This document shows, piece by piece, positions 1-52,576 of a DNA stretch of 52,576 nucleotides. The stretch spans positions 1-52,576 of IMG/VR virus record IMGVR_UViG_3300047560_000375, one strand, 5' to 3'. The stretch is from a virus. The notes under the pieces were generated by a model. The model saw nothing but the letters and a program-made list of their open reading frames with translations. It made no database searches and had not been told where the DNA came from. The position numbers and the translations under genes were made by a program. Each line of letters opens with the position of its first letter. Position 1 is the stretch's first letter.

Positions 1-2
1 GT

Positions 3-767
3 ACAGCGGCTAAGTTGAAGAAGATGGGTGTTATTGAAAAGATTATTGCAAGTATTCACAAGGGTTCAGCATTACAAGACATTCAAGATGATGACTTGTT
101 ATTAGGTACTCGTCAAAAGATTACACCGTATGGATACAAAGTATTGTTACTAGGTAACACACTTCAATTGTTACCACAGGCAAGTGCATTCTATCCTCCT
201 AATGAAGATTTGAATCTTCCTGCAAACCCTAACACTGATATATACTGGTCTAGTTTATTAAACGTCTATGGCACTATTAAACCAGGTATTAGTCAGATAT
301 GGTTACAGAATCCATTCATGGATACTGACATTGTTGGAACAATTGTACCAGACCCAATTGACGATAGATTGTTAATCTATAACATCGACCCAGATACACT
401 GCCTCAAAACACATTAGACCCAGTAGACGGGGTAATTAATCCTCAAGTTACAGGACCAAATGCAGGGTTGCCAGGACCGATCAATGGTCGCAGATACCTA
501 ATTGTTGAAGATATCGGTTCAGAAGGTGACCCAACAGTAGCATGGGGTAGTTTAATAGCACACGCTAATGATATCATTGAATATGATGCAACAGAAGGTG
601 CATGGTTTGTGAGTTTTGATAGCACTGCAAATCCAGCTAACACAGTTGCCACATTAGAATATGTTACTAATTTGGCGACAAACGTACAATATCGTTATGC
701 AGATAGTAATTGGATGAAGTCATACGAAGGTTGGTATGACCAGGGTGACTATAGTATTGTCATCTAA
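3..767 (+). CDS. Virion structural protein, possibly gp14-like neck protein (5' partial)
   Basis: The reading frame is open to the left edge of the window, so the gene is probably cut and its real start lies outside; the TTG at 15 and ATG at 24 are only internal candidates. The visible 254 residues are hydrophilic, with no signal peptide or membrane segment. The C-terminal third (GRRYLIVEDIG, then a repeated Trp/Tyr pattern ending WYDQGDYSIVI) resembles the end of neck-type proteins of T4-like phages, where a short 'property of a sampled value' fold closes the chain. That resemblance is from memory and weak. It is followed 24 bases later by the NUDIX gene on the same strand. Certain as a gene, uncertain in function. 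Confidence 0.55.
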   Translation, partial: TAAKLKKMGVIEKIIASIHKGSALQDIQDDDLLLGTRQKITPYGYKVLLLGNTLQLLPQASAFYPPNEDLNLPANPNTDIYWSSLLNVYGTIKPGISQIWLQNPFMDTDIVGTIVPDPIDDRLLIYNIDPDTLPQNTLDPVDGVINPQVTGPNAGLPGPINGRRYLIVEDIGSEGDPTVAWGSLIAHANDIIEYDATEGAWFVSFDSTANPANTVATLEYVTNLATNVQYRYADSNWMKSYEGWYDQGDYSIVI

Positions 768-785
768 CCATTATCGTGTTAGAAT
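757..785 (+). promoter_or_regulatory. Sigma70-type promoter for the NUDIX gene
   Basis: TTGTCA (757-762), a 17-base spacer and TAGAAT (780-785). The ATG at 792 follows after exactly six bases, so the expected transcription start falls on the start codon. No Shine-Dalgarno sequence is visible. The -35 lies in the last codons of the upstream gene. Confidence 0.5.
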
Positions 786-791
786 AGTATT

Positions 792-1208
792 ATGAAAAAT
801 ACGTCTGCAGGAGTGTTCTTTTATTGCGGTAAAACAGAACGTTTCTTATATCTATTAAGAACTGATGCGAAAAACCCAGGCAACTGGGGGATTCCAGGTG
901 GCAAAGTAGAAAACGATGAGACACTATTTGAAGGCATCACTAGAGAATGCGAGGAAGAAATAGGTTACTTTCCTTTAAATGCAAAACTAGTTCCTATTCA
1001 AAAATTCATAAATCATTCATTCACATATCACACATTCTTTTGTGAGATTGAAGAAGAATTTATACCTACACTAAATGATGAGCATTGTGGATATGCATGG
1101 GTAGGTGACAATCAATATCCTAAACCATTACATCCTGGATTATTTAGCACCGTGAACTTTGATGTGGTGCAAGAAAAATTAAAAGCACTAACAAAAAAGG
1201 GGACCTAA
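792..1208 (+). CDS. NUDIX hydrolase
   Basis: A 138-residue NUDIX-fold pyrophosphohydrolase, expected to cleave nucleoside diphosphate-X substrates in the cytoplasm. The full NUDIX box is present at about residues 35-60: a Gly, five residues, Glu, seven residues, then RECEEEIGY, matching GX5EX7REUXEEXGU and supplying the metal-binding glutamates. The N-terminus gives the usual first beta strand (GVFFYCGKTERFLYLLR). Substrate cannot be read from sequence; T4 NudE and phage dNTP-cleaning enzymes are family precedents. It is the last plus-strand gene before a long minus-strand block and ends inside a terminator shared with the converging gene. It has no visible ribosome binding site. Confidence 0.9.
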   Translation: MKNTSAGVFFYCGKTERFLYLLRTDAKNPGNWGIPGGKVENDETLFEGITRECEEEIGYFPLNAKLVPIQKFINHSFTYHTFFCEIEEEFIPTLNDEHCGYAWVGDNQYPKPLHPGLFSTVNFDVVQEKLKALTKKGT

Positions 1209-1221
1209 GTCCCCTTTTTTT
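1193..1221. terminator. Bidirectional intrinsic terminator between convergent genes
   Basis: Stem GGGGAC / GTCCCC (1199-1204, 1209-1214) with a CTAA loop, flanked by A6 on the left and T7 on the right, so it works in both directions. The TAA of the NUDIX gene is in the loop and the stop codon of the minus-strand gene at 1220 lies in the T-tract. Confidence 0.85.
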
Positions 1222-1531
1222 ATTTAAGTAATGAGCCCCATACGTTGTGCCCGAGTGCCCCGAGTACAACACCTGCCCCCATCATCATCCATCGCCATTT
1301 TTCTAAGCTAGAAATTTTATCTGACATTTCTTTGTGCGCTATTGTACTAGAAGTTTGCATGTCTTTAATCATTTTAGAATGATCTTCCGAATGCTTTTCT
1401 AGTGCATCATGCACGTCCTTAACATCTTCTTTTAGCTCACCGATTTTTTCTTCGATGTTGCCAACTTGGACCTTAAGGACCGCAATCTCAGTTTCGGCTT
1501 GTTGAATGTTGATAGCGTTCATTGCAGCCAT
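1220..1531 (-). CDS. Small coiled-coil protein with C-terminal membrane anchor
   Basis: A 103-residue protein. Residues about 8-75 are a charged heptad-like coiled coil rich in Glu, Lys, Ile and Val; residues about 80-98 form one hydrophobic segment (WMMMGAGVVLGALGHNVWG), ending in a short Lys tail. This layout (helical domain then C-terminal anchor) is that of XhlA-type phage proteins, which accompany holins or sit at the inner membrane, but there is no specific motif. ATG start at 1531. It sits next to a structural gene rather than the spanin pair near 46 kb, so a lysis role is only a guess. Confidence 0.6.
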   Translation of the reverse strand: MAAMNAINIQQAETEIAVLKVQVGNIEEKIGELKEDVKDVHDALEKHSEDHSKMIKDMQTSSTIAHKEMSDKISSLEKWRWMMMGAGVVLGALGHNVWGSLLK

Positions 1532-1542
1532 ATACTTAACTA

Positions 1543-2811
1543 TTATGCGCTAGCAATAGTTACGATTGGTAACGGCTGACCACCGTATGTATTCGCAGCC
1601 TCAGCAGTATTGAATGTCAATGTTACTGGGGTAGCATTAGCTAAAACGATATTGCCTGTAGCAACTGGACCAGAAGTAGCAGTGAACAATAGACCATTGT
1701 GATCTGACAAGTTCTGAGCAGTTTGCGTAGCTGAGTTAGCGTAAGTAGCCAATACACGCATTGTGTTTGGTGTCAATGCTGTGTTAGCAACGTTAGCTAA
1801 GTAGCAAGGACCTGTTAAACCAGTTACTGTACCTGTTACTAGATACTTCTGCTTACCCTTCTGACGAACGATATAACCAGCTTCTGGCAACGCAGTGATA
1901 AATGTATCACCTGTACCGTTAGTACCAGTAGCATTGTTCGCCGAAACAGCTGCCAATACTACTTGTTGTTGAACTGCATCTGGAGTACCGGTAGCATTAG
2001 ACAAATCAACTTCTGCACCGTTTGGTGTAGCAGAAACAGTGAATGCGCTTGCGTTAGCAACGTTCAATACCCAGTATGTTGTTCCTGTTACTAAACCACC
2101 TAAGTTAGCACTGAATGTAACTGGACCACCTTCAACTAGTGTTTGAGCGTTACCGCTTGTACCGATGATGTTACCGGTGTTTTGTGTGTTAGCAACCGCA
2201 ACAGTTAAGTCACCTGCCGTAGAAGTTGTTGTACCTAGCAATTGTTGGCTAGTAGGATCATCTCCCCAGTGTGCGTACAAGTGTGTGCCAGTTGCGATAT
2301 TAGCAAAGTCAGTACCATAACCAACAACGATATTGCTACCGGTATCAGCGATTACACGACCTTGGCCTTCTACGCCGAATGCAACGTTCGCTAGAACTTG
2401 AGGACCAACGATAGCTGTGTTACCACCGACGATAGAGTATGTGTTGGAGTTAGTTGCGGGGAAACCTGCACCACTAACTGGATTGTTGAAATATACGTCA
2501 ACTGGTGCTACTGTTGCTTTAACTGATTGACCTGTTGTGTCAGACAATGTTGGGCTAACTTGTGGCTGAACACTTAATTGAGTAGAAGATACAGTAAATG
2601 TATGATTGCCAGTGATAGCAAGAATATAATATACTGTGTTCGCTGTTAGACCACCAACTGTAGATGCTACTACGAATGGCATACCTGCTAGTACACCAAC
2701 TGTTGGAGCAGTTGTTAAATTTTCTGTTACTGTAACGACACCGCCTGTTTCTGCGGTATCTGTGATTGTTAAGACTGCTTGAGCCTTAGCGATTTTTAGA
2801 GGACGTCCCAT
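1543..2811 (-). CDS. Virion structural protein with repeated beta domains
   Basis: A 422-residue protein made mostly of Ala, Thr, Gly, Val and Asn with few charges, typical of beta-rich phage surface or decoration proteins. Two copies of one motif are visible, near residues 30-75 and 225-270: a Gly-rich strand, then GGLxxxTxYxxL, then a short strand ending FTVSxT. Such repeats occur in decoration or fibre proteins of aquatic T4-like phages. The start is ATG 2811, with AAGGA in the leader. The 78-base leader has three hairpins and a late-type promoter upstream, fitting a highly expressed structural product. Exact place in the virion unknown. Confidence 0.65.
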   Translation of the reverse strand: MGRPLKIAKAQAVLTITDTAETGGVVTVTENLTTAPTVGVLAGMPFVVASTVGGLTANTVYYILAITGNHTFTVSSTQLSVQPQVSPTLSDTTGQSVKATVAPVDVYFNNPVSGAGFPATNSNTYSIVGGNTAIVGPQVLANVAFGVEGQGRVIADTGSNIVVGYGTDFANIATGTHLYAHWGDDPTSQQLLGTTTSTAGDLTVAVANTQNTGNIIGTSGNAQTLVEGGPVTFSANLGGLVTGTTYWVLNVANASAFTVSATPNGAEVDLSNATGTPDAVQQQVVLAAVSANNATGTNGTGDTFITALPEAGYIVRQKGKQKYLVTGTVTGLTGPCYLANVANTALTPNTMRVLATYANSATQTAQNLSDHNGLLFTATSGPVATGNIVLANATPVTLTFNTAEAANTYGGQPLPIVTIASA

Positions 2812-2833
2812 TTGTTTTTCCTTAATGTTATTT

Positions 2834-2886
2834 GCGGGTTCTAGCCGCTACGCAGTGGGTACTGCATAAATTCTCCCTATGAGAAT
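2834..2886 (-). promoter_or_regulatory. Structured mRNA leader (three consecutive hairpins)
   Basis: Between the late promoter and the gene at 1543-2811 are three inverted repeats in a row: ATTCTC/GAGAAT (2870-2886), GCAGT/ACTGC (2852-2865) and GCGG/CCGC (2834-2848). None has a following T-run, so they look like leader structure, for example 5' stabilisers, rather than terminators. Confidence 0.5.
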
Positions 2887-2894
2887 GTACAGTG

Positions 2895-2902
2895 TATTTA
2901 TC
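2895..2902 (-). promoter_or_regulatory. Late-type promoter element GATAAATA
   Basis: Reads GATAAATA on the minus strand, one base from the T4 late consensus TATAAATA. It lies in the gap upstream of the structural gene starting at 2811. Confidence 0.55.
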
Positions 2903-2913
2903 TATAATGGGTA

Positions 2914-3201
2914 TTATTCAGTACCGGTATTAGGGTGATTTGCGCCCAAGCCAGTCACGCTAAATGCACCTGCCGTGCCTGCTACATTGATATAAGCAAT
3001 GTAGTTTCCTTGTCCAACTAAAAAGTTATTATCTACTGTATTAGCAGGAATAATTTCACATGCTGTTAAGTTAGCAGTAACACTAGAATTTCCCACTGCT
3101 ACTGCGATTGCAGAAGTAGTTGTGGCTATGCGTACCTTGTCAGTAGTTGCCACTGATGTTAATTGACTTGTTCCGTTTGCTGTATAAATTGTTGATGACA
3201 T
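2914..3201 (-). CDS. Small structural-type protein, unknown
   Basis: A 95-residue protein, low in charge and rich in Thr, Ala, Val and Asn, starting MSSTIYTANGTSQL. No signal peptide or membrane helix. Its composition resembles that of the fibre-like genes on both sides, so a virion or assembly role is likely. The ATG at 3201 is preceded by GGAAG and only four bases separate it from the stop of the fibre gene upstream, so it is co-transcribed with that gene. I do not recognise a named family. Confidence 0.6.
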   Translation of the reverse strand: MSSTIYTANGTSQLTSVATTDKVRIATTTSAIAVAVGNSSVTANLTACEIIPANTVDNNFLVGQGNYIAYINVAGTAGAFSVTGLGANHPNTGTE

Positions 3202-3205
3202 GTTA

Positions 3206-5491
3206 TTATAATCTTCCCACTGCTATTTCTATGGTACCTTCGATACCTTCAAAGTTTTCAATTGCTTTACCGATAACCATACCGATTTGAGCGTTATTCC
3301 ATGGTCTAGCAAATCCATTACCTGCTGATACCATAATATCTCCTTTGCGTACTTTACCTCTAACTTTACATGGTACACGTCCTTGTAGAGCAATTGCTAC
3401 AGCAATACCTGGACATTTTGCATTCATTGCATATGCAGGATTTGTAGATACAACACCCGCAACTCTTGTTGTTCCATCTTCTGCTATAGTAACTTCTTTC
3501 TCACCACCGAACTCTAAAACAGTTCCTGGCTCATACACTTGATCTGCTTCATAGTATTCTGCCAAGTCAGCATATGTAGCTTGCATTCTAGAACCAGTAG
3601 ACAATGTCCAATTGCCTGTCAATGTACCTGCTGTAGTATTTGCACCAGTAGTAATATTAGTTGTAGTAATACCATTAGCACTAAAATAACCATTAGCAAT
3701 ATTTGCACTGAATGCAGTGTTAGAACCCAATGCGTAATTAGCTGCCGCTGTTCCACTTACAAATGTTGGATAATATGTACCGGTTGTTAGCGCAGACATT
3801 AAATTGAAATCACTAACATTTGCATAAGCAACATTCAAGTTATTAACACGGGTAGTACTTGCAACAGTTAACGGAGCTGTACCTGTTGCTACGTTAGATT
3901 CTAATGAGCTTGCAATAACTTTGCCACTAGTACCTAAGTTGCCTACGTTAGCATTACCACTAGCACTAAATGTTCCTGCAATGTTTGCACCTGTTCCAGT
4001 AATAACAGCAACGTTTGCATTTCCATTTACGCTCATGTTGATGTTGCCACCGGCTGCTGGCATGTTTACACTAGATGTTCCGTTTGCATGTGGGCCCATT
4101 AAGTTTGCCGCAACAATATTTCCACTAGCATTTAAATTACTTACGTTAGCACCATTTGTTGTAACTAACAATACGTTTGCTACACCACCGACACTGATGT
4201 TTACATTACCATCAGCCGTAGGAATCGATACGTTACTTGTACCATTAGCAAACACACCTAATAAATTACCAACTGTTGCATTGCCCGAAACACTCAAACT
4301 AGTTAGTACGCCGACACTAGTGATGTTTGGTTGTGCGGCTGTAGTTAATGTGCCACCTAATAATGTTGCAGATAATCTTCCGTTAGCCGCATTGAATGAT
4401 AAGTTTGCGTTTGAACCTAATGCAAGATTACCTGTTGTATTTGCATTTACGAATGTTGGGTAGAATGTACCTGTAGTCTGTGTAGTTGTTACACCATAGT
4501 CACTTACGTTTGCATACGCAACATTTAAATTAGAAACACGAGTTGTACTTGTCACTGTTAATGGGGCAGTGCCAGTAGCAATGTTTGAAATGAGAACTGG
4601 AGAAACTACTGTAGAAGTTGCATTGATATTTGCAACGTTTGCATTACCAGTAATTGCTAGTGTAGTTGTTAATTTGTTAAACGTGAATGCCGCAACACCG
4701 TTACTAATACCACTATCGTTAAATTGAACTGTTGTATTAGAGCCTCCACTTGCGCCACCGCCGCCGCCAGCACCACCAATAACGCTTGTAGCAATAGCTA
4801 CGTTAGGAGTAGATGCACCCAAATCTGTTCCGTCTACGGGACCTGATCCACCTGTACCTGTGTATAGTGAAACGTTACCTGAAGTTGCATAATCAACAGC
4901 AAGTTGAATATAGAAAGATTGACCGTTAACGATTGAATTTGCGTTTGCCCCGTCTGCACTAGTGATTGTTACAAGTGTGTCGTTTGTGTATGGAGTATTG
5001 GCATTTACTGTCATCACAATGGGTGTAGCATTTGATAATGCAATGATTTCAGTGTATAATGTTCCTTTTGGTGTCCAAGATAAGTTTCCTGTACCATCGG
5101 TTTCTAATATATAACCAATAGCGCCGCCACCTATTTTAACATTACTAACGTTACCTAAGTGAATATTAGTATCTGAATATAATGAAGTGTTGCCGGGCTG
5201 ACTTGCATTGCCACCTGCATTTGTCCATACATCTAAAACAGAATCGTATGTCAATACCTGCCCGGTTTGAGCATTAGAAATGTTTAAGTTACCACCATCA
5301 CTTCCGTCTACTTGACTGAAACTGATTTGAGAATATGAAGTTAATACCTCAACGTTCTCATTTGGTGTTGTTTTGCCAATGAATAATCTTTTATCATCAT
5401 TGGCCCAGCCGAATTCACCTTCATCTAATTGTGGTAAGTCAACTAGATTACCGGTTCTTTGCTGTAGTTTCGAGATTTGTATAATGGCCAT
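3206..5491 (-). CDS. Tail-fibre-like structural protein
   Basis: A 761-residue protein. Residues 1-90 form an N-terminal module (MAIIQISKLQQRTG, then LPQLDEGEFGWANDDKRLFIG) common at the head of fibre or appendage proteins in T4-like phages. The centre is Asn/Gly/Ala/Thr-rich short-strand repeats of beta-helix type. It holds an internal duplication: ATGTAPLTV-x-STTRV-x-NLNVAYANVSD occurs near residues 300-330 and again near 530-560, each followed by a TGT(F/Y)YPTFV block. The last 125 residues (from ADLAEYYEADQ to AVGRL) are a charged, compact C-terminal domain, probably a trimer cap or tip. ATG 5491; a late-type promoter lies 27 bases upstream. Confidence 0.8.
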   Translation of the reverse strand: MAIIQISKLQQRTGNLVDLPQLDEGEFGWANDDKRLFIGKTTPNENVEVLTSYSQISFSQVDGSDGGNLNISNAQTGQVLTYDSVLDVWTNAGGNASQPGNTSLYSDTNIHLGNVSNVKIGGGAIGYILETDGTGNLSWTPKGTLYTEIIALSNATPIVMTVNANTPYTNDTLVTITSADGANANSIVNGQSFYIQLAVDYATSGNVSLYTGTGGSGPVDGTDLGASTPNVAIATSVIGGAGGGGGASGGSNTTVQFNDSGISNGVAAFTFNKLTTTLAITGNANVANINATSTVVSPVLISNIATGTAPLTVTSTTRVSNLNVAYANVSDYGVTTTQTTGTFYPTFVNANTTGNLALGSNANLSFNAANGRLSATLLGGTLTTAAQPNITSVGVLTSLSVSGNATVGNLLGVFANGTSNVSIPTADGNVNISVGGVANVLLVTTNGANVSNLNASGNIVAANLMGPHANGTSSVNMPAAGGNINMSVNGNANVAVITGTGANIAGTFSASGNANVGNLGTSGKVIASSLESNVATGTAPLTVASTTRVNNLNVAYANVSDFNLMSALTTGTYYPTFVSGTAAANYALGSNTAFSANIANGYFSANGITTTNITTGANTTAGTLTGNWTLSTGSRMQATYADLAEYYEADQVYEPGTVLEFGGEKEVTIAEDGTTRVAGVVSTNPAYAMNAKCPGIAVAIALQGRVPCKVRGKVRKGDIMVSAGNGFARPWNNAQIGMVIGKAIENFEGIEGTIEIAVGRL

Positions 5492-5526
5492 AAGTGTAAT
5501 TCTTTACAGATTTACACTTATTTATC
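5492..5526 (-). promoter_or_regulatory. Late-type promoter with abutting 8-bp dyad
   Basis: GATAAATA on the minus strand at 5519-5526. A perfect inverted repeat AAGTGTAA/TTACACTT (5492-5499 and 5512-5519) fills the space between the element and the ATG at 5491 and shares one base with the element. Confidence 0.55.
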
Positions 5527-5544
5527 ATAATTCCGTCCTAAATG

Positions 5545-6231
5545 TTATAGGAATTGTGTGTAGTATTGTTCGATACGTTTATACCACTCTTGTTGAAATT
5601 TATCGAACTCTGCACCTTCTAAAATGAACTCTTGGTAGATAGCGTTTGGATCACACATGAAAATGACCCCTTTGCGGATTTTCGTTCCGTGAAGCTCATT
5701 ATGTGCTGTTGCGTAAGCCGCAAGTTGGATAAAATAGTCATCAATCCACTCTCGCTTCTTGGGTTTATTAGTCTGCTTATGATCCATGATAGATTCACTG
5801 CCATCATGCACACCGACCAAGTCAGTCGTTCCAGCATAAACATTCGGGAAATATAAGGGGACTTCAGTACCCCAGAATTCAGAGCATTTATCGAGGCCCT
5901 GTTTGATAATTGAATTAGCCATAGCATGGCTTTGGATAGAATATGGATTTGTTCCTGATTCATTTAGTACACCTGTCTTTATGTAATCTTCTAAAAACTT
6001 GTGCATTCTAGTACCACGACTAGCGGCTTCTGTTGTAATCTCTTGTGCTTTTTTAAAGCCCACTCGTTTGCGCCATTCGTTCAGTGCTTGCTGTTTTTCA
6101 ATAGGCTGAGTAGCTGTTAGAATAGTTGTTACGCTTGGGAGTTTTTCACCATCGGGTGTAGCATATCTGCGTTTACCGTCAACTGTAATCTGGTGTAAAG
6201 GTTCGTATTTGAATTTGTTTGGAATGTACAT
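5545..6231 (-). CDS. PD-(D/E)XK family nuclease (RecB-like exonuclease)
   Basis: A 228-residue single-domain nuclease. The PD-(D/E)XK core is at about residues 130-170: the Asp of AGTTDLVGVHDG, the D-x-K of IMDHKQ, and a downstream QLAAYA matching the QxxxY of RecB/AddB-type nucleases. The N-terminal helix pair with RGTRMHKFLEDYI supplies the usual glutamate-containing helix. Expected to degrade or process dsDNA ends during replication, recombination or host DNA breakdown. ATG 6231. There is no ribosome binding site, but TATAAT ends six bases before the ATG. Confidence 0.8.
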   Translation of the reverse strand: MYIPNKFKYEPLHQITVDGKRRYATPDGEKLPSVTTILTATQPIEKQQALNEWRKRVGFKKAQEITTEAASRGTRMHKFLEDYIKTGVLNESGTNPYSIQSHAMANSIIKQGLDKCSEFWGTEVPLYFPNVYAGTTDLVGVHDGSESIMDHKQTNKPKKREWIDDYFIQLAAYATAHNELHGTKIRKGVIFMCDPNAIYQEFILEGAEFDKFQQEWYKRIEQYYTQFL

Positions 6232-6237
6232 GTAAGT

Positions 6238-6243
6238 ATTATA
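6238..6243 (-). promoter_or_regulatory. -10 element (TATAAT) six bases before the nuclease ATG
   Basis: Consensus TATAAT on the minus strand with ACTTAC between it and the ATG at 6231. No good -35 at 17 bases, so either a weak promoter or a chance match. Confidence 0.35.
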
Positions 6244-6245
6244 AA

Positions 6246-7013
6246 CTAATTTAGTTCAAAAGAACACCATTCTGGGAATTTCAACATATATTTTTGAGTT
6301 CTAATATATGTAGATAATGGAAGATATGATTGCTCATTTGTAAATTCATTATATCGGTTTTGTATCTCATTCAATGTATACTCTGCGATAGCTTTGTTAC
6401 CGTCTACGCCGTCGTGTCCACATTCTGTTTTTGGATAGTCAGCACTAATTTCATAGAAATTTCTAATTTTATTTGGATCGGTGTGTACTGCTTTATATAG
6501 ATTAGGAAACATCATCTCTAATTTGTTTGCTACAATATCTTGATTCATCTCTAGTGCATAATCAGTCATCAAGTATGGAGTATTGTGTGATGAGAACAAA
6601 TTCATCAAAGATAATTTCAACAGATATGTGCGTCTTGTGAACTCTAAGTCATTCCAATCTGATAAGATTGCACGTTCATGGTCATTTTCTGGTCTATCTT
6701 TGTTCAATCCAATGGGTGCATAATCTTTAAATGATGGGTTACGATAGTGTTCCACGACCCATGCTTCTTTTCTCCAATACTGAGACCAAGCAATAATAAA
6801 CAATGGGTTACTGTTTGTTGGGAGATTTTCGTAAAAGTATTCGTATGTTTTTCTATGAATGCTGTCATTACCAACACCCGGAGATCCTAAATTAACTAAT
6901 GGAACATTCAATGTCTTTGCAATGATTGCAGGCCAACCATTGTTTAATTTATTCTCTAACCCCTGACAATATGTAAAACTACAACCTACTGTAACTAAGT
7001 GTGTTATTTTCAA
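6246..7013 (-). CDS. SGNH-hydrolase-like protein
   Basis: About 255 residues if started at the TTG at 7013, one base after the stop of the IscA-like gene; a longer frame to 7085 would overlap that gene by 71 bases and places extra residues before the first strand. From this start the protein begins MKITHLVTVGCSFTYCQGL, a typical SGNH block I with the nucleophile Ser in GCSF. Block II is NLGSPGVGNDSI (Gly and Asn), and CGHDGVDGNKAIAE near the C-terminus supplies the Asp/His region of block V, though in the order H-D rather than the usual D-x-x-H. Likely an esterase or lipase-fold enzyme, possibly acting on glycans, but catalytic competence is unproven. Confidence 0.6.
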   Translation of the reverse strand: MKITHLVTVGCSFTYCQGLENKLNNGWPAIIAKTLNVPLVNLGSPGVGNDSIHRKTYEYFYENLPTNSNPLFIIAWSQYWRKEAWVVEHYRNPSFKDYAPIGLNKDRPENDHERAILSDWNDLEFTRRTYLLKLSLMNLFSSHNTPYLMTDYALEMNQDIVANKLEMMFPNLYKAVHTDPNKIRNFYEISADYPKTECGHDGVDGNKAIAEYTLNEIQNRYNEFTNEQSYLPLSTYIRTQKYMLKFPEWCSFELN

Positions 7014-7014
7014 T

Positions 7015-7335
7015 TTATACTCTGAAACTTTCCCCGCATCCACAACGGTCACGTTCGTTTGGATTCTTAAATTCAAATCCTTCATTTAGACCGTTGCGAA
7101 CATAATCAACAATCATCCCTTGTATATATGCACAACTTTTGGGATCGACAAATAAACTGCAACCATCACAGTCTATTCTTATGTCATGTTCATTTGGGTT
7201 GTCAACATATTCAAGAATGTAGGCTAATCCCGAACAGCCTGTAGTTTTTACACCTATTCGTATTCCTTGCCCTTTGCCTCTCTTGGCAATTGTTTGTTGA
7301 ACTTTTTTGATTGCGTTGTCAGTGATACTAATCAT
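7015..7335 (-). CDS. A-type iron-sulfur carrier (HesB/IscA family)
   Basis: A 106-residue protein of standard length for IscA/SufA/ErpA. The three conserved cysteines are present: Cys34 in TTGCSGL and Cys98/Cys100 in RCGCGESF near the C-terminus. The first strand/helix MISITDNAIKKVQ is also typical. Family role: transient binding and delivery of Fe-S clusters to apoenzymes. The start ATG overlaps the upstream stop region (TAATATG), so translation is coupled. Phage copies of this gene are regarded as auxiliary metabolic genes; in this window two radical SAM enzymes with Fe-S clusters are possible clients. It sits between a head-associated gene and the SGNH-like gene. Confidence 0.9.
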   Translation of the reverse strand: MISITDNAIKKVQQTIAKRGKGQGIRIGVKTTGCSGLAYILEYVDNPNEHDIRIDCDGCSLFVDPKSCAYIQGMIVDYVRNGLNEGFEFKNPNERDRCGCGESFRV

Positions 7336-7336
7336 A

Positions 7337-7660
7337 TTACTTCATAGCATTGTTTGCCATTTGTTGTACGACTTGTTGACTTTCTTGTTCGTCAGGATTT
7401 TCGCCGCCACCTGTTTCTTGGCCTTTGAAAATAATATTGCCTGCTTCAATGTTTTGAATAATAGTATTCAATGGTGGATTTTTGTACATATCATACAAGT
7501 CATCTTCACTAAGGTTGATGCCTTGATCTTGTAAGTACGATAAGAACTCATCCATGGTCCAATCCGACTTGCCCTGTCCCTTATCAATATCATCTTTTAT
7601 TTGATTAGTAACAGCGACTAGTCGGACTCTTAATGGATCTTCTAGTTCGAATAAACGCAT
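7337..7660 (-). CDS. Head-associated small protein, unknown
   Basis: A 107-residue acidic protein starting MRLFELEDPLRVRLVAV and ending in a Gln/Glu/Asn-rich tail (QVVQQMANNAMK). Predominantly helical; residues about 35-65 carry a Trp-x-x-(Asp/Glu) pattern (SDWTMDEFLSYLQ). The N-terminal MRLFEL recalls the short M-(K/R)-x-x-E-(F/L) starts of other proteins in this window that may be delivered into the prohead. ATG 7660 lies one base after the upstream stop. Conserved in aquatic T4-like phages as I remember, with no known function. Confidence 0.55.
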   Translation of the reverse strand: MRLFELEDPLRVRLVAVTNQIKDDIDKGQGKSDWTMDEFLSYLQDQGINLSEDDLYDMYKNPPLNTIIQNIEAGNIIFKGQETGGGENPDEQESQQVVQQMANNAMK

Positions 7661-7661
7661 A

Positions 7662-8387
7662 TTAACGTTTTGCTCTGCCTACTCCGCCACCAGCTGTTGG
7701 CTCGGGCATTTCTTCTGGCTCAGCCATTTCTTCAGCGCCTAATTCTTCGTCAGCACCTAACTCAGCACCAGCTTCTAAACCAGCATCTAAGCCTGCATCC
7801 ATTCCCATGTCAGCACCTAACTCAGCACCAGCTTCGAATCCAGCACCAGCTTGACCTGTAACAGTACCTAATGCTTCTTTCATTCCAGCAAATGCTTCTT
7901 TCAATGCCGCACTTAAAGCATCTAATTGTGCAGATACTTGTTGGTCGTATTGTTGACTTTCATTTGCGCCGATTTCAGATTCAATGCTTGACACTAATGC
8001 AGGTAATTCTTTAACTTGCATTTGACCTACTTCTTCTAGCATTTTTTGAACGCTATCAACTAAGTCTTGTGCGGCTAAAACAACTTGTGACTTTTCAACT
8101 TCTTCATTCTCAATAACGATACGTGTTTGAGGACGTGAACGCAATTCGTTATAGTGATGTGACAATGCTTGTTCCATGAACACTAGTTTCATGTATGGTT
8201 GGCTTGTCTGCTTTTGATGGAAATCAGCAGATTGCTTTGATTCTTTGATTAGACCACGTACTTTTTGTAGCATACTTCTAGTTGAGGACATGTTCATTCT
8301 TTCAACATTGAAAGACTGTTCATAATTCTCTTTTAGAGCTTTGCTAGCAATTGAGCGAGGGGTATAGTCGAGTTCGTTTAGTTTCAT
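7662..8387 (-). CDS. Coiled-coil protein with acidic Ala/Gly/Glu tail (possible prohead core protein)
   Basis: About 241 residues from ATG 8387 (MKLNELDYTPRS); a TTG at 8405 would add six residues but has no support. Residues 20-170 are long amphipathic helices. The last 60 residues are low-complexity repeats of Ala, Gly, Asp, Glu and Met (AGAELGADMGMDAGLDAGLE). At DNA level the tail holds a direct repeat of about 26 bases, at 7748-7774 and 7809-7835. Helical, acidic scaffolding-type composition and the MKLNEL start, shared with 9911-11392, suggest a prohead internal or scaffold protein. A GATAAATA element lies 29 bases upstream. Confidence 0.55.
   Translation of the reverse strand: MKLNELDYTPRSIASKALKENYEQSFNVERMNMSSTRSMLQKVRGLIKESKQSADFHQKQTSQPYMKLVFMEQALSHHYNELRSRPQTRIVIENEEVEKSQVVLAAQDLVDSVQKMLEEVGQMQVKELPALVSSIESEIGANESQQYDQQVSAQLDALSAALKEAFAGMKEALGTVTGQAGAGFEAGAELGADMGMDAGLDAGLEAGAELGADEELGAEEMAEPEEMPEPTAGGGVGRAKR
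7748..7835. repeat. Short direct repeat in the acidic tail region
   Basis: Two copies of a ~26-base unit beginning GTCAGCACCTAACTCAGCAC at about 7748 and 7809 encode the repeated AGAELGAD segments of the 7662-8387 protein. Confidence 0.6.
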
Positions 8388-8415
8388 AATTTTTGTTCCA
8401 GACAAATGTATAAAG

Positions 8416-8423
8416 TATTTATC
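8416..8423 (-). promoter_or_regulatory. Late-type promoter element GATAAATA
   Basis: GATAAATA on the minus strand, 28 bases before the ATG at 8387, in the gap after the gene ending at 8440. Confidence 0.5.
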
Positions 8424-8439
8424 ATTTTCGTTATTATTA

Positions 8440-8913
8440 TTAGGGTTTTGCGCTTAACCTGTTGAGTTGCCAATTTCTAGAGTCCTGCACATAACTCCCC
8501 AATTCCCCCAACATTCGTTTACGTTTCAGCTTATCTTCGCCCAATTTAGCTAGATAAATCAATTCGTCATCAGGGGATTTAGCACTTTTAGCCATTCTTT
8601 GATGCTGTGCGATATCAGTGTCAATACAGGCCAAATTTCTATCCAGTTCTAAAATACGTTTGCAGGCATGCATTACCACACGCTTGTCAAAGGTGCACCA
8701 AGCTACAGCATTTTTTAAAGTGTAGAATAGCAATTTGTTAATGATAGAGTCCCCTGTTACTTCGTACATATCTCCCACACGCATGATGGTATACTTGTTG
8801 AATAAACAATACGACCCGTCATCGTTTTTAAGCACTGACAAGTCTTGCAGGACCGTAATAGTTTTTTGGCCTATTGTTCTTTCAAATCTAGTGAAAATTT
8901 TAGGGTCAAACAT
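8440..8913 (-). CDS. Conserved hypothetical protein
   Basis: About 157 residues from ATG 8913 (MFDPKIFTRF). This start overlaps the upstream gene's TGA by eight bases (ATGTTTGA), a coupling arrangement; a TTG at 8928 is the only longer alternative. The first half has beta-type hydrophobic alternation, the second half (residues 70-150) is helical and Lys/Arg/Leu-rich. No catalytic motif, signal or membrane helix was found. I do not recognise the family. Co-transcribed with 8906-9364. Confidence 0.6.
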   Translation of the reverse strand: MFDPKIFTRFERTIGQKTITVLQDLSVLKNDDGSYCLFNKYTIMRVGDMYEVTGDSIINKLLFYTLKNAVAWCTFDKRVVMHACKRILELDRNLACIDTDIAQHQRMAKSAKSPDDELIYLAKLGEDKLKRKRMLGELGSYVQDSRNWQLNRLSAKP

Positions 8914-9364
8914 TTTTCGATATTTCAAAATATATATTCCTTAATTCGTCGGACGCATCAAGCACTGCTGGTAATTTATCCCATGTAGTAGAACACTTGA
9001 CCATGGGTATTTGGTCACAGTCTCTATACAATGCGCCCAACTCACTAACACCATCGTAGAATACACTATGGTGCTGTACTTCAAAATCAAATGACCAGCA
9101 GGGGTATGTGTTATCATCTTCTTGTTCAAACAAGAATCCAAACTCAGTGAATTCGTCAAAACGAATGTCTTTACGTTCAGGCTTTCTAATAACATCAGGC
9201 TGACTTCTTAATGAAATAGCCTGTAAAATCGTGTCAAAGTTGCATTGCGTATTGCGTCTATGTAGCCACTGTTCTACATTTTGTCCCTCTTCAGGGCGGT
9301 GACGGTTGAGCACGTTTGTTTGCGTAATATCAAAAAGAGTATAGCAAGTAATTCTGTAGCTCAT
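8906..9364 (-). CDS. Conserved hypothetical protein
   Basis: A 152-residue soluble protein starting MSYRITCYTLFDITQT. It has a central run of aromatic and acidic residues (EFGFLFEQEDDNTYPCWSF) and no recognised motif. ATG 9364 has no ribosome binding site; a late-promoter-like ATTAAATA ends five bases before the ATG. It is first of a two-gene unit with 8440-8913 and lies just downstream of a terminator. Confidence 0.6.
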   Translation of the reverse strand: MSYRITCYTLFDITQTNVLNRHRPEEGQNVEQWLHRRNTQCNFDTILQAISLRSQPDVIRKPERKDIRFDEFTEFGFLFEQEDDNTYPCWSFDFEVQHHSVFYDGVSELGALYRDCDQIPMVKCSTTWDKLPAVLDASDELRNIYFEISKNV

Positions 9365-9369
9365 ACTAC

Positions 9370-9377
9370 TATTTAAT
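9370..9377 (-). promoter_or_regulatory. Late-type promoter variant ATTAAATA
   Basis: ATTAAATA on the minus strand followed by GTAGT and the ATG at 9364. Two bases differ from TATAAATA, so weaker than the other elements. Confidence 0.35.
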
Positions 9378-9383
9378 AGAGGT

Positions 9384-9412
9384 AAAAAAACCCGAGAAAT
9401 TCTCGGGTTCTT
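9384..9412 (-). terminator. Intrinsic terminator after 9428-9793
   Basis: On the minus strand: GAACCCGAG, AATT loop region, CTCGGGTT and T7. Stem CCCGAGA/TCTCGGG at 9391-9407. Confidence 0.85.
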
Positions 9413-9427
9413 TTAGTTAAGTTATAA

Positions 9428-9793
9428 TTAACCTGTGAATGTAGCAGAAGCCGCTACAGTTACAGCTTCAACAGCCGCTGTCAAAGCAGTGTCTAAAGTT
9501 GTAGTTGTCCATGCGCCTGTTGGATAAACAGCAATAGCTAATGTGTCGTCTGTTGTATCTGTGTATTCATACATATAGATTGTAGCTAATTGCTGAATAG
9601 TTTGAACTGCTGTGTTCAACTGAGTTGTTGTCAATGCACCTGTGAAAGTGATTGTGAAGAAGTCCAATTTTGGACCTTGTGGTTGAACTGTAGCGCCAGA
9701 TGTAACTGCGTTAACACCGCTGTTTGTGTATGCGAAACTATCGTAGTTAATTAGTGGTAAGTAATCACCATTTGTACGTGTAAATTGTGCCAT
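9428..9793 (-). CDS. Small structural-type protein, unknown
   Basis: A 121-residue protein starting MAQFTRTNGDYLPLINYD, rich in Thr, Ala and Val with few charges. It includes two matching helix-type segments, TTTQLNTAVQTIQQL and TTTLDTALTAAVEAV, that may reflect an internal duplication. It forms a single-gene transcription unit: late-type promoter with a leader hairpin in front and a strong terminator behind, the arrangement expected of an abundant virion protein. AAGGA lies before ATG 9793. Family not recognised. Confidence 0.6.
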   Translation of the reverse strand: MAQFTRTNGDYLPLINYDSFAYTNSGVNAVTSGATVQPQGPKLDFFTITFTGALTTTQLNTAVQTIQQLATIYMYEYTDTTDDTLAIAVYPTGAWTTTTLDTALTAAVEAVTVAASATFTG

Positions 9794-9815
9794 GATATAA
9801 AATCCTTAATATGTT

Positions 9816-9855
9816 GAAGCCTACTGCTTCATATACTTATTTATGCCTGGCATAA
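9816..9855 (-). promoter_or_regulatory. Late-type promoter CATAAATA, overlapping palindrome and leader hairpin
   Basis: CATAAATA on the minus strand at 9838-9845. A perfect 15-base palindrome TTATGCC-T-GGCATAA (9841-9855) overlaps it. Downstream in the leader is a hairpin GAAGC/GCTTC (9816-9830) before AAGGA and the ATG at 9793. Confidence 0.5.
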
Positions 9856-9893
9856 AAAAATCTCGGTTTGACTATCCAAAACCGAGATTTTTA
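9854..9893 (-). terminator. Intrinsic terminator after 9911-11392
   Basis: AAATCTCGGTTTT / AAACCGAGATTT stem with a seven-base T-run on the minus strand, starting 18 bases after the stop codon at 9911. The T-tract runs into the next promoter. Confidence 0.85.
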
Positions 9894-9910
9894 TCGTTAA
9901 AACTTAGCAT

Positions 9911-11392
9911 TTATTGCGCTACAGGAGCCTTAACTCTTGCAGGACGCTTGCTAGCTTTAGCAAGTTTAGCATCTATATTTGATGCTTGGTTAGGATTAGT
10001 AGGACTTGCTATATGCCTCATTCCTCGGCCTGTTGCAACTTGTGTGCCACCGGTGCTCGTCTGACCACGTGCTGATAATTGTCTTGCCATGTTAGCCATT
10101 GCGCTTGGTTCGCTAGCTGGTTCTGCCGCTGTAGCAGTCGGTAATTGTTTCTCTAATGCCGCAAGAATTCGTTGTTTACCCTTTTTATCTAGTTTACTTA
10201 GCAAGTCTTTCACTTGCATGTAAACTGATTTTTCTTTTTCCTTCGCTTGCGCCGGAGTTGTTACTGCTGATGGTGTTGTAGTTGGTGTTGTTGTTGCAGT
10301 ATCACTTGTAGGGGTAGTTGTATCAGTAGGTGTGTTTGTTAATCCAGCACCCTTTGCAAATGCACTCGCTAATCCACCCTGTGACTGTTGATGTGGTTCT
10401 GTTGTAGCATCTTGTTGACCAGCTGTATCAGAATAAGAAAGAGCATAACCTAGATTAGCTAATTTAGTGAATGCGGCTTTACCTTTATCTTGTTTGTATG
10501 TAGCTTGAACTGCGTCTGCTAATGACTTGATTTGTGCTTGAATGTCAGGTCTGTTGAGATTTACATTCTTCATGTATTTTTTAAAGAATGATTGAACGTA
10601 TGAACTGATGGAGGGCTTTGTAGGTGCTGTAGGTGCTGTAGCGTCTGCCTCATCTATTCTTAAGATAGATTCAAAAATAACGTTTAATTTAGAAAACGTA
10701 TTCTCTTTGAATACAGGTTTTGTTTGTGCTGGTGTATTTGGTTTTCTGTTATTCTTCCATACAGCAGGGGCAGTTGCAACTTTACTAAACGGTGCAGCCT
10801 GCTGATTTGCTGCCGCTGTAGCAGCCGCTTGCTTTTGTTGACGAATATTCTGTGCTTGTATAGCTGGCTGATTTGCAGGTAATTTACTGACGGGAGCCAT
10901 TTGTTGTTGTGCAGTTTGAGTAGCTGCCGCTTGCTTTTGCTGTCTAATTTGCGCCGGCGTTAATTGTGTAGGTTGTGTAGGGGCAACTTTATTAACAGGC
11001 TTCATTTGCGCTTGTGCATTTTTTGCGGCCAGTGCTTGCTTTTGTTGTCTGATTTGTGCAGGTGTTAGTTGACCTGATACGTTATTAGGCTCGCTCGGTG
11101 TTACAGTAGGTGCGGGTGACGGTGTCTGTTGCTGTTGAACAGGGGGTGTGGGCTGGGCATTACTTCCCATGTCAACTAGACCACTTTCAATTGCGCTTGC
11201 TAAATCGGTTGATGCTCTGCCTACGAAATCGCTGATATACGTATTCTTAGCCATTTTATCTTTGACTGATAACTGGCCCTCGCCTCTACCTAACAATCTA
11301 TTTCCGACTTGCTGTGTGCCAGCGGCTCCGAAGCTACCTATAACATGGCTTAAGTCTAGTTCTTGTAATTCTTTAAATTCATTCAGTTTCAC
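9911..11392 (-). CDS. Low-complexity Gln/Ala/Pro-rich protein with capsid-targeting-like N-terminus
   Basis: 493 residues from GTG 11392, supported by AAGGA eight bases upstream. The N-terminus MKLNEFKELQELDLS resembles T4 prohead-targeting peptides, which are cut by the gp21 protease after (L/I)-x-E. Residues about 105-215 hold three copies of a roughly 40-residue Gln/Ala repeat centred on IRQQKQA and followed by P(V/F)xK. Residues about 260-330 are a helical segment (SYVQSFFKKYMK), followed by a Thr/Pro linker, then a basic C-terminal tail (KLAKASKRPARVKAPVAQ). A disordered, DNA- or capsid-associated internal head protein is plausible but inferred. Overlaps the upstream gene by 14 bases. 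Confidence 0.6.
   Translation of the reverse strand: MKLNEFKELQELDLSHVIGSFGAAGTQQVGNRLLGRGEGQLSVKDKMAKNTYISDFVGRASTDLASAIESGLVDMGSNAQPTPPVQQQQTPSPAPTVTPSEPNNVSGQLTPAQIRQQKQALAAKNAQAQMKPVNKVAPTQPTQLTPAQIRQQKQAAATQTAQQQMAPVSKLPANQPAIQAQNIRQQKQAAATAAANQQAAPFSKVATAPAVWKNNRKPNTPAQTKPVFKENTFSKLNVIFESILRIDEADATAPTAPTKPSISSYVQSFFKKYMKNVNLNRPDIQAQIKSLADAVQATYKQDKGKAAFTKLANLGYALSYSDTAGQQDATTEPHQQSQGGLASAFAKGAGLTNTPTDTTTPTSDTATTTPTTTPSAVTTPAQAKEKEKSVYMQVKDLLSKLDKKGKQRILAALEKQLPTATAAEPASEPSAMANMARQLSARGQTSTGGTQVATGRGMRHIASPTNPNQASNIDAKLAKASKRPARVKAPVAQ
10750..11070. repeat. Triple tandem repeat within 9911-11392
   Basis: Three units of about 110-130 bases encode IRQQKQA-type Gln/Ala blocks separated by P(V/F)xK linkers (11030-11060, 10920-10955 and 10820-10850). 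Protein repeat is clear; the DNA copies have diverged. Confidence 0.6.
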
Positions 11393-11627
11393 GATTTTTC
11401 CTTAAAGATTTTGCAAATCTTTGTTGGTCTCTGCTTTTAATGGCGCTTAAAAGTTTCTTTTCAAGAATTTGAGCTTTTTCGGCTGGATAATGACGATTAA
11501 TCATCTCCAATAGGTGTATTGCACTAGCAATGATATTGCTAGCCCTACTCTCAATAACATGTCCCGTATCACGGTTATTTCCGAGTGCTTCTAATTCCTG
11601 CAAAAGGGAGCGAGTTTGTTTTTGCAT
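11379..11627 (-). CDS. Small conserved helical phage protein
   Basis: An 82-residue, fully helical protein, MQKQTRSLLQELEALG at the start, then HVIESRASNIIASAIHLLEMI and a basic C-terminal end (KSRDQQRFAKSLRK). The combination of HVIESRA and the closing basic helix recurs in small unannotated proteins of aquatic T4-like phages, as I recall. Function unknown. ATG 11627 with AGGA upstream; its end overlaps the GTG of 9911-11392, so the two are translated together. Confidence 0.65.
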   Translation of the reverse strand: MQKQTRSLLQELEALGNNRDTGHVIESRASNIIASAIHLLEMINRHYPAEKAQILEKKLLSAIKSRDQQRFAKSLRKNRETE

Positions 11628-11643
11628 ATAATTATCCTACAAG

Positions 11644-11651
11644 TATTTATG
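11644..11651 (-). promoter_or_regulatory. Late-type promoter element CATAAATA
   Basis: CATAAATA on the minus strand, 16 bases before ATG 11627, leaving a short leader that contains AGGA. Confidence 0.45.
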
Positions 11652-11666
11652 CTATTTCCAGAATAA

Positions 11667-13106
11667 TTATTTCTTTAAGGAATTCAATAGTGATTTGAGC
11701 TTAGTGCTCTGTACGTCAACTACGACATTTTTGCTCAATGGTTCCGGCATTATTTCTCCGGTAGATTCGTCTATAGTTGACTGGGGTTTAATTCTACTCA
11801 TAATGTCGTTAGGGCTTGGACTGGGTTTATATTTTGCTTGTTGTTCAGCATATCCGTCCGGATCGCTATCAGAAATTCGCATAGTTTCAATATCATAGTC
11901 CAAGTCAATCTTCATACCCACGCCCGTTGAACTACGTGATTTCATACATTGAATTTGATACTTACCCTTCTCCCGCATGTGACGGCTTGTAAAGATACCG
12001 AACACGTTATCTGCTGTGTTAATCTTACTAATACCACCAGCAATGTGACTGTGGTCGAATTCGATTTCATCGACGGCTGAACGATTTAACTGTGATGCAG
12101 TTACTAACAATATTCCTAGTTCTTTAGCTAAGTTACGCAATTCTTCTGCTACATACTTGTCTTTGATAAACTGGTCGTTAGGATTAACTTTCACAGAAAC
12201 TGGCATGACCAAGTCTAAGTAATCGACCATCACAAAGTCAACTTTGATACCTGTTTGAATCTGTACTTCTTTTAAGTAACTACGAATGTCATTGACGTTA
12301 CTCTGAGCAGGTAATGCTTTGACACGATATTTACCTGCATGTTTTGAAACCATCTTAACTTTCAAGTGTGTTGAATCAATGTCTTTGCGAATTGATTTAG
12401 TTCCTTGATTAGTCAACATAGCATCAGTACGCAAACTTGTTAGTTCTTCTGAAAGTTCTAGTGTGATGTAAACACCACTCATTCCAACTTGCAACCAATT
12501 CAATGCTAAGTTCATCATAACAAGTGACTTACCTGAACCTGAGCCACCTGCAAAGATGTTCAATTCACCACGGCTCATACCACCATAGAGAATCTTATCC
12601 ATTTGGGGCCAGCCAGTAGATACTTGTCCACCTGCATTAAAGTATTTGTTGATACGTGCCTTAGGATCAGCAAAGTAATCAGTACCCATGTCTTTCTGTA
12701 GACTAATCTGTACTGCGTCCTTGATTAGTTTTTCAACTGGTGCGAACTCACCCTTCTCAAGCATATCAGCGGCTTTAAGAATAGCACGTTCTAATTCTTG
12801 TCTTTTAGTGAATGCTTCAAACGCATCTAAGAACCACTCGTTGTGTCCTTCATTCAATTCAGGTATCGGTTCAATGTCAACACCTGTCATCGCTTGAATC
12901 TGAGTGCGATCAGGCAATACTTTGTATTTGTCTGTATGTTCTTTGTACATTTCAGCCACTGGTCTAAGTGACTTGTCAAAATTCTCACTGTTCATAATGT
13001 TCATAACCCGAGTATATAACTCAGCGTCAGACAACATCATTCTCAAAAATAATTTTTGTACGTCCGGTGTATATTCTATTTGTTTAGAATCCGTTTTGTT
13101 TACCAA
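11667..13106 (-). CDS. 41: Replicative DNA helicase (T4 gp41/DnaB-like)
   Basis: 479 residues, close to the 475 of T4 gp41. Walker A GGSGSGKS lies at residues 187-194; the following GVYITLELSEE and the DFVMVDYLDLV Walker B strand match DnaB-family RecA-like motors. The N-terminal 130 residues are the helical, primase-interacting part. Role: hexameric 5'-3' helicase at the phage fork, paired with the primase encoded immediately upstream. The start is a TTG at 13106 with GAGG eight bases before it; it overlaps the primase gene by 23 bases, so the two subunits of the primosome are translationally coupled. The last 60 residues are a Pro/Ser-rich tail. Confidence 0.92.
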   Translation of the reverse strand: MVNKTDSKQIEYTPDVQKLFLRMMLSDAELYTRVMNIMNSENFDKSLRPVAEMYKEHTDKYKVLPDRTQIQAMTGVDIEPIPELNEGHNEWFLDAFEAFTKRQELERAILKAADMLEKGEFAPVEKLIKDAVQISLQKDMGTDYFADPKARINKYFNAGGQVSTGWPQMDKILYGGMSRGELNIFAGGSGSGKSLVMMNLALNWLQVGMSGVYITLELSEELTSLRTDAMLTNQGTKSIRKDIDSTHLKVKMVSKHAGKYRVKALPAQSNVNDIRSYLKEVQIQTGIKVDFVMVDYLDLVMPVSVKVNPNDQFIKDKYVAEELRNLAKELGILLVTASQLNRSAVDEIEFDHSHIAGGISKINTADNVFGIFTSRHMREKGKYQIQCMKSRSSTGVGMKIDLDYDIETMRISDSDPDGYAEQQAKYKPSPSPNDIMSRIKPQSTIDESTGEIMPEPLSKNVVVDVQSTKLKSLLNSLKK

Positions 13107-14058
13107 TTTTCTTCCTCTGCATTTCTATCTTTATTTTACTATTAGTTGCATTCTGTATGATACTTAGTAGGGTAGGTAGTTTGCCATATTTAACTACCGC
13201 ATCGTTCACATCCTTCACATCATTATCCCAATTCGGCAAGCTAACTTGGTAGCCTAGTTCTAGTGCCCTATCACACATTTTCATTCCCGTAGCATCACGA
13301 TCGGGTACTACAATAATTTGTTTATTCAACGTTCCCAACAATAACGCTTGATCCGAGCTTATGTCATCGTGCATCACTGCTACGCCGTCAATACTCAATG
13401 CGTCAAATATACCTTCTGTTAAAATACAAAATTGCCATTCGGGTTTTTGAATATCGATATTGAATACATATCCCTGTTGTTGCTCATTAATGTATTTTGG
13501 AATTTTGTTGTCTAAGAATCTACTCGTATGTCCTACGATTTTATTCTTATATGTGTATGGTATAATGACACGGTTTGCCATTCTACCTTTTTCATGCGGT
13601 GTGATTAAGAAGGGATATTCACTAGTATCTATCTTGCGTTTGTGCAGATAGTCTACGTATACTTTGTGTTCTGTGTTGTTTTGGTCAACAAGTTCACCTT
13701 CAGGTAACTCGTGTTCGTCAAATTTTATTTTGATTTTCTTTTTAGGTTGAGTGAAGTCCAGTAAGTCTTTGTGTTGTAAACTTTCTAAACTCCATCTTTG
13801 TACTTGCTGTTCATCGATTCCGCACCACACTAATAAGTTGCGTGTTTTTGAATTGATACTACGACCTAGTGTGAAATTGCACTTGAAACCACAATTGAAA
13901 CAATGCATTGTCCAGTTGTGTCCATCAAATTTGATACCACCTCGCATACGCTTATCGGATCTATGCCCGAAGTGGTTGCAACAAACTGCGTTGAAACTTG
14001 TCCAACCACTTGACGTTTGTTTTTTCTTACCGGGTATTATAGATAGGATATCAAACAC
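13084..14058 (-). CDS. 61: DNA primase (T4 gp61/DnaG-like)
   Basis: 324 residues, similar to T4 gp61 (342). An N-terminal zinc-binding module is visible: CCNHFGH at residues 26-32 and CFNC at 53-56. The TOPRIM core has the catalytic Glu at LTEGIFDALS (Glu215) and the D-x-D of VVPDRDATG (Asp253/Asp255). Role: synthesis of RNA primers on the lagging strand, within the gp41 helicase complex. Starts at GTG 14058. A sigma70-type promoter ends six bases before this codon and no ribosome binding site is present, so the transcript may be leaderless. Followed by the helicase with a 23-base overlap. Confidence 0.9.
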   Translation of the reverse strand: MFDILSIIPGKKKQTSSGWTSFNAVCCNHFGHRSDKRMRGGIKFDGHNWTMHCFNCGFKCNFTLGRSINSKTRNLLVWCGIDEQQVQRWSLESLQHKDLLDFTQPKKKIKIKFDEHELPEGELVDQNNTEHKVYVDYLHKRKIDTSEYPFLITPHEKGRMANRVIIPYTYKNKIVGHTSRFLDNKIPKYINEQQQGYVFNIDIQKPEWQFCILTEGIFDALSIDGVAVMHDDISSDQALLLGTLNKQIIVVPDRDATGMKMCDRALELGYQVSLPNWDNDVKDVNDAVVKYGKLPTLLSIIQNATNSKIKIEMQRKKIGKQNGF

Positions 14059-14064
14059 TATGAC

Positions 14065-14093
14065 AGTATAACGTTTTGCTTACAGAAAATCAA
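14065..14093 (-). promoter_or_regulatory. Sigma70-type promoter for primase-helicase
   Basis: Minus strand TTGATT (14088-14093), 17-base spacer, TATACT (14065-14070), then six bases to GTG 14058. Confidence 0.6.
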
Positions 14094-14109
14094 CTATTGT
14101 GGTTGATTT
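14087..14109 (-). terminator. Hairpin at the end of 14108-14794, weak terminator
   Basis: Perfect 8-bp stem AAATCAAC/GTTGATTT with a 7-base loop starting in the stop codon of the structural gene; only four T follow on the minus strand. Its distal arm contains the -35 of the primase promoter. Confidence 0.5.
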
Positions 14110-14794
14110 ATCTTGCCAATATGTTTGTAACTGCACCTGCATTGCTTGTGAATTGCATTCTGATATAAGGATGGTATCCACGGATTGTGTAACCTTTGGT
14201 TTCAGTGACGTTTGCTAAATCAACTTCTGTTGTGATTGGGTACCAGTCAGCGTCAACTACAGTAGAACCTTCAATGACTACGTTTCCATAATATTCCGTA
14301 TAGTGAGTTTGGATAGTCAATATTGGATTATCATTTGTAGTGATTACACTAGTGTAATAGATATGGTTAGATGTGTTTGCGTTGTTTGTATTCGGGAATT
14401 GCTGACCAGTTGGTATTGTTACTGGATAGCTAGGAACAAAGCTAGGCAACACTGAATTAACAATATTCATGTCACCACGAGCGCCTGCATTCTGATCCAC
14501 GAAAACAGGATAATCAAATTGCCCAACTGGAATCTCTAATGAATAGTATGCTTTTTGTGCGTCAATATCTTCGAGTTCAGCTGGATTTACAAACAATGCA
14601 CAAATACCAGTTGCGGGTAATTGTAGAGTCAGTGCCTTTTGTAACAATACTTCGTTACCCTCACTGTTGATAATTCTACACGTGATTTCTTTCCCTGTAA
14701 TATCAACAGGTTTTTGCTCTTGGTTTAAGAACTGGAATTGAATCTGGTTGTCAACTCCCTTATGTAGGGTTAAAGGTTTGGCGTAGACTGGCAT
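14108..14794 (-). CDS. Virion-type structural protein, unknown
   Basis: 228 residues from ATG 14794, chosen because AAGGAGATAT precedes it directly; a frame to 14872 exists but without a ribosome site. The protein starts MPVYAKPLTLHKG and continues with beta-rich sequence (residues 10-100 resemble an immunoglobulin-like 'ligand plus field' fold with QIQFQFLNQEQKPVDI). The C-terminal 80 residues alternate aromatic and Thr/Val residues. The middle is a Pro/Thr/Asn linker. Low charge and context point to a baseplate, tail or capsid accessory protein. No known name. Confidence 0.6.
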   Translation of the reverse strand: MPVYAKPLTLHKGVDNQIQFQFLNQEQKPVDITGKEITCRIINSEGNEVLLQKALTLQLPATGICALFVNPAELEDIDAQKAYYSLEIPVGQFDYPVFVDQNAGARGDMNIVNSVLPSFVPSYPVTIPTGQQFPNTNNANTSNHIYYTSVITTNDNPILTIQTHYTEYYGNVVIEGSTVVDADWYPITTEVDLANVTETKGYTIRGYHPYIRMQFTSNAGAVTNILAR

Positions 14795-14959
14795 ATATCT
14801 CCTTGGTGAATTGCCTGACAATAGTACGACAATATTTCGCTGAAAGTAATTAAAAACTGCGGTTGAATACACAAATGTAGGCTCCTGATAATGTATTTAG
14901 CTTTATAAACTTTTTGTGTTTGGTTTGCCCGATACTAAATATATTGACTTTTGAGTACA
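14795..14959. promoter_or_regulatory. Divergent intergenic region with two CTAAATA elements
   Basis: The only divergent gap in the window. GCTAAATA on the minus strand (14894-14901) faces the structural gene and ACTAAATA on the plus strand (14934-14941) faces the gene at 14960. Both resemble the late element with the first bases changed. No sigma70-type pair was found. Confidence 0.35.
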
Positions 14960-15340
14960 ATGATACAAAACGAATTTTTTAAGAAACTCAGCGAAAACCA
15001 CCCCTTCATCACAGTATGTTCATATGCCAACCAAGATTACGTTGGGATAGTTCAAAACCGTGATGACATGGTTACCACTATATATGATTATGGATCTATA
15101 ATTGATCCCTTGATAAAAGAAAAATTCCTAGAATTAGGTGATGTTTGGTGGTGGGAAAGTAATAGACTTATTCCTATTAACTTATTTCTAAAGGAAGAAT
15201 GGGCCCTGTTTAGGCCCTATCTAAGAACATTCAATAACAAAAGTTTAGTTATCGTACACGGACCTGTTTGTAGTATGGCTGAATTAAACAAACGCAGGTC
15301 TAAGCGCCGCTCTATCACATTAGTAAAAAGACTACCTTAA
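14960..15340 (+). CDS. Conserved hypothetical protein (only internal plus-strand gene)
   Basis: 126 residues from ATG 14960; the TTG at 14951 would add three residues. Starts MIQNEFFKKLSENHPFITVC, with an aromatic centre (LGDVWWWESNRLIPINLFL) and a basic C-terminal end (NKRRSKRRSITLVKRLP). The sequence looks like an Sm- or SH3-like small beta fold, with strand YVGIVQNRDDMVTTIYDYG; this is only an impression. Highly conserved-looking in aquatic T4-like phages, function unknown. Its stop overlaps that of the converging gene at 15337 and no terminator separates them. Confidence 0.65.
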   Translation: MIQNEFFKKLSENHPFITVCSYANQDYVGIVQNRDDMVTTIYDYGSIIDPLIKEKFLELGDVWWWESNRLIPINLFLKEEWALFRPYLRTFNNKSLVIVHGPVCSMAELNKRRSKRRSITLVKRLP

Positions 15341-15558
15341 AAATCTGTATTCTCTGACAGATATTTGTCAAATCTTTCAACGGCTTCGTTAAAGTCAATA
15401 GCCCAGACTTTTGCCTTCATAATACTTCCAACAATTTCCATATCAAACGGAATCGATCCGTTGAATCTGAAACTATCAGGGACTTCTACTTCTATGATAA
15501 ATTCCTGTAAATTTTTAGCTCTGAAAATTAAATTGGTTGCCATGTCTGCTGAATTCAT
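15337..15558 (-). CDS. Small hypothetical protein
   Basis: A 73-residue protein, MNSADMATNLIFRAKN at the start, with a beta-type first half and a helical end (FNEAVERFDKYLSENTDF). No recognised domain. ATG 15558 overlaps the stop of the DnaE-like gene (ATGA). It is the last gene of the 10-kb operon. Confidence 0.6.
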   Translation of the reverse strand: MNSADMATNLIFRAKNLQEFIIEVEVPDSFRFNGSIPFDMEIVGSIMKAKVWAIDFNEAVERFDKYLSENTDF

Positions 15559-16127
15559 GTTGATTCTCCTAGTAAATTCATATGCACTACGACAAGATGT
15601 GCATAGGCAACTGCGTGACTACGTTTGAATGTGTAGCCGTCTGTGCCCTTATCCCATACTGTTTTAGAAATGTCAGACCATGATTGACCTATCAAATGCT
15701 TTTTACCTGGACGAATGATTGCTAAAAACATAGCTAGTCTGGGTATGCTATCGATTGGTTCGGGCATTTTTTCTAAGTTATAGTATTGATTATTTAAGTG
15801 AATTAGCTTCTCTACAAAATCTTTATCATTGAGTTTAGACCAATCTGGATCACGCATTAATGAATGTAAGTGTTGTTCATCTTTTACGTTTTCATAAACA
15901 TGAACATTCAGTAAGTCTAATTTGAAATAGCCACGCTTTTCTGCCTCAACATAATCGATACTAGCCATGTCAGTTGCAGGATCATATGGTACATCAGTAA
16001 TGTAAACACCCGTAGCATGATGACGAATAGGTTTAACATTACGCATTGCCGCACGTGTGTGTTGAATTAGTTTCAATAATTCATCACGATTGCCAAAGTC
16101 AATATCTACGTCTGAATCTATTCTCAT
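15555..16127 (-). CDS. Miniature C-family DNA polymerase core (DnaE alpha-like fragment)
   Basis: 190 residues carrying the DnaE polymerase motifs in the same order as bacterial Pol III alpha, but compressed. SDVDIDF (5-11) matches PDxDxDF with the paired catalytic Asp. HATGVYI (37-43) matches HAGGVVI. GYFKLDLL (66-73) matches G-x-V-K-F-D-F-L with the third catalytic Asp (Asp71). RPG (139-141) and FKRSHAVAYA (167-176) match RPGP and FNKSHAxAYA. PHP, thumb, fingers, beta-binding and OB regions are missing; full DnaE is about 1100 residues. Known as a fragment annotated 'DNA polymerase III alpha' in aquatic T4-like phages; its activity is unknown. Coupled (ATGA) to the exonuclease gene upstream. 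Confidence 0.75.
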   Translation of the reverse strand: MRIDSDVDIDFGNRDELLKLIQHTRAAMRNVKPIRHHATGVYITDVPYDPATDMASIDYVEAEKRGYFKLDLLNVHVYENVKDEQHLHSLMRDPDWSKLNDKDFVEKLIHLNNQYYNLEKMPEPIDSIPRLAMFLAIIRPGKKHLIGQSWSDISKTVWDKGTDGYTFKRSHAVAYAHLVVVHMNLLGEST

Positions 16128-16684
16128 CTTGGTGTTACCAATCCTGCTTTCATTAATTTCATATATCCCTGTTGTACAACAATCGCTTGTCGTTCAGCAT
16201 CTTCCACAGCTTTGTGACTAGTTGAATGACCACCGTCTTTTAAACTTACTTGAGTAACTTCGTACAATGTTCTTGTGTCTCGCATTGACCAGAAGGGCCA
16301 GGGGATAGGGTTGGGTTTATCACTAACCTGTCTCCAGGCATGCTCCATAACGATAAGGTCAAATGGAGCGCCATTAGACCAGACAGCACGGCGATTCCAA
16401 CAAAACTTATAAAGGGTCTCCATGCACTCTTTAAACGGGATTCTACCTTCTTCACTGAATGCTTCTTCGAGGGCAGCCGGGTTTTGTTCGCTCCACCACC
16501 GTAATGTATCTTCATTTATGCTCCTATTATATATCTCAGTTTGATCCTCTACTGTAGGTTTTAACTCAAGTCGTTCTACAACACCTGAACCTTTAGGATC
16601 AAATCTAACTGCACCAATAGAAAGAATAACACAATCAGGTGTTGTGTTCAAACTCTCAATGTCAATCATAATATCATTTGCCAT
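16124..16684 (-). CDS. dexA: DEDDh 3'-5' exonuclease (DexA / Rv2179c-like)
   Basis: 186 residues. ExoI is MIDIESL (Asp8/Glu10 region), with an early Ser-Ile-Gly-Ala-Val-x-Phe strand; ExoII is WSNGAPFDLIVM; ExoIII is HKAVEDAERQA, giving the His and final Asp. This is the Rv2179c/DexA type of DEDDh nuclease, acting on ssDNA or RNA 3' ends; T4 DexA (227 residues) is the phage reference. The gene overlaps the miniature DnaE core by four bases, so the pair could act together, for example in proofreading or end trimming. ATG 16684 follows the last array gene by one base. Confidence 0.88.
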   Translation of the reverse strand: MANDIMIDIESLNTTPDCVILSIGAVRFDPKGSGVVERLELKPTVEDQTEIYNRSINEDTLRWWSEQNPAALEEAFSEEGRIPFKECMETLYKFCWNRRAVWSNGAPFDLIVMEHAWRQVSDKPNPIPWPFWSMRDTRTLYEVTQVSLKDGGHSTSHKAVEDAERQAIVVQQGYMKLMKAGLVTPR

Positions 16685-16685
16685 T

Positions 16686-16931
16686 TTATTCCCAGCGTAG
16701 TAAAAATAATGTTAAATCTGCATCGTTGCATAAGACAATCTCTCCCATTTCTGTATTGTCAATCCAACGATTGTCACCTGTTTCTTCTCTGTATCCGGAC
16801 TTACCAAATGTTTCAACACACCAGTTGTATATTTCAGATGCATCTACTTCTCCCTTACCTTTCCAAGAAATAGTATGGATGTTTTTTTTACTTCCATAAT
16901 AACGTTCTGTTTTGTGTGTGAAACTGCTCAT
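16686..16931 (-). CDS. LRW-array protein 1
   Basis: 81 residues. It has both array signatures: a helix motif E-I-Y-N-W-C (ASEIYNWCVETFG, about residue 33) and the C-terminal tail NDADLTLFLLRWE. Between them GDNRWIDN forms a short hairpin-like segment. This suggests a compact alpha-beta-beta-alpha domain of about 55 residues. Cytoplasmic, no signal. Last member of the array before the exonuclease gene. Function unknown. Confidence 0.7.
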   Translation of the reverse strand: MSSFTHKTERYYGSKKNIHTISWKGKGEVDASEIYNWCVETFGKSGYREETGDNRWIDNTEMGEIVLCNDADLTLFLLRWE

Positions 16932-17296
16932 TGTTTTAATACGTGTACAATATACTTTTTCTCTAACCTATCGGTGAATGTTTCAACATCATCCATGTTG
17001 TCAAACACTGCACCTAAAACTTCTCTGGGATCTTTTATATCACCACTTCTACGAATGCATTCCATCAAATCTTGTGAAGTTGATGTTGCTAACAATGTAG
17101 AACTCAACCACAACACATAACCGTTTGTTAATACGATTCCTATTTCCCAACTCTTAGAATCGTTAGCAATCATTTCAACTAACACATACAACTTTTCAGA
17201 ATATACATCTAAGCCAGTGATGTGGTTGTTCCAAGTAACTTTGTACTTGCCTTTGATTATTTCTAATTCACAGAGGTCAGTTTTTCCACATTTCAT
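16928..17296 (-). CDS. LRW-array protein 2 (divergent)
   Basis: About 122 residues from ATG 17296; the frame extends to a TTG at 17329 inside the previous gene. The N-terminal 75 residues look beta-rich (KYKVTWNNHITGLDVYS, WEIGIVLTNGYVLWL). The C-terminal tail ...RLEKKYIVHVLKQ is a degenerate form of the E-x-K-Y-x-x-F-x-L-R-W ending. No other motif. Overlaps both neighbours. Confidence 0.6.
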   Translation of the reverse strand: MKCGKTDLCELEIIKGKYKVTWNNHITGLDVYSEKLYVLVEMIANDSKSWEIGIVLTNGYVLWLSSTLLATSTSQDLMECIRRSGDIKDPREVLGAVFDNMDDVETFTDRLEKKYIVHVLKQ

Positions 17297-17555
17297 AAGT
17301 AAACTTTGCTTTATCGCCCCAGACTTCAACGTACAATATACCGCCTGCTAACCAAAAATCCCATCCACTGTGTCGCTCACCTAAATTTCTGCGACACCAC
17401 TTGATATGTTCCATTTCATTAATTTTACGAAAGTTTAAATCAATTTTATATAACACGTGACCATTGCGTGTGTCCCGTTCTACACCGCTACGGTCTTCTT
17501 GTTGACCATATTGTTGTAACGGGGCGAATGTTCCTGTGCTTGTTCCTAATGCCAT
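17277..17555 (-). CDS. LRW-array protein 3 (divergent)
   Basis: About 92 residues from ATG 17555, which overlaps the upstream stop by one base (TAATG). It keeps the helix motif NEMEHIKWCRRNLG and the central Trp segment (GWDFWLAGG), but the tail is altered to DKAKFTYEMWKN. N-terminal 40 residues are polar and probably flexible. Confidence 0.6.
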   Translation of the reverse strand: MALGTSTGTFAPLQQYGQQEDRSGVERDTRNGHVLYKIDLNFRKINEMEHIKWCRRNLGERHSGWDFWLAGGILYVEVWGDKAKFTYEMWKN

Positions 17556-17773
17556 TATTGATACCTCAATGCGAACCATGTCGCCAATTCTTCTTTGTAA
17601 AACTTGAATATTGTATGTCGATTATACACTGCATCACCTGACCAGTCATCGTATTTGGGCTTGTGATATTCAAAGTCAAAGTCTATACCCTGAACATACC
17701 CTTGACTTCGTAGTTCTCTGACAATATCTAAGACTTCACTAGGAAGCCAATCTACTATTTTGACTTCTTTCAT
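17555..17773 (-). CDS. LRW-array protein 4
   Basis: 72 residues, MKEVKIVDWLPSEVLDIV at the start; tail YKEELATWFALRYQ fits the array pattern with Tyr for Trp. Helix 1 is SEVLDIVRELRSQGY, followed by a Tyr-rich hairpin. ATG 17773 overlaps the upstream TGA (ATGA). Confidence 0.65.
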   Translation of the reverse strand: MKEVKIVDWLPSEVLDIVRELRSQGYVQGIDFDFEYHKPKYDDWSGDAVYNRHTIFKFYKEELATWFALRYQ

Positions 17774-18018
17774 TCTGGAAACATTATCCTAAACCAAGTA
17801 GCATACTTATCTTCTTGGAACGTAAGGTTCCAAACTGTCACGTGGCCCCTATAAGTCACGCCGTGCCCTTCCATTTCTACTTCTTCTGTGCCTTTCTTAG
17901 CAATCCAACCTTCTCCGCCGATTGAGTTGTGAAGGTAGTGAAGTCTCGGGCCTACATTCTTAGCAAGCCAGTTTTCGTGTTCACCGTATAGTTGTTTGAT
18001 TTTAATTGTGACCGCCAC
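17770..18018 (-). CDS. LRW-array protein 5 (divergent tail)
   Basis: 82 residues from GTG 18018, supported by GGAGG seven bases upstream, the strongest ribosome site in the array. Tail QEDKYATWFRIMFPE keeps the acidic-aromatic helix and replaces LRW with a RIMF ending. Centre is a Gly/His-rich strand region (GHGVTYRGHVTVWNL). Confidence 0.65.
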   Translation of the reverse strand: MAVTIKIKQLYGEHENWLAKNVGPRLHYLHNSIGGEGWIAKKGTEEVEMEGHGVTYRGHVTVWNLTFQEDKYATWFRIMFPE

Positions 18019-18264
18019 TTATCCTCCCCATCTTAGTGCGGCTAGTAAATAATCACGCTCGTGTCTAAATTTTGATTTAATCATGCCCTCTTCGATTTCC
18101 CATAGTGCATGACGTTCACAATTGTCAATCGCTTCATATAACCAAATAATAAATTCTGAACACACTTCATCTTCTTTTTCTATAGGAAAATGCACACGTA
18201 GTTCATACCAACCTGGCTTCATATCAACCCAATTTTTATTGTAGATTACGTTATGAATTCTCAT
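18019..18264 (-). CDS. LRW-array protein 6
   Basis: About 81 residues from ATG 18264, whose ATG overlaps the upstream TGA (ATGA); ATG 18270 is also possible. Tail RHERDYLLAALRWGG. Contains a helix with EFIIWLYEAIDNCERHALW in place of the usual W-C helix. Confidence 0.65.
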   Translation of the reverse strand: MRIHNVIYNKNWVDMKPGWYELRVHFPIEKEDEVCSEFIIWLYEAIDNCERHALWEIEEGMIKSKFRHERDYLLAALRWGG

Positions 18265-18527
18265 GCCCATCGCAAAATAAACCATTCCATATCTTTTTGT
18301 TCACGAAACCAAAACCTAGAATTATTTATATACCATCGACCACCGGGAACAAACACACCGCCTTCAGGTCGGGGTCCATATGTTGTCTCACACCATTCTA
18401 CCATTTCATCCCATTCTGTTTTAAACCAAGTTGGAACATCTGCAACAAATTCAGGTTGCACAGTAAAATATCTTGCTCCGTAAACTCGCCCTTCATCAAT
18501 TAATAATGCTTTGTCAATTATCGTCAT
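18261..18527 (-). CDS. LRW-array protein 7
   Basis: 88 residues. Clear helix motif WDEMVEWCETTYG, central GGRWYINNSRFWF and the classic tail REQKDMEWFILRWA. Close in layout to array proteins 1 and 18. ATG overlaps the upstream stop (ATGA). Confidence 0.7.
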   Translation of the reverse strand: MTIIDKALLIDEGRVYGARYFTVQPEFVADVPTWFKTEWDEMVEWCETTYGPRPEGGVFVPGGRWYINNSRFWFREQKDMEWFILRWA

Positions 18528-18805
18528 GTGAATCTCAATAAAAAAATAATATATTTTTTCTCGTCCATAATTTTATATCCATCAGTTATATTGCCGTCTA
18601 CTATGTTCATCTTTATACCATAGTTTGCTTCAATGTAATCTTCAAACTCAAATGCATCAAATTGTCCAGCAAGGTCATTCAGTGATTCCATGTACTCTAT
18701 GCGAACTTTTTTTAATGCACTCCAGTAATCCCAGCGTTTCTTACGAAATTCCATTTCTGGGCCATCGTCATCATAATCTTGAAATGATTTAGGAATGTTA
18801 GTCAT
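18524..18805 (-). CDS. LRW-array protein 8 (YI-NYGIKM subgroup)
   Basis: About 93 residues from ATG 18805, two bases after the upstream stop; the longer frame to 18865 lies inside the previous gene. Contains EDYIEANYGIKMNIVDG, then a hairpin and tail MDEKKYIIFLLRFT. The same block (KYIENNYGIKMWI) is in array protein 13, so these two are recent paralogues; protein 15 is a more distant relative. Confidence 0.7.
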   Translation of the reverse strand: MTNIPKSFQDYDDDGPEMEFRKKRWDYWSALKKVRIEYMESLNDLAGQFDAFEFEDYIEANYGIKMNIVDGNITDGYKIMDEKKYIIFLLRFT

Positions 18806-18806
18806 A

Positions 18807-19067
18807 TCAAACCCATCGTAGAATAAACCACTCAGCGTCTTGTTTATTTTCAAACACATAGTCACTACCTAATCTACGATAGTCACCGGTACATGTCCCA
18901 GCTAACCAAATCTGTATATCAGTCGCTTGAGGACCATTCTTAAAATAAAATTTTACAGGTGTCCAACCGGTTTCAATTAACATAGTTGCTATGATTCCTT
19001 CATCAATTTCTTTGGCAATTTGTTTGCCAATCTCATCCATCATTTCTTCTTCTAGTGTTTTTCTCAT
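18807..19067 (-). CDS. LRW-array protein 9
   Basis: About 86 residues from ATG 19067, overlapping the upstream TGA (ATGA); the 127-residue frame to 19190 would cover the previous gene. N-terminal helix is acidic (RKTLEEEMMDEIGKQIAKE). Tail ENKQDAEWFILRWV is a near-perfect array ending. Confidence 0.7.
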   Translation of the reverse strand: MRKTLEEEMMDEIGKQIAKEIDEGIIATMLIETGWTPVKFYFKNGPQATDIQIWLAGTCTGDYRRLGSDYVFENKQDAEWFILRWV

Positions 19068-19408
19068 ACCCATCTTAATGTCATCCAGGTAAATAATTCT
19101 TCGTTTACTAAAAATCGTGTCATAGCAAAATGACAACCCTCTGTTTCTTCTGCATACTTCCACAAATGCGGTGGTTGTGTAAGTATCCACGATTCAACAC
19201 TTGGTCTAACATCAATTGCTATGCAGTTATGAGGGTATAACACAGTTTCGTTTTGATTCTCAACGATTAAGTAAGGCTTGAATGAAACTTGACCGTTTTC
19301 TACTTTAAAGGGGCTAGATGGGTCACCGGGCTTGGTAAATTTTTCAGTAACCTCTTTCTGAAGATTGCCACCCATCATCTTTAACACTCTGTTTATTGAT
19401 TCTAACAT
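19064..19408 (-). CDS. LRW-array protein 10
   Basis: About 114 residues from ATG 19408, overlapping the upstream stop (TAATG). N-terminal Lys-rich helix, central strand region, tail VNEELFTWMTLRWV. Confidence 0.68.
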   Translation of the reverse strand: MLESINRVLKMMGGNLQKEVTEKFTKPGDPSSPFKVENGQVSFKPYLIVENQNETVLYPHNCIAIDVRPSVESWILTQPPHLWKYAEETEGCHFAMTRFLVNEELFTWMTLRWV

Positions 19409-19851
19409 TAACTCCACCTCAACTTGAACATGATATAGTCTTGCTCATTCATAAAAGCAAAGTAAACAAAGTCACTACCACCAATATCATTGAACCACCA
19501 ATCTTCGTGGGTATCACCGTCTATGCCTATTCCAGTTTGACGATATACTCTATTAATATCCATGCGATACTTGAATCTACATTTAAGTTCACACCAATCT
19601 CGCATATCTTCGTAACCAAATCTAAGTCCGCCGGGTCCCCAATCAGCTATACATTGATAAGCATAATGTGTGGTATCACATCTAAACACATATTTGTACT
19701 TAGAATAGAAGTCACTTACCTTATCAGCATAGCGGACAACATCAGGATCACGATTGTGTCTATAGCTTCGCCATGTAAGGTAGCCACTCTTTGCTAACTT
19801 TCGGTGAGCAAGATATCGGCGCCAACGTGCTTTAAGTCTTAGTATTTTCAT
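19408..19851 (-). CDS. LRW-array protein 11 (with basic N-terminal extension)
   Basis: 147 residues, the longest array protein. The first 35 residues are very basic (MKILRLKARWRRYLAHRKLA) and may bind nucleic acid or membrane. Then YEDMRDWCELKCRF (array helix), a DWWFND segment and the tail MNEQDYIMFKLRWS. Overlaps the upstream gene by 20 bases. Confidence 0.7.
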   Translation of the reverse strand: MKILRLKARWRRYLAHRKLAKSGYLTWRSYRHNRDPDVVRYADKVSDFYSKYKYVFRCDTTHYAYQCIADWGPGGLRFGYEDMRDWCELKCRFKYRMDINRVYRQTGIGIDGDTHEDWWFNDIGGSDFVYFAFMNEQDYIMFKLRWS

Positions 19852-20134
19852 AAACTAATAAATCAAATGCTGTTGCATATTGTGTTTCAGGCTCCATATG
19901 AAAGCCTGTGCCCCACACTACCCATACTTTTCTTTTGTATGCTTTCTCCCAGAAGATGCGTTTACCCGTGACTGTCTTTCTAGGTAAAAAAGCAAAGTAC
20001 TCTGTCCAAGGATAGCAATCTGCGCCACCTTCTATAATTGTGTATTCCATAGGGTTAAATCCTGCAGGTATATGTCTTCCAATTCCATTAAAACTCATGT
20101 TGTCTCCGATGCTTCTGTTCCAAAGTATTTTCAT
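19832..20134 (-). CDS. LRW-array protein 12 (divergent)
   Basis: 100 residues from ATG 20134 (ATGA overlap). It ends EPETQYATAFDLLVYENTKT: the acidic-aromatic helix is kept but LRW is lost and the chain continues. Centre is aromatic and basic (FWEKAYKRKVWVVWG). ATG 20098 is an alternative start. Confidence 0.6.
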   Translation of the reverse strand: MKILWNRSIGDNMSFNGIGRHIPAGFNPMEYTIIEGGADCYPWTEYFAFLPRKTVTGKRIFWEKAYKRKVWVVWGTGFHMEPETQYATAFDLLVYENTKT

Positions 20135-20361
20135 TTGTGTTTAAGTATGCACCACGTATACTTACCTTCGTCTAAAATTTCAAAAGTACCATCAATCTTA
20201 CCGTCATTATGAATCCACATTTTTATTCCATAATTGTTCTCAATGTACTTGTCAAAACTATCGCTGAACCCTGTGTATGACGGTTCATAGTAACCAGTAT
20301 ACTGCTTGTCGTATTCTGTTTTAAGAATTCTTAACAAGTGCCAGTAATCGTACTTGTTCAT
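20131..20361 (-). CDS. LRW-array protein 13 (YI-NYGIKM subgroup)
   Basis: 76 residues, paralogue of array protein 8 over FxxxYIExNYGIKMxI and the following hairpin; tail LDEGKYTWCILKHK is a degraded LRW. ATG 20361 overlaps the upstream stop (ATGA). Confidence 0.68.
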   Translation of the reverse strand: MNKYDYWHLLRILKTEYDKQYTGYYEPSYTGFSDSFDKYIENNYGIKMWIHNDGKIDGTFEILDEGKYTWCILKHK

Positions 20362-20636
20362 CTATATTCTTTCATAGTGATTTCTTCATACTCACCTGCA
20401 AATGCTATTCTGAATACTTTAGCGGATTCACTGTGTTCAAACTGAACCACATCATAGTCTATTGGTCTATCCATTTTACTGTAAACACTTTGCCACTCAA
20501 CATGCCAACGACTGAATGGACCTTTCTCTGGATAGGCTTCTGCCCATTGGTACATCTCAGTGGTACACTTTTTTACTTTGAATCTGTATGTAAAAACTGG
20601 GCGATTGTTACCACCGCCACCGTAAAAATATTCCAT
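20358..20636 (-). CDS. LRW-array protein 14 (extended tail)
   Basis: 92 residues. Helix TTEMYQWAEAYPE and central RWHVEW match the array; the tail EHSESAKVFRIAF runs on for ten more residues (to MKEYR). The ATG at 20636 directly abuts the upstream stop at 20637. Confidence 0.62.
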   Translation of the reverse strand: MEYFYGGGGNNRPVFTYRFKVKKCTTEMYQWAEAYPEKGPFSRWHVEWQSVYSKMDRPIDYDVVQFEHSESAKVFRIAFAGEYEEITMKEYR

Positions 20637-20888
20637 TTATTGCCACCTCAGCAAGAACATTACGAACTTTTGTTCATCAACTACACGATAATCTTTCATA
20701 TTGTAATCTTTGTCTAACTTTACTTCTACCCCGTATTCGACCAACACATGATGAAGTTGTGCATCATATACAGGATTGCCTGTGACTACTTTTGCTTCTG
20801 GGAGAACTGACCAATAATGATTAGGTGACGGTTGTCCTATACTTTCCACGGCTCGTGCCAATATTAGTTGTAAGTCACAAGATTTCAT
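20637..20888 (-). CDS. LRW-array protein 15
   Basis: About 83 residues from ATG 20888 (ATGA overlap with the upstream TGA). HHVLVEYGVEVKL then DYRVVDEQKFVMFLLRWQ; the middle is distantly like the NYGIKM subgroup. Confidence 0.68.
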   Translation of the reverse strand: MKSCDLQLILARAVESIGQPSPNHYWSVLPEAKVVTGNPVYDAQLHHVLVEYGVEVKLDKDYNMKDYRVVDEQKFVMFLLRWQ

Positions 20889-21112
20889 GCCCACCTCAAC
20901 AAAAACCATTCATAATCTTGTTTGCGCTTAAAAGCAAAGTAACGAGTAACATTTCTCCAATTTTTACTTTTGAAGTTTGTGTAACAGAATCGCTCGGCGT
21001 TACCAATATCATACCAGGATTTGATTTCCATCTGATAGGGCCAGTAGGTATCATTTTGCCAATAACCGTCAAACGATCTCTCAATCAAATTTTTCACTGA
21101 TGTATTATCCAT
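20885..21112 (-). CDS. LRW-array protein 16
   Basis: About 75 residues from ATG 21112 (TAATG overlap). GNAERFCYTNFKS stands in place of the W-C helix, then NWRNVTRYFAF and tail KRKQDYEWFLLRWA. Confidence 0.7.
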   Translation of the reverse strand: MDNTSVKNLIERSFDGYWQNDTYWPYQMEIKSWYDIGNAERFCYTNFKSKNWRNVTRYFAFKRKQDYEWFLLRWA

Positions 21113-21372
21113 TATGACCACTTCAATACAAAAAATGTATGACTTTCTTCATTGTCCCACCGCAAGTACCAACCTTGTGTGCTAGTTTGAATCAGTTTAC
21201 CACCTAATGGTTTAAGTTCACGATTTGCAACAGTAATAGGCATCCAACCATTCAATCTAGCAGTAATAGAACAAGTGTTCCAGAAGTCATTAAAATACTT
21301 GGGCCAAGGATCATGCCATGGTCTGCCTACAGGAACGATAAATCTTTCTCTAACAAAATAAGGTTCTCTCAT
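21112..21372 (-). CDS. LRW-array protein 17
   Basis: About 86 residues from ATG 21372 (ATGA overlap). Pro/Trp-rich N-terminus, centre with QGWYLRW, tail DNEESHTFFVLKWS. Confidence 0.68.
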   Translation of the reverse strand: MREPYFVRERFIVPVGRPWHDPWPKYFNDFWNTCSITARLNGWMPITVANRELKPLGGKLIQTSTQGWYLRWDNEESHTFFVLKWS

Positions 21373-21605
21373 AGCCACCTCAAACTAAAACGAATTGCAT
21401 CTTCTTCTTTTAAGAAATAAAAGTCCATGTAATCTTCAGTTGGGTGTGTCGTATAATATGTACCAGGCACGCCGTAATGTTCCATTGCCCAAATGCAGGT
21501 TTCATCCCAATCACTAATAGTATCACCCTTCTTCCAGGGTATGCGTACTCTAGTACCCCGCCAGTTTGAGGGTTTCTCTGATTTGTTGTTTAAGGTTTGT
21601 GTCAC
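21369..21605 (-). CDS. LRW-array protein 18 (first of the array)
   Basis: 78 residues from GTG 21605, overlapping the zinc-finger gene by 56 bases; no ATG is available further in. Helix WDETCIWAMEHYG, hairpin DYMDFYFL, tail LKEEDAIRFSLRWL. Being first, it marks the left boundary of the array with the zinc-finger gene. Confidence 0.65.
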   Translation of the reverse strand: MTQTLNNKSEKPSNWRGTRVRIPWKKGDTISDWDETCIWAMEHYGVPGTYYTTHPTEDYMDFYFLKEEDAIRFSLRWL

Positions 21606-22254
21606 GGTGAAACTTCAATGCCCATTGTTCAGGATTTATATAATCAGATATCATTTTAACTTGGGGTTGATTTAATGTCTCTAAAAAACGGACACCGCTA
21701 TCACTACAATATAACATCCATGGGGATATTTTACCCGTTGTGATTGCATAACAAATCTTATTTGAGTTTCCATATCTCAAATAATCACATGTTTGGATAC
21801 CTTCTTCGGTTGATTTTTCGATGCATGTTTCTATACTTCGGGCAATAGCGTCAAACGCATCTTCAGTTCGCAGATATTCAATCAAGTACTTTGTGTAGAT
21901 ACTATCTTGACACCAGCTGTCAATTTTGATTTGATTCTTTAATAACCAATCAACGAATCTACTAACATTCAGTGCATTGACATTGACACAATAACTTCCA
22001 AATTTAACAAATGCAATGTAGTAGGCGCTTTTTATGAATTCTTCGTATGTCTTTTGTTTTTTGCTTGCTGAATTCTTTTTATAGAATTGCAACCATGATT
22101 GAAATCCCAATCGATTGCCTTGCTTGTCTCTTTCAATCCAACGATGTTTATATTCACATATGTGCTTTAAGACCGTGCTTTCACGTGCAAATTCACGTTT
22201 GCAAAATTCGCATCCATACTTCACTGGCTTATCAATTGCCGCGGTCTCTTTCAT
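21550..22254 (-). CDS. C2H2 zinc-finger protein of T4-like phages, unknown role
   Basis: 234 residues. An N-terminal zinc finger is visible at residues 15-37: CEFC, then HICEYKH giving the two His. The rest is helical and aromatic (GFQSWLQFYKK; AYYIAFVKFGSYCV; SRFVDWLLKNQI; WCQDSIYTKYLIEYL). The arrangement recurs in T4-like phages as I recall, without a known function. The zinc finger and the surrounding replication genes suggest nucleic-acid binding. It overlaps the upstream gene by 23 bases and the array's first gene by 56. Confidence 0.65.
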   Translation of the reverse strand: MKETAAIDKPVKYGCEFCKREFARESTVLKHICEYKHRWIERDKQGNRLGFQSWLQFYKKNSASKKQKTYEEFIKSAYYIAFVKFGSYCVNVNALNVSRFVDWLLKNQIKIDSWCQDSIYTKYLIEYLRTEDAFDAIARSIETCIEKSTEEGIQTCDYLRYGNSNKICYAITTGKISPWMLYCSDSGVRFLETLNQPQVKMISDYINPEQWALKFHRDTNLKQQIRETLKLAGY

Positions 22255-22825
22255 ACTGTTCTATATCTTTGTCGGTTACTAAGTCACTTAATACATCAAT
22301 GTCCGCACGTTTCATTGTTGGGAAAATTTGTGCTAGATAATATTTCTTTTTATTTTCCTGAACGAATGCGTTAGCAACGTCATCAATGTCATTTGTATTT
22401 GCTTTGGGATAAATCTTTTTATAATACTCTTTGATATCTTTGATTTTTGCAGGCTCTTGTAGTTTAGAAACTTTTTCTTTGATTTGAGGGATCCATTGAT
22501 GAAACTGTTTTCCTAAACCCGGTGATGCCGCACACAACATCAGCCATTGTAATTTAGGATGATTCTGTACTTTCTCATTGAAAAAATGTTTGTTAGCATA
22601 TTCTGCTGTAGACATGATGTAATAACGTGACAATCCTTCACTACCCTTAATTGCGCTCATCCACAACAACATCATATACGGTACAAACTTCTTTTGTTGT
22701 TCGTCAGATAATTTATCATAGAACCCATAGTCTTTTTTATCTAGTGCGGCAAGTACTTCAAACAAGTCTAAGTCTTGCTTATCTAATTTTTCATCAGTGG
22801 GTGTTGCTGGTTTCTTTGTTGCCAT
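22232..22825 (-). CDS. Possible clamp-loader small subunit (gp62-like)
   Basis: 197 residues, close to T4 gp62 (187). Helical throughout. The central segment HPKLQWLMLCAASPGLGKQFHQWI resembles in pattern the T4 gp62 stretch with LMAAVPRGKRYGKW; the end holds DIDVLSDLVTDKDIEQYERD. gp62 would bind gp44 and open the gp45 clamp, but neither gp44 nor gp45 is in the window, so this rests on remembered similarity. An unrelated unknown is possible. The N-terminal 15 residues are Lys/Pro/Thr-rich and disordered. Start overlaps the upstream stop by one base. Confidence 0.45.
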   Translation of the reverse strand: MATKKPATPTDEKLDKQDLDLFEVLAALDKKDYGFYDKLSDEQQKKFVPYMMLLWMSAIKGSEGLSRYYIMSTAEYANKHFFNEKVQNHPKLQWLMLCAASPGLGKQFHQWIPQIKEKVSKLQEPAKIKDIKEYYKKIYPKANTNDIDDVANAFVQENKKKYYLAQIFPTMKRADIDVLSDLVTDKDIEQYERDRGN

Positions 22826-23325
22826 TAGAATGCCTGTTGATAGTCTACGATTTCACAATTTCTACTAATTTCTTTTACAAAATAAACACACTTTGGTTTT
22901 TCGCCATCTTCAATCGGTACACACAAAAACTGTCCGTTCTTCAATCGAGGTGCGTACCAAGTTACATCGTGATAGATATCAATAATTTCAATAGGTAAGA
23001 AACTAGGACTAAAACTACTCAATGGATTAAACTCAAATGCATTAAATCCTCTATCATTGATACTAGTCAACGGTAATGTTTCCAAGTCACCGTGTTCTTT
23101 TTCACCAATCAATATCTGCCAATCAACTGGCATCTTAACTGTATGGGCACCGATCTTTAACACTAGTGCAGGAGCACTGAATGATTCTAAAAAGATTAAT
23201 GGAATATAGTGATAGTCTACATTCGATGGATTGCTATTATCTAAAATAGCAAATCGCAAGTCATCAATCTCTTCGGGTAGTGTTTCAAGATTGTAAAATT
23301 TATTTTCTAATGTTAATATACGCAT
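22825..23325 (-). CDS. Conserved hypothetical protein of the UvsW operon
   Basis: 166 residues with alternating strands and few helices: HYIPLIFLESFSAPALVL, then HTVKMPVDWQILIGE and a C-terminal Cys/Val-rich strand set (FLCVPIEDGEKPKCVYFV). It looks like a compact beta protein. It is conserved beside UvsW in aquatic T4-like phages as I recall, with no named role. ATG 23325; TATAAT ends five bases before it, perhaps an internal start point. Confidence 0.6.
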   Translation of the reverse strand: MRILTLENKFYNLETLPEEIDDLRFAILDNSNPSNVDYHYIPLIFLESFSAPALVLKIGAHTVKMPVDWQILIGEKEHGDLETLPLTSINDRGFNAFEFNPLSSFSPSFLPIEIIDIYHDVTWYAPRLKNGQFLCVPIEDGEKPKCVYFVKEISRNCEIVDYQQAF

Positions 23326-23336
23326 AATTTATTATA

Positions 23337-24824
23337 TCATTTATAGGTAAGTTTTTCCAAGTCAAATGGATAGTTAGCTTCTTTATAGAATGCTTTTCTT
23401 TGTGTTAGATGGCGTTTTGCAAACTTGCAGTTACTTGTAATGTCCCAAATCTGAACAAAGTCTTTGTCCTCTGCTTTACGAATGCCACGACCTATTGACT
23501 GAATAACTCTGACAAACGATTTGCCAGGCTCCAGCAGTACCAAATTAAAGATACGAGGAATATTAATTCCAACAGCGGCGACGCCGTAAGTCGCAATAAT
23601 AACTTTCTTATTGCTTGTGGCAACTTCATCATATTCTTCCTTACGTTCTGTTAATTTCATTTCACCCGAAACGAATGCAACATCAGGTGCATCTTTGAGT
23701 AAGCTGAATATGCTACTCAAACGTTTTTGTAGTTCTTTTCCTGCACCAATTCTATCTACAAGAATTAGCGTGTTTCCGCTTTCTGAGATTTTATTAACTA
23801 AGTCAGTGATGGTGTCTAATCGTTTACTATCCTCAGTTAGATATTTCAATTCACTTTGATAATTTGTAAACTCAACATCATCTTTTAGTTGAACGATGTT
23901 AACGTGACATTGTGCAAGTACACCTTTGTCTTGTAATTCTTTTGCTGATAATTTACCGATTACTTGTCCGATTGAAACATACAATGCTTGTGCTTCATAG
24001 ATTGCTTTAGGAATAGTTCCTGTCAATCCCCAGCGAATAGGTACATGAGAAAACGTACTAGTTAATAACGTTTTGATAACATCAGCTTTGGCCATGTGTA
24101 CTTCATCGACCATGACGCAAACAACATCTTCAATGAAGTCTTGTATAGTGAAGTCTGCTTCACCTGCTTGTGTATCTTTGAGTAAATTGTTTAGACTTTG
24201 CCATGTGCAGATTGTGTGTTTTTTGTTATAGTCTTTTCTATCACCAAAGTACACACCAACGTCTAATCCAACGTTCTTATAATCTTCTTCTGTCTGCACG
24301 ACTAGACTTTTGTTGGGTACAATTACAATACTGCGCCCATAGTCTTGTATTGAATAACTGAGTGCGGCTGTTGTAATTGTTTTACCTGCACCAGTAGCAA
24401 CTTCTTGAATTGATTGTGGGTTCGCTAAAAAGTTATTAATGACTTCAATCTGATAGTCACGTAACTTAATAGCTTCACCTTGTTTGGGGTGACCTTTCGG
24501 CCAGGTATATGCGGAAAAGGTGTCCTCTGTTACTGGTTTGAAATTGAATGTAGTCTGGTACTGACGACCATCTTCTAGTTCAATATCATACCCAGCTTGG
24601 TCTAGTAATGGAAGAATCTCGGGCAGTAGATTTACAAACGTACTACCACCGAGACTAAAGTAACTGACTTTGCCATTCCAACGACCTAATCGGACACTTG
24701 GTAAATATCTAGCACCGGGCTTCTCATACTCAAACATCTTCATCAATGCTTTTCTGTCGCCTAGTTCAAGTCCTTCTAGCTTTACATTGACTTCATCTTT
24801 AATTATTAGTTTACATTGTTTCAT
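23337..24824 (-). CDS. uvsW: UvsW-like ATP-dependent helicase
   Basis: 495 residues, against 503 in T4. SF2 motifs: Q/Ia region LRDYQIEVIN (121-130), Walker A ATGAGKT (143-149), DEVH box (240-243), motif III LTGTI, and motif VI SIGRGIRK near residue 450. The first 100 residues match the UvsW N-terminal DNA-binding domain. Role in T4: unwinds R-loops and D-loops, reverses forks and drives the switch from origin to recombination replication. Overlaps the upstream unknown gene (ATGA-type) and is followed, after 11 bases, by 22825-23325. Confidence 0.92.
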   Translation of the reverse strand: MKQCKLIIKDEVNVKLEGLELGDRKALMKMFEYEKPGARYLPSVRLGRWNGKVSYFSLGGSTFVNLLPEILPLLDQAGYDIELEDGRQYQTTFNFKPVTEDTFSAYTWPKGHPKQGEAIKLRDYQIEVINNFLANPQSIQEVATGAGKTITTAALSYSIQDYGRSIVIVPNKSLVVQTEEDYKNVGLDVGVYFGDRKDYNKKHTICTWQSLNNLLKDTQAGEADFTIQDFIEDVVCVMVDEVHMAKADVIKTLLTSTFSHVPIRWGLTGTIPKAIYEAQALYVSIGQVIGKLSAKELQDKGVLAQCHVNIVQLKDDVEFTNYQSELKYLTEDSKRLDTITDLVNKISESGNTLILVDRIGAGKELQKRLSSIFSLLKDAPDVAFVSGEMKLTERKEEYDEVATSNKKVIIATYGVAAVGINIPRIFNLVLLEPGKSFVRVIQSIGRGIRKAEDKDFVQIWDITSNCKFAKRHLTQRKAFYKEANYPFDLEKLTYK

Positions 24825-25831
24825 TTAACATCTATGGGTTGAGAATTCACAAACTGGACTATCTTTCCAATTTTATGTGGTGCGAACGAATCGTCGGTGC
24901 TTCTAAATTTAATACTAACAGGTTTTATACTTTCTTTAAATCCTTTAGGGATTCGACCATACGAATCTGTCTCACCTGTTTTAATGCCTGCTAGCTCTAG
25001 TGCTTTTCTCAAATCTGCCTTCACTGTGTTACCAATAAATGTTGCAGTCGAAAAATAAGCATAATCAAAACCCATTTGCTTGAGTAATGGAACTATGGTT
25101 AGTGCATCTGTTATTTCTACCTTAGTTTCAAAGGTAGATGCAAACACCTGTTCTTTATTTTGTAAATCAATTGCATCATCACTGATGCTGATTCCGTAAG
25201 ACACTAGTGTTGCTAATGTTTTTATATCAGTATTTAATTCTATGTTACTTATCGCATTATTTAATGATTCATTTGTCGCAACAACAAACAAATTGCCATT
25301 ACGCTTGATTAGAGTAGGACTCCAATATTTTACATCAGTGTATGGATATAAATTTTCTACTAATGCTGTGGTTACAGGGCAGTAGTTTACTACAGGAAAA
25401 TGTTTTTGTGCTAGTGGTAGTAGAATTTTAAGTTGATAAGAACCATACTTAGCAACATAATACCTATTTTCTTTATCCCACACAAATATGTTATTTTCTT
25501 GCTTCCTGAACTCAGACACAAAGTTGCGATTGTATGGACACTTGAACACAATGTCCCCGTTTACAATTTCAACATGTCCACTTGTGTATTCAGGCTTGCT
25601 TTCAATTATAGTTGCAGTCCATGGTAGGTATAATAATTTATCTACATCAAGGTCAAACTTATTGAACTGCCTACGATACTTATAAAGTATTTTATAAAAT
25701 AATTCAACTTGATTGGTAGTGACACGATCTAGGTGCTGGATGCTTTCGATAAACTTTTCATCATATCTACTAAGTTTAATCTTGCTTATCATAAAATAAG
25801 CAATGTGTTCTGCCTTTGTTAAATCTGCCAT
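24821..25831 (-). CDS. Unknown protein upstream of UvsW, possible HARP-like region
   Basis: About 336 residues from ATG 25831; the frame runs on to a TTG in the terminator at 25879 but that is unlikely. Residues 70-130 contain DIVFKCPYNRNFVSEFRKQ followed by WDKENRYYVAKYG, a pattern resembling HARP domains (which in SMARCAL1-type enzymes precede the helicase and bind fork DNA). If right, this would be a separately encoded fork-binding partner of UvsW. No ATPase motif is present. It is preceded by a sigma70-type promoter with exactly six bases between the -10 and the ATG and starts the long operon. Confidence 0.55.
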   Translation of the reverse strand: MADLTKAEHIAYFMISKIKLSRYDEKFIESIQHLDRVTTNQVELFYKILYKYRRQFNKFDLDVDKLLYLPWTATIIESKPEYTSGHVEIVNGDIVFKCPYNRNFVSEFRKQENNIFVWDKENRYYVAKYGSYQLKILLPLAQKHFPVVNYCPVTTALVENLYPYTDVKYWSPTLIKRNGNLFVVATNESLNNAISNIELNTDIKTLATLVSYGISISDDAIDLQNKEQVFASTFETKVEITDALTIVPLLKQMGFDYAYFSTATFIGNTVKADLRKALELAGIKTGETDSYGRIPKGFKESIKPVSIKFRSTDDSFAPHKIGKIVQFVNSQPIDVK

Positions 25832-25837
25832 CTTGAT

Positions 25838-25866
25838 ATTGTACACATATATGTATCGATTTTCAA
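25838..25866 (-). promoter_or_regulatory. Sigma70-type promoter of the UvsW/LRW operon
   Basis: Minus strand TTGAAA (25861-25866), 17-base spacer, TACAAT (25838-25843), then ATCAAG and the ATG. No ribosome site. Confidence 0.6.
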
Positions 25867-25877
25867 CAGATAAAGGC

Positions 25878-25905
25878 AAAAAGGGGACCGAAGTCCCCGA
25901 TTTTT
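25878..25905 (-). terminator. Intrinsic terminator after 25919-26173
   Basis: Minus strand GGGGAC-TTCG-GTCCCC followed by five T. A very stable UUCG tetraloop. Confidence 0.9.
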
Positions 25906-25918
25906 AAATCTATTAGAA

Positions 25919-26173
25919 TCAATCCATATCAGCGACCCATTCGCCGTTCTTAAACTGTGCGAATACAGTGCCGCCTTGTGCTTGAATTTTTAACATTGGA
26001 GCCCCGTTTGCGTCAGCGGTCAACTCACCGTTAACTTGCTGAACTTTACCTTGACTGTCACCCCAGCCCGAATTAACAAACTTTACAGGAATGTTATTCA
26101 TTGGAACTCCGGCGCTTTCAGAGATAACTGGCTTTATCCCGTCCATAATATTAAGTAAATCTTTCATGCTCAT
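25919..26173 (-). CDS. Small hypothetical protein
   Basis: 84 residues, MSMKDLLNIMDGIKPV, then a beta-rich, Gly/Asn/Gln-rich remainder (VQQVNGELTADANG; AQGGTVFAQFKNGEW). No motif known to me. ATG 26173 with AAAGGA upstream. It has its own late-type promoter and a strong terminator, so it is transcribed as a single gene, like the abundant virion proteins. Confidence 0.6.
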   Translation of the reverse strand: MSMKDLLNIMDGIKPVISESAGVPMNNIPVKFVNSGWGDSQGKVQQVNGELTADANGAPMLKIQAQGGTVFAQFKNGEWVADMD

Positions 26174-26193
26174 AGTATAAATCCTTTATAATC

Positions 26194-26201
26194 TATTTAT
26201 C
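26194..26201 (-). promoter_or_regulatory. Late-type promoter element GATAAATA
   Basis: GATAAATA on the minus strand, 20 bases before ATG 26173, in the gap between two genes. Confidence 0.5.
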
Positions 26202-26202
26202 A

Positions 26203-26436
26203 TTAATGATAGATAGAACCCAATACTGTCACACCTCTATTAATCTTATTACAGTTTCCACAATGTCGATATTGATACAATGCTTTGCGTTTAGTTGAAA
26301 GGAACACATTCTCATGTACACCTTGTTGAGGTTCACCGTACATTGTCCAATTATGAATACCGAATCGACACCAAAAACTTTTCACAAGAGGAACCTCTTC
26401 TTTTAGGAGTCTGAATGTGTTCTCTTTTTCGTTCAT
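26203..26436 (-). CDS. Small zinc-ribbon-like protein
   Basis: About 77 residues from ATG 26436 (ATGA overlap with the gene upstream). FWCRFGIHNWTMYGE near residue 25 and HCGNCNK near residue 60 supply a Cys/His set that could bind one zinc ion. Short, soluble, basic. Function unknown. Confidence 0.6.
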   Translation of the reverse strand: MNEKENTFRLLKEEVPLVKSFWCRFGIHNWTMYGEPQQGVHENVFLSTKRKALYQYRHCGNCNKINRGVTVLGSIYH

Positions 26437-26753
26437 CGTTTCAATTCTTCCCACATTTCCATACGCTCGGCATGATAAATCTCATACAATGTATAGAACC
26501 AATTGTAGACAAAGAATAAGGGAGGACAAGCAATCACGCACTTCATCACTGTGTGTAGCATGTCTCTATCCTCAATAAAATAAGCAAAGACTACGCCCGT
26601 TGCTATTATCCAGAGAAGCCCCACAAGGAGAGTAAGAAGGATAGCTAGTGGCATTTCCGCTTGAATGAATTCCCGATACTTATACAGCCAGCCCCACTCA
26701 TCACCGAAGATGGTTCGCTTCATGCGTTTGAGTAGCCAGACTATAAAATTCAT
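26433..26753 (-). CDS. Small inner-membrane protein
   Basis: 106 residues with two hydrophobic segments (MPLAILLTLLVGLLWIIATG and VMKCVIACPPLFFVYNWFY) and a basic N-terminus (LLKRMKRT). Topology probably N-in, C-in. Could modify the host membrane or superinfection, but nothing specific supports that. ATGA overlaps at both ends. Confidence 0.65.
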   Translation of the reverse strand: MNFIVWLLKRMKRTIFGDEWGWLYKYREFIQAEMPLAILLTLLVGLLWIIATGVVFAYFIEDRDMLHTVMKCVIACPPLFFVYNWFYTLYEIYHAERMEMWEELKR

Positions 26754-26956
26754 TTCTCGTCCTTCAGTGAATTAGCATACTCAATGCCTTGCACGAATCC
26801 TCGCAAGCCATCGACAGTTTGAACATCGGCAACAATCGTGCCTTTACTGTTGTGAATGTAGAAGCCAGTATGAATTGCGGACACTTTGTAGCCTAATCCA
26901 TTAAGATTACGTTCCCATGCTTGAAAGTCGTATACTAGTTTAAAATGTTCCATCAT
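26750..26956 (-). CDS. Small hypothetical protein
   Basis: 68 residues, soluble, with FQAWERNLNGLGYKVSAIHT and a final helix. AAAGGA precedes ATGATG at 26956. It starts the small three-gene unit 26203-26956. No recognised family. Confidence 0.6.
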   Translation of the reverse strand: MMEHFKLVYDFQAWERNLNGLGYKVSAIHTGFYIHNSKGTIVADVQTVDGLRGFVQGIEYANSLKDEK

Positions 26957-26984
26957 TGTTTTCCTTTAATCATACGCCAAATAT

Positions 26985-27040
26985 ATATCGCTGATACTTT
27001 TTGATAGTAACAAAACTGTTTCAAATAGTACCAGCGATAT
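26985..27040. repeat. Long inverted repeat between AAA gene and small-gene unit
   Basis: ATATCGCTGATACT (26985-26998) pairs with AGTACCAGCGATAT (27027-27040), 13 of 14 bases, around a 28-base loop. No T-run. Lies 7 bases after the stop of the AAA+ gene; could end or protect its mRNA or bind a regulator. Confidence 0.5.
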
Positions 27041-27046
27041 TTCATA

Positions 27047-28057
27047 TTACTCTTTCATGCAAGTAGCTTTAGCAAGATTCTTCCAGTTAGTGGGACTAAT
27101 CTTAACTAAGTCAGCAACTTTCAATGCCATACGCAATGACACTTCACGCAGTTTAGAATGATTGTCCCACATGTAACTGATAATCTCGTCTGCTTGTTCA
27201 GTAGTAAAATCGTAGTCTGCAAACAAACCACCATCAGCATCACGGTGAACTTGTTTGATACGCAACATTTTGTCACGCTCACTATTGATAGTGAGGTCAA
27301 GATAGTGACAACGAGATTGTAGCGCATCCAAGTGTGCTTTGATTTTGTTGCTACGACGGTCACTAAAGTTTAAGTTAGTGATGAAGATAACACTGCCGTT
27401 GAAATTGAAAGTGTTAGGCACACCTTCTTCACGCAAAATGCGTGAGTCTTTGTTCCAACTGATGCGGCGTGTCTTGCCTGAATCCAACGCACCCTTCAAC
27501 ACATTCAATGCGTCTTGGTCTTCCCACACATCACAATCATCAAACACCAACACATTCTTAGCATCACTGTATTTGTACAGTGTAGCAAACAAGCCGATGC
27601 CTGACATAGCACCTTTGACAATCTCAAAGCGTGGGCGCTTGCCTGAGATTTTGTCAAACATACTTGCTTTTTCCATTTGCATAGTCACGCCGTGTGACTT
27701 GCCGACACCTGGGGGGCCTGAAACAATCATAGCACGAATGTCACCTGCGATACAGGCTTTTGACATTTCATCAAGCACATCAAATCGAGCACCAATGCGA
27801 TCCATCGCTTCCTGCTCAGTTTCAGTTTCAGCAACCTCAGATACGATAGGCGTGTCACCTGAAATAAATTGCAAACACTGTTGATTGTCAACGTTAATAC
27901 GCAATTCATCACTACGACCAGGGAATTGACCATCATTCTTTACAGTAACGAAACCACCCTTAGCACCTAGTTGGTAACCCTTGACAAGGGTAAAAACTTG
28001 ATTGTCAACGGGGGTGTTGCGATAAGAACCTGAAGTGATGCGAACTGTGCTAGTCAT
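27047..28057 (-). CDS. AAA+ ATPase 1
   Basis: About 336 residues from ATG 28057; the extended frame to 28111 lies in the promoter. Walker A is SGPPGVGKS near residue 113, Walker B VLVFDDCDVW, and sensor 1 VIFITNLNF. N-terminal 90 residues are a separate beta domain; the C-terminal 90 are the helical lid. No nuclease or protease domain. It is one of two AAA+ genes beside rIIB/rIIA and not the gp44 clamp loader (no zinc finger, different layout). Substrate unknown; conserved next to rII genes in aquatic T4-like phages as I recall. Sigma70-type promoter directly upstream. Confidence 0.8.
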   Translation of the reverse strand: MTSTVRITSGSYRNTPVDNQVFTLVKGYQLGAKGGFVTVKNDGQFPGRSDELRINVDNQQCLQFISGDTPIVSEVAETETEQEAMDRIGARFDVLDEMSKACIAGDIRAMIVSGPPGVGKSHGVTMQMEKASMFDKISGKRPRFEIVKGAMSGIGLFATLYKYSDAKNVLVFDDCDVWEDQDALNVLKGALDSGKTRRISWNKDSRILREEGVPNTFNFNGSVIFITNLNFSDRRSNKIKAHLDALQSRCHYLDLTINSERDKMLRIKQVHRDADGGLFADYDFTTEQADEIISYMWDNHSKLREVSLRMALKVADLVKISPTNWKNLAKATCMKE

Positions 28058-28082
28058 GTGAACCTTTCGTGTGTAAAGATAT

Positions 28083-28111
28083 ATTATATGTGATTTTGGG
28101 TTTATTGTCAA
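28083..28111 (-). promoter_or_regulatory. Sigma70-type promoter for AAA+ ATPase 1
   Basis: Minus strand TTGACA (28106-28111), 17-base spacer, TATAAT (28083-28088). The -35 includes the TGA stop codon of the upstream gene. Confidence 0.8.
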
Positions 28112-28332
28112 GCCCGTTTTGCATCCATCATTTCAGACAGGATGAACTTGGCAATGTTCATCATTTTGCGGCTGTCGTCATTACGATCCATAACCAAGAG
28201 TTCCTGAGCATCGGAAAGGACGCTCATCACAACCATTTCAAGACCTGACAATTTTGCGGTAATACTTTCCATGTACTGCTCACGGATAGCTTGTTCTGTG
28301 ATACCATAGCATTTTGATTCAAACTCGGTCAT
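28108..28332 (-). CDS. Small hypothetical protein
   Basis: About 74 residues from ATG 28332, preceded by AAAGGAGT. Mostly helical, MTEFESKCYGITEQAIRE, then a Met-rich C-terminal helix. No recognised motif. Transcribed from a strong early promoter at 28362-28390. Its stop codon lies inside the next gene's -35. Confidence 0.65.
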   Translation of the reverse strand: MTEFESKCYGITEQAIREQYMESITAKLSGLEMVVMSVLSDAQELLVMDRNDDSRKMMNIAKFILSEMMDAKRA

Positions 28333-28361
28333 GTCAACTCCTTTAATCAATCAATACACGT

Positions 28362-28390
28362 AGTATATGCCCAAAACCATTTATTGTCAA
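28362..28390 (-). promoter_or_regulatory. Sigma70-type promoter (early)
   Basis: Minus strand TTGACA (28385-28390), 17-base spacer with TTTGGGCA before TATACT (28362-28367). Spacer and leader are shared with the promoter at 33043-33071. Confidence 0.8.
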
Positions 28391-28403
28391 CCTTTTTAGC
28401 CAT

Positions 28404-28434
28404 AAAAAAAGTAGTACAAAAGTACTACTTTTTT
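28404..28434 (-). terminator. Intrinsic terminator after AAA+ ATPase 2
   Basis: GTAGTAC/GTACTAC stem (28411-28417, 28422-28428) with AAAA loop and T7 on the minus strand; a third copy of the arm follows at 28435-28442, so an alternative hairpin can form. Confidence 0.8.
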
Positions 28435-28448
28435 AGTACTACTTTTGC

Positions 28449-29507
28449 TTAAAAAGCATCGTAGTAGCGGTATTGTTGACGTTTGACACGGGTCAATGTC
28501 AAACGAGTACCGTTGTCCTCGAATACAAATTCACCCTTGTTTGCATCAACTTTAATCAATGCGTTAGGATTGAAAATTTTGTATTCCCAATCACATTCGT
28601 CATCTTCTGGATCAGGATCGAAGGACACTTCGATGCCTTTTGGTTGCAAAGGATTGCCCTCAAAAGTATCACGGCGCTTCTCAACAATTTCCTTACCGTT
28701 GTGAATGATAGTCATGGTGTACTCTGTACCAGAATCAAATTCTGGCTTAGCGTTCAACATTGACAATGCTTCTTGCGGAGATTCGTTGTAGCGATTCATT
28801 TCTTCAACAAGTGCCTTCAACATATCAAAGTTGAATTCGGCAAACAATGAACCCACGTTAACAATGCTGTCAATATAAGTCTTGTTGTTCAAATTGTCGT
28901 TACAGTATTCACGAATGAACTCTGCATCCAAACCTTTGAAGTCAAGCATGTAATAAATACGACCTGGACGATTACGCATGTGGCTGTCAATACGCCACTT
29001 GTCATTACAAGTCAACAAGAAAAGTTTCTTAGTTGGGAACACACCATCAAGCAATGTCAAAATTGATTCTTGTTCTTCACGGTCATAAGTCTTTTCAAAT
29101 TCATCAAACAAGATAGCGCAAGGCTGGTCAATAGATTGAATAAAGTTGTTGAACTTGTCACCACACCAAGGAGCGTTGATAACGATTGTTGGGATATCCA
29201 TTGTTGCCAACTTCATGCAAACGTTCTTAGTAAGCAATGTCTTACCTGAACCCTTTTCACCAGTTAGCATTACCCCTGTAGTTGATGGGCGAGCCATGAA
29301 TGTACTCACAATACGATCGGTGTTCTTCAAACAATCACCATACACTTTACTGATTGCTTGAAAACTGTCAATTTGTTCAAGATACAACTGCCCTGTCATT
29401 TCATCTTTCTGAATAATGTAATTACCTGCAGGAAGATGTTCAGTGATATCCAATGATTCTTTTTTAGTAACACGATATGTATTACCTGATTTCAAAAAGT
29501 ATGCCAT
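28449..29507 (-). CDS. AAA+ ATPase 2
   Basis: About 352 residues from ATG 29507. Walker A TGEKGSGKT near residue 90, Walker B CAILFDEFEKTY, sensor 1 LLTCND and an arginine-finger candidate RNRPGRIYY, all in the AAA+ order. The N-terminal 75 residues and the C-terminal 100 (beta-rich, acidic) are accessory domains of unknown role. Like AAA+ 1 it stands alone with its own early promoter and terminator. It may remodel a phage or host complex early in infection; its neighbours are the rII genes. Confidence 0.8.
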   Translation of the reverse strand: MAYFLKSGNTYRVTKKESLDITEHLPAGNYIIQKDEMTGQLYLEQIDSFQAISKVYGDCLKNTDRIVSTFMARPSTTGVMLTGEKGSGKTLLTKNVCMKLATMDIPTIVINAPWCGDKFNNFIQSIDQPCAILFDEFEKTYDREEQESILTLLDGVFPTKKLFLLTCNDKWRIDSHMRNRPGRIYYMLDFKGLDAEFIREYCNDNLNNKTYIDSIVNVGSLFAEFNFDMLKALVEEMNRYNESPQEALSMLNAKPEFDSGTEYTMTIIHNGKEIVEKRRDTFEGNPLQPKGIEVSFDPDPEDDECDWEYKIFNPNALIKVDANKGEFVFEDNGTRLTLTRVKRQQYRYYDAF

Positions 29508-29543
29508 ATGTTCTTTCAAATAGAAGTTTGATTTAGAGTAGAG

Positions 29544-29572
29544 ATTGTATGTTTAACTGGTTTAGTTGTCAA
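29544..29572 (-). promoter_or_regulatory. Sigma70-type promoter for AAA+ ATPase 2
   Basis: Minus strand TTGACA (29567-29572), 17-base spacer, TACAAT (29544-29549). Confidence 0.8.
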
Positions 29573-29574
29573 TT

Positions 29575-29602
29575 AAAAAAGAGCACCGAAGTGCCCTTTT
29601 TT
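29575..29602 (-). terminator. Intrinsic terminator after rIIB-like gene
   Basis: Minus strand GGGCAC-TTCG-GTGCTC stem with one G-T pair and T6; its start overlaps the TAA of rIIB. Confidence 0.85.
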
Positions 29603-30590
29603 AATATTGTTTTGGAATAGGCCACGATGTATCAAATGATGCAGTATGATATTCAGGTGCTTTGTAAACAAAACGCTCTGCGATATTATTACGTTCATCA
29701 TTCTGACCTTCAGCGTAACCAGCTGGGTAGTTCTTCAATTCACCTGCTGAGTTAAAAGGACGACCATAGTATCCATCAGAATAACCGCGATAAAAGTCTT
29801 TACTGCTTACTTTAGGACCTGTTGGCTTCGGTGCAACATAAGTGTTGTTGTTAGCGTTAGCCTGAACCGGCTTGTCGAATTCAGCTTGGTCATCAGGGTT
29901 AACACCAACTTCACCAATTACTTCATAGCGACATGCACGACCTTTGCTGTTATCGTAGTCTGTTGGAATAGACACAACATCAGCCGGGTTGATTTTCACA
30001 ATCACTGTACGAGCACCACCGAAATGCTTCAAGTAGCTTTCACTACAGAAGTGCAAGCCATAACTACAAGTATTGTTTTGGTTATCGTCAACCTTGTTGC
30101 GAGGCATTTCAACAATCTTACCAGGACTGTTATCCATAGTACCTGAATGACAATCTTTGTAGTCATCACGCACACGCTTGTATGCGAGGAAGTGACCATC
30201 AGGAGTGATTGGCAAGTTGTTCTTTTCCAAGAAAGCATACAACTCAGTAACACTACGGTTACTTGGGTTATCCATCAAGTTTTCCATAAACTTGACAAGA
30301 GGATCAATAGTGAAGCCTTCTTGCAACATTGTAATCATGCGAACAGCCAACGCACCATTGAACTCCTCGTTGTCCCAGTAGAGAGTTTCACCCTTAACGG
30401 ACACTCGACCTTGGCCGTAGTCCAATACAACTTTCTTTGGCTCAATCACATTTTGCACAGTTTCCCAGTCACCTGCTTTGATAGCATCAACAACCTTTTG
30501 ATAGGTAATGTGTGTCTTAGAAATTGTGTGTGGCTTGTTGCCGATAACTACGGTAACATTGTTACCTTGAATGATGAATGGAAAGCTCAT
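29601..30590 (-). CDS. rIIB: rIIB-like protein
   Basis: 329 residues, against 312 in T4 rIIB. Soluble alpha/beta protein; the central block ITPDGHFLAYKRVRDDYKDC and the HFCSESYLKHFG stretch are characteristic of rIIB homologues. In T4 rIIB works with rIIA at the membrane and is needed on RexAB lysogens. It begins one base after the stop of the rIIA-like gene, and its ribosome site AAAGGAGTTTA lies in the last codons of rIIA, so expression is coupled. C-terminal 80 residues carry a Tyr/Gly/Pro-rich tail. Followed by a UUCG terminator. Confidence 0.85.
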   Translation of the reverse strand: MSFPFIIQGNNVTVVIGNKPHTISKTHITYQKVVDAIKAGDWETVQNVIEPKKVVLDYGQGRVSVKGETLYWDNEEFNGALAVRMITMLQEGFTIDPLVKFMENLMDNPSNRSVTELYAFLEKNNLPITPDGHFLAYKRVRDDYKDCHSGTMDNSPGKIVEMPRNKVDDNQNNTCSYGLHFCSESYLKHFGGARTVIVKINPADVVSIPTDYDNSKGRACRYEVIGEVGVNPDDQAEFDKPVQANANNNTYVAPKPTGPKVSSKDFYRGYSDGYYGRPFNSAGELKNYPAGYAEGQNDERNNIAERFVYKAPEYHTASFDTSWPIPKQY

Positions 30591-30591
30591 C

Positions 30592-32745
30592 TTAAACTCC
30601 TTTAGATTGGTCGATCAAATTAATATACTCTGCTACCGCTTTTTTGTCAATGTTATAGCTTGACAAATTCTTTAACAGTGGGTAACGATTTTTCACTTCG
30701 TTGACTTCCTGTGTGTACTTATCAATCAATACTTGTGGGCTAGTATTTGTTTTCACATCATACATTTTACACAACCACTGAGTTGCAATTTGGGTTTGAC
30801 TGTCAACAGCTTTAACATCTTTGAACAAATTAACCAGTTTATGAAACGGGCTAGCTGTCTCAATATCAATGCTATTGTACTTGATTAAGTCCTCAATGTC
30901 AAGTTGTTGTTTGACCAAACCCATGATGTTAGACTTGTCCATTTTAGCAAGTTGCTCGACAATGTAGTTGTCCAATTCAACCCAATTCTTTTGCTTCTTA
31001 ATATATTCAATGTCAGTTTTACGAACACCGTAAATTGTACCACTGTATACATTAGATTTTTGCAAATACTTAGCCAAATTCTTAACGTCACTGCATTTGT
31101 TCAACGCAACATATCCTGACAGTGGAATGTAGTAGTGAGTGGTATTAGCATCAAAACTATCAGCCTTACCAGCATCACGCCACACCATGTCATTGTCGCT
31201 ACGCCGCCATCCACTGCCACCACGTTCTTCCAAGTTCATAATCGTAACGTTCTTACCCATCGTAGAACTACGTTCTTTTTCCAAGAAAGAAGAAACGTTA
31301 CTGAACTGATCCTCTGGAGGGTTAGCGATCAATTTCTTGAAACCTGCAATGTCAACTGGCTTAGTCTTGTCAGCCGCTTCAATCACATAAACATGAATAT
31401 TACTGAGGTTGTTATCCTTCATGTAAGATGATTCTTTCATGTGATACTTGGAACGCTCAGTAGCACCAATCTTAGTATCATTAATCACGAAACGAGTTTC
31501 ACGTGCAATACTGATAGACCACATTTGTTTCATCACAGTTTGACCATTTGCACTTTCGTAATTGCCCTGCGACTTCAAGTTAGAGCAAACATTGTATCCG
31601 CGGCTCTTAGTGAAACCACGCAAGTCAATGTTGTATTTGCTACGCAACTCTGCAACTTCCAACTTGAATGAGTGAGTACGATGCCAAGAATTTGAGCCAG
31701 TCACATATTCGAATTTAGTGTCAACAACATATTTGTTGACAGCATTCTGCCACAAGTAGTTACTTGCCTTCTTAGTAAGATACAGTGCCTTTTCCCAAGT
31801 GTTTGTAATCTTGTCAGCTTCCTCAGCAACGTGAACTGCCAATTGTGCATTCAATGCTTCCAACTTACGTTTGATAGCCTCGATTGTTTGAGGAATATAT
31901 GACAGACCTTCACGGCTAGCTTGGAAGTCAAGTTCACCGATGTTGAATTCCATAACCAAACTGCAATTCAAAAGTTGACGCAATTCACCGATTGTTTTGT
32001 CAGCTTCAGGAATTTGAATTGGATACGCAATGTTACCCATGATAGCAATAGAAGTACTACCATCTTTGCGATTATGAACGCCGGGGATAATGTTTTCAGT
32101 TTCGTATTCTACGACAGGTACAGCAAAATTGTCAGCACCAGACACCACTGGTTGCAATTTGAAATACTTGTAAACATGACGAGCCTCGTCACGGAACTTT
32201 GAAAAGTCGTAACGGTCATTTACTGCAAATCGAACCTCGACACCGTTGGGGTCAGTGGTTTCTTCCTCCATCATCAGTGCGATGGATGGGACTCCTTGTT
32301 CGTTGATGAAGGCTGTGTAGACACCTTTCTTGTTACCTTGAACCGCGGTAACCGTAAAGTTATCAGTGTAACTAAAGGGAGACTTACTGCCCAAACCAAG
32401 AGCACCAATAAATTCATTGGAGTTTGTTTTAGTACTTTCAAAATATGTAGTGTAAATGTTTTTAACTTGTTCATGGTTAAGTCCTGTTCCATAGTCACGA
32501 ATAGAGAAATGGGGCTCAAGTGCGTTAGGCAAATGAACGTCAAAGGGTGTGTCAGATTTACCTGCGGCTACATGGCTATCAACTGCGTTACACGATAGTT
32601 CACGAATGATAGCACGAATTTTGTTAGCATACAAACCTGAACTGAGGATGTTGAATGCTTTGGCACTATTGCGAATACGAAACTCACCGATTTCACCGAC
32701 ATTGGATACGATTGCCTCGTTCTGTGGTGCTGAGTTAATAATCAT
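30592..32745 (-). CDS. rIIA: rIIA-like protein (GHKL ATPase fold)
   Basis: 717 residues, close to T4 rIIA (725). GHKL motifs in the N-terminal third: N-box IIRELSCNAVDSH (about 45-57), G1 IRDYGTGL (about 97-104), and G2 GALGLGSKSPF (about 133-143), as in Hsp90/MutL/gyrase folds. Remainder is mixed alpha/beta with charged C-terminal helices. In T4 rIIA-rIIB protects against the RexAB exclusion system and affects lysis inhibition. First gene of the rIIA-rIIB operon; ATG 32745 with AAAGGA upstream and a strong promoter at 32775-32803. Confidence 0.9.
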   Translation of the reverse strand: MIINSAPQNEAIVSNVGEIGEFRIRNSAKAFNILSSGLYANKIRAIIRELSCNAVDSHVAAGKSDTPFDVHLPNALEPHFSIRDYGTGLNHEQVKNIYTTYFESTKTNSNEFIGALGLGSKSPFSYTDNFTVTAVQGNKKGVYTAFINEQGVPSIALMMEEETTDPNGVEVRFAVNDRYDFSKFRDEARHVYKYFKLQPVVSGADNFAVPVVEYETENIIPGVHNRKDGSTSIAIMGNIAYPIQIPEADKTIGELRQLLNCSLVMEFNIGELDFQASREGLSYIPQTIEAIKRKLEALNAQLAVHVAEEADKITNTWEKALYLTKKASNYLWQNAVNKYVVDTKFEYVTGSNSWHRTHSFKLEVAELRSKYNIDLRGFTKSRGYNVCSNLKSQGNYESANGQTVMKQMWSISIARETRFVINDTKIGATERSKYHMKESSYMKDNNLSNIHVYVIEAADKTKPVDIAGFKKLIANPPEDQFSNVSSFLEKERSSTMGKNVTIMNLEERGGSGWRRSDNDMVWRDAGKADSFDANTTHYYIPLSGYVALNKCSDVKNLAKYLQKSNVYSGTIYGVRKTDIEYIKKQKNWVELDNYIVEQLAKMDKSNIMGLVKQQLDIEDLIKYNSIDIETASPFHKLVNLFKDVKAVDSQTQIATQWLCKMYDVKTNTSPQVLIDKYTQEVNEVKNRYPLLKNLSSYNIDKKAVAEYINLIDQSKGV

Positions 32746-32774
32746 TTCTTTCCTTTTGTTGATTCAATACAAGT

Positions 32775-32803
32775 ATTATAAACGATTTTGGATTTATTGT
32801 AAA
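32775..32803 (-). promoter_or_regulatory. Sigma70-type promoter for rIIA-rIIB
   Basis: Minus strand TTTACA (32798-32803), 17-base spacer, TATAAT (32775-32780). The -35 lies in the 3' end of the gene at 32794-33012. Confidence 0.8.
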
Positions 32804-33012
32804 CCGAAAAGTGCAATATAAACAGCTTCACGGACTTCGGTGTCAGTAGCTTCCTCACAGATAGAAGGAAATTTTACAGTCAAATTAAACAATTCGTTCT
32901 CAACTTGAGCCCAATCCATTTTGAGTACTTTTGCATTACGGACAATTTCATCAACTGCCTCATTGCCGAAATCCGAAAACATTGCGTAGTGGGTTTTAGT
33001 AGCTTGTGACAT
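32794..33012 (-). CDS. Small hypothetical protein
   Basis: 72 residues, helical, MSQATKTHYAMFSDFGNE, ending REAVYIALFGLQ. ATG 33012 with AAAGGAGT upstream. Its leader shares 20 identical bases with that of 28108-28332 and its last codons overlap the rIIA promoter. Early gene of unknown role. Confidence 0.65.
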   Translation of the reverse strand: MSQATKTHYAMFSDFGNEAVDEIVRNAKVLKMDWAQVENELFNLTVKFPSICEEATDTEVREAVYIALFGLQ

Positions 33013-33042
33013 TTAGAACTCCTTTAATCAATCAATGCACAT

Positions 33043-33071
33043 ATTGTATGCCCAAACTGATTATTTGTCAA
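33043..33071 (-). promoter_or_regulatory. Sigma70-type promoter (early)
   Basis: Minus strand TTGACA (33066-33071), 17-base spacer ending GGGCA, TACAAT (33043-33048). Confidence 0.8.
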
Positions 33072-33081
33072 CATTTGGAGA

Positions 33082-33097
33082 AGCCCCTTTCGGGGCT
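33082..33097 (-). other. Hairpin without T-run after 33115-33303
   Basis: AGCCCC-GAAA-GGGGCT on the minus strand between the stop at 33115 and the promoter at 33071. It has no T-run, so a weak terminator or mRNA 3' end. Confidence 0.5.
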
Positions 33098-33114
33098 AAA
33101 AATGAATACTTTAG

Positions 33115-33303
33115 TTACACTTTTTCGATTCTAGCACGCCAGAAATAATCGGGTGTGCCACCTTCTTCCCAACGAGCCGCGTACTTTTCGGCTTCCTCTC
33201 GGGTAGTGAAATACTTAGTGTCGTTATCGTCAACACGTTGACCCCAACCACGTTCGTATTCAGTGATAGTGACCTTGAAAACACCATTTAGTTTGACTTC
33301 CAT
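33115..33303 (-). CDS. Small phage protein, unknown
   Basis: 62 residues: two strands (KLNGVFKVTITEYERGWG), a Tyr/Thr-rich loop, a helix FTTREEAEKYAARWEEG and a last strand YFWRARIEKV. This beta-beta-alpha-beta unit with 'EEAEKYAARW' is a common form among small phage proteins. AAGGAG precedes ATG 33303. Function unknown; an early gene with its own regulated promoter. Confidence 0.65.
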   Translation of the reverse strand: MEVKLNGVFKVTITEYERGWGQRVDDNDTKYFTTREEAEKYAARWEEGGTPDYFWRARIEKV

Positions 33304-33320
33304 TTTTCACTCCTTCTATC

Positions 33321-33361
33321 TACTGTAGTTACAGTATATCAGAGTACCGATTTCATGTCAA
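33321..33361 (-). promoter_or_regulatory. Sigma70-type promoter with overlapping operator-like dyad
   Basis: Minus strand TTGACA (33356-33361), 17-base spacer, TATACT (33333-33338). A 16-base dyad TACTGTA-GT-TACAGTA (33321-33336) overlaps the -10 and the expected start site. The promoter lies in the 3' end of the next gene. Confidence 0.75.
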
Positions 33362-34205
33362 CTTTCCAATCGTATATGTCGTAAAACTGCACACTATCTC
33401 TAGGTGTAACTCTAGTGGAACCGCTAATAGTTAATTCTTTTCCTAGACTAAAAATACTCTCCCACATTGGTCTCAATGAATTATTGTTCAAAACTTTGAC
33501 CCGATACGCATAGTCATTTTTGTCCTTGAACCAGTATTCAGTTTGAGCCTGTTTGTTTTTAGGACTGATGCTACTTGAACGCAATGGTGTGAGTTTTTCA
33601 GTACCTCGTCTGCTAACAAAAAGTTCGTTCTTGTCAACAATTTCTTTCTTCAATGGTCTGAACATTTCGTCCATTTGTTGGTCATAGAAATAGAATTCAG
33701 GAAGTCTGTACGCAAGAGGTTGCATGTCTTTTTTGAATCGCAATCCATTACCATTTACTAACTCGCTCATATCTTTGCGGAAGTTACTCATTGGTTGTTC
33801 ACGCAATGTTTGCACCATTAGTTTTTTGCTATAGTAGTCCCTGATTTTAGATGCGAACTCTCTATCTTCAGGTTCGATGAGACTATACAATACACGATCA
33901 GTTACACTAGTGATCTGTGTCATAGTTGGTGGGCTTTGTTTATCACAGTTGCGGTTGCGTAATCGATGCCATGTGCAACTAAGTGTTAATATGTCCTCAG
34001 TTGATTCTACGACTTCATACACTTTAAGATATTCATGTGTATCTCGGTCTGCTGAAAATAAACCCAGTCCACCTATATTAGAAGAACTATTAATGGTTTT
34101 ACCAATTGAAGAAAGTGATACAGTACCTACTGCACTTACGGGATTTGCTATACTTGTGATAGTCTGAATTCCTTGACCTATCCAAGGAGATTGTGAGTTA
34201 GCCAA
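33339..34205 (-). CDS. Hypothetical protein next to UvsX cluster
   Basis: About 288 residues from TTG 34205 (reading MANSQSPWIGQGIQ); GGAAG lies about ten bases before it. A longer frame reaches a TTG at 34244 inside the upstream gene. Residues 1-50 are Ser/Ile/Gly-rich and hydrophobic, the rest polar alpha/beta with several Trp and Arg clusters. The glycine-serine start and long polar tail resemble virion or tail-completion proteins more than a recombination enzyme. No known motif. Overlaps the upstream gene by eight bases and ends inside a promoter. Confidence 0.55.
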   Translation of the reverse strand: MANSQSPWIGQGIQTITSIANPVSAVGTVSLSSIGKTINSSSNIGGLGLFSADRDTHEYLKVYEVVESTEDILTLSCTWHRLRNRNCDKQSPPTMTQITSVTDRVLYSLIEPEDREFASKIRDYYSKKLMVQTLREQPMSNFRKDMSELVNGNGLRFKKDMQPLAYRLPEFYFYDQQMDEMFRPLKKEIVDKNELFVSRRGTEKLTPLRSSSISPKNKQAQTEYWFKDKNDYAYRVKVLNNNSLRPMWESIFSLGKELTISGSTRVTPRDSVQFYDIYDWKVDMKSVL

Positions 34206-34659
34206 TTGTAATATCTTCCATTCCAGCAGTGCGTAAACGAACAATATGACCCATCTGCCACTGCTTTGCTTCTAGGCCCTTCATGATCCCTAACCAGCGA
34301 TTGCGTAATAATGCTACTTCGTTAATCAACACTTCCATGTCAACTACTTCATCTTCACCATCAACATATTTTTCAGCATCACGGCTAGTTAATGCTCTAT
34401 TATACGCCTCTAGGTATTTTTGAAAATGTTTTCGGCGAATTTTCCGTAATTGAATGTTTAGATAGTTGAGCACTGCTTCAATTTCTTGTAATTGATTGAA
34501 ACGATGTTCAGTTACGCCGGGCAAATTGGCAATGTTCTTTTCAACATTGCCATAGATTTTTACATCTGATTTTGCCTGCACTAATTCTGAATCATAGAAT
34601 GTAATGAAGTCCGGGAGAACAGACAAGTCTGTTGAGATCCTAGTGTACCAATTCGACAT
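34198..34659 (-). CDS. Conserved helical protein, possible recombination mediator
   Basis: 153 residues, helical and charged, MSNWYTRISTDLSVLP then long helices around HRFNQLQEIEAVLNYL and RKIRRKHFQKYLE. An acidic loop follows, and the last helix is RNRWLGIMKGLEAKQW. Short length, basic-helical composition and position two genes from UvsX fit a UvsY-like mediator (T4 UvsY 137 residues), but sequence similarity to UvsY is not obvious to me, so this is context only. Stop overlaps the next gene. Confidence 0.5.
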   Translation of the reverse strand: MSNWYTRISTDLSVLPDFITFYDSELVQAKSDVKIYGNVEKNIANLPGVTEHRFNQLQEIEAVLNYLNIQLRKIRRKHFQKYLEAYNRALTSRDAEKYVDGEDEVVDMEVLINEVALLRNRWLGIMKGLEAKQWQMGHIVRLRTAGMEDITIG

Positions 34660-34908
34660 TTAATCCCAATCTTCGTCTAGTTCTTCTTCATCGTATTCTT
34701 CGTATTCTTCCTCAGCAAAATGTTCTTCTGCGTAACCTTTTAGTGCTGTCGTAATATCTTTGTCGCGGAATGAATCTTTAATTTCATCGATTTCAAAATT
34801 ATTATCAATCAATAAATTTACGATTGCATCAGCCGCGTCACCGCGAGAACCCATGTCAATGTGTTCACGCAATGCTTCCCAAACTTCACTTACTAAATTT
34901 AAACTCAT
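34660..34908 (-). CDS. Small acidic protein downstream of UvsX
   Basis: 82 residues; the first 55 are helical (LVSEVWEALREHIDMGSRGD), the last 27 almost pure Glu/Asp/Tyr (EEEYEEYDEEELDEDWD). Acidic tails of this kind often mimic DNA or contact basic partners. It overlaps UvsX by four bases (ATGA) and abuts the gene below. Conserved beside uvsX in similar phages as I recall; function unknown. Confidence 0.65.
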   Translation of the reverse strand: MSLNLVSEVWEALREHIDMGSRGDAADAIVNLLIDNNFEIDEIKDSFRDKDITTALKGYAEEHFAEEEYEEYDEEELDEDWD

Positions 34909-35972
34909 TCTGTTACCGCCTCCTCCGGTGTAACAGTACTTATCACACTTTTGCCAGTTTTGGTATACTCACTCATAACTTTATCTAGCATGCCGTCTTT
35001 GTTAGCTTCCCAGCCTTTACGGAATGCCTTGAGTATTTCACCGTCTTGTGTTGTATACACTAAACTGTTGCCTTCTTTTTTAAGTGCTTCGTCTTTTTCA
35101 AGCATATCAACTAAGCCACTATATGGGTTCATACCTGTTTCATATGGAATCTTAATTTGAACACCCTCGAATGGTTTAGCATAACGAGTTTTCATAATCT
35201 TACAAGCCGCACGAATACCGTGAACTTCACTTGTTTTGTTGCCATCTTCATCTTCTTTGAGTTTCAATTTCTTCATAGCAACAACGATGGAACTAGCATA
35301 GATGAAGCCTTGACCACCAGAAATTTTGTCATCTGGATCAAACATATCTTGTGAAGCATAACTGTGATTAGTAGCAACTAAACCTACATTGTGACTACCG
35401 AACATGTTTACACAATTACGAACAAGTGATGTAAGTGCTTTAGGCTTACGACCCATATCACCTTTCATGTCACCTGCTTCAAACTGATTAACGTCAGTTG
35501 GTGTCAACAACATACCTAAACTATCGATAACGAATAGAACTTTAGGTTTGTCTGTCTCTGGTAATGATTTGTATGACTTCATAAACTCACTGATAGTTTT
35601 CGCAACGTCATCAATCATTGCCATATTAAGTTTTAATAACTTATCTTCGCCAGTGTCAACACCTAATGCATGTAGCCATGCTTCGTCAAGTGCGTTTTCA
35701 CTGTCAATCAATACAACAAAGATACCTTGTTGTTGTGCGTGACGTACTAAGTTACCTGAACAGATAAAACTTTTACCTGAACCTGATTCACCTGCGAATA
35801 CAGTAACTTTACCTAGTGGTACACCTTTGTTGAAGTCACCGCTGATTAGATAGTTAAGTGCATAGTTGCCTGTGCTAATCCAATCAGTAGGATCATTAAA
35901 TCCAATTGATAATCCTTCAATACTTTTTGTAATGTCTTTTCTAAATTTGCTAACGTCAAATGGTTTTGCCAT
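34905..35972 (-). CDS. uvsX: UvsX RecA-like recombinase
   Basis: 355 residues, against 391 in T4. Walker A GESGSGKS at 61-68, Walker B VLFVIDSLGML, L1/L2 DNA-binding region around DKISGGQGFIYASS, and ATNHSYA sensor motif all match RecA-family recombinases, with the UvsX-type N-terminus (MAKPFDVSKFRKDI). Role: strand exchange for recombination-dependent replication and repair, with gp32 and UvsW, both in this window. ATG 35972 with AAGGAG upstream. Confidence 0.93.
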   Translation of the reverse strand: MAKPFDVSKFRKDITKSIEGLSIGFNDPTDWISTGNYALNYLISGDFNKGVPLGKVTVFAGESGSGKSFICSGNLVRHAQQQGIFVVLIDSENALDEAWLHALGVDTGEDKLLKLNMAMIDDVAKTISEFMKSYKSLPETDKPKVLFVIDSLGMLLTPTDVNQFEAGDMKGDMGRKPKALTSLVRNCVNMFGSHNVGLVATNHSYASQDMFDPDDKISGGQGFIYASSIVVAMKKLKLKEDEDGNKTSEVHGIRAACKIMKTRYAKPFEGVQIKIPYETGMNPYSGLVDMLEKDEALKKEGNSLVYTTQDGEILKAFRKGWEANKDGMLDKVMSEYTKTGKSVISTVTPEEAVTE

Positions 35973-35984
35973 TGTAACTCCTTT

Positions 35985-36212
35985 TTATTTGTTTTGTACA
36001 GTATAAATGCTAAAAGGTTGCTTATCAAGCAACTCGGGACATTTTTCTGCCATGTTGTCAATTTCCCAGTCTTGTGGGAAATGGCGCAATGCGTGTCTTG
36101 CTTTGTCTCTGATAATACTGGGAACACGAGGTGTACGACCTGGATCACACAACTCCTCTAGTAATTTTTTACCGGCTTTTAATGCGCGGTAGCGTTCGTC
36201 TGGTAATGTCAT
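35985..36212 (-). CDS. BPSL0761-like small protein
   Basis: 75 residues. MTLPDERYRALKAGKKLL, then RTPRVPSIIRDKARHALRHFP, closely matches the pattern of the BPSL0761 family (MTTPxERxRAL... TPRVPxxxRxxAxxLLRHYP) found in beta- and gammaproteobacterial genomes and their phages. Function unknown. The match is from memory. GGAG precedes ATG 36212, and the gene lies between gp32's terminator and uvsX. It is a modest hint about host class. Confidence 0.7.
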   Translation of the reverse strand: MTLPDERYRALKAGKKLLEELCDPGRTPRVPSIIRDKARHALRHFPQDWEIDNMAEKCPELLDKQPFSIYTVQNK

Positions 36213-36229
36213 GGTGTTCTCCTAAGAAA

Positions 36230-36243
36230 GGGGCCGAAGCCCC
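36230..36243 (-). terminator. Intrinsic terminator after gp32
   Basis: Minus strand GGGGC-TTCG-GCCCC followed by TTTCTT, directly after the stop codon at 36250. The imperfect T-run may allow read-through into uvsX. Confidence 0.7.
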
Positions 36244-36249
36244 TCACCA

Positions 36250-37254
36250 TTAAGCTGTTTTATTTTGACGAGCGCGGATCATCGCTAGAATGTCTTGTGC
36301 TTTGTCGCTTGAAGGTGTTGATGTTGGTACGCTTACTTTTTCACTTGTACCTGCTGGTTCGTCACTTTCCCAAGGTGGTGTAGATTCTGCTACGGGTGCT
36401 GTTGCGGGTGCAGCCACGGTCGGTGCCGCTGTTTGTTTTTCCGCTGTTGCTCCTGCCGGTGCTTCTAGACCATATGGACGATAGTATTGACCCCAACGTT
36501 CATTATCATATGGTTGACCGTCTACAGACGCTTCAAACATTTCTTTGATAATGCGTAGTTCTGCCTCAGTTGGTTTCTTTGGTAAGAACTCTGAAAGGTT
36601 GAACAAACCATGTGCCTCGATTGCGGCTGTTTCTGCTTCAGTCAACGCACTCTCACGGCGTGACCAGTTACTTGTAGAATAATCAGCATAACCGCCTTTA
36701 CTTGTTTTCTTAACGTTAAAGTCAAGACCACGAACATAGTCAGTTGGTAGTTCTAAGATTTCAGGATCCATCAAACCAGCTTTAATGATTGGAATGATTT
36801 GTGGGCTGATGATGAATCTGCGAATTGGGTTCGCTGGTACTTTGTCATCACCAAGTGGGTTTTGACGAACAAAACCTTGGAAGATGTAAGAACGCTTCTT
36901 CCAATACTTATTAGCAAGTTCTTTCAAACTCTCGTCTTTGTACCAAGGACGAACTTCTGCCAAGACTGGACAACTATCACCATACATTTCTACGCATGGC
37001 ACTTGTACAATAACTTGTTTATGTGTTGGATCACCCTTGACACCGTTGAATGGTAGTTTGATGATTTGCTTTTCAACCCAGAAGAATTCGTTTTTACTAT
37101 CGCCATCAGGTAAGAAACGGATACTTGCTGTAGTACCTTCGTCCATGTTCCAGTGGGGATAAACTGCGTTGTCTGATTGGGCGTTAGAGCCCTTGTTGTT
37201 TGACTTGTTTTCTTGCGCTTGAATACGTGCGCGGATTTCTGCTAATGATGCCAT
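36250..37254 (-). CDS. 32: Single-stranded DNA-binding protein (gp32-like)
   Basis: 334 residues, T4 gp32 is 301. N-terminal basic/Ala segment (cooperativity region), core with the characteristic VPCVEMYGDSCPV (Cys87, Cys95; His78 precedes) that forms the structural zinc site, and RRFIISPQIIPIIKAGLMDPE. The C-terminal 80 residues are Ala/Thr/Pro/Glu-rich and acidic, as needed to interact with gp41, UvsX and polymerase. Ends KAQDILAMIRARQNK. ATG 37254 with AAGGA upstream. Two promoter types and a leader hairpin precede it. Confidence 0.9.
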   Translation of the reverse strand: MASLAEIRARIQAQENKSNNKGSNAQSDNAVYPHWNMDEGTTASIRFLPDGDSKNEFFWVEKQIIKLPFNGVKGDPTHKQVIVQVPCVEMYGDSCPVLAEVRPWYKDESLKELANKYWKKRSYIFQGFVRQNPLGDDKVPANPIRRFIISPQIIPIIKAGLMDPEILELPTDYVRGLDFNVKKTSKGGYADYSTSNWSRRESALTEAETAAIEAHGLFNLSEFLPKKPTEAELRIIKEMFEASVDGQPYDNERWGQYYRPYGLEAPAGATAEKQTAAPTVAAPATAPVAESTPPWESDEPAGTSEKVSVPTSTPSSDKAQDILAMIRARQNKTA

Positions 37255-37300
37255 GATATTTTTCCTTATAAAATTGAGATGGTCTCTTTTTGTAATTGTC

Positions 37301-37319
37301 GATACTACCTATTAGTATC
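37301..37319 (-). promoter_or_regulatory. Hairpin in the gp32 mRNA leader
   Basis: GATACTA/TAGTATC (7 bp) with a five-base loop, followed by an A/U-rich stretch and AAGGA. T4 gp32 regulates its own translation through a structured leader; this could be the equivalent, though no pseudoknot was found. Confidence 0.45.
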
Positions 37320-37333
37320 TAACATCAGAATGA

Positions 37334-37373
37334 AGTTTAGCAATTCTTCTTACTAATGTCAATAGTATTTATC
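37334..37373 (-). promoter_or_regulatory. Tandem early and late-type promoters of gp32
   Basis: Sigma70-type TTGACA (37357-37362), 17-base spacer, TAAACT (37334-37339); a late-type GATAAATA at 37366-37373 lies four bases upstream. Allows expression throughout infection. Confidence 0.65.
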
Positions 37374-37384
37374 ATGGATGTGGT

Positions 37385-37411
37385 AAACCTCACCTTTTAA
37401 GTGAGGTTTTT
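37385..37411 (-). terminator. Hairpin after 37419-39350
   Basis: CCTCAC/GTGAGG stem (37388-37393, 37401-37406); T3 on the minus strand and T5 on the plus. Probable terminator of the head gene. Confidence 0.6.
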
Positions 37412-37418
37412 GGGAGAA

Positions 37419-39350
37419 TTACTTTCTGATAATTCTTAGCATAGCTTCGAGGTCGTCTTGTCCTTCTGCTACAGGTTTACCCTTTGCCGTTTCTTTATCT
37501 TTTGGCATTGTTGAAGTTCCTTTGGGAGCCTTCTCACCGGTCTTTACACCAGAAGCCTTACCACCTGGGAACGCTCTCTTAACGTCATTGTTATAAGTAT
37601 CTTCAGTTGTAACCGCTTGTACATCAGTGTTGATGAAACTTTCATTAGCACCAACTAGTTTACCAATGTTGTTATTCTTAACTTTCTCAGTAGGGCCTAA
37701 TTGACCTACACGCTTTTGGTCAGCATCAAGACCTTCGTCAACTTCTTTTTCTTTTTGACGTTGTCCTAGTTCATCACCATATTGACGTACCTTTTCACGG
37801 AACTTTTTGAATACTTCGTCATCCTCTTTACCTTTAGGTGTAGATTTAACTGCATCATATTGACCCATATCTACATCTTCGTTTGATTTAGCCATTGAAG
37901 GTTTGCCGTGTTGTGCATGAGATGGAACACCTGCACGTTTTTGTAGGTCTTTTAATAAATCTTCATCGCTGCCATGACCTAATGTATCTAAAGCCTTGCC
38001 ACCTACTTTCTTTAATGCGCCACCAATCTTCTTAGCAACATCACCTAAACCTTCGTTCGATGTTTTAGCCGCATCTTTGAAATCTTGTGCTGATGGAGCA
38101 CCTTTGCTACCTGGCTTACGCATACGCTCACCAGAGCCATGCTTGATACGCTCACGCTTGGCGTGAATGTTAGCCCATAGACCTGGACGTTCTGCTTCGT
38201 CTAATTCATCACTGCCTTCAGGGATGCCACCTGGATTATTGCTTGTTAGACTTTCTTCTTCTGTTAAATCTTCTTCTGCTTGTGCGGCTTCATCTCCTAG
38301 TTCATCACCCTCGGCGCCTTCATCACTAGCTTCGCCACCATCTCCACCTTCTAATAAACTATCTGCCCATTCAGCTAATGCATCAACTTCTTTCATTTCA
38401 GCAACAGTTTTATGTAACTTAGATAAGATTGGCATTACTGATTCAATGCGTGGATCTAATGTTTCTTCTACAAACATTTCGCTTAGGTCAACTGTTTCTT
38501 CGTCTTCCATCAATGCTGGAGTCCAGTTTTCAAAATACATATTGTAACCACGCTTACCAGTCATCTTGCTCAATGATTCACGTAGTTTTTGATAGTGCTC
38601 AATTCCTGTAGCAACTAAACGTTGTGTTGATTCATTGAATTGACCATTGCGTGTAGCACGAACAAATCCTGCCATCTTGTTATATTCTTCACATAAGCCT
38701 ACAATATGATTCCATCTGTCATCATGCGGTAACCCACCTTCTGCTAAGTGACGAGCATACACACGAGCTACACCAGGACGTGTCGTTGGTGCTAAAATAC
38801 GCTCACCTTGTTCGTTTTCTAAGAAAATGCGATTTACATTGCGATAACGTTGCTCACCTTCTTCGATTTGTCGAGTGTGCTCTATAACAATCTTTACTGT
38901 GGGTACAGCATCGCTATAGCTTGCCTTTTTACCCATTGCATAGTAACCTTCTGCAATACTTTCTTTTTTCTTCATGTGTTTTCTCCGTGCCATGTCTTGT
39001 GTTAAGTGGTCTTTGTTGTTGTCTGGTTGCCAGCTAAGTTGATTTAGCATCGCCCATTGCTTTAGAAATCGTAACAAGCCAGTCCAAGTATCATCGTAAT
39101 CTAAACCTGGAGTGGGTGATGAGGGGCTTTCGGTAACATCGTCACCGTAATATACGTTTAACGCATGGTCGTTATCAACAGTTGCGTAGACAGTACCATA
39201 AGGTTCGCCGTCTTTCTTAAACGTAAATTTGAATACATCTGCTTCATCTTCAACGTCTGTCGGATTGCCGTCCACATCTAGTGGGGTAGGCTTATATTTT
39301 GACAGTATTTTGAAAAGTCTGCGATTAAGGGTTTCGGTATTAATTGACAT
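37419..39350 (-). CDS. Large structural or prohead protein with basic C-terminal motif
   Basis: 643 residues from ATG 39350. The first 250 residues are mixed alpha/beta with Tyr/Asp-rich strands (DHALNVYYGDD). Residues about 330-400 form an acidic linker (DSLLEGGDGGEASDEGAEGD). Then comes the motif RPGLWANIHAKRERIKHGSG with GERMRKPGSKGAP, which I have seen only in proteins of aquatic T4-like phages with head roles. The C-terminal 200 residues are Lys/Gly/Glu-rich and disordered. No enzyme motif. Internal head, portal-associated or scaffolding role likely, because it adjoins the terminase. A late-type element ends four bases before the ATG. Confidence 0.6.
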   Translation of the reverse strand: MSINTETLNRRLFKILSKYKPTPLDVDGNPTDVEDEADVFKFTFKKDGEPYGTVYATVDNDHALNVYYGDDVTESPSSPTPGLDYDDTWTGLLRFLKQWAMLNQLSWQPDNNKDHLTQDMARRKHMKKKESIAEGYYAMGKKASYSDAVPTVKIVIEHTRQIEEGEQRYRNVNRIFLENEQGERILAPTTRPGVARVYARHLAEGGLPHDDRWNHIVGLCEEYNKMAGFVRATRNGQFNESTQRLVATGIEHYQKLRESLSKMTGKRGYNMYFENWTPALMEDEETVDLSEMFVEETLDPRIESVMPILSKLHKTVAEMKEVDALAEWADSLLEGGDGGEASDEGAEGDELGDEAAQAEEDLTEEESLTSNNPGGIPEGSDELDEAERPGLWANIHAKRERIKHGSGERMRKPGSKGAPSAQDFKDAAKTSNEGLGDVAKKIGGALKKVGGKALDTLGHGSDEDLLKDLQKRAGVPSHAQHGKPSMAKSNEDVDMGQYDAVKSTPKGKEDDEVFKKFREKVRQYGDELGQRQKEKEVDEGLDADQKRVGQLGPTEKVKNNNIGKLVGANESFINTDVQAVTTEDTYNNDVKRAFPGGKASGVKTGEKAPKGTSTMPKDKETAKGKPVAEGQDDLEAMLRIIRK

Positions 39351-39354
39351 CAAG

Positions 39355-39362
39355 TATTTATC
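39355..39362 (-). promoter_or_regulatory. Late-type promoter element GATAAATA
   Basis: GATAAATA on the minus strand with only CTTG before ATG 39350; no ribosome site. Confidence 0.45.
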
Positions 39363-39369
39363 ACGTTTC

Positions 39370-40917
39370 TCAACTTATTACGGCGAAAAACGGCAGAGGA
39401 GCTACAAATTCATCATGGTCCCTGACATAATTATCCAAGTCAAAGTGATAACTACTCAATTCCTGAATCATTCTTACTGTTAGTAAACCAGCCATAACCA
39501 AGTCATCTGTTTCCCCTACTTTAGCCGCATAGCTTCCTGCACTGGCTACAAATGCTTTCAACTCAGTGATAAGACTACGACTATATATGGTCATCTTTTT
39601 AGATTCCACTAATGTTTTGAACTTAGCGCATGCGGCTAATTTAGTTTTGGGTCCAGTATTGAAACCCTTACGCTTTTTCCCCGGCTCACTGATGAATGTT
39701 CCAGGAATGTTTGTTTCGCCATACTCAGCAAGTGATACTAGTGCGGCTTCGCCTATGCTGTTGTTTTCAATCGAATAATACAAATTGTTGGGTTCAGTTG
39801 TGCATTCAGTGATGTACTTGTTTATTTGTGCAATCAATTTGATTTGAGTTGGGATATCAGTTTTGTTATGTTTCCACTCACCTACTTGTGTAGTAGTGTT
39901 TGCTTCAAATATCTGTATAGCCGCAGGGTCTCCGCCTGTACCGATGCTAGGATCTAACGCTACTGTATAGATATTGCCCCTTTCAGGTCTTTTATACCAG
40001 CGTACTTGTCCCATACGATTGATTGGTTCGATTCCTTCTAAATCAATTAGTACGGCAGGTGCAATCAACGTTTCATCAGCGATAATGAATTCACAACCAA
40101 TCTCTCGGCGGAATCTATCATCACCCAACTGAGCCTTCATTTGTTCGGCCCACTTTTCATCACGTCCAGGTTGTTCTTGCCAGAACGCACGATATGCTCT
40201 AAAGCCATTCACACCTAATTCAGTTGTGTTTCCAAACTCATCTTCTGTCTTATTAGCTTGTTTCCAAATCATAGCGAACTGATCTTCGTCACTGTTTGGT
40301 GTACTTGTGATAATCGCCTTACCACCAGTTGCCAATGTCGGTGTGATAGATGTCCAGAACTCTGTCGCAATAGAGGGTCGAACGAACGCAAATTCGTCAA
40401 GATATAATAATGTAATAGACATACCACGACCTGTGTTTTCAGTTGTAGTAGCTGATACGATACGAGATCCGTTTTCAAAATCTAACGAACCCTTGTTATA
40501 TGTTGTGACGCCTGCTTTGATATGGTCAGGACAGTTTTCGTATGCGTAACGAATACGTTGCATAATTTCCTGAGCACCTGTATACTTGTGCGCCGCAATT
40601 AGAATCGTACTGTCTGGTACAAACATCGCATACCATAATAGATAACCCGCGGCTGATGTTGATTTACCTGATTGTCTAGGCATCAAACTGATTGAGTAAC
40701 GATATTTGTGATATGTTTCAATCAATCGTTTTTGATATTCCCATGGGTGATAGTTCATTGACCCTTTAGTGGGGTGCTGAATCATAAAGAAGTTATCCAT
40801 GAAATATAGATAACCCGTGTTTGGATCGCAACACTTTACAAAGTCTTGCAATTCCTTATCTGTTTTGAAGTTTGTTTTCTGATAAGGCGTTTTAACTAAC
40901 GACGGTGTTCCACTCAT
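39370..40917 (-). CDS. 17: Terminase large subunit (gp17-like)
   Basis: 515 residues from ATG 40917; a longer frame to a TTG at 40980 lies inside the upstream gene. ATPase: Walker A MPRQSGKST near residues 79-87, Walker B LLYLDEFAFV, motif III IITSTPN. Nuclease: VALDPSIGTGGDPAAIQ with the acidic metal ligand, and a final acid in the GETDDLVMAGLL region. T4-type headful packaging motor, working at the portal. The small subunit may be the 91-residue gene just upstream. A perfect TATAAATA is five bases from the ATG. Confidence 0.93.
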   Translation of the reverse strand: MSGTPSLVKTPYQKTNFKTDKELQDFVKCCDPNTGYLYFMDNFFMIQHPTKGSMNYHPWEYQKRLIETYHKYRYSISLMPRQSGKSTSAAGYLLWYAMFVPDSTILIAAHKYTGAQEIMQRIRYAYENCPDHIKAGVTTYNKGSLDFENGSRIVSATTTENTGRGMSITLLYLDEFAFVRPSIATEFWTSITPTLATGGKAIITSTPNSDEDQFAMIWKQANKTEDEFGNTTELGVNGFRAYRAFWQEQPGRDEKWAEQMKAQLGDDRFRREIGCEFIIADETLIAPAVLIDLEGIEPINRMGQVRWYKRPERGNIYTVALDPSIGTGGDPAAIQIFEANTTTQVGEWKHNKTDIPTQIKLIAQINKYITECTTEPNNLYYSIENNSIGEAALVSLAEYGETNIPGTFISEPGKKRKGFNTGPKTKLAACAKFKTLVESKKMTIYSRSLITELKAFVASAGSYAAKVGETDDLVMAGLLTVRMIQELSSYHFDLDNYVRDHDEFVAPLPFFAVIS

Positions 40918-40922
40918 AAAGT

Positions 40923-40930
40923 TATTTATA
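40923..40930 (-). promoter_or_regulatory. Late-type promoter, exact TATAAATA
   Basis: Perfect T4 late consensus on the minus strand, then ACTTT and ATG 40917. No ribosome site. Confidence 0.6.
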
Positions 40931-40939
40931 TGGGTAACA

Positions 40940-41215
40940 TCAACTAAAAGGATTTTCGCCAGTAATGTGTGGTTTAGCAAACATTACTTTAAACCATTCT
41001 TTGTCCCCTGGTCGTATGTTATGTTCACGCATGTATTCTGCTTTTCTAGTTGCGAGTGCAGAATCAGGAGTTATCGTTGTTTCTCCCGTAATCTTTCCAT
41101 TGCCACTCAAACGCTTTAGTTCTTCTAACGTCATATCTTTTTCAGGAGTAGGTTGATACTCCTTCATAGACTTGTATGCGTTTTGTAACTTAGCTTGTTT
41201 AAATGCGTCAAACAT
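40940..41215 (-). CDS. Small protein upstream of terminase (possible small subunit)
   Basis: 91 residues from ATG 41215, two bases after the fibre gene's stop. Helical start MFDAFKQAKLQNAYKSM, a Pro/Thr linker with MTLEELKRLSGNGK, then a helix-rich end (RPGDKEWFKVMFAKPHITGENPF). Position directly before terminase fits a small terminase subunit, but T4 gp16 is larger (164 residues) and no helix-turn-helix can be identified. Function therefore open. Confidence 0.55.
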   Translation of the reverse strand: MFDAFKQAKLQNAYKSMKEYQPTPEKDMTLEELKRLSGNGKITGETTITPDSALATRKAEYMREHNIRPGDKEWFKVMFAKPHITGENPFS

Positions 41216-41217
41216 AA

Positions 41218-42960
41218 TTAGTCGTTGTACCAAACAATAGAAGACGTTGCCTTTTGTATCACCGCAGTAGACAATATAGCAACAGTTGCTTGACTACCCG
41301 GTGGCACCACTACACGATATTGGCTTAGGTCAAACTGTGTAACTGAGCCAGTGTTGCCCACAACAAAGGTTGCCACAGGATAATATTGATTCTGTGTTAT
41401 TGTGCCATTTTCGTAACTAACAGTTGCCGGCAATCCGTCACGTGATACGTAATCGTCAACACCTGTGGCGAGATTAACTATAGTTTCAACAAAAACATAA
41501 ATTTGACAGGGATCATTACATTGTGTTGCCACTGACAAATCTTGTAGCAACAACTCTTTTGTGTTTATTGTTCCGTTAAATGTGTATGGATTTTGTATTG
41601 ATAATATTTGATATAATGTATTTTGTGACAATGACGTTGCAGTATCAGTAACCCCAGCGGTATAATTATTACGGTTGGTAATGCCTTCTAGACCTGACAT
41701 CATACTGGCCACAGTAACCGTTACAGCAGTTGACCCACCTTGATTCAATGCTAGAATACCTACTTTGAATGCAGGATTAGTTAACAATAGGGTATCTTCT
41801 GCGTGTAGATGTTGGAATACTAATTGATATTGACCGGTAGTGGTATTTAAGATAAACAAACTTACGCCGGCCCAACTGTATTTCATTTCGTATTGATTAA
41901 ACTGTTCTGGATTGTACCACGCAGGCAAATCAAAATCAGTGCCATCATATAACCATTCATTGGTTGCGGCTGCGCCTGCTTGCACTTGTGCGATTGAGCC
42001 ACTGAATGTACCAGAGCCACTGATACTGAATGTGCCACCTAATGCACCTACCGCAGTATACAATAATTCTACTGTGTTATCACGTTGATTGGCCAACCAC
42101 AATCCACCGAATGCTGATTGCGAAATTTGTTGCGCTACTTGTCCTGTGGTTAAGCCTGCACTAATAGCAATTACATAAGCAACACCGTTAAGTGTTACAG
42201 TTACGTTCTGTGCTCCAGTGTATGATGCCACTGTGATTCTGTATATTGGTGCTCTGCCGCCGTGTACATGTAGGAAACCAAAAGTAGTATTATTATAACC
42301 AAACCAATAAGCATTTTCTTGGTTGTTTAGTCCCATACGTTGACTTGTACCTGCTGTTGGAGTGCTAAACTTACCATACCAACGGGCGATAAAACTTTGT
42401 CCAGGTTTAAATGTGTTAAAACGTTTGCTACGCAACAATCCATAACTACCTAGTGTGGATGTAGATGATACTTGATAGCAACTACCGCTAGTTGTAGTGT
42501 TGCCACCCCCGGCGGTATATGTCTGAACGTCTTTAGTGTTAATGCCGTAACGACCATCTAGTTGCACCACCGGAGTGATAGGAATTGAATATGGTTCACC
42601 AAAAAAGTCGCCGACTGATAAATCAGGAACGGTTGTTACTGTGCCTGATATGCCTACGTTACCTGCAACGTTCCATGGATCAGTGCCTTGAGCGACTGTA
42701 ATATTACCGCTTGTTACTGTGACTGCACTGTTGCCGTCAATACTGACTGGCATCCATGGAACTGTTAAGTTCCCTGAAGTTCCAATTTCTGAGATGTGAC
42801 AATCTACGTTGCCGGGAATAACAACGTTACCACTAATGATAATGTTGCCCTCAAAGCCAGTACGCACGTATACGTTGCCGGTTGCCTCATCTAATGCTAA
42901 TGCTTGGTTGATGTTGCGTAAATACCACGGTGCAACTTCTGTAGGGTCTGGTGTAGCCAT
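41218..42960 (-). CDS. Fibre- or baseplate-like structural protein
   Basis: 580 residues, low charge, Gly/Asn/Thr/Val-rich. Residues 1-20 contain PWYLRNINQALALDE, a start seen in phage appendage proteins. Residues 25-120 are alternating GN-V-GN-type beta repeats (GNIIISGNVVIPGNVD). Residues 160-420 hold a lectin-like or jelly-roll segment with GFLHVHGGRAPIYRI and a second strand domain. The C-terminal 150 residues are a receptor-tip-like beta domain (VVPPGSQATVAILS). Hypothesis: tail fibre or baseplate wedge protein. Sits between the terminase cluster and the glycan-type enzymes. Confidence 0.7.
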   Translation of the reverse strand: MATPDPTEVAPWYLRNINQALALDEATGNVYVRTGFEGNIIISGNVVIPGNVDCHISEIGTSGNLTVPWMPVSIDGNSAVTVTSGNITVAQGTDPWNVAGNVGISGTVTTVPDLSVGDFFGEPYSIPITPVVQLDGRYGINTKDVQTYTAGGGNTTTSGSCYQVSSTSTLGSYGLLRSKRFNTFKPGQSFIARWYGKFSTPTAGTSQRMGLNNQENAYWFGYNNTTFGFLHVHGGRAPIYRITVASYTGAQNVTVTLNGVAYVIAISAGLTTGQVAQQISQSAFGGLWLANQRDNTVELLYTAVGALGGTFSISGSGTFSGSIAQVQAGAAATNEWLYDGTDFDLPAWYNPEQFNQYEMKYSWAGVSLFILNTTTGQYQLVFQHLHAEDTLLLTNPAFKVGILALNQGGSTAVTVTVASMMSGLEGITNRNNYTAGVTDTATSLSQNTLYQILSIQNPYTFNGTINTKELLLQDLSVATQCNDPCQIYVFVETIVNLATGVDDYVSRDGLPATVSYENGTITQNQYYPVATFVVGNTGSVTQFDLSQYRVVVPPGSQATVAILSTAVIQKATSSIVWYND

Positions 42961-42964
42961 AAAA

Positions 42965-42991
42965 ATACTCTCTAGTTAGTGAGTATTTATC
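42965..42991 (-). promoter_or_regulatory. Late-type promoter with flanking inverted repeat
   Basis: GATAAATA on the minus strand at 42984-42991, 23 bases before ATG 42960. A 6-bp inverted repeat ATACTC/GAGTAT (42965-42986) overlaps it. Confidence 0.5.
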
Positions 42992-42996
42992 AAATT

Positions 42997-43662
42997 TTAT
43001 GATTCTACTATCTCAATGATGTTTTTGACCCAGAGTTCATGTAAATATTCTGTCTCTTTGGGTAGTGTTATTCCGATATTTTGTTCTAGGACTTGGTTGA
43101 TGTATTCCCAACCCTCAAGACTTACAAAATCGTCAGTGTTTACTGTGAATCCATCTGACTCTTTTAATTTCAATGATCCTACATCAGTGGGTAACATATA
43201 GTCTGTTTGAGACAATATTCCAAATTCCCCTTTGATTGCTCTTTTTCCTGCAAGACTATCGATAGACGGGACACTCATTACCAACCACTTACAATCATCT
43301 GGATTCACAAAAACATTGTCAAGGATAGATTTGTTATATGAATGAGCATGGCCCATTAAGATATTTTTCTTTTGATTGTTTATTAACTTAATTTTCTCGT
43401 CAGTAATGTATAGATGGTCTAAGTTATTAAACTGTGTGAAGTGTACTTTAGTACCGTGTATAGAAAATAATTTATCTTTGCTTTTTCTGACGCCAGTGAA
43501 CTTTTTGTACACCTTTTCATATTTTTCAGTCATGTCCTGTATGTAGTTGTTACTAGGAAACAACTGTTCAAACATCTCAGAGGTACTTAATAGGTTTGAT
43601 AAATGGTTGCCCCCGGCAGCACCGGGGAACATTATGCATAGATGTTTATACTCTGATATCAC
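42997..43662 (-). CDS. Possible sulfotransferase- or kinase-like P-loop protein
   Basis: 221 residues. MISEYKHLCIMFPGAAGGNHLS is a strand followed by a Gly-rich loop and a helix, like the PAPS-binding loop of sulfotransferases, but it lacks a Lys-Ser/Thr of a Walker A. An internal strand MGHAHSY and a C-terminal helix pair WEYINQVLEQNIGITLP also fit sulfotransferase folds. Not proven. Overlaps the methyltransferase gene by four bases, so likely acts on the same target, perhaps a glycan. Confidence 0.5.
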   Translation of the reverse strand: MISEYKHLCIMFPGAAGGNHLSNLLSTSEMFEQLFPSNNYIQDMTEKYEKVYKKFTGVRKSKDKLFSIHGTKVHFTQFNNLDHLYITDEKIKLINNQKKNILMGHAHSYNKSILDNVFVNPDDCKWLVMSVPSIDSLAGKRAIKGEFGILSQTDYMLPTDVGSLKLKESDGFTVNTDDFVSLEGWEYINQVLEQNIGITLPKETEYLHELWVKNIIEIVES

Positions 43663-44348
43663 TTAATATCTAAAGGTCTCTGCTTAGTCACGACCATGCA
43701 ATAGAACTGCTCTCTTGCGGTAAATTCTTTACCGTCATCAGTTTTCCCAGCGATATCAAATTCTAATTTCTCAAAAACATCAACATCAAATCCAGTGCGA
43801 ACCAATAATGCATGTAATTGTGTCTCACCTAGAATACTGTAATGATTGAGATTGTATTCATGTTTGCGCTCACAGTCGGGTGCAGGTACTTCAATGTACA
43901 TTTTACTACCTTGTTTCAGTATGCGATTATATTCCATCAAACTGAAGATTGGGTAAGGGCTATGCTCTAGTGCATGACGAAGGTAGATAAAATCAACTGA
44001 TTCATCATAGTAGCCATCTTTTTGTGGGATAAAGCTCAAATCATACTTTTTGATTGTATGACCTTTGTTTTCACATAGTTGCACATCGCCTGGGCTTAAT
44101 GTTACACCAACTAAATCAGTATAGCCTTTTTCTTTCATAAAGTCTAAAAAATAACCCGGGCCGCAACCCAAGTCTAAAATTTTAGCATTTTTAGGAAGAT
44201 TCAATGGCATGACATATTTTTCAGTTAAATCTCTAGTTAACTGGTCATGCATCTGGCTTGTCCCCTCATCGTAGATGTGGGCTGTGTAAAGCCATTCGTT
44301 ATAGAATTTTAATTTAATTAAGTCTAGGGTGTTGTTAATGTCAATCAT
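43659..44348 (-). CDS. Class I SAM-dependent methyltransferase
   Basis: 229 residues, Rossmann-type. Motif I ILDLGCGPGYFLDFM near residue 55; motif II/III region YDESVDFIYLRHALEHSPYP; post-motif strands GSKMYIEVPAPDC. Type 11/12-like family, which methylates small molecules, sugars or lipids. N-terminal 40 residues are a helical lid. Neighbours suggest glycan modification. The start codon ATG 44348 is buried in a perfect 7-bp hairpin, which may control translation. Confidence 0.85.
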   Translation of the reverse strand: MIDINNTLDLIKLKFYNEWLYTAHIYDEGTSQMHDQLTRDLTEKYVMPLNLPKNAKILDLGCGPGYFLDFMKEKGYTDLVGVTLSPGDVQLCENKGHTIKKYDLSFIPQKDGYYDESVDFIYLRHALEHSPYPIFSLMEYNRILKQGSKMYIEVPAPDCERKHEYNLNHYSILGETQLHALLVRTGFDVDVFEKLEFDIAGKTDDGKEFTAREQFYCMVVTKQRPLDIK

Positions 44349-44366
44349 AGAACTACTTATTCTATG
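44346..44366 (-). promoter_or_regulatory. Hairpin enclosing the methyltransferase start codon
   Basis: CATAGAA/TTCTATG (7 bp, 7-base loop). In the mRNA the AUG pairs with the upstream CAU. Confidence 0.5.
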
Positions 44367-44378
44367 AACACCTAGAAT

Positions 44379-44753
44379 TTATTTTTTCTTATAGCCCTTG
44401 AATGGCTTGATTGTGCTTTGTACGTTAGTTCCGGGCAATTCTTGACTTCTCAAATCGCCGTCGTTCAAGTCGTGCATTTCGCTACCAACGGCTTTGTACG
44501 CTTGTTTTAGCATTTTCTGTTCAATCTCAGTATAAGGATGCGCTGTATTATAACGTCCACTCCATGTTTCAGCATCGAGGTCAATAGGATTGATACCGTC
44601 TGCACATGCAGTTGCCATCATGATACGGTTTAGTTCATATGTACGGTCATAACCGCCCGGATCACGGAACTTGTTCATACCAACGGTAGCATTACTTTGA
44701 CGCTTTGTTGGCTTAGCAATCTTGCGCTCAGTTAGAAACTCACTAGCTCTCAT
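44379..44753 (-). CDS. Putative prohead-delivered protein A
   Basis: 124 residues. N-terminus MRASEFLTE resembles T4 capsid-targeting peptides (MKTYQEFIAE), with a possible gp21-type cut after LTE. C-terminus KPFKGYKKK is shared with the next gene. The middle (ELNRIMMATACADGINPIDL; HPYTEIEQKMLKQAYKAVG) is an unrelated helical domain. Inference: a cargo domain carried between a head-targeting tag and a basic tail, packaged in the capsid and released or cut during maturation. Confidence 0.6.
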   Translation of the reverse strand: MRASEFLTERKIAKPTKRQSNATVGMNKFRDPGGYDRTYELNRIMMATACADGINPIDLDAETWSGRYNTAHPYTEIEQKMLKQAYKAVGSEMHDLNDGDLRSQELPGTNVQSTIKPFKGYKKK

Positions 44754-45145
44754 TTTCTTTTGTATCCTTTAAAGGGCTTCAATGTACTAGTGTATTCAGT
44801 ATCAGTTGGTTCTTGACTATGAGAGGTGGTCAATAATTTAGCATCGCTAGATTGCAATCCCATTTCATGCAATGCATCATCCAAATAACCTTGTAACGGG
44901 TCTTTACCAGCATATGATACAATGACTAGATTTTCTCCCCACGGCGTTTCTTTAGCAAATTCAGGTACATCATCCTTATGACGCTGTTCAGCACCTTTTG
45001 CTCCGGCTAAAGCAACACCAAATCTATATTGTGTGTAAAAATCGTTATTTTTTAATTTGTCAACGACCCACGCCGCTGGCAATGTACGCTCTACTGCAGG
45101 TTGTATAGATCCAGTCGCTTCAGTGATAAATTCTTTTGCTCTCAT
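44750..45145 (-). CDS. Putative prohead-delivered protein B
   Basis: 131 residues. N-terminus MRAKEFITEA matches the T4 capsid-targeting pattern very well, ITE|A being a consensus gp21 site. C-terminus STLKPFKGYKRK is nearly identical to the end of the neighbour. Middle domain (PAAWVVDKLKNNDFYTQYRFG; GYLDDALHEMGL) differs from it. Overlaps the neighbour by four bases (ATGA). Confidence 0.65.
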   Translation of the reverse strand: MRAKEFITEATGSIQPAVERTLPAAWVVDKLKNNDFYTQYRFGVALAGAKGAEQRHKDDVPEFAKETPWGENLVIVSYAGKDPLQGYLDDALHEMGLQSSDAKLLTTSHSQEPTDTEYTSTLKPFKGYKRK

Positions 45146-45148
45146 ATT

Positions 45149-45673
45149 TTATTGTGTAGTTAAAGGTAATCCGCTTTCAGTACCTAATACATTTCCTGAG
45201 TCTCCCTCAAGAGCAATCATTAAACCAGGTACGTTGTTTGCAAAAGTAATTTGTGCTGAGATAAAGTGATAAAGCGTTGCGTCTACTAATGGGCTGACCA
45301 TCAATCGAACATTTCCGCTATCAACATCCATGTCATACTGAGTTACTGGATCATTGATAAACATAGTTCCATGGCCTGTCCATGCCAAACTGCTACCATC
45401 ATTTGAAATAGATGCAGTTAATGTGATGTTTTGACTATCATCTGTGTCAGTGTTATTTGAGTTAACTTGAAAGGTTGCTTGTGTGAATAAATTAGCTGGA
45501 GTCTCGAAAATTACCTGTGATGCTGTATCGTTTGTTGTGTATGCATCGTATGTGAATGTGCCGGTACTATACAGCTGGGTAAAGTTATTGTTAATCTTTG
45601 AGAATGCGGTGCGTAACGGGTCACCTTCCCCGTCGTTCGGTAATGCCCCGATATTAATAATTTCTTGTGCCAT
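45149..45673 (-). CDS. Tail-fibre or baseplate-type protein
   Basis: 174 residues. The N-terminus IINIGALPNDGEGDPLRTAF followed by SKINNNFTQLY is a well-known module at the start of phage fibre or baseplate proteins. The rest is beta-type, Thr/Asn/Asp-rich (a jelly-roll-like unit, ending AQITFANNVPGLM). Likely a short fibre or spike. AGGA precedes ATG 45673; a late-type promoter is 24 bases upstream. Confidence 0.8.
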   Translation of the reverse strand: MAQEIINIGALPNDGEGDPLRTAFSKINNNFTQLYSTGTFTYDAYTTNDTASQVIFETPANLFTQATFQVNSNNTDTDDSQNITLTASISNDGSSLAWTGHGTMFINDPVTQYDMDVDSGNVRLMVSPLVDATLYHFISAQITFANNVPGLMIALEGDSGNVLGTESGLPLTTQ

Positions 45674-45696
45674 ATAATAATTTCCTGACTATTATG

Positions 45697-45704
45697 TATT
45701 TATC
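45697..45704 (-). promoter_or_regulatory. Late-type promoter element GATAAATA
   Basis: GATAAATA on the minus strand, 23 bases before ATG 45673, leader carries AGGA. Confidence 0.55.
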
Positions 45705-45711
45705 TGGGAAA

Positions 45712-46026
45712 TTACTTTGCTATACCTTCAAAAATGTTCTTTTGGATCTGATACCACTCAATCCATGCGTCATTTTTGATAGCACACTCATAATATGTAG
45801 TGTAGTTTAACGTGACTGTTTCTGCCACGTCACTTAATTTAACTTCATCCTTTAATTTCTGTAAATTGGGGCATTTTATAGTTGCTTGTTTCCCGGGGGG
45901 TTCAGGGAACTTAGCAGTTACAGGAGCTGTAGTAGAACACCCTGAACACATTGCTAATATCAACAAGACAGTGATTAAGACCACAATCATTGTGCTTATT
46001 TGGTTTTGATTCCTATTACTTGTCAT
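45712..46026 (-). CDS. Rz1-type outer-membrane spanin (lipoprotein)
   Basis: 104 residues. Residues 12-30 are a hydrophobic signal (IVVLITVLLILAMCSGC) with lipobox CSGC, so lipidation at Cys30 is predicted; the mature domain is short with several Pro near the N-terminus, as in o-spanins. Overlaps the i-spanin-like gene by four bases (ATGA). Together they would fuse inner and outer membranes at lysis. Sequence similarity to Rz1 proteins is only structural. Confidence 0.7.
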   Translation of the reverse strand: MTSNRNQNQISTMIVVLITVLLILAMCSGCSTTAPVTAKFPEPPGKQATIKCPNLQKLKDEVKLSDVAETVTLNYTTYYECAIKNDAWIEWYQIQKNIFEGIAK

Positions 46027-46451
46027 TTGATCGGCTCCGCGGCTTTATTGTGTATCGTAACGAATTCTTTCGGAACCACGCAGTTCTTGTCTAATACTTC
46101 ACGGTTTCTATCTACTTCAACAATTATGTCTCTACCACGCTGACGGACAATCTGTGTTCGTGTAACTACTTTTTCAACGATTTTTACGTTTTCTTTAGCT
46201 GATATAGCTTCGGCTTCTGCAACCTTAGCTTCCAGTTCTTTGACTCTTAATTCCCACTGCTGATTGTCTGCTAGGCCACCCTCGAGGTAAAGTGCTAGGG
46301 ACAAAACAATAAGACTGATTACTCTGATTGGAATGATGTACTGTTTTACAACAGGGATCATACCCAATACGAATCCAGCTATTGTTCCCAATACGCCCGC
46401 AATCAACAATATATGAAATGCCCAGTCGGGCATGATTGATAGTATCCACAT
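46023..46451 (-). CDS. Rz-type inner-membrane spanin
   Basis: 142 residues. The N-terminus has two hydrophobic segments (FHILLIAGVLGTIAGFVLG and IIPIRVISLIVLSLALYLE), then a coiled coil from about residue 65 (VKELEAKVAEAEAISAKE), a Arg/Val-rich segment, and CVVPKEFVTIHNKAA at the end, typical of i-spanins. Canonical Rz has one membrane helix, so this is a two-pass variant. Start 46451 lies five bases after GATAAATA; ATG 46433 is an alternative with a normal leader. Confidence 0.7.
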   Translation of the reverse strand: MWILSIMPDWAFHILLIAGVLGTIAGFVLGMIPVVKQYIIPIRVISLIVLSLALYLEGGLADNQQWELRVKELEAKVAEAEAISAKENVKIVEKVVTRTQIVRQRGRDIIVEVDRNREVLDKNCVVPKEFVTIHNKAAEPIK

Positions 46452-46455
46452 TCAC

Positions 46456-47712
46456 TTATTTATCTCGCAATTTAGAAAGATTGGGATTTACATCTTTTAA
46501 GTAATGATTTCTGTGGTTGTCGAATATATCAGTATATTTAAAAAACTGCTGTAAGTTTTCCGTGTAATCTACGCTTTCCCTGCATTTTTCTCGCACTGTC
46601 TTTAATCTAGAATGAAACAGAAAACCCTGGTATCTACAGTGATTCTTTACCCACTCGTCTATTTTATTCAAGCATTCTGTTTTGTAGTCTAATGGAAGAT
46701 ATGTAAAATCATAGTAGTCTGGTTGATTCAGAATGATAGGGGCTACTGTTACTTTGTTTCTTTTATATTCTCTGTTGAAACTTTCTGCATATTCGAATAA
46801 TTCTGTAATGTACGCTAGATTGCTTTTCTGTAGCACTGGGTTAATTGTAATTGATATATTGTCGCTGGGTAGTGCTACGACTTTTCTAAAGTTACTATCA
46901 ATTTGTTTCCAGTTACTTGGGTATCTATTATATTCTTGTATTGGGCCAACGCCATCAATACTTGCTAGAAAAGTTACTTTCTTGAAGTAGGGTAATAGCG
47001 AATAGAAGTCTTTCTTAGTGTTTGTTAAGTTAGTGCTTATTTGAAGTTCGATATGTTTACTATGCTCAGTGTTGACCATGTATTCCATGAACTCGTAGTT
47101 TTTATCTATTATTGTAGGTTCGCCGCCCGCCGCATAGTATTTCTTTAAGTTAGGTATCTGTTTATATACTTCATTGTTGAATATTGCAGTCTCATACCAA
47201 GTGTTATAATCTTTATCTGTTGAAGAAAAGATAATAGTTTTTGCCTGTTCGTTTATGTTTTTAATCTCTTTATTGTAAGATGAACTGGCTTCTGTATAGC
47301 AATAACGACATGATAGATTGCAAAGATTACCAAATCGTAGGTCAAAGAATTCAATGGCAGCGTCAATGTCTTTATCTTCTAGTGACTGATTTAGTTTATC
47401 TCTAAAACTTGCAGTGTTAAACCACTCTTGATTATATCGTGTTCTGTGACTAGAATTACTATACTTCTCAGATCGGTAACAGTCCTCACAACCATCGATG
47501 GGCTTACCCTCAATCATATCCTTGCGTATACTCTTGTAGTCAGCACTATTTAAGATTGTGTCGATAGTCTGACTACCCAAGTTGTAGTTGTTCCCGTTTT
47601 CATCTTTGATAAATCGGTTAGACATACAACATATTCTAGGGCTTCCGTCGGTGTGTGCCGCAATGTGGATCCACGGAAAAACACAAAAACTTTTATTGTT
47701 TGACAAATTCAT
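46456..47712 (-). CDS. Twitch-type radical SAM enzyme 1
   Basis: 418 residues. Radical SAM CX3CX2C motif is CNLSCRYC (Cys131/135/138). Before it are Cys10 (FCVFPW), Cys28/29 (CCM), and Cys75/78 (CEDC), which make the N-terminal twitch domain that holds an auxiliary Fe-S cluster. AAGGEPTII follows as the SAM-binding Gly-rich strand. Function: 5'-deoxyadenosyl radical chemistry on an unknown substrate. Close paralogue (about half identical by eye) of the next gene. Not a member of a pathway I can name. ATG 47712. Confidence 0.85.
   Translation of the reverse strand: MNLSNNKSFCVFPWIHIAAHTDGSPRICCMSNRFIKDENGNNYNLGSQTIDTILNSADYKSIRKDMIEGKPIDGCEDCYRSEKYSNSSHRTRYNQEWFNTASFRDKLNQSLEDKDIDAAIEFFDLRFGNLCNLSCRYCYTEASSSYNKEIKNINEQAKTIIFSSTDKDYNTWYETAIFNNEVYKQIPNLKKYYAAGGEPTIIDKNYEFMEYMVNTEHSKHIELQISTNLTNTKKDFYSLLPYFKKVTFLASIDGVGPIQEYNRYPSNWKQIDSNFRKVVALPSDNISITINPVLQKSNLAYITELFEYAESFNREYKRNKVTVAPIILNQPDYYDFTYLPLDYKTECLNKIDEWVKNHCRYQGFLFHSRLKTVREKCRESVDYTENLQQFFKYTDIFDNHRNHYLKDVNPNLSKLRDK
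46457..46464 (-). promoter_or_regulatory. Late-type promoter element at the end of radical SAM 1
   Basis: GATAAATA on the minus strand. It spans the last codons Asp-Lys-stop of the radical SAM gene and lies five bases before the spanin ATG. Confidence 0.5.
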
Positions 47713-47722
47713 TTGCTTTTTG

Positions 47723-48979
47723 TTATTTATATACTATGTCAAACAGTTCAGGATTTACATCACGTAAATAAAATTGTCTGTGTTTGTCAAAAATGTTAGT
47801 GAATTCTCTAAAACGAGCCAATTCATGCTCGTAGGGAGTATCTGTCATGCATTTGTTTTTTAGTTCTTTCATTTTAGATGTAAACCACACATCTTGAAAT
47901 TTGCATTTGGTGTCAATCCAATGTTGTATCTTGTCCCAACAGTATGTCTTATATTCTAGTGGTAAATATGTTAAATCTAACTGATTGGGGACATACAATA
48001 TTATAGGTGAGATTGCAACGACTGGTTTGTTTTCAGCAATATTGAACGATTCTATATATTCAAATAGATCAACCATATACCCAAGGTTTACGTTTTGAAT
48101 AACGGGCGTTACGTTTATTGATATGTTTGACTTTTTGTTTGAAATTAACTTTTTGAAGTTTTTATCAATCTGTTGCCATTTGCTTGGATATCTAATATAT
48201 TCCTGAATTACTCCAAAACCATCAATGCTTGCAAAAAATACAACATGCTTGAATTGATTGATTATATTCAGAAATCTATCTTGCATGTTAGTCATGTTTG
48301 AATTCAACTTCAATGTAATGTCTTTTGCTTTGTCCTGTTCAATCAAGTATTCTAACACTTCATAGTTCTTTTCGATTATCGTTGGTTCTCCACCAGTGAC
48401 ATATAGTTCTTTAATGTTGTCCAGCTGTGATGTTATGTTATCAAAGAATTGACTAGTAGAATACCAGCCGTTGATATCGATAACTGGTTTTATTTCCATG
48501 AAAGAAGATATTGCTGATTTTTCGTTTAGTTCTATCAATTCTTTTTCATATTGAATTGAATTATCGGGACTACAACTTTTGCAGTTGAGATTGCACATAT
48601 TACCGAAACGTAAATCAAAATATTCCACTGTTTCTGTAATCTCAGTTCCCTCCATTAATTTTTGGCTGATTGACGGAACGTCACTCCACTTTAAATTATA
48701 CTGACTTCTATAGCTAGCACCAGTAGTATTTTCTTCTATTTGATAGCAACGTTCACACCCTGCAACAGGGATGCCTTGAATCATTTTTTCTCTAATGTCT
48801 TTGTATCCATTAGAGTTTATTATATCAGATAATGAATCTCTACCTAAATTAAACGCATTGCCATTGTCTTTGTTGACTGTAACTGAGGATATACAGCAAG
48901 GCTTTACATCACCATTGGGTGCTGTGGCAATGTGCATCCAAGGAAGTACACAAAAACTTTTATTGTTTGAAAAATCCAT
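47723..48979 (-). CDS. Twitch-type radical SAM enzyme 2
   Basis: 418 residues, same length and layout as radical SAM 1: FCVLPW, CCIS, CERCY, then CNLNCKSC (CX3CX2C) and VTGGEPTII. The two proteins differ most in the middle third, so they may have different substrates or form a heterodimer. Overlaps the aminotransferase by 20 bases. Its Fe-S clusters could be supplied by host or phage IscA-like carrier. Confidence 0.85.
   Translation of the reverse strand: MDFSNNKSFCVLPWMHIATAPNGDVKPCCISSVTVNKDNGNAFNLGRDSLSDIINSNGYKDIREKMIQGIPVAGCERCYQIEENTTGASYRSQYNLKWSDVPSISQKLMEGTEITETVEYFDLRFGNMCNLNCKSCSPDNSIQYEKELIELNEKSAISSFMEIKPVIDINGWYSTSQFFDNITSQLDNIKELYVTGGEPTIIEKNYEVLEYLIEQDKAKDITLKLNSNMTNMQDRFLNIINQFKHVVFFASIDGFGVIQEYIRYPSKWQQIDKNFKKLISNKKSNISINVTPVIQNVNLGYMVDLFEYIESFNIAENKPVVAISPIILYVPNQLDLTYLPLEYKTYCWDKIQHWIDTKCKFQDVWFTSKMKELKNKCMTDTPYEHELARFREFTNIFDKHRQFYLRDVNPELFDIVYK
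47724..47731 (-). promoter_or_regulatory. Late-type promoter, exact TATAAATA
   Basis: TATAAATA on the minus strand encodes Tyr-Lys-stop at the end of radical SAM 2 and lies 11 bases before ATG 47712. Confidence 0.5.
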
Positions 48980-50030
48980 TTACTTTATCAGATATGTATT
49001 CTATTTCTAAATCTGTTAGTTCAGGGTATAATGGCAGACTCAACACACCTCGACTTAACATGACACTGGTACTTAGCATATCTGGTTTTTTAAATTTAGT
49101 AGCAGTAGGCAAATCACCTAATACATATTCGTAATGCTTTTTAGTATCGATACCGTCTAACATCATATGAGTGTGCAAACTGTTTCTGTCAGGAAGATAC
49201 ATTACAAACTTTTGATGTGCGTGTGGGAATCTAGTATCACTGAAGCATTCAAGCGGCAGATCCTTGAATTGTTCACACCAATACTCAGATATTTTCTTTC
49301 TCTTTGCTTGCCACTCGTCTATGTATTTTATTCTTACCATCAAGTGGGCACAATCTAATTCGCTCATTTTTGAATTGGTGCCAACATCATGGAAATAAGG
49401 TTTACAATTGTCTCGATAACTTGATGCATAAAGATATAACTTTTGGTCATTGGTTACGATGGCGCCACCATTACCACTAGCGTTTAAGTTCTTAGTAGGA
49501 TCAAAACTGATTGCCATGCCACTACCAACGTTGCCACCTGCTTCTAACCAATGCTGTGCCCCGTCAACAATGACTCCGTGACTTTCTTGATAGGTGGCGT
49601 GAGGCCATGGTCTACGACCGGCAAAGCCCATGAGACAATCATATATTCCTGCTTGCTGTTTTTCTTGTGACAAGATACCATACTTGTCAGTGTCACCGAG
49701 TTCAATATCCCAGCCCGCAGTAACGAATGCGTTTAGTGTTGCCGGATATGTTAAGTTAGGCAAACGAACTTTAGGATTGCCATCCATTGTTTCGTTGTGC
49801 TTAATCTTTTTCCAACGTGCAATAATTTCTAATGCTTGTGTACCACTGTGTACCGTGATTGCATATTTTGTTTTAGTTCTGTGCTTTAGCCATTCTTCAA
49901 ATGACCGAGTAAAATGTCCACCAACTAGTTGACCGTCTTTCAACGAATCAACTGTGGCTTGCAACAATTCATCTTTAAGATTTTTAAATTGTCTTTTCAG
50001 ACCAAAATGGGGAATTTGCAAGCCACTCAT
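48960..50030 (-). CDS. DegT/DnrJ/EryC1/StrS aminotransferase
   Basis: 356 residues, PLP-dependent sugar aminotransferase family. VDGAQHW (Asp156) binds the PLP ring nitrogen; the Schiff-base Lys is Lys180 in SFDPTKNL, followed by the typical GNGGAIVT. HSGTQAL near residue 61 is the phosphate loop. Likely transfers an amino group onto a keto-sugar nucleotide made by a dehydratase or epimerase such as its overlapping partner. ATG 50030 overlaps the epimerase by 47 bases. Suggests phage modification of a surface glycan or modified nucleobase. Confidence 0.88.
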   Translation of the reverse strand: MSGLQIPHFGLKRQFKNLKDELLQATVDSLKDGQLVGGHFTRSFEEWLKHRTKTKYAITVHSGTQALEIIARWKKIKHNETMDGNPKVRLPNLTYPATLNAFVTAGWDIELGDTDKYGILSQEKQQAGIYDCLMGFAGRRPWPHATYQESHGVIVDGAQHWLEAGGNVGSGMAISFDPTKNLNASGNGGAIVTNDQKLYLYASSYRDNCKPYFHDVGTNSKMSELDCAHLMVRIKYIDEWQAKRKKISEYWCEQFKDLPLECFSDTRFPHAHQKFVMYLPDRNSLHTHMMLDGIDTKKHYEYVLGDLPTATKFKKPDMLSTSVMLSRGVLSLPLYPELTDLEIEYISDKVNGFFKQ

Positions 50031-50952
50031 AATATTTCTGAAACCCTTCTTCTACATCAACTTTAGGATCGTAGCCAAAATCTCTACGTGCGGCATCAAT
50101 GTTCAATGCACCGCGGCTAGGAAAATCAGCATCTTTGTCTTTAACTTCAATAGCACCTTTACCTACAATCTTAATTGCAAGTTTAGCCGCGTCTAGTAAA
50201 CTACGACTATGTGACTTTGTTATATTGTAGGTTTTGTTTTCTGTGTTGTCTGATAGTGCGGCGTTGACAATTCCATCTGCGGCATCTTCAACGTAGGTGA
50301 AGTCGAGAGTTTCTCCTGCACCATTGACTTTAAGGGTTCCTCCTCGCATTGCTGTGAGTAAGAACTTGCTGATGACACGGTCTTCCACGTCAAGTGGACC
50401 ATATACAGCAGAGGGGCGTATAATAGTGTGAACCAAATTGTCACGGCGAGTATAATCTTTGACAAGCCATTCTCCTGCTAATTTCATAATACCATATTGA
50501 CCTTGTGGATTACAGATGGCATCTTCTGTAACTTGGTCAGTGAAGTCTCCATACACCATTGAACTACTGATGTAAATGAATTTGCGAACATCGTAATTCT
50601 TACTTGCTTCTAACAAGTTGAGCAACCCTTCACTCATTACACGACTACCCCACGCTGGGTTAGCGTTTACTACTTTTTGTCTTGGGAAGCTAGCCATGTG
50701 AATTACAATCTCAGGCTGTTCAAGGTTGAATACTTTATCGACAAGTTCACTAGATGCAATGTCATATTCGTACAATCCATCAATCTCAATCTTCTTAACA
50801 CGCTCGTGCATCAAATAGTTAATTTCTTCTTGAGGGATGATGCCATAATTTGTTCGTGTGTCCATAATAGACACAATATGTCCCTGGTCTTGTAAACGTT
50901 TAACAACGTTGTGACCTATTAGTCCTAATCCACCTGTTACTAAAATGTTCAT
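49984..50952 (-). CDS. NAD-dependent sugar-nucleotide epimerase/dehydratase
   Basis: 322 residues, extended short-chain dehydrogenase. Rossmann GGLGLIG (7-13) binds NAD; catalytic Tyr153/Lys157 in QYGIMK, Ser/Thr at SSSMVYG. Later RPSAVYGP and FTYVEDAADG motifs are typical of GalE/RfbB-like enzymes. Expected to act on UDP- or dTDP-sugars; product unknown. Overlaps the aminotransferase (47 bases) and the gene upstream (4 bases), forming one coupled unit. Confidence 0.88.
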   Translation of the reverse strand: MNILVTGGLGLIGHNVVKRLQDQGHIVSIMDTRTNYGIIPQEEINYLMHERVKKIEIDGLYEYDIASSELVDKVFNLEQPEIVIHMASFPRQKVVNANPAWGSRVMSEGLLNLLEASKNYDVRKFIYISSSMVYGDFTDQVTEDAICNPQGQYGIMKLAGEWLVKDYTRRDNLVHTIIRPSAVYGPLDVEDRVISKFLLTAMRGGTLKVNGAGETLDFTYVEDAADGIVNAALSDNTENKTYNITKSHSRSLLDAAKLAIKIVGKGAIEVKDKDADFPSRGALNIDAARRDFGYDPKVDVEEGFQKYYEWLANSPFWSEKTI

Positions 50953-51236
50953 TCGTATTTCAACTTATAATATGTTAATTGTTTTGGTGTCAAGTATGCT
51001 TTAATTCTATACTCGTAACCATATGTCATGTGATTAATAGCACGAACCCACATTGGTTCAGGTGCTGAATGTTCCATGATATACTTACCCTTCTCTGTTT
51101 GTTGCCATTCATAGATAGGTTGAGCAACCATCAAATCAGGATCTTCCACATCACCCATGTTGATATAGTGTACAGTATACTCTACTGTACATGAACCTTC
51201 CTCAGACGGCCATGATTGCTTTAATCTGTCTATCAA
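50949..51236 (-). CDS. Small protein with LRW-like tail
   Basis: 95 residues, probably from TTG 51236, whose codon overlaps the HNH stop (TTGA). IYEWQQTEKGKYIMEHS and a C-terminus YLTPKQLTYYKLKYE that resembles the array ending E-x-x-x-x-x-F-x-L-R-W, so it may be a dispersed member of that family. Function unknown. Confidence 0.55.
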   Translation of the reverse strand: MIDRLKQSWPSEEGSCTVEYTVHYINMGDVEDPDLMVAQPIYEWQQTEKGKYIMEHSAPEPMWVRAINHMTYGYEYRIKAYLTPKQLTYYKLKYE

Positions 51237-51805
51237 TCTATTTTCCTAATAAGATGATTTTTAAATACACTTTTACTTGGCAACACGCCCTTAGCCATTC
51301 TCTTAATAGTTGCGTGAACATTAGCGATGCTGACATTGAATTCATCTGCGATTATCTTTAAACCAGCTACTTGTTTTGTAGTTCCATCTGGATAGATTAT
51401 CTCATAATAAGTCGTGTAGGACAATAGAGCAGGGTCAACTCCCTTGATCCAACTATTGTTCAATTGATTCTCTCTGAGGATGGAACGAGTTTCTTCAGAG
51501 TGGCTTTTTCCATAAAATGGATTCTTATCACCCTTTCTCTTTTTAGCATTTTCACGCAATGTTTCCATTCCCTCTTTAGTCCAATTTTTTGGCCCAAGCA
51601 TCTTCAAGTAATTTGCTTCTTCCTTACCTATCTGGTTTGACAATGCCATGTAAGCAATATAGTCAAACTTACTGCCATGTTCTTCAAACAATTTTCTATG
51701 TGCCTCAGCATGTTCGGTTATAGTGAGTTTAATAATGTTAGAAGGATCATCTGTTCCTCCCATATGTTTAGGTATAATATGATGATAGTGATAAATTGAT
51801 TTCAT
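51233..51805 (-). CDS. HNH homing endonuclease
   Basis: 190 residues from ATG 51805. HNH core HHIIPKHMGGTDDPSNII then LTITEHAEAHRK; NUMOD3-like NPFYGKSHSEETR repeat; C-terminal helix-turn-helix (IIADEFNVSIANVHATIKR). Free-standing homing endonuclease located next to thymidylate synthase, a favourite insertion site in T4-like phages. A late-type element sits five bases before the ATG, and no ribosome site is present. T4 I-TevI, near td, is also expressed late. Confidence 0.88.
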   Translation of the reverse strand: MKSIYHYHHIIPKHMGGTDDPSNIIKLTITEHAEAHRKLFEEHGSKFDYIAYMALSNQIGKEEANYLKMLGPKNWTKEGMETLRENAKKRKGDKNPFYGKSHSEETRSILRENQLNNSWIKGVDPALLSYTTYYEIIYPDGTTKQVAGLKIIADEFNVSIANVHATIKRMAKGVLPSKSVFKNHLIRKID

Positions 51806-51810
51806 GTATC

Positions 51811-51818
51811 TATTTATC
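51811..51818 (-). promoter_or_regulatory. Late-type promoter element before the HNH gene
   Basis: GATAAATA on the minus strand, GATAC spacer, ATG 51805. Confidence 0.5.
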
Positions 51819-51839
51819 ACTATGGTCTACCTTTTAACA

Positions 51840-52576
51840 TTAAACTGCCATCGGTGCTTTCAATTGACCATGTGATTGATAATCAACTAACTTGATATCA
51901 TTCATTGTAAATTTATCAATGTCTTTAATATCTGGATTTACCCACAGCGTGGGTAACGGAAATTCTGTTCTTGACAATTGTTCCTTAACCTGCTCAACAT
52001 GGTTATGATAGACATGAGTGTCTCCGGTTGATATTATTAATTCGCCCACACTATATCCACATACCTGAGCAATTAAATGAGTTAACAACGCATAACTAGC
52101 GATATTGAAGGGGAGGCCTAAATAAACATCCACGGATCTTTGATACATATGGCAACTAAGTTCTTTATTTTTGTTGACATAAAATTGACTCATAACATGA
52201 CAAGGTGGCAATGCCATTTGGTCTAGTTCACCTGCATTCCACGCATTGATAATGTGTCTGCGACCATTGGGGTCGTTCTTTAACCCTTCAATGAGGTTCT
52301 TAAGCTGGTCCGTCTCTTTAACGTGGAAGATGCCCTTCCTGTTATAAGTACTGCCGAAGTCGTCCTTAAACGTTTCTTGTTTATGTGATATAGGTGTTTT
52401 CCAATGACGCCATTGTACTCCGTAGACACGACCCAAGTCACCTTCATATTGCGCTTTCGGTTTCCAATACGGAGCAAGCGCATTGGGCGTCCAGATTGTA
52501 ACCTTACCGTCTTTACTTCCATGCGTGAGTTCTGCGAGGCGTCTTTCGTCCCCACTACCTTCAATAAACCATAGTA
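51840..52576 (-). CDS. td: Thymidylate synthase (5' end outside the window)
   Basis: 245 codons are visible; the frame stays open to the right edge, and the start lies beyond. The translation at the edge reads WFIEGSGDERRLAELTHGS, matching the TS substrate loop. Catalytic Cys is in MALPPCHVMSQFYV; the dUMP-binding NGRRHIINAWN and the YQRSVDVYLGLPFNIASYA and HVYHNHVEQ blocks are present. Makes dTMP from dUMP using methylenetetrahydrofolate. No intron in the visible part. Intact reading frame up to TAA 51840. Confidence 0.93.
   Translation of the reverse strand, partial: LWFIEGSGDERRLAELTHGSKDGKVTIWTPNALAPYWKPKAQYEGDLGRVYGVQWRHWKTPISHKQETFKDDFGSTYNRKGIFHVKETDQLKNLIEGLKNDPNGRRHIINAWNAGELDQMALPPCHVMSQFYVNKNKELSCHMYQRSVDVYLGLPFNIASYALLTHLIAQVCGYSVGELIISTGDTHVYHNHVEQVKEQLSRTEFPLPTLWVNPDIKDIDKFTMNDIKLVDYQSHGQLKAPMAV

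Follow-up and report, generated by a model that had tools for sequence, protein, structure and literature searches.

A further, uncultivated member of the predicted split minimal Pol III alpha of phages: its metal-binding half, and the distant partner gene of its relatives

A minimal Pol III alpha split into two genes has been predicted from the genomes of the group 2.2 jumbo phages, which carry a family B polymerase too (Iyer et al. 2021, PMC7824862). The same authors placed in this group Atu_ph07 (PMC7824862), which is among the relatives found in the present analysis. Earlier genome papers had mentioned the N-terminal half alone, described as a Pol III alpha in truncated form (CBB_328, PMC5259590), and in the literature searched no later experimental work on the activity of the split enzyme turned up. 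The DNA analyzed here, i.e., the 52,576 nucleotides of the IMG/VR record IMGVR_UViG_3300047560_000375 (hereafter, the window), harbors a further member of this published, genome-predicted system. It has in common with the jumbo-phage systems a standalone C-terminal unit of about 190 amino acids with a metal-binding aspartate triad, and a distant N-terminal NTP-binding gene and a family B polymerase were seen in its relatives; it differs from them in being an uncultivated member, whose C-terminal half is 45% identical to the nearest named ones. What is added to the description of Iyer et al. (2021) is the split point at the level of residues, the counts of co-occurrence, the presence of the system in the 141-kb circular phage Slicko01, a lineage-specific exonuclease neighbor, a conserved primase-helicase synteny, and estimates of selection.

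The gene in question (15555..16127, minus strand, ATG start) encodes a protein of 190 amino acids, which phrog_11778, AlphaFold, and Foldseek identify as the C-terminal, metal-binding half of a split minimal Pol III alpha (DnaE). An earlier note, made from the sequence alone, had read five DnaE landmarks compressed into this protein and a four-base overlap with an exonuclease gene, and all of them were confirmed at 15555-16127 on the minus strand. The landmarks read D6-V-D8-I-D10-F, H37-ATGVYI, K69-L-D71-L-L, R139-P-G, and F167-K-R-S-H171-AVAY175A. In the hhalign profile alignment to E. coli DnaE (NP_414726.1), from which all the E. coli alpha residue numbers given here derive, the first two catalytic aspartates D6 and D8 (16104..16112) are the equivalents of D401 and D403, H37 of the HxxGV motif (16017..16019) of H511 in HAGGVVI, K69 and the third catalytic aspartate D71 (15915..15923) of K553 and D555, R139-P140 of the RPG motif (15708..15713) of R639, and the FKRSHAVAY motif from F167 to Y175 (15603..15629) of FNKSH760-AAY, all the codons lying on the minus strand. 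Among 65 distinct sequences of the C-terminal half, D6, D8, D10, H37, G40, K69, and D71 are invariant, as are R139, P140, K142, F167, K168, H171, and Y175; the latter group includes the F, first K, H, and Y of the last motif, and DxDxD is found in every C-terminal half. The preservation of the aspartate triad, which the note had pointed out, is thus borne out well beyond the window.

The relation to DnaE is not visible to every method. The Pfam search gave no family match for the protein, and phmmer against the PDB with the single sequence gave no DnaE relation; the hhalign probability was 17.6% against the single E. coli DnaE and rose to 67% (E = 5e-5) with deeper profiles, still a weak sequence match. 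Three full-size DnaE-type PHROGs match the C-terminal SHAxAY stretch only (E between 0.004 and 0.012). Since single-sequence Pfam and phmmer found nothing, profiles and structure were needed to establish the relation and, Pfam alone being silent, the first motif reading added real information. By contrast, residues 5-188 match phrog_11778 (197 aa, E = 5.5e-57), i.e., over nearly the full length, even though the label of that family, "DNA polymerase", hides the fact that it represents half an active site. This match, the 63 phage records retrieved with tblastn (nearest named phages 45% identical), and the 203 relatives confirmed in one scan of IMG/VR, where hundreds of intact copies exist overall, exclude a chance match.

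The AlphaFold model of the C-terminal half, obtained from 59 related sequences, has a mean pLDDT of 92.7, with strands at residues 6-10, 23-27, 34-41, and 68-73. The top eight Foldseek matches of the model in the PDB are Pol III alpha chains (probability 0.95-1.00), with TM-scores on the query of 0.35-0.52 and modest E-values (0.004-0.04), and no credible PDB match beyond Pol III alpha chains was obtained. Together with the invariance of the three catalytic aspartates, this places them on a predicted Pol-beta-type palm, the fold on which the earlier reading depended. The protein shares with bacterial DnaE the catalytic triad and the HxxGV, KxDxL, RPG, and SHAxAY motifs, in this order, in addition to the palm fold; however, the phage enzyme consists of two chains, lacks the PHP domain, and has almost no thumb and fingers shorter by about 89 residues. 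Indeed, the distance between the second aspartate and HxxGV, corresponding to the thumb, is 29 residues against 108 in E. coli alpha (about 79 fewer), and that between RPG and SHAxAY, corresponding to the fingers, is 32 against 121. The chain stops soon after SHAxAY, having no equivalent past about E. coli residue 785, and it starts after GRGS, thus lacking this triphosphate-binding motif. Searches of 12 records for detached domains disclosed a PHP gene in none of them (0/12) and the finger domain family over its cut-off in none.

The missing motif is encoded elsewhere. A PF07733 search detected a second DnaE fragment, above the curated cut-off, in 10 of 11 relatives' records. This N-terminal half is a separate gene of about 171 codons; a search of the PDB with its profile retrieved Pol III alpha chains with E-values down to 1.9e-6, and Pol III alpha also led the Foldseek list for its model (pLDDT 88.1). 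In the hhalign alignment, its counterpart in E. coli alpha begins near residue 242, just past the PHP domain, and ends at N393 (E = 1.8e-9), and the C-terminal half sets in at about R396 of the same protein. The enzyme is therefore cut between the helix of GRGS and the strand bearing the two aspartates. GRGS is present in every N-terminal half, and nearly all of them end with [DE]xFL[KR] followed by the stop codon. The two fragments cover the palm in a complementary fashion, and the self-contained miniature core that had been proposed from the window has to be replaced by one half of a two-gene enzyme. Intein-mediated joining of the halves was considered and set aside, since the N-terminal halves stop immediately at EFLK; no fused ORF exists among 169 C-terminal and 94 N-terminal half ORFs, and no intein or endonuclease adjoining the C-terminal half was seen in a non-exhaustive look. 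It is known that T4-like phages may have split family B polymerase genes, e.g., Aeh1 gp43A/B, and that this splitting is tied to homing endonucleases. In both cases a phage polymerase is made as two polypeptides, but the polymerase family is a different one and the Pol III alpha halves lie 11-220 kb apart.

The two halves occur together. Among the cultured records with a C-terminal half that were listed, 59 of 60 also contain the N-terminal half, the exception being a partial record of 109 kb; the two genes are on the same strand in 59/59 pairs, with a median spacing of 34 kb and a minimum of 11.4 kb. In 17 further records both halves were found in 12, and one half in five fragments of 111-191 kb. 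Both are present in 7/7 IMG/VR records of at least 200 kb, and in every examined record of this size a second DnaE fragment is located elsewhere in the record. The PF07733 search did not find the N-terminal half in the window, which is a 52.6-kb fragment of an unfinished contig, the closest relatives reaching 230-303 kb. In the closest long relative (G001), the N-terminal half lies about 49 kb downstream of the C-terminal one on the same strand; at this spacing it would fall beyond the left edge of the window, which explains its absence. The Alishewanella phages Slicko01 and Slickus01 (OQ508956 and OQ508957), whose C-terminal halves are only 32% identical, harbor the split mini-polymerase in 141-kb genomes, below the jumbo limit; that of Slicko01 is circular. 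Another virus possessing both halves (L279, IMGVR_UViG_3300027804_000045) encodes in addition, at 4890-6569 (+), a contiguous PHP-less DnaE-like polymerase of 559 amino acids with PF07733 and the finger domain PF17657.

The analysis of the surroundings revealed a replication context. The end of the gene overlaps by four bases an ORF of 73 codons without a family match (15337..15558, minus strand; ORF list and family search), and directly downstream lies a small convergent gene (14951..15340, plus strand) of phrog_11637, whose function is unassigned. The latter is located beside the C-terminal half in 68/68 close, 62/71 intermediate, and 5/6 cultured relatives, keeping its position across distant phages. 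Then follow, all on the minus strand, a conserved neighbor that is weakly similar to structural proteins (14108..14872; phrog_1084, phrog_14467), a DNA primase with a Toprim domain (13084..14058; phrog_47, E = 5.5e-33; conserved in 47/47, 55/55, and 6/6 relatives), and a DnaB-like replicative helicase (11667..13106; phrog_19, E = 1e-67; 36/36 and 46/47, as well as 6/6 cultured loci). In other words, downstream of the C-terminal half the primase is found in every relative with enough flank and the helicase in all but one. Close to the N-terminal half, a gp44-type clamp loader is encoded in GAP32, PA5oct, and Phosso. A family B DNA polymerase is present in 11/11 relatives' records, its gene being absent from the window fragment, and no family A polymerase passed the cut-off in those records. 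For the family B polymerase itself, two consecutive open frames were seen in NC_042013 (Atu_ph07) and OQ508956 (Slicko01), of 418/578 and 578/322 aa, respectively.

On the whole, the protein is likely to represent the C-terminal half of a minimal family C polymerase (Pol III alpha) that is specific to phages and made as two polypeptides, and the halves most likely associate into one active site. The C-terminal half would contribute a Pol-beta-type palm with the three aspartates that bind metal, as well as a shortened finger remnant (RPG, FKxSHAxAY), and the N-terminal half, encoded outside the 52-kb fragment, would add the palm helices upstream of these, with GRGSSxxS as the motif for triphosphate binding. 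The pair would most likely be a non-covalent complex whose active site, some 360 residues in all, is complete; PHP, nearly the whole thumb, a large part of the fingers, and all that follows them are missing. It would be a small Pol-beta-fold nucleotidyltransferase assisting the family B replicase beside the primase and helicase. That thumb and fingers were lost speaks against a role in processive replication, and the nearby genes for primase and helicase hint at a short synthesis or at repair; the job would most likely be a short synthesis of low processivity, such as primer extension or gap/lagging-strand repair, an assignment made with low confidence. A more comprehensive proposal, for which the balance appears even, is that this thumb-less enzyme of two subunits and about 360 residues is active only with both chains, works at the phage primosome next to the family B replicase, either in templated synthesis or in some other nucleotidyl transfer, and represents the smallest working family C site, beyond the jumbo phages too. 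As a rule, polymerases of families B and C are found in different domains of life; the phages considered here keep both, and of the family C enzyme only the active site is left, severed between the motif that binds the triphosphate and those that bind metal. If the pair works, it tells how little of Pol III alpha suffices for catalysis, and the answer would also tell what phages with a family B replicase use a second polymerase for.

Without the thumb and most of the fingers, the binding of a primer-template is uncertain, so that the enzyme may be no DNA polymerase at all. The assembled halves might then be a palm-like nucleotidyltransferase lacking templated synthesis, e.g., an end-tailing, nucleotidylating, or signalling enzyme that reuses the Pol-beta-type site. 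This would fit the retention of the residues that bind triphosphate and metal alongside the loss of the thumb, about 89 finger residues, PHP, and the C-terminal domains, as well as the family B replicase already present in these phages; however, RPG and FKxSHAxAY, which in Pol III alpha belong to the fingers, are still invariant, and primase and helicase adjoin the gene throughout. On this evidence such an enzyme appears rather unlikely, though it is the strongest competitor of a minimal polymerase.

The earlier note had also proposed a joint role with the neighboring exonuclease, such as proofreading or end repair. This neighbor (16124..16684, minus strand, 186 aa) is a DEDDh 3'-5' exonuclease of the Rv2179c/DexA-like type (PF16473, E = 3.3e-32; phrog_255, E = 3.2e-38), with IDIE at residue 7, PFD at 107, and HKAVEDAE around 160 (DxE, central D, and H...D), and its ORF overlaps that of the C-terminal half by exactly four bases (16124-16127). 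It lies a short distance upstream in all of the close relatives (62/62) and in 50/65 intermediate ones, which favors a module of polymerase and proofreader or one for end repair, but near the C-terminal half in 0/6 cultured phages; in these, PF16473 was undetected in four, and weak and away from the C-terminal half in two. Moreover, close homologues of the exonuclease are scattered over 695 phage records, against 63 with the C-terminal half. The pairing is a lineage-restricted local arrangement and no conserved part of the split polymerase system; a proofreading pair as a family-wide feature was rejected on these grounds, and a functional module of the two proteins is improbable.

Even less probable is that the half proteins are non-catalytic regulators or mimics, i.e., palm-shaped decoys for the clamp, the clamp loader, the primase, or the host Pol III. 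Their small size, the missing DNA-handling domains, and the possession of an own replicase by the phages would fit such decoys, but the catalytic and triphosphate-site residues are all invariant across distant phages of many hosts, and a decoy would need neither these residues nor both halves of an active site. The catalytic residues kept while thumb and PHP were lost, the partner gene, and the primase, helicase, and clamp-loader neighbors speak for an enzyme with a role in phage DNA metabolism, and the mimicry of the host palm, suggested at first, found no support. Lastly, the large missing parts of DnaE might recall a host dnaE that was captured and is now decaying, a reading that can practically be dismissed in view of a dN/dS of about 0.1 with a maximum of 0.24, hundreds of intact copies, the same split point throughout, and a divergence that is deep, the nearest named phages being 45% identical. 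The NG86 dN/dS medians were 0.098 for the C-terminal half, 0.143 for the exonuclease, and 0.197 for the N-terminal half, values that are rough because synonymous divergence is near saturation and are nonetheless low enough to exclude decay. Thus, of the interpretation advanced from the window, the DnaE ancestry, the aspartate triad, the purifying selection, and the palm fold stand, whereas the free-standing core, the partnership with the exonuclease, and the mimicry do not.

Two other features of the window deserve mention. Small genes, at least 11 in number, form a tandem run (16686-21605, minus strand; 72-147 aa); they encode proteins with little overall similarity and a common C-terminal motif, exemplified by ENKQDAEWFILRWV, MNEQDYIMFKLRWS, and REQKDMEWFILRWA; 0/10 of those tested had a PHROG match. 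The motif ends 12 of the 295 ORFs of the window, 11 of which are in the run and none on the plus strand. It is almost absent near the loci of the N-terminal half and in cultured phages, and in relatives it reaches up to 22 copies per 20-kb locus of the C-terminal half (L186, L132, and L175). Finally, two adjoining radical-SAM proteins of 418 amino acids each, with QueE-like matches, are encoded at 46456-48979 on the minus strand.
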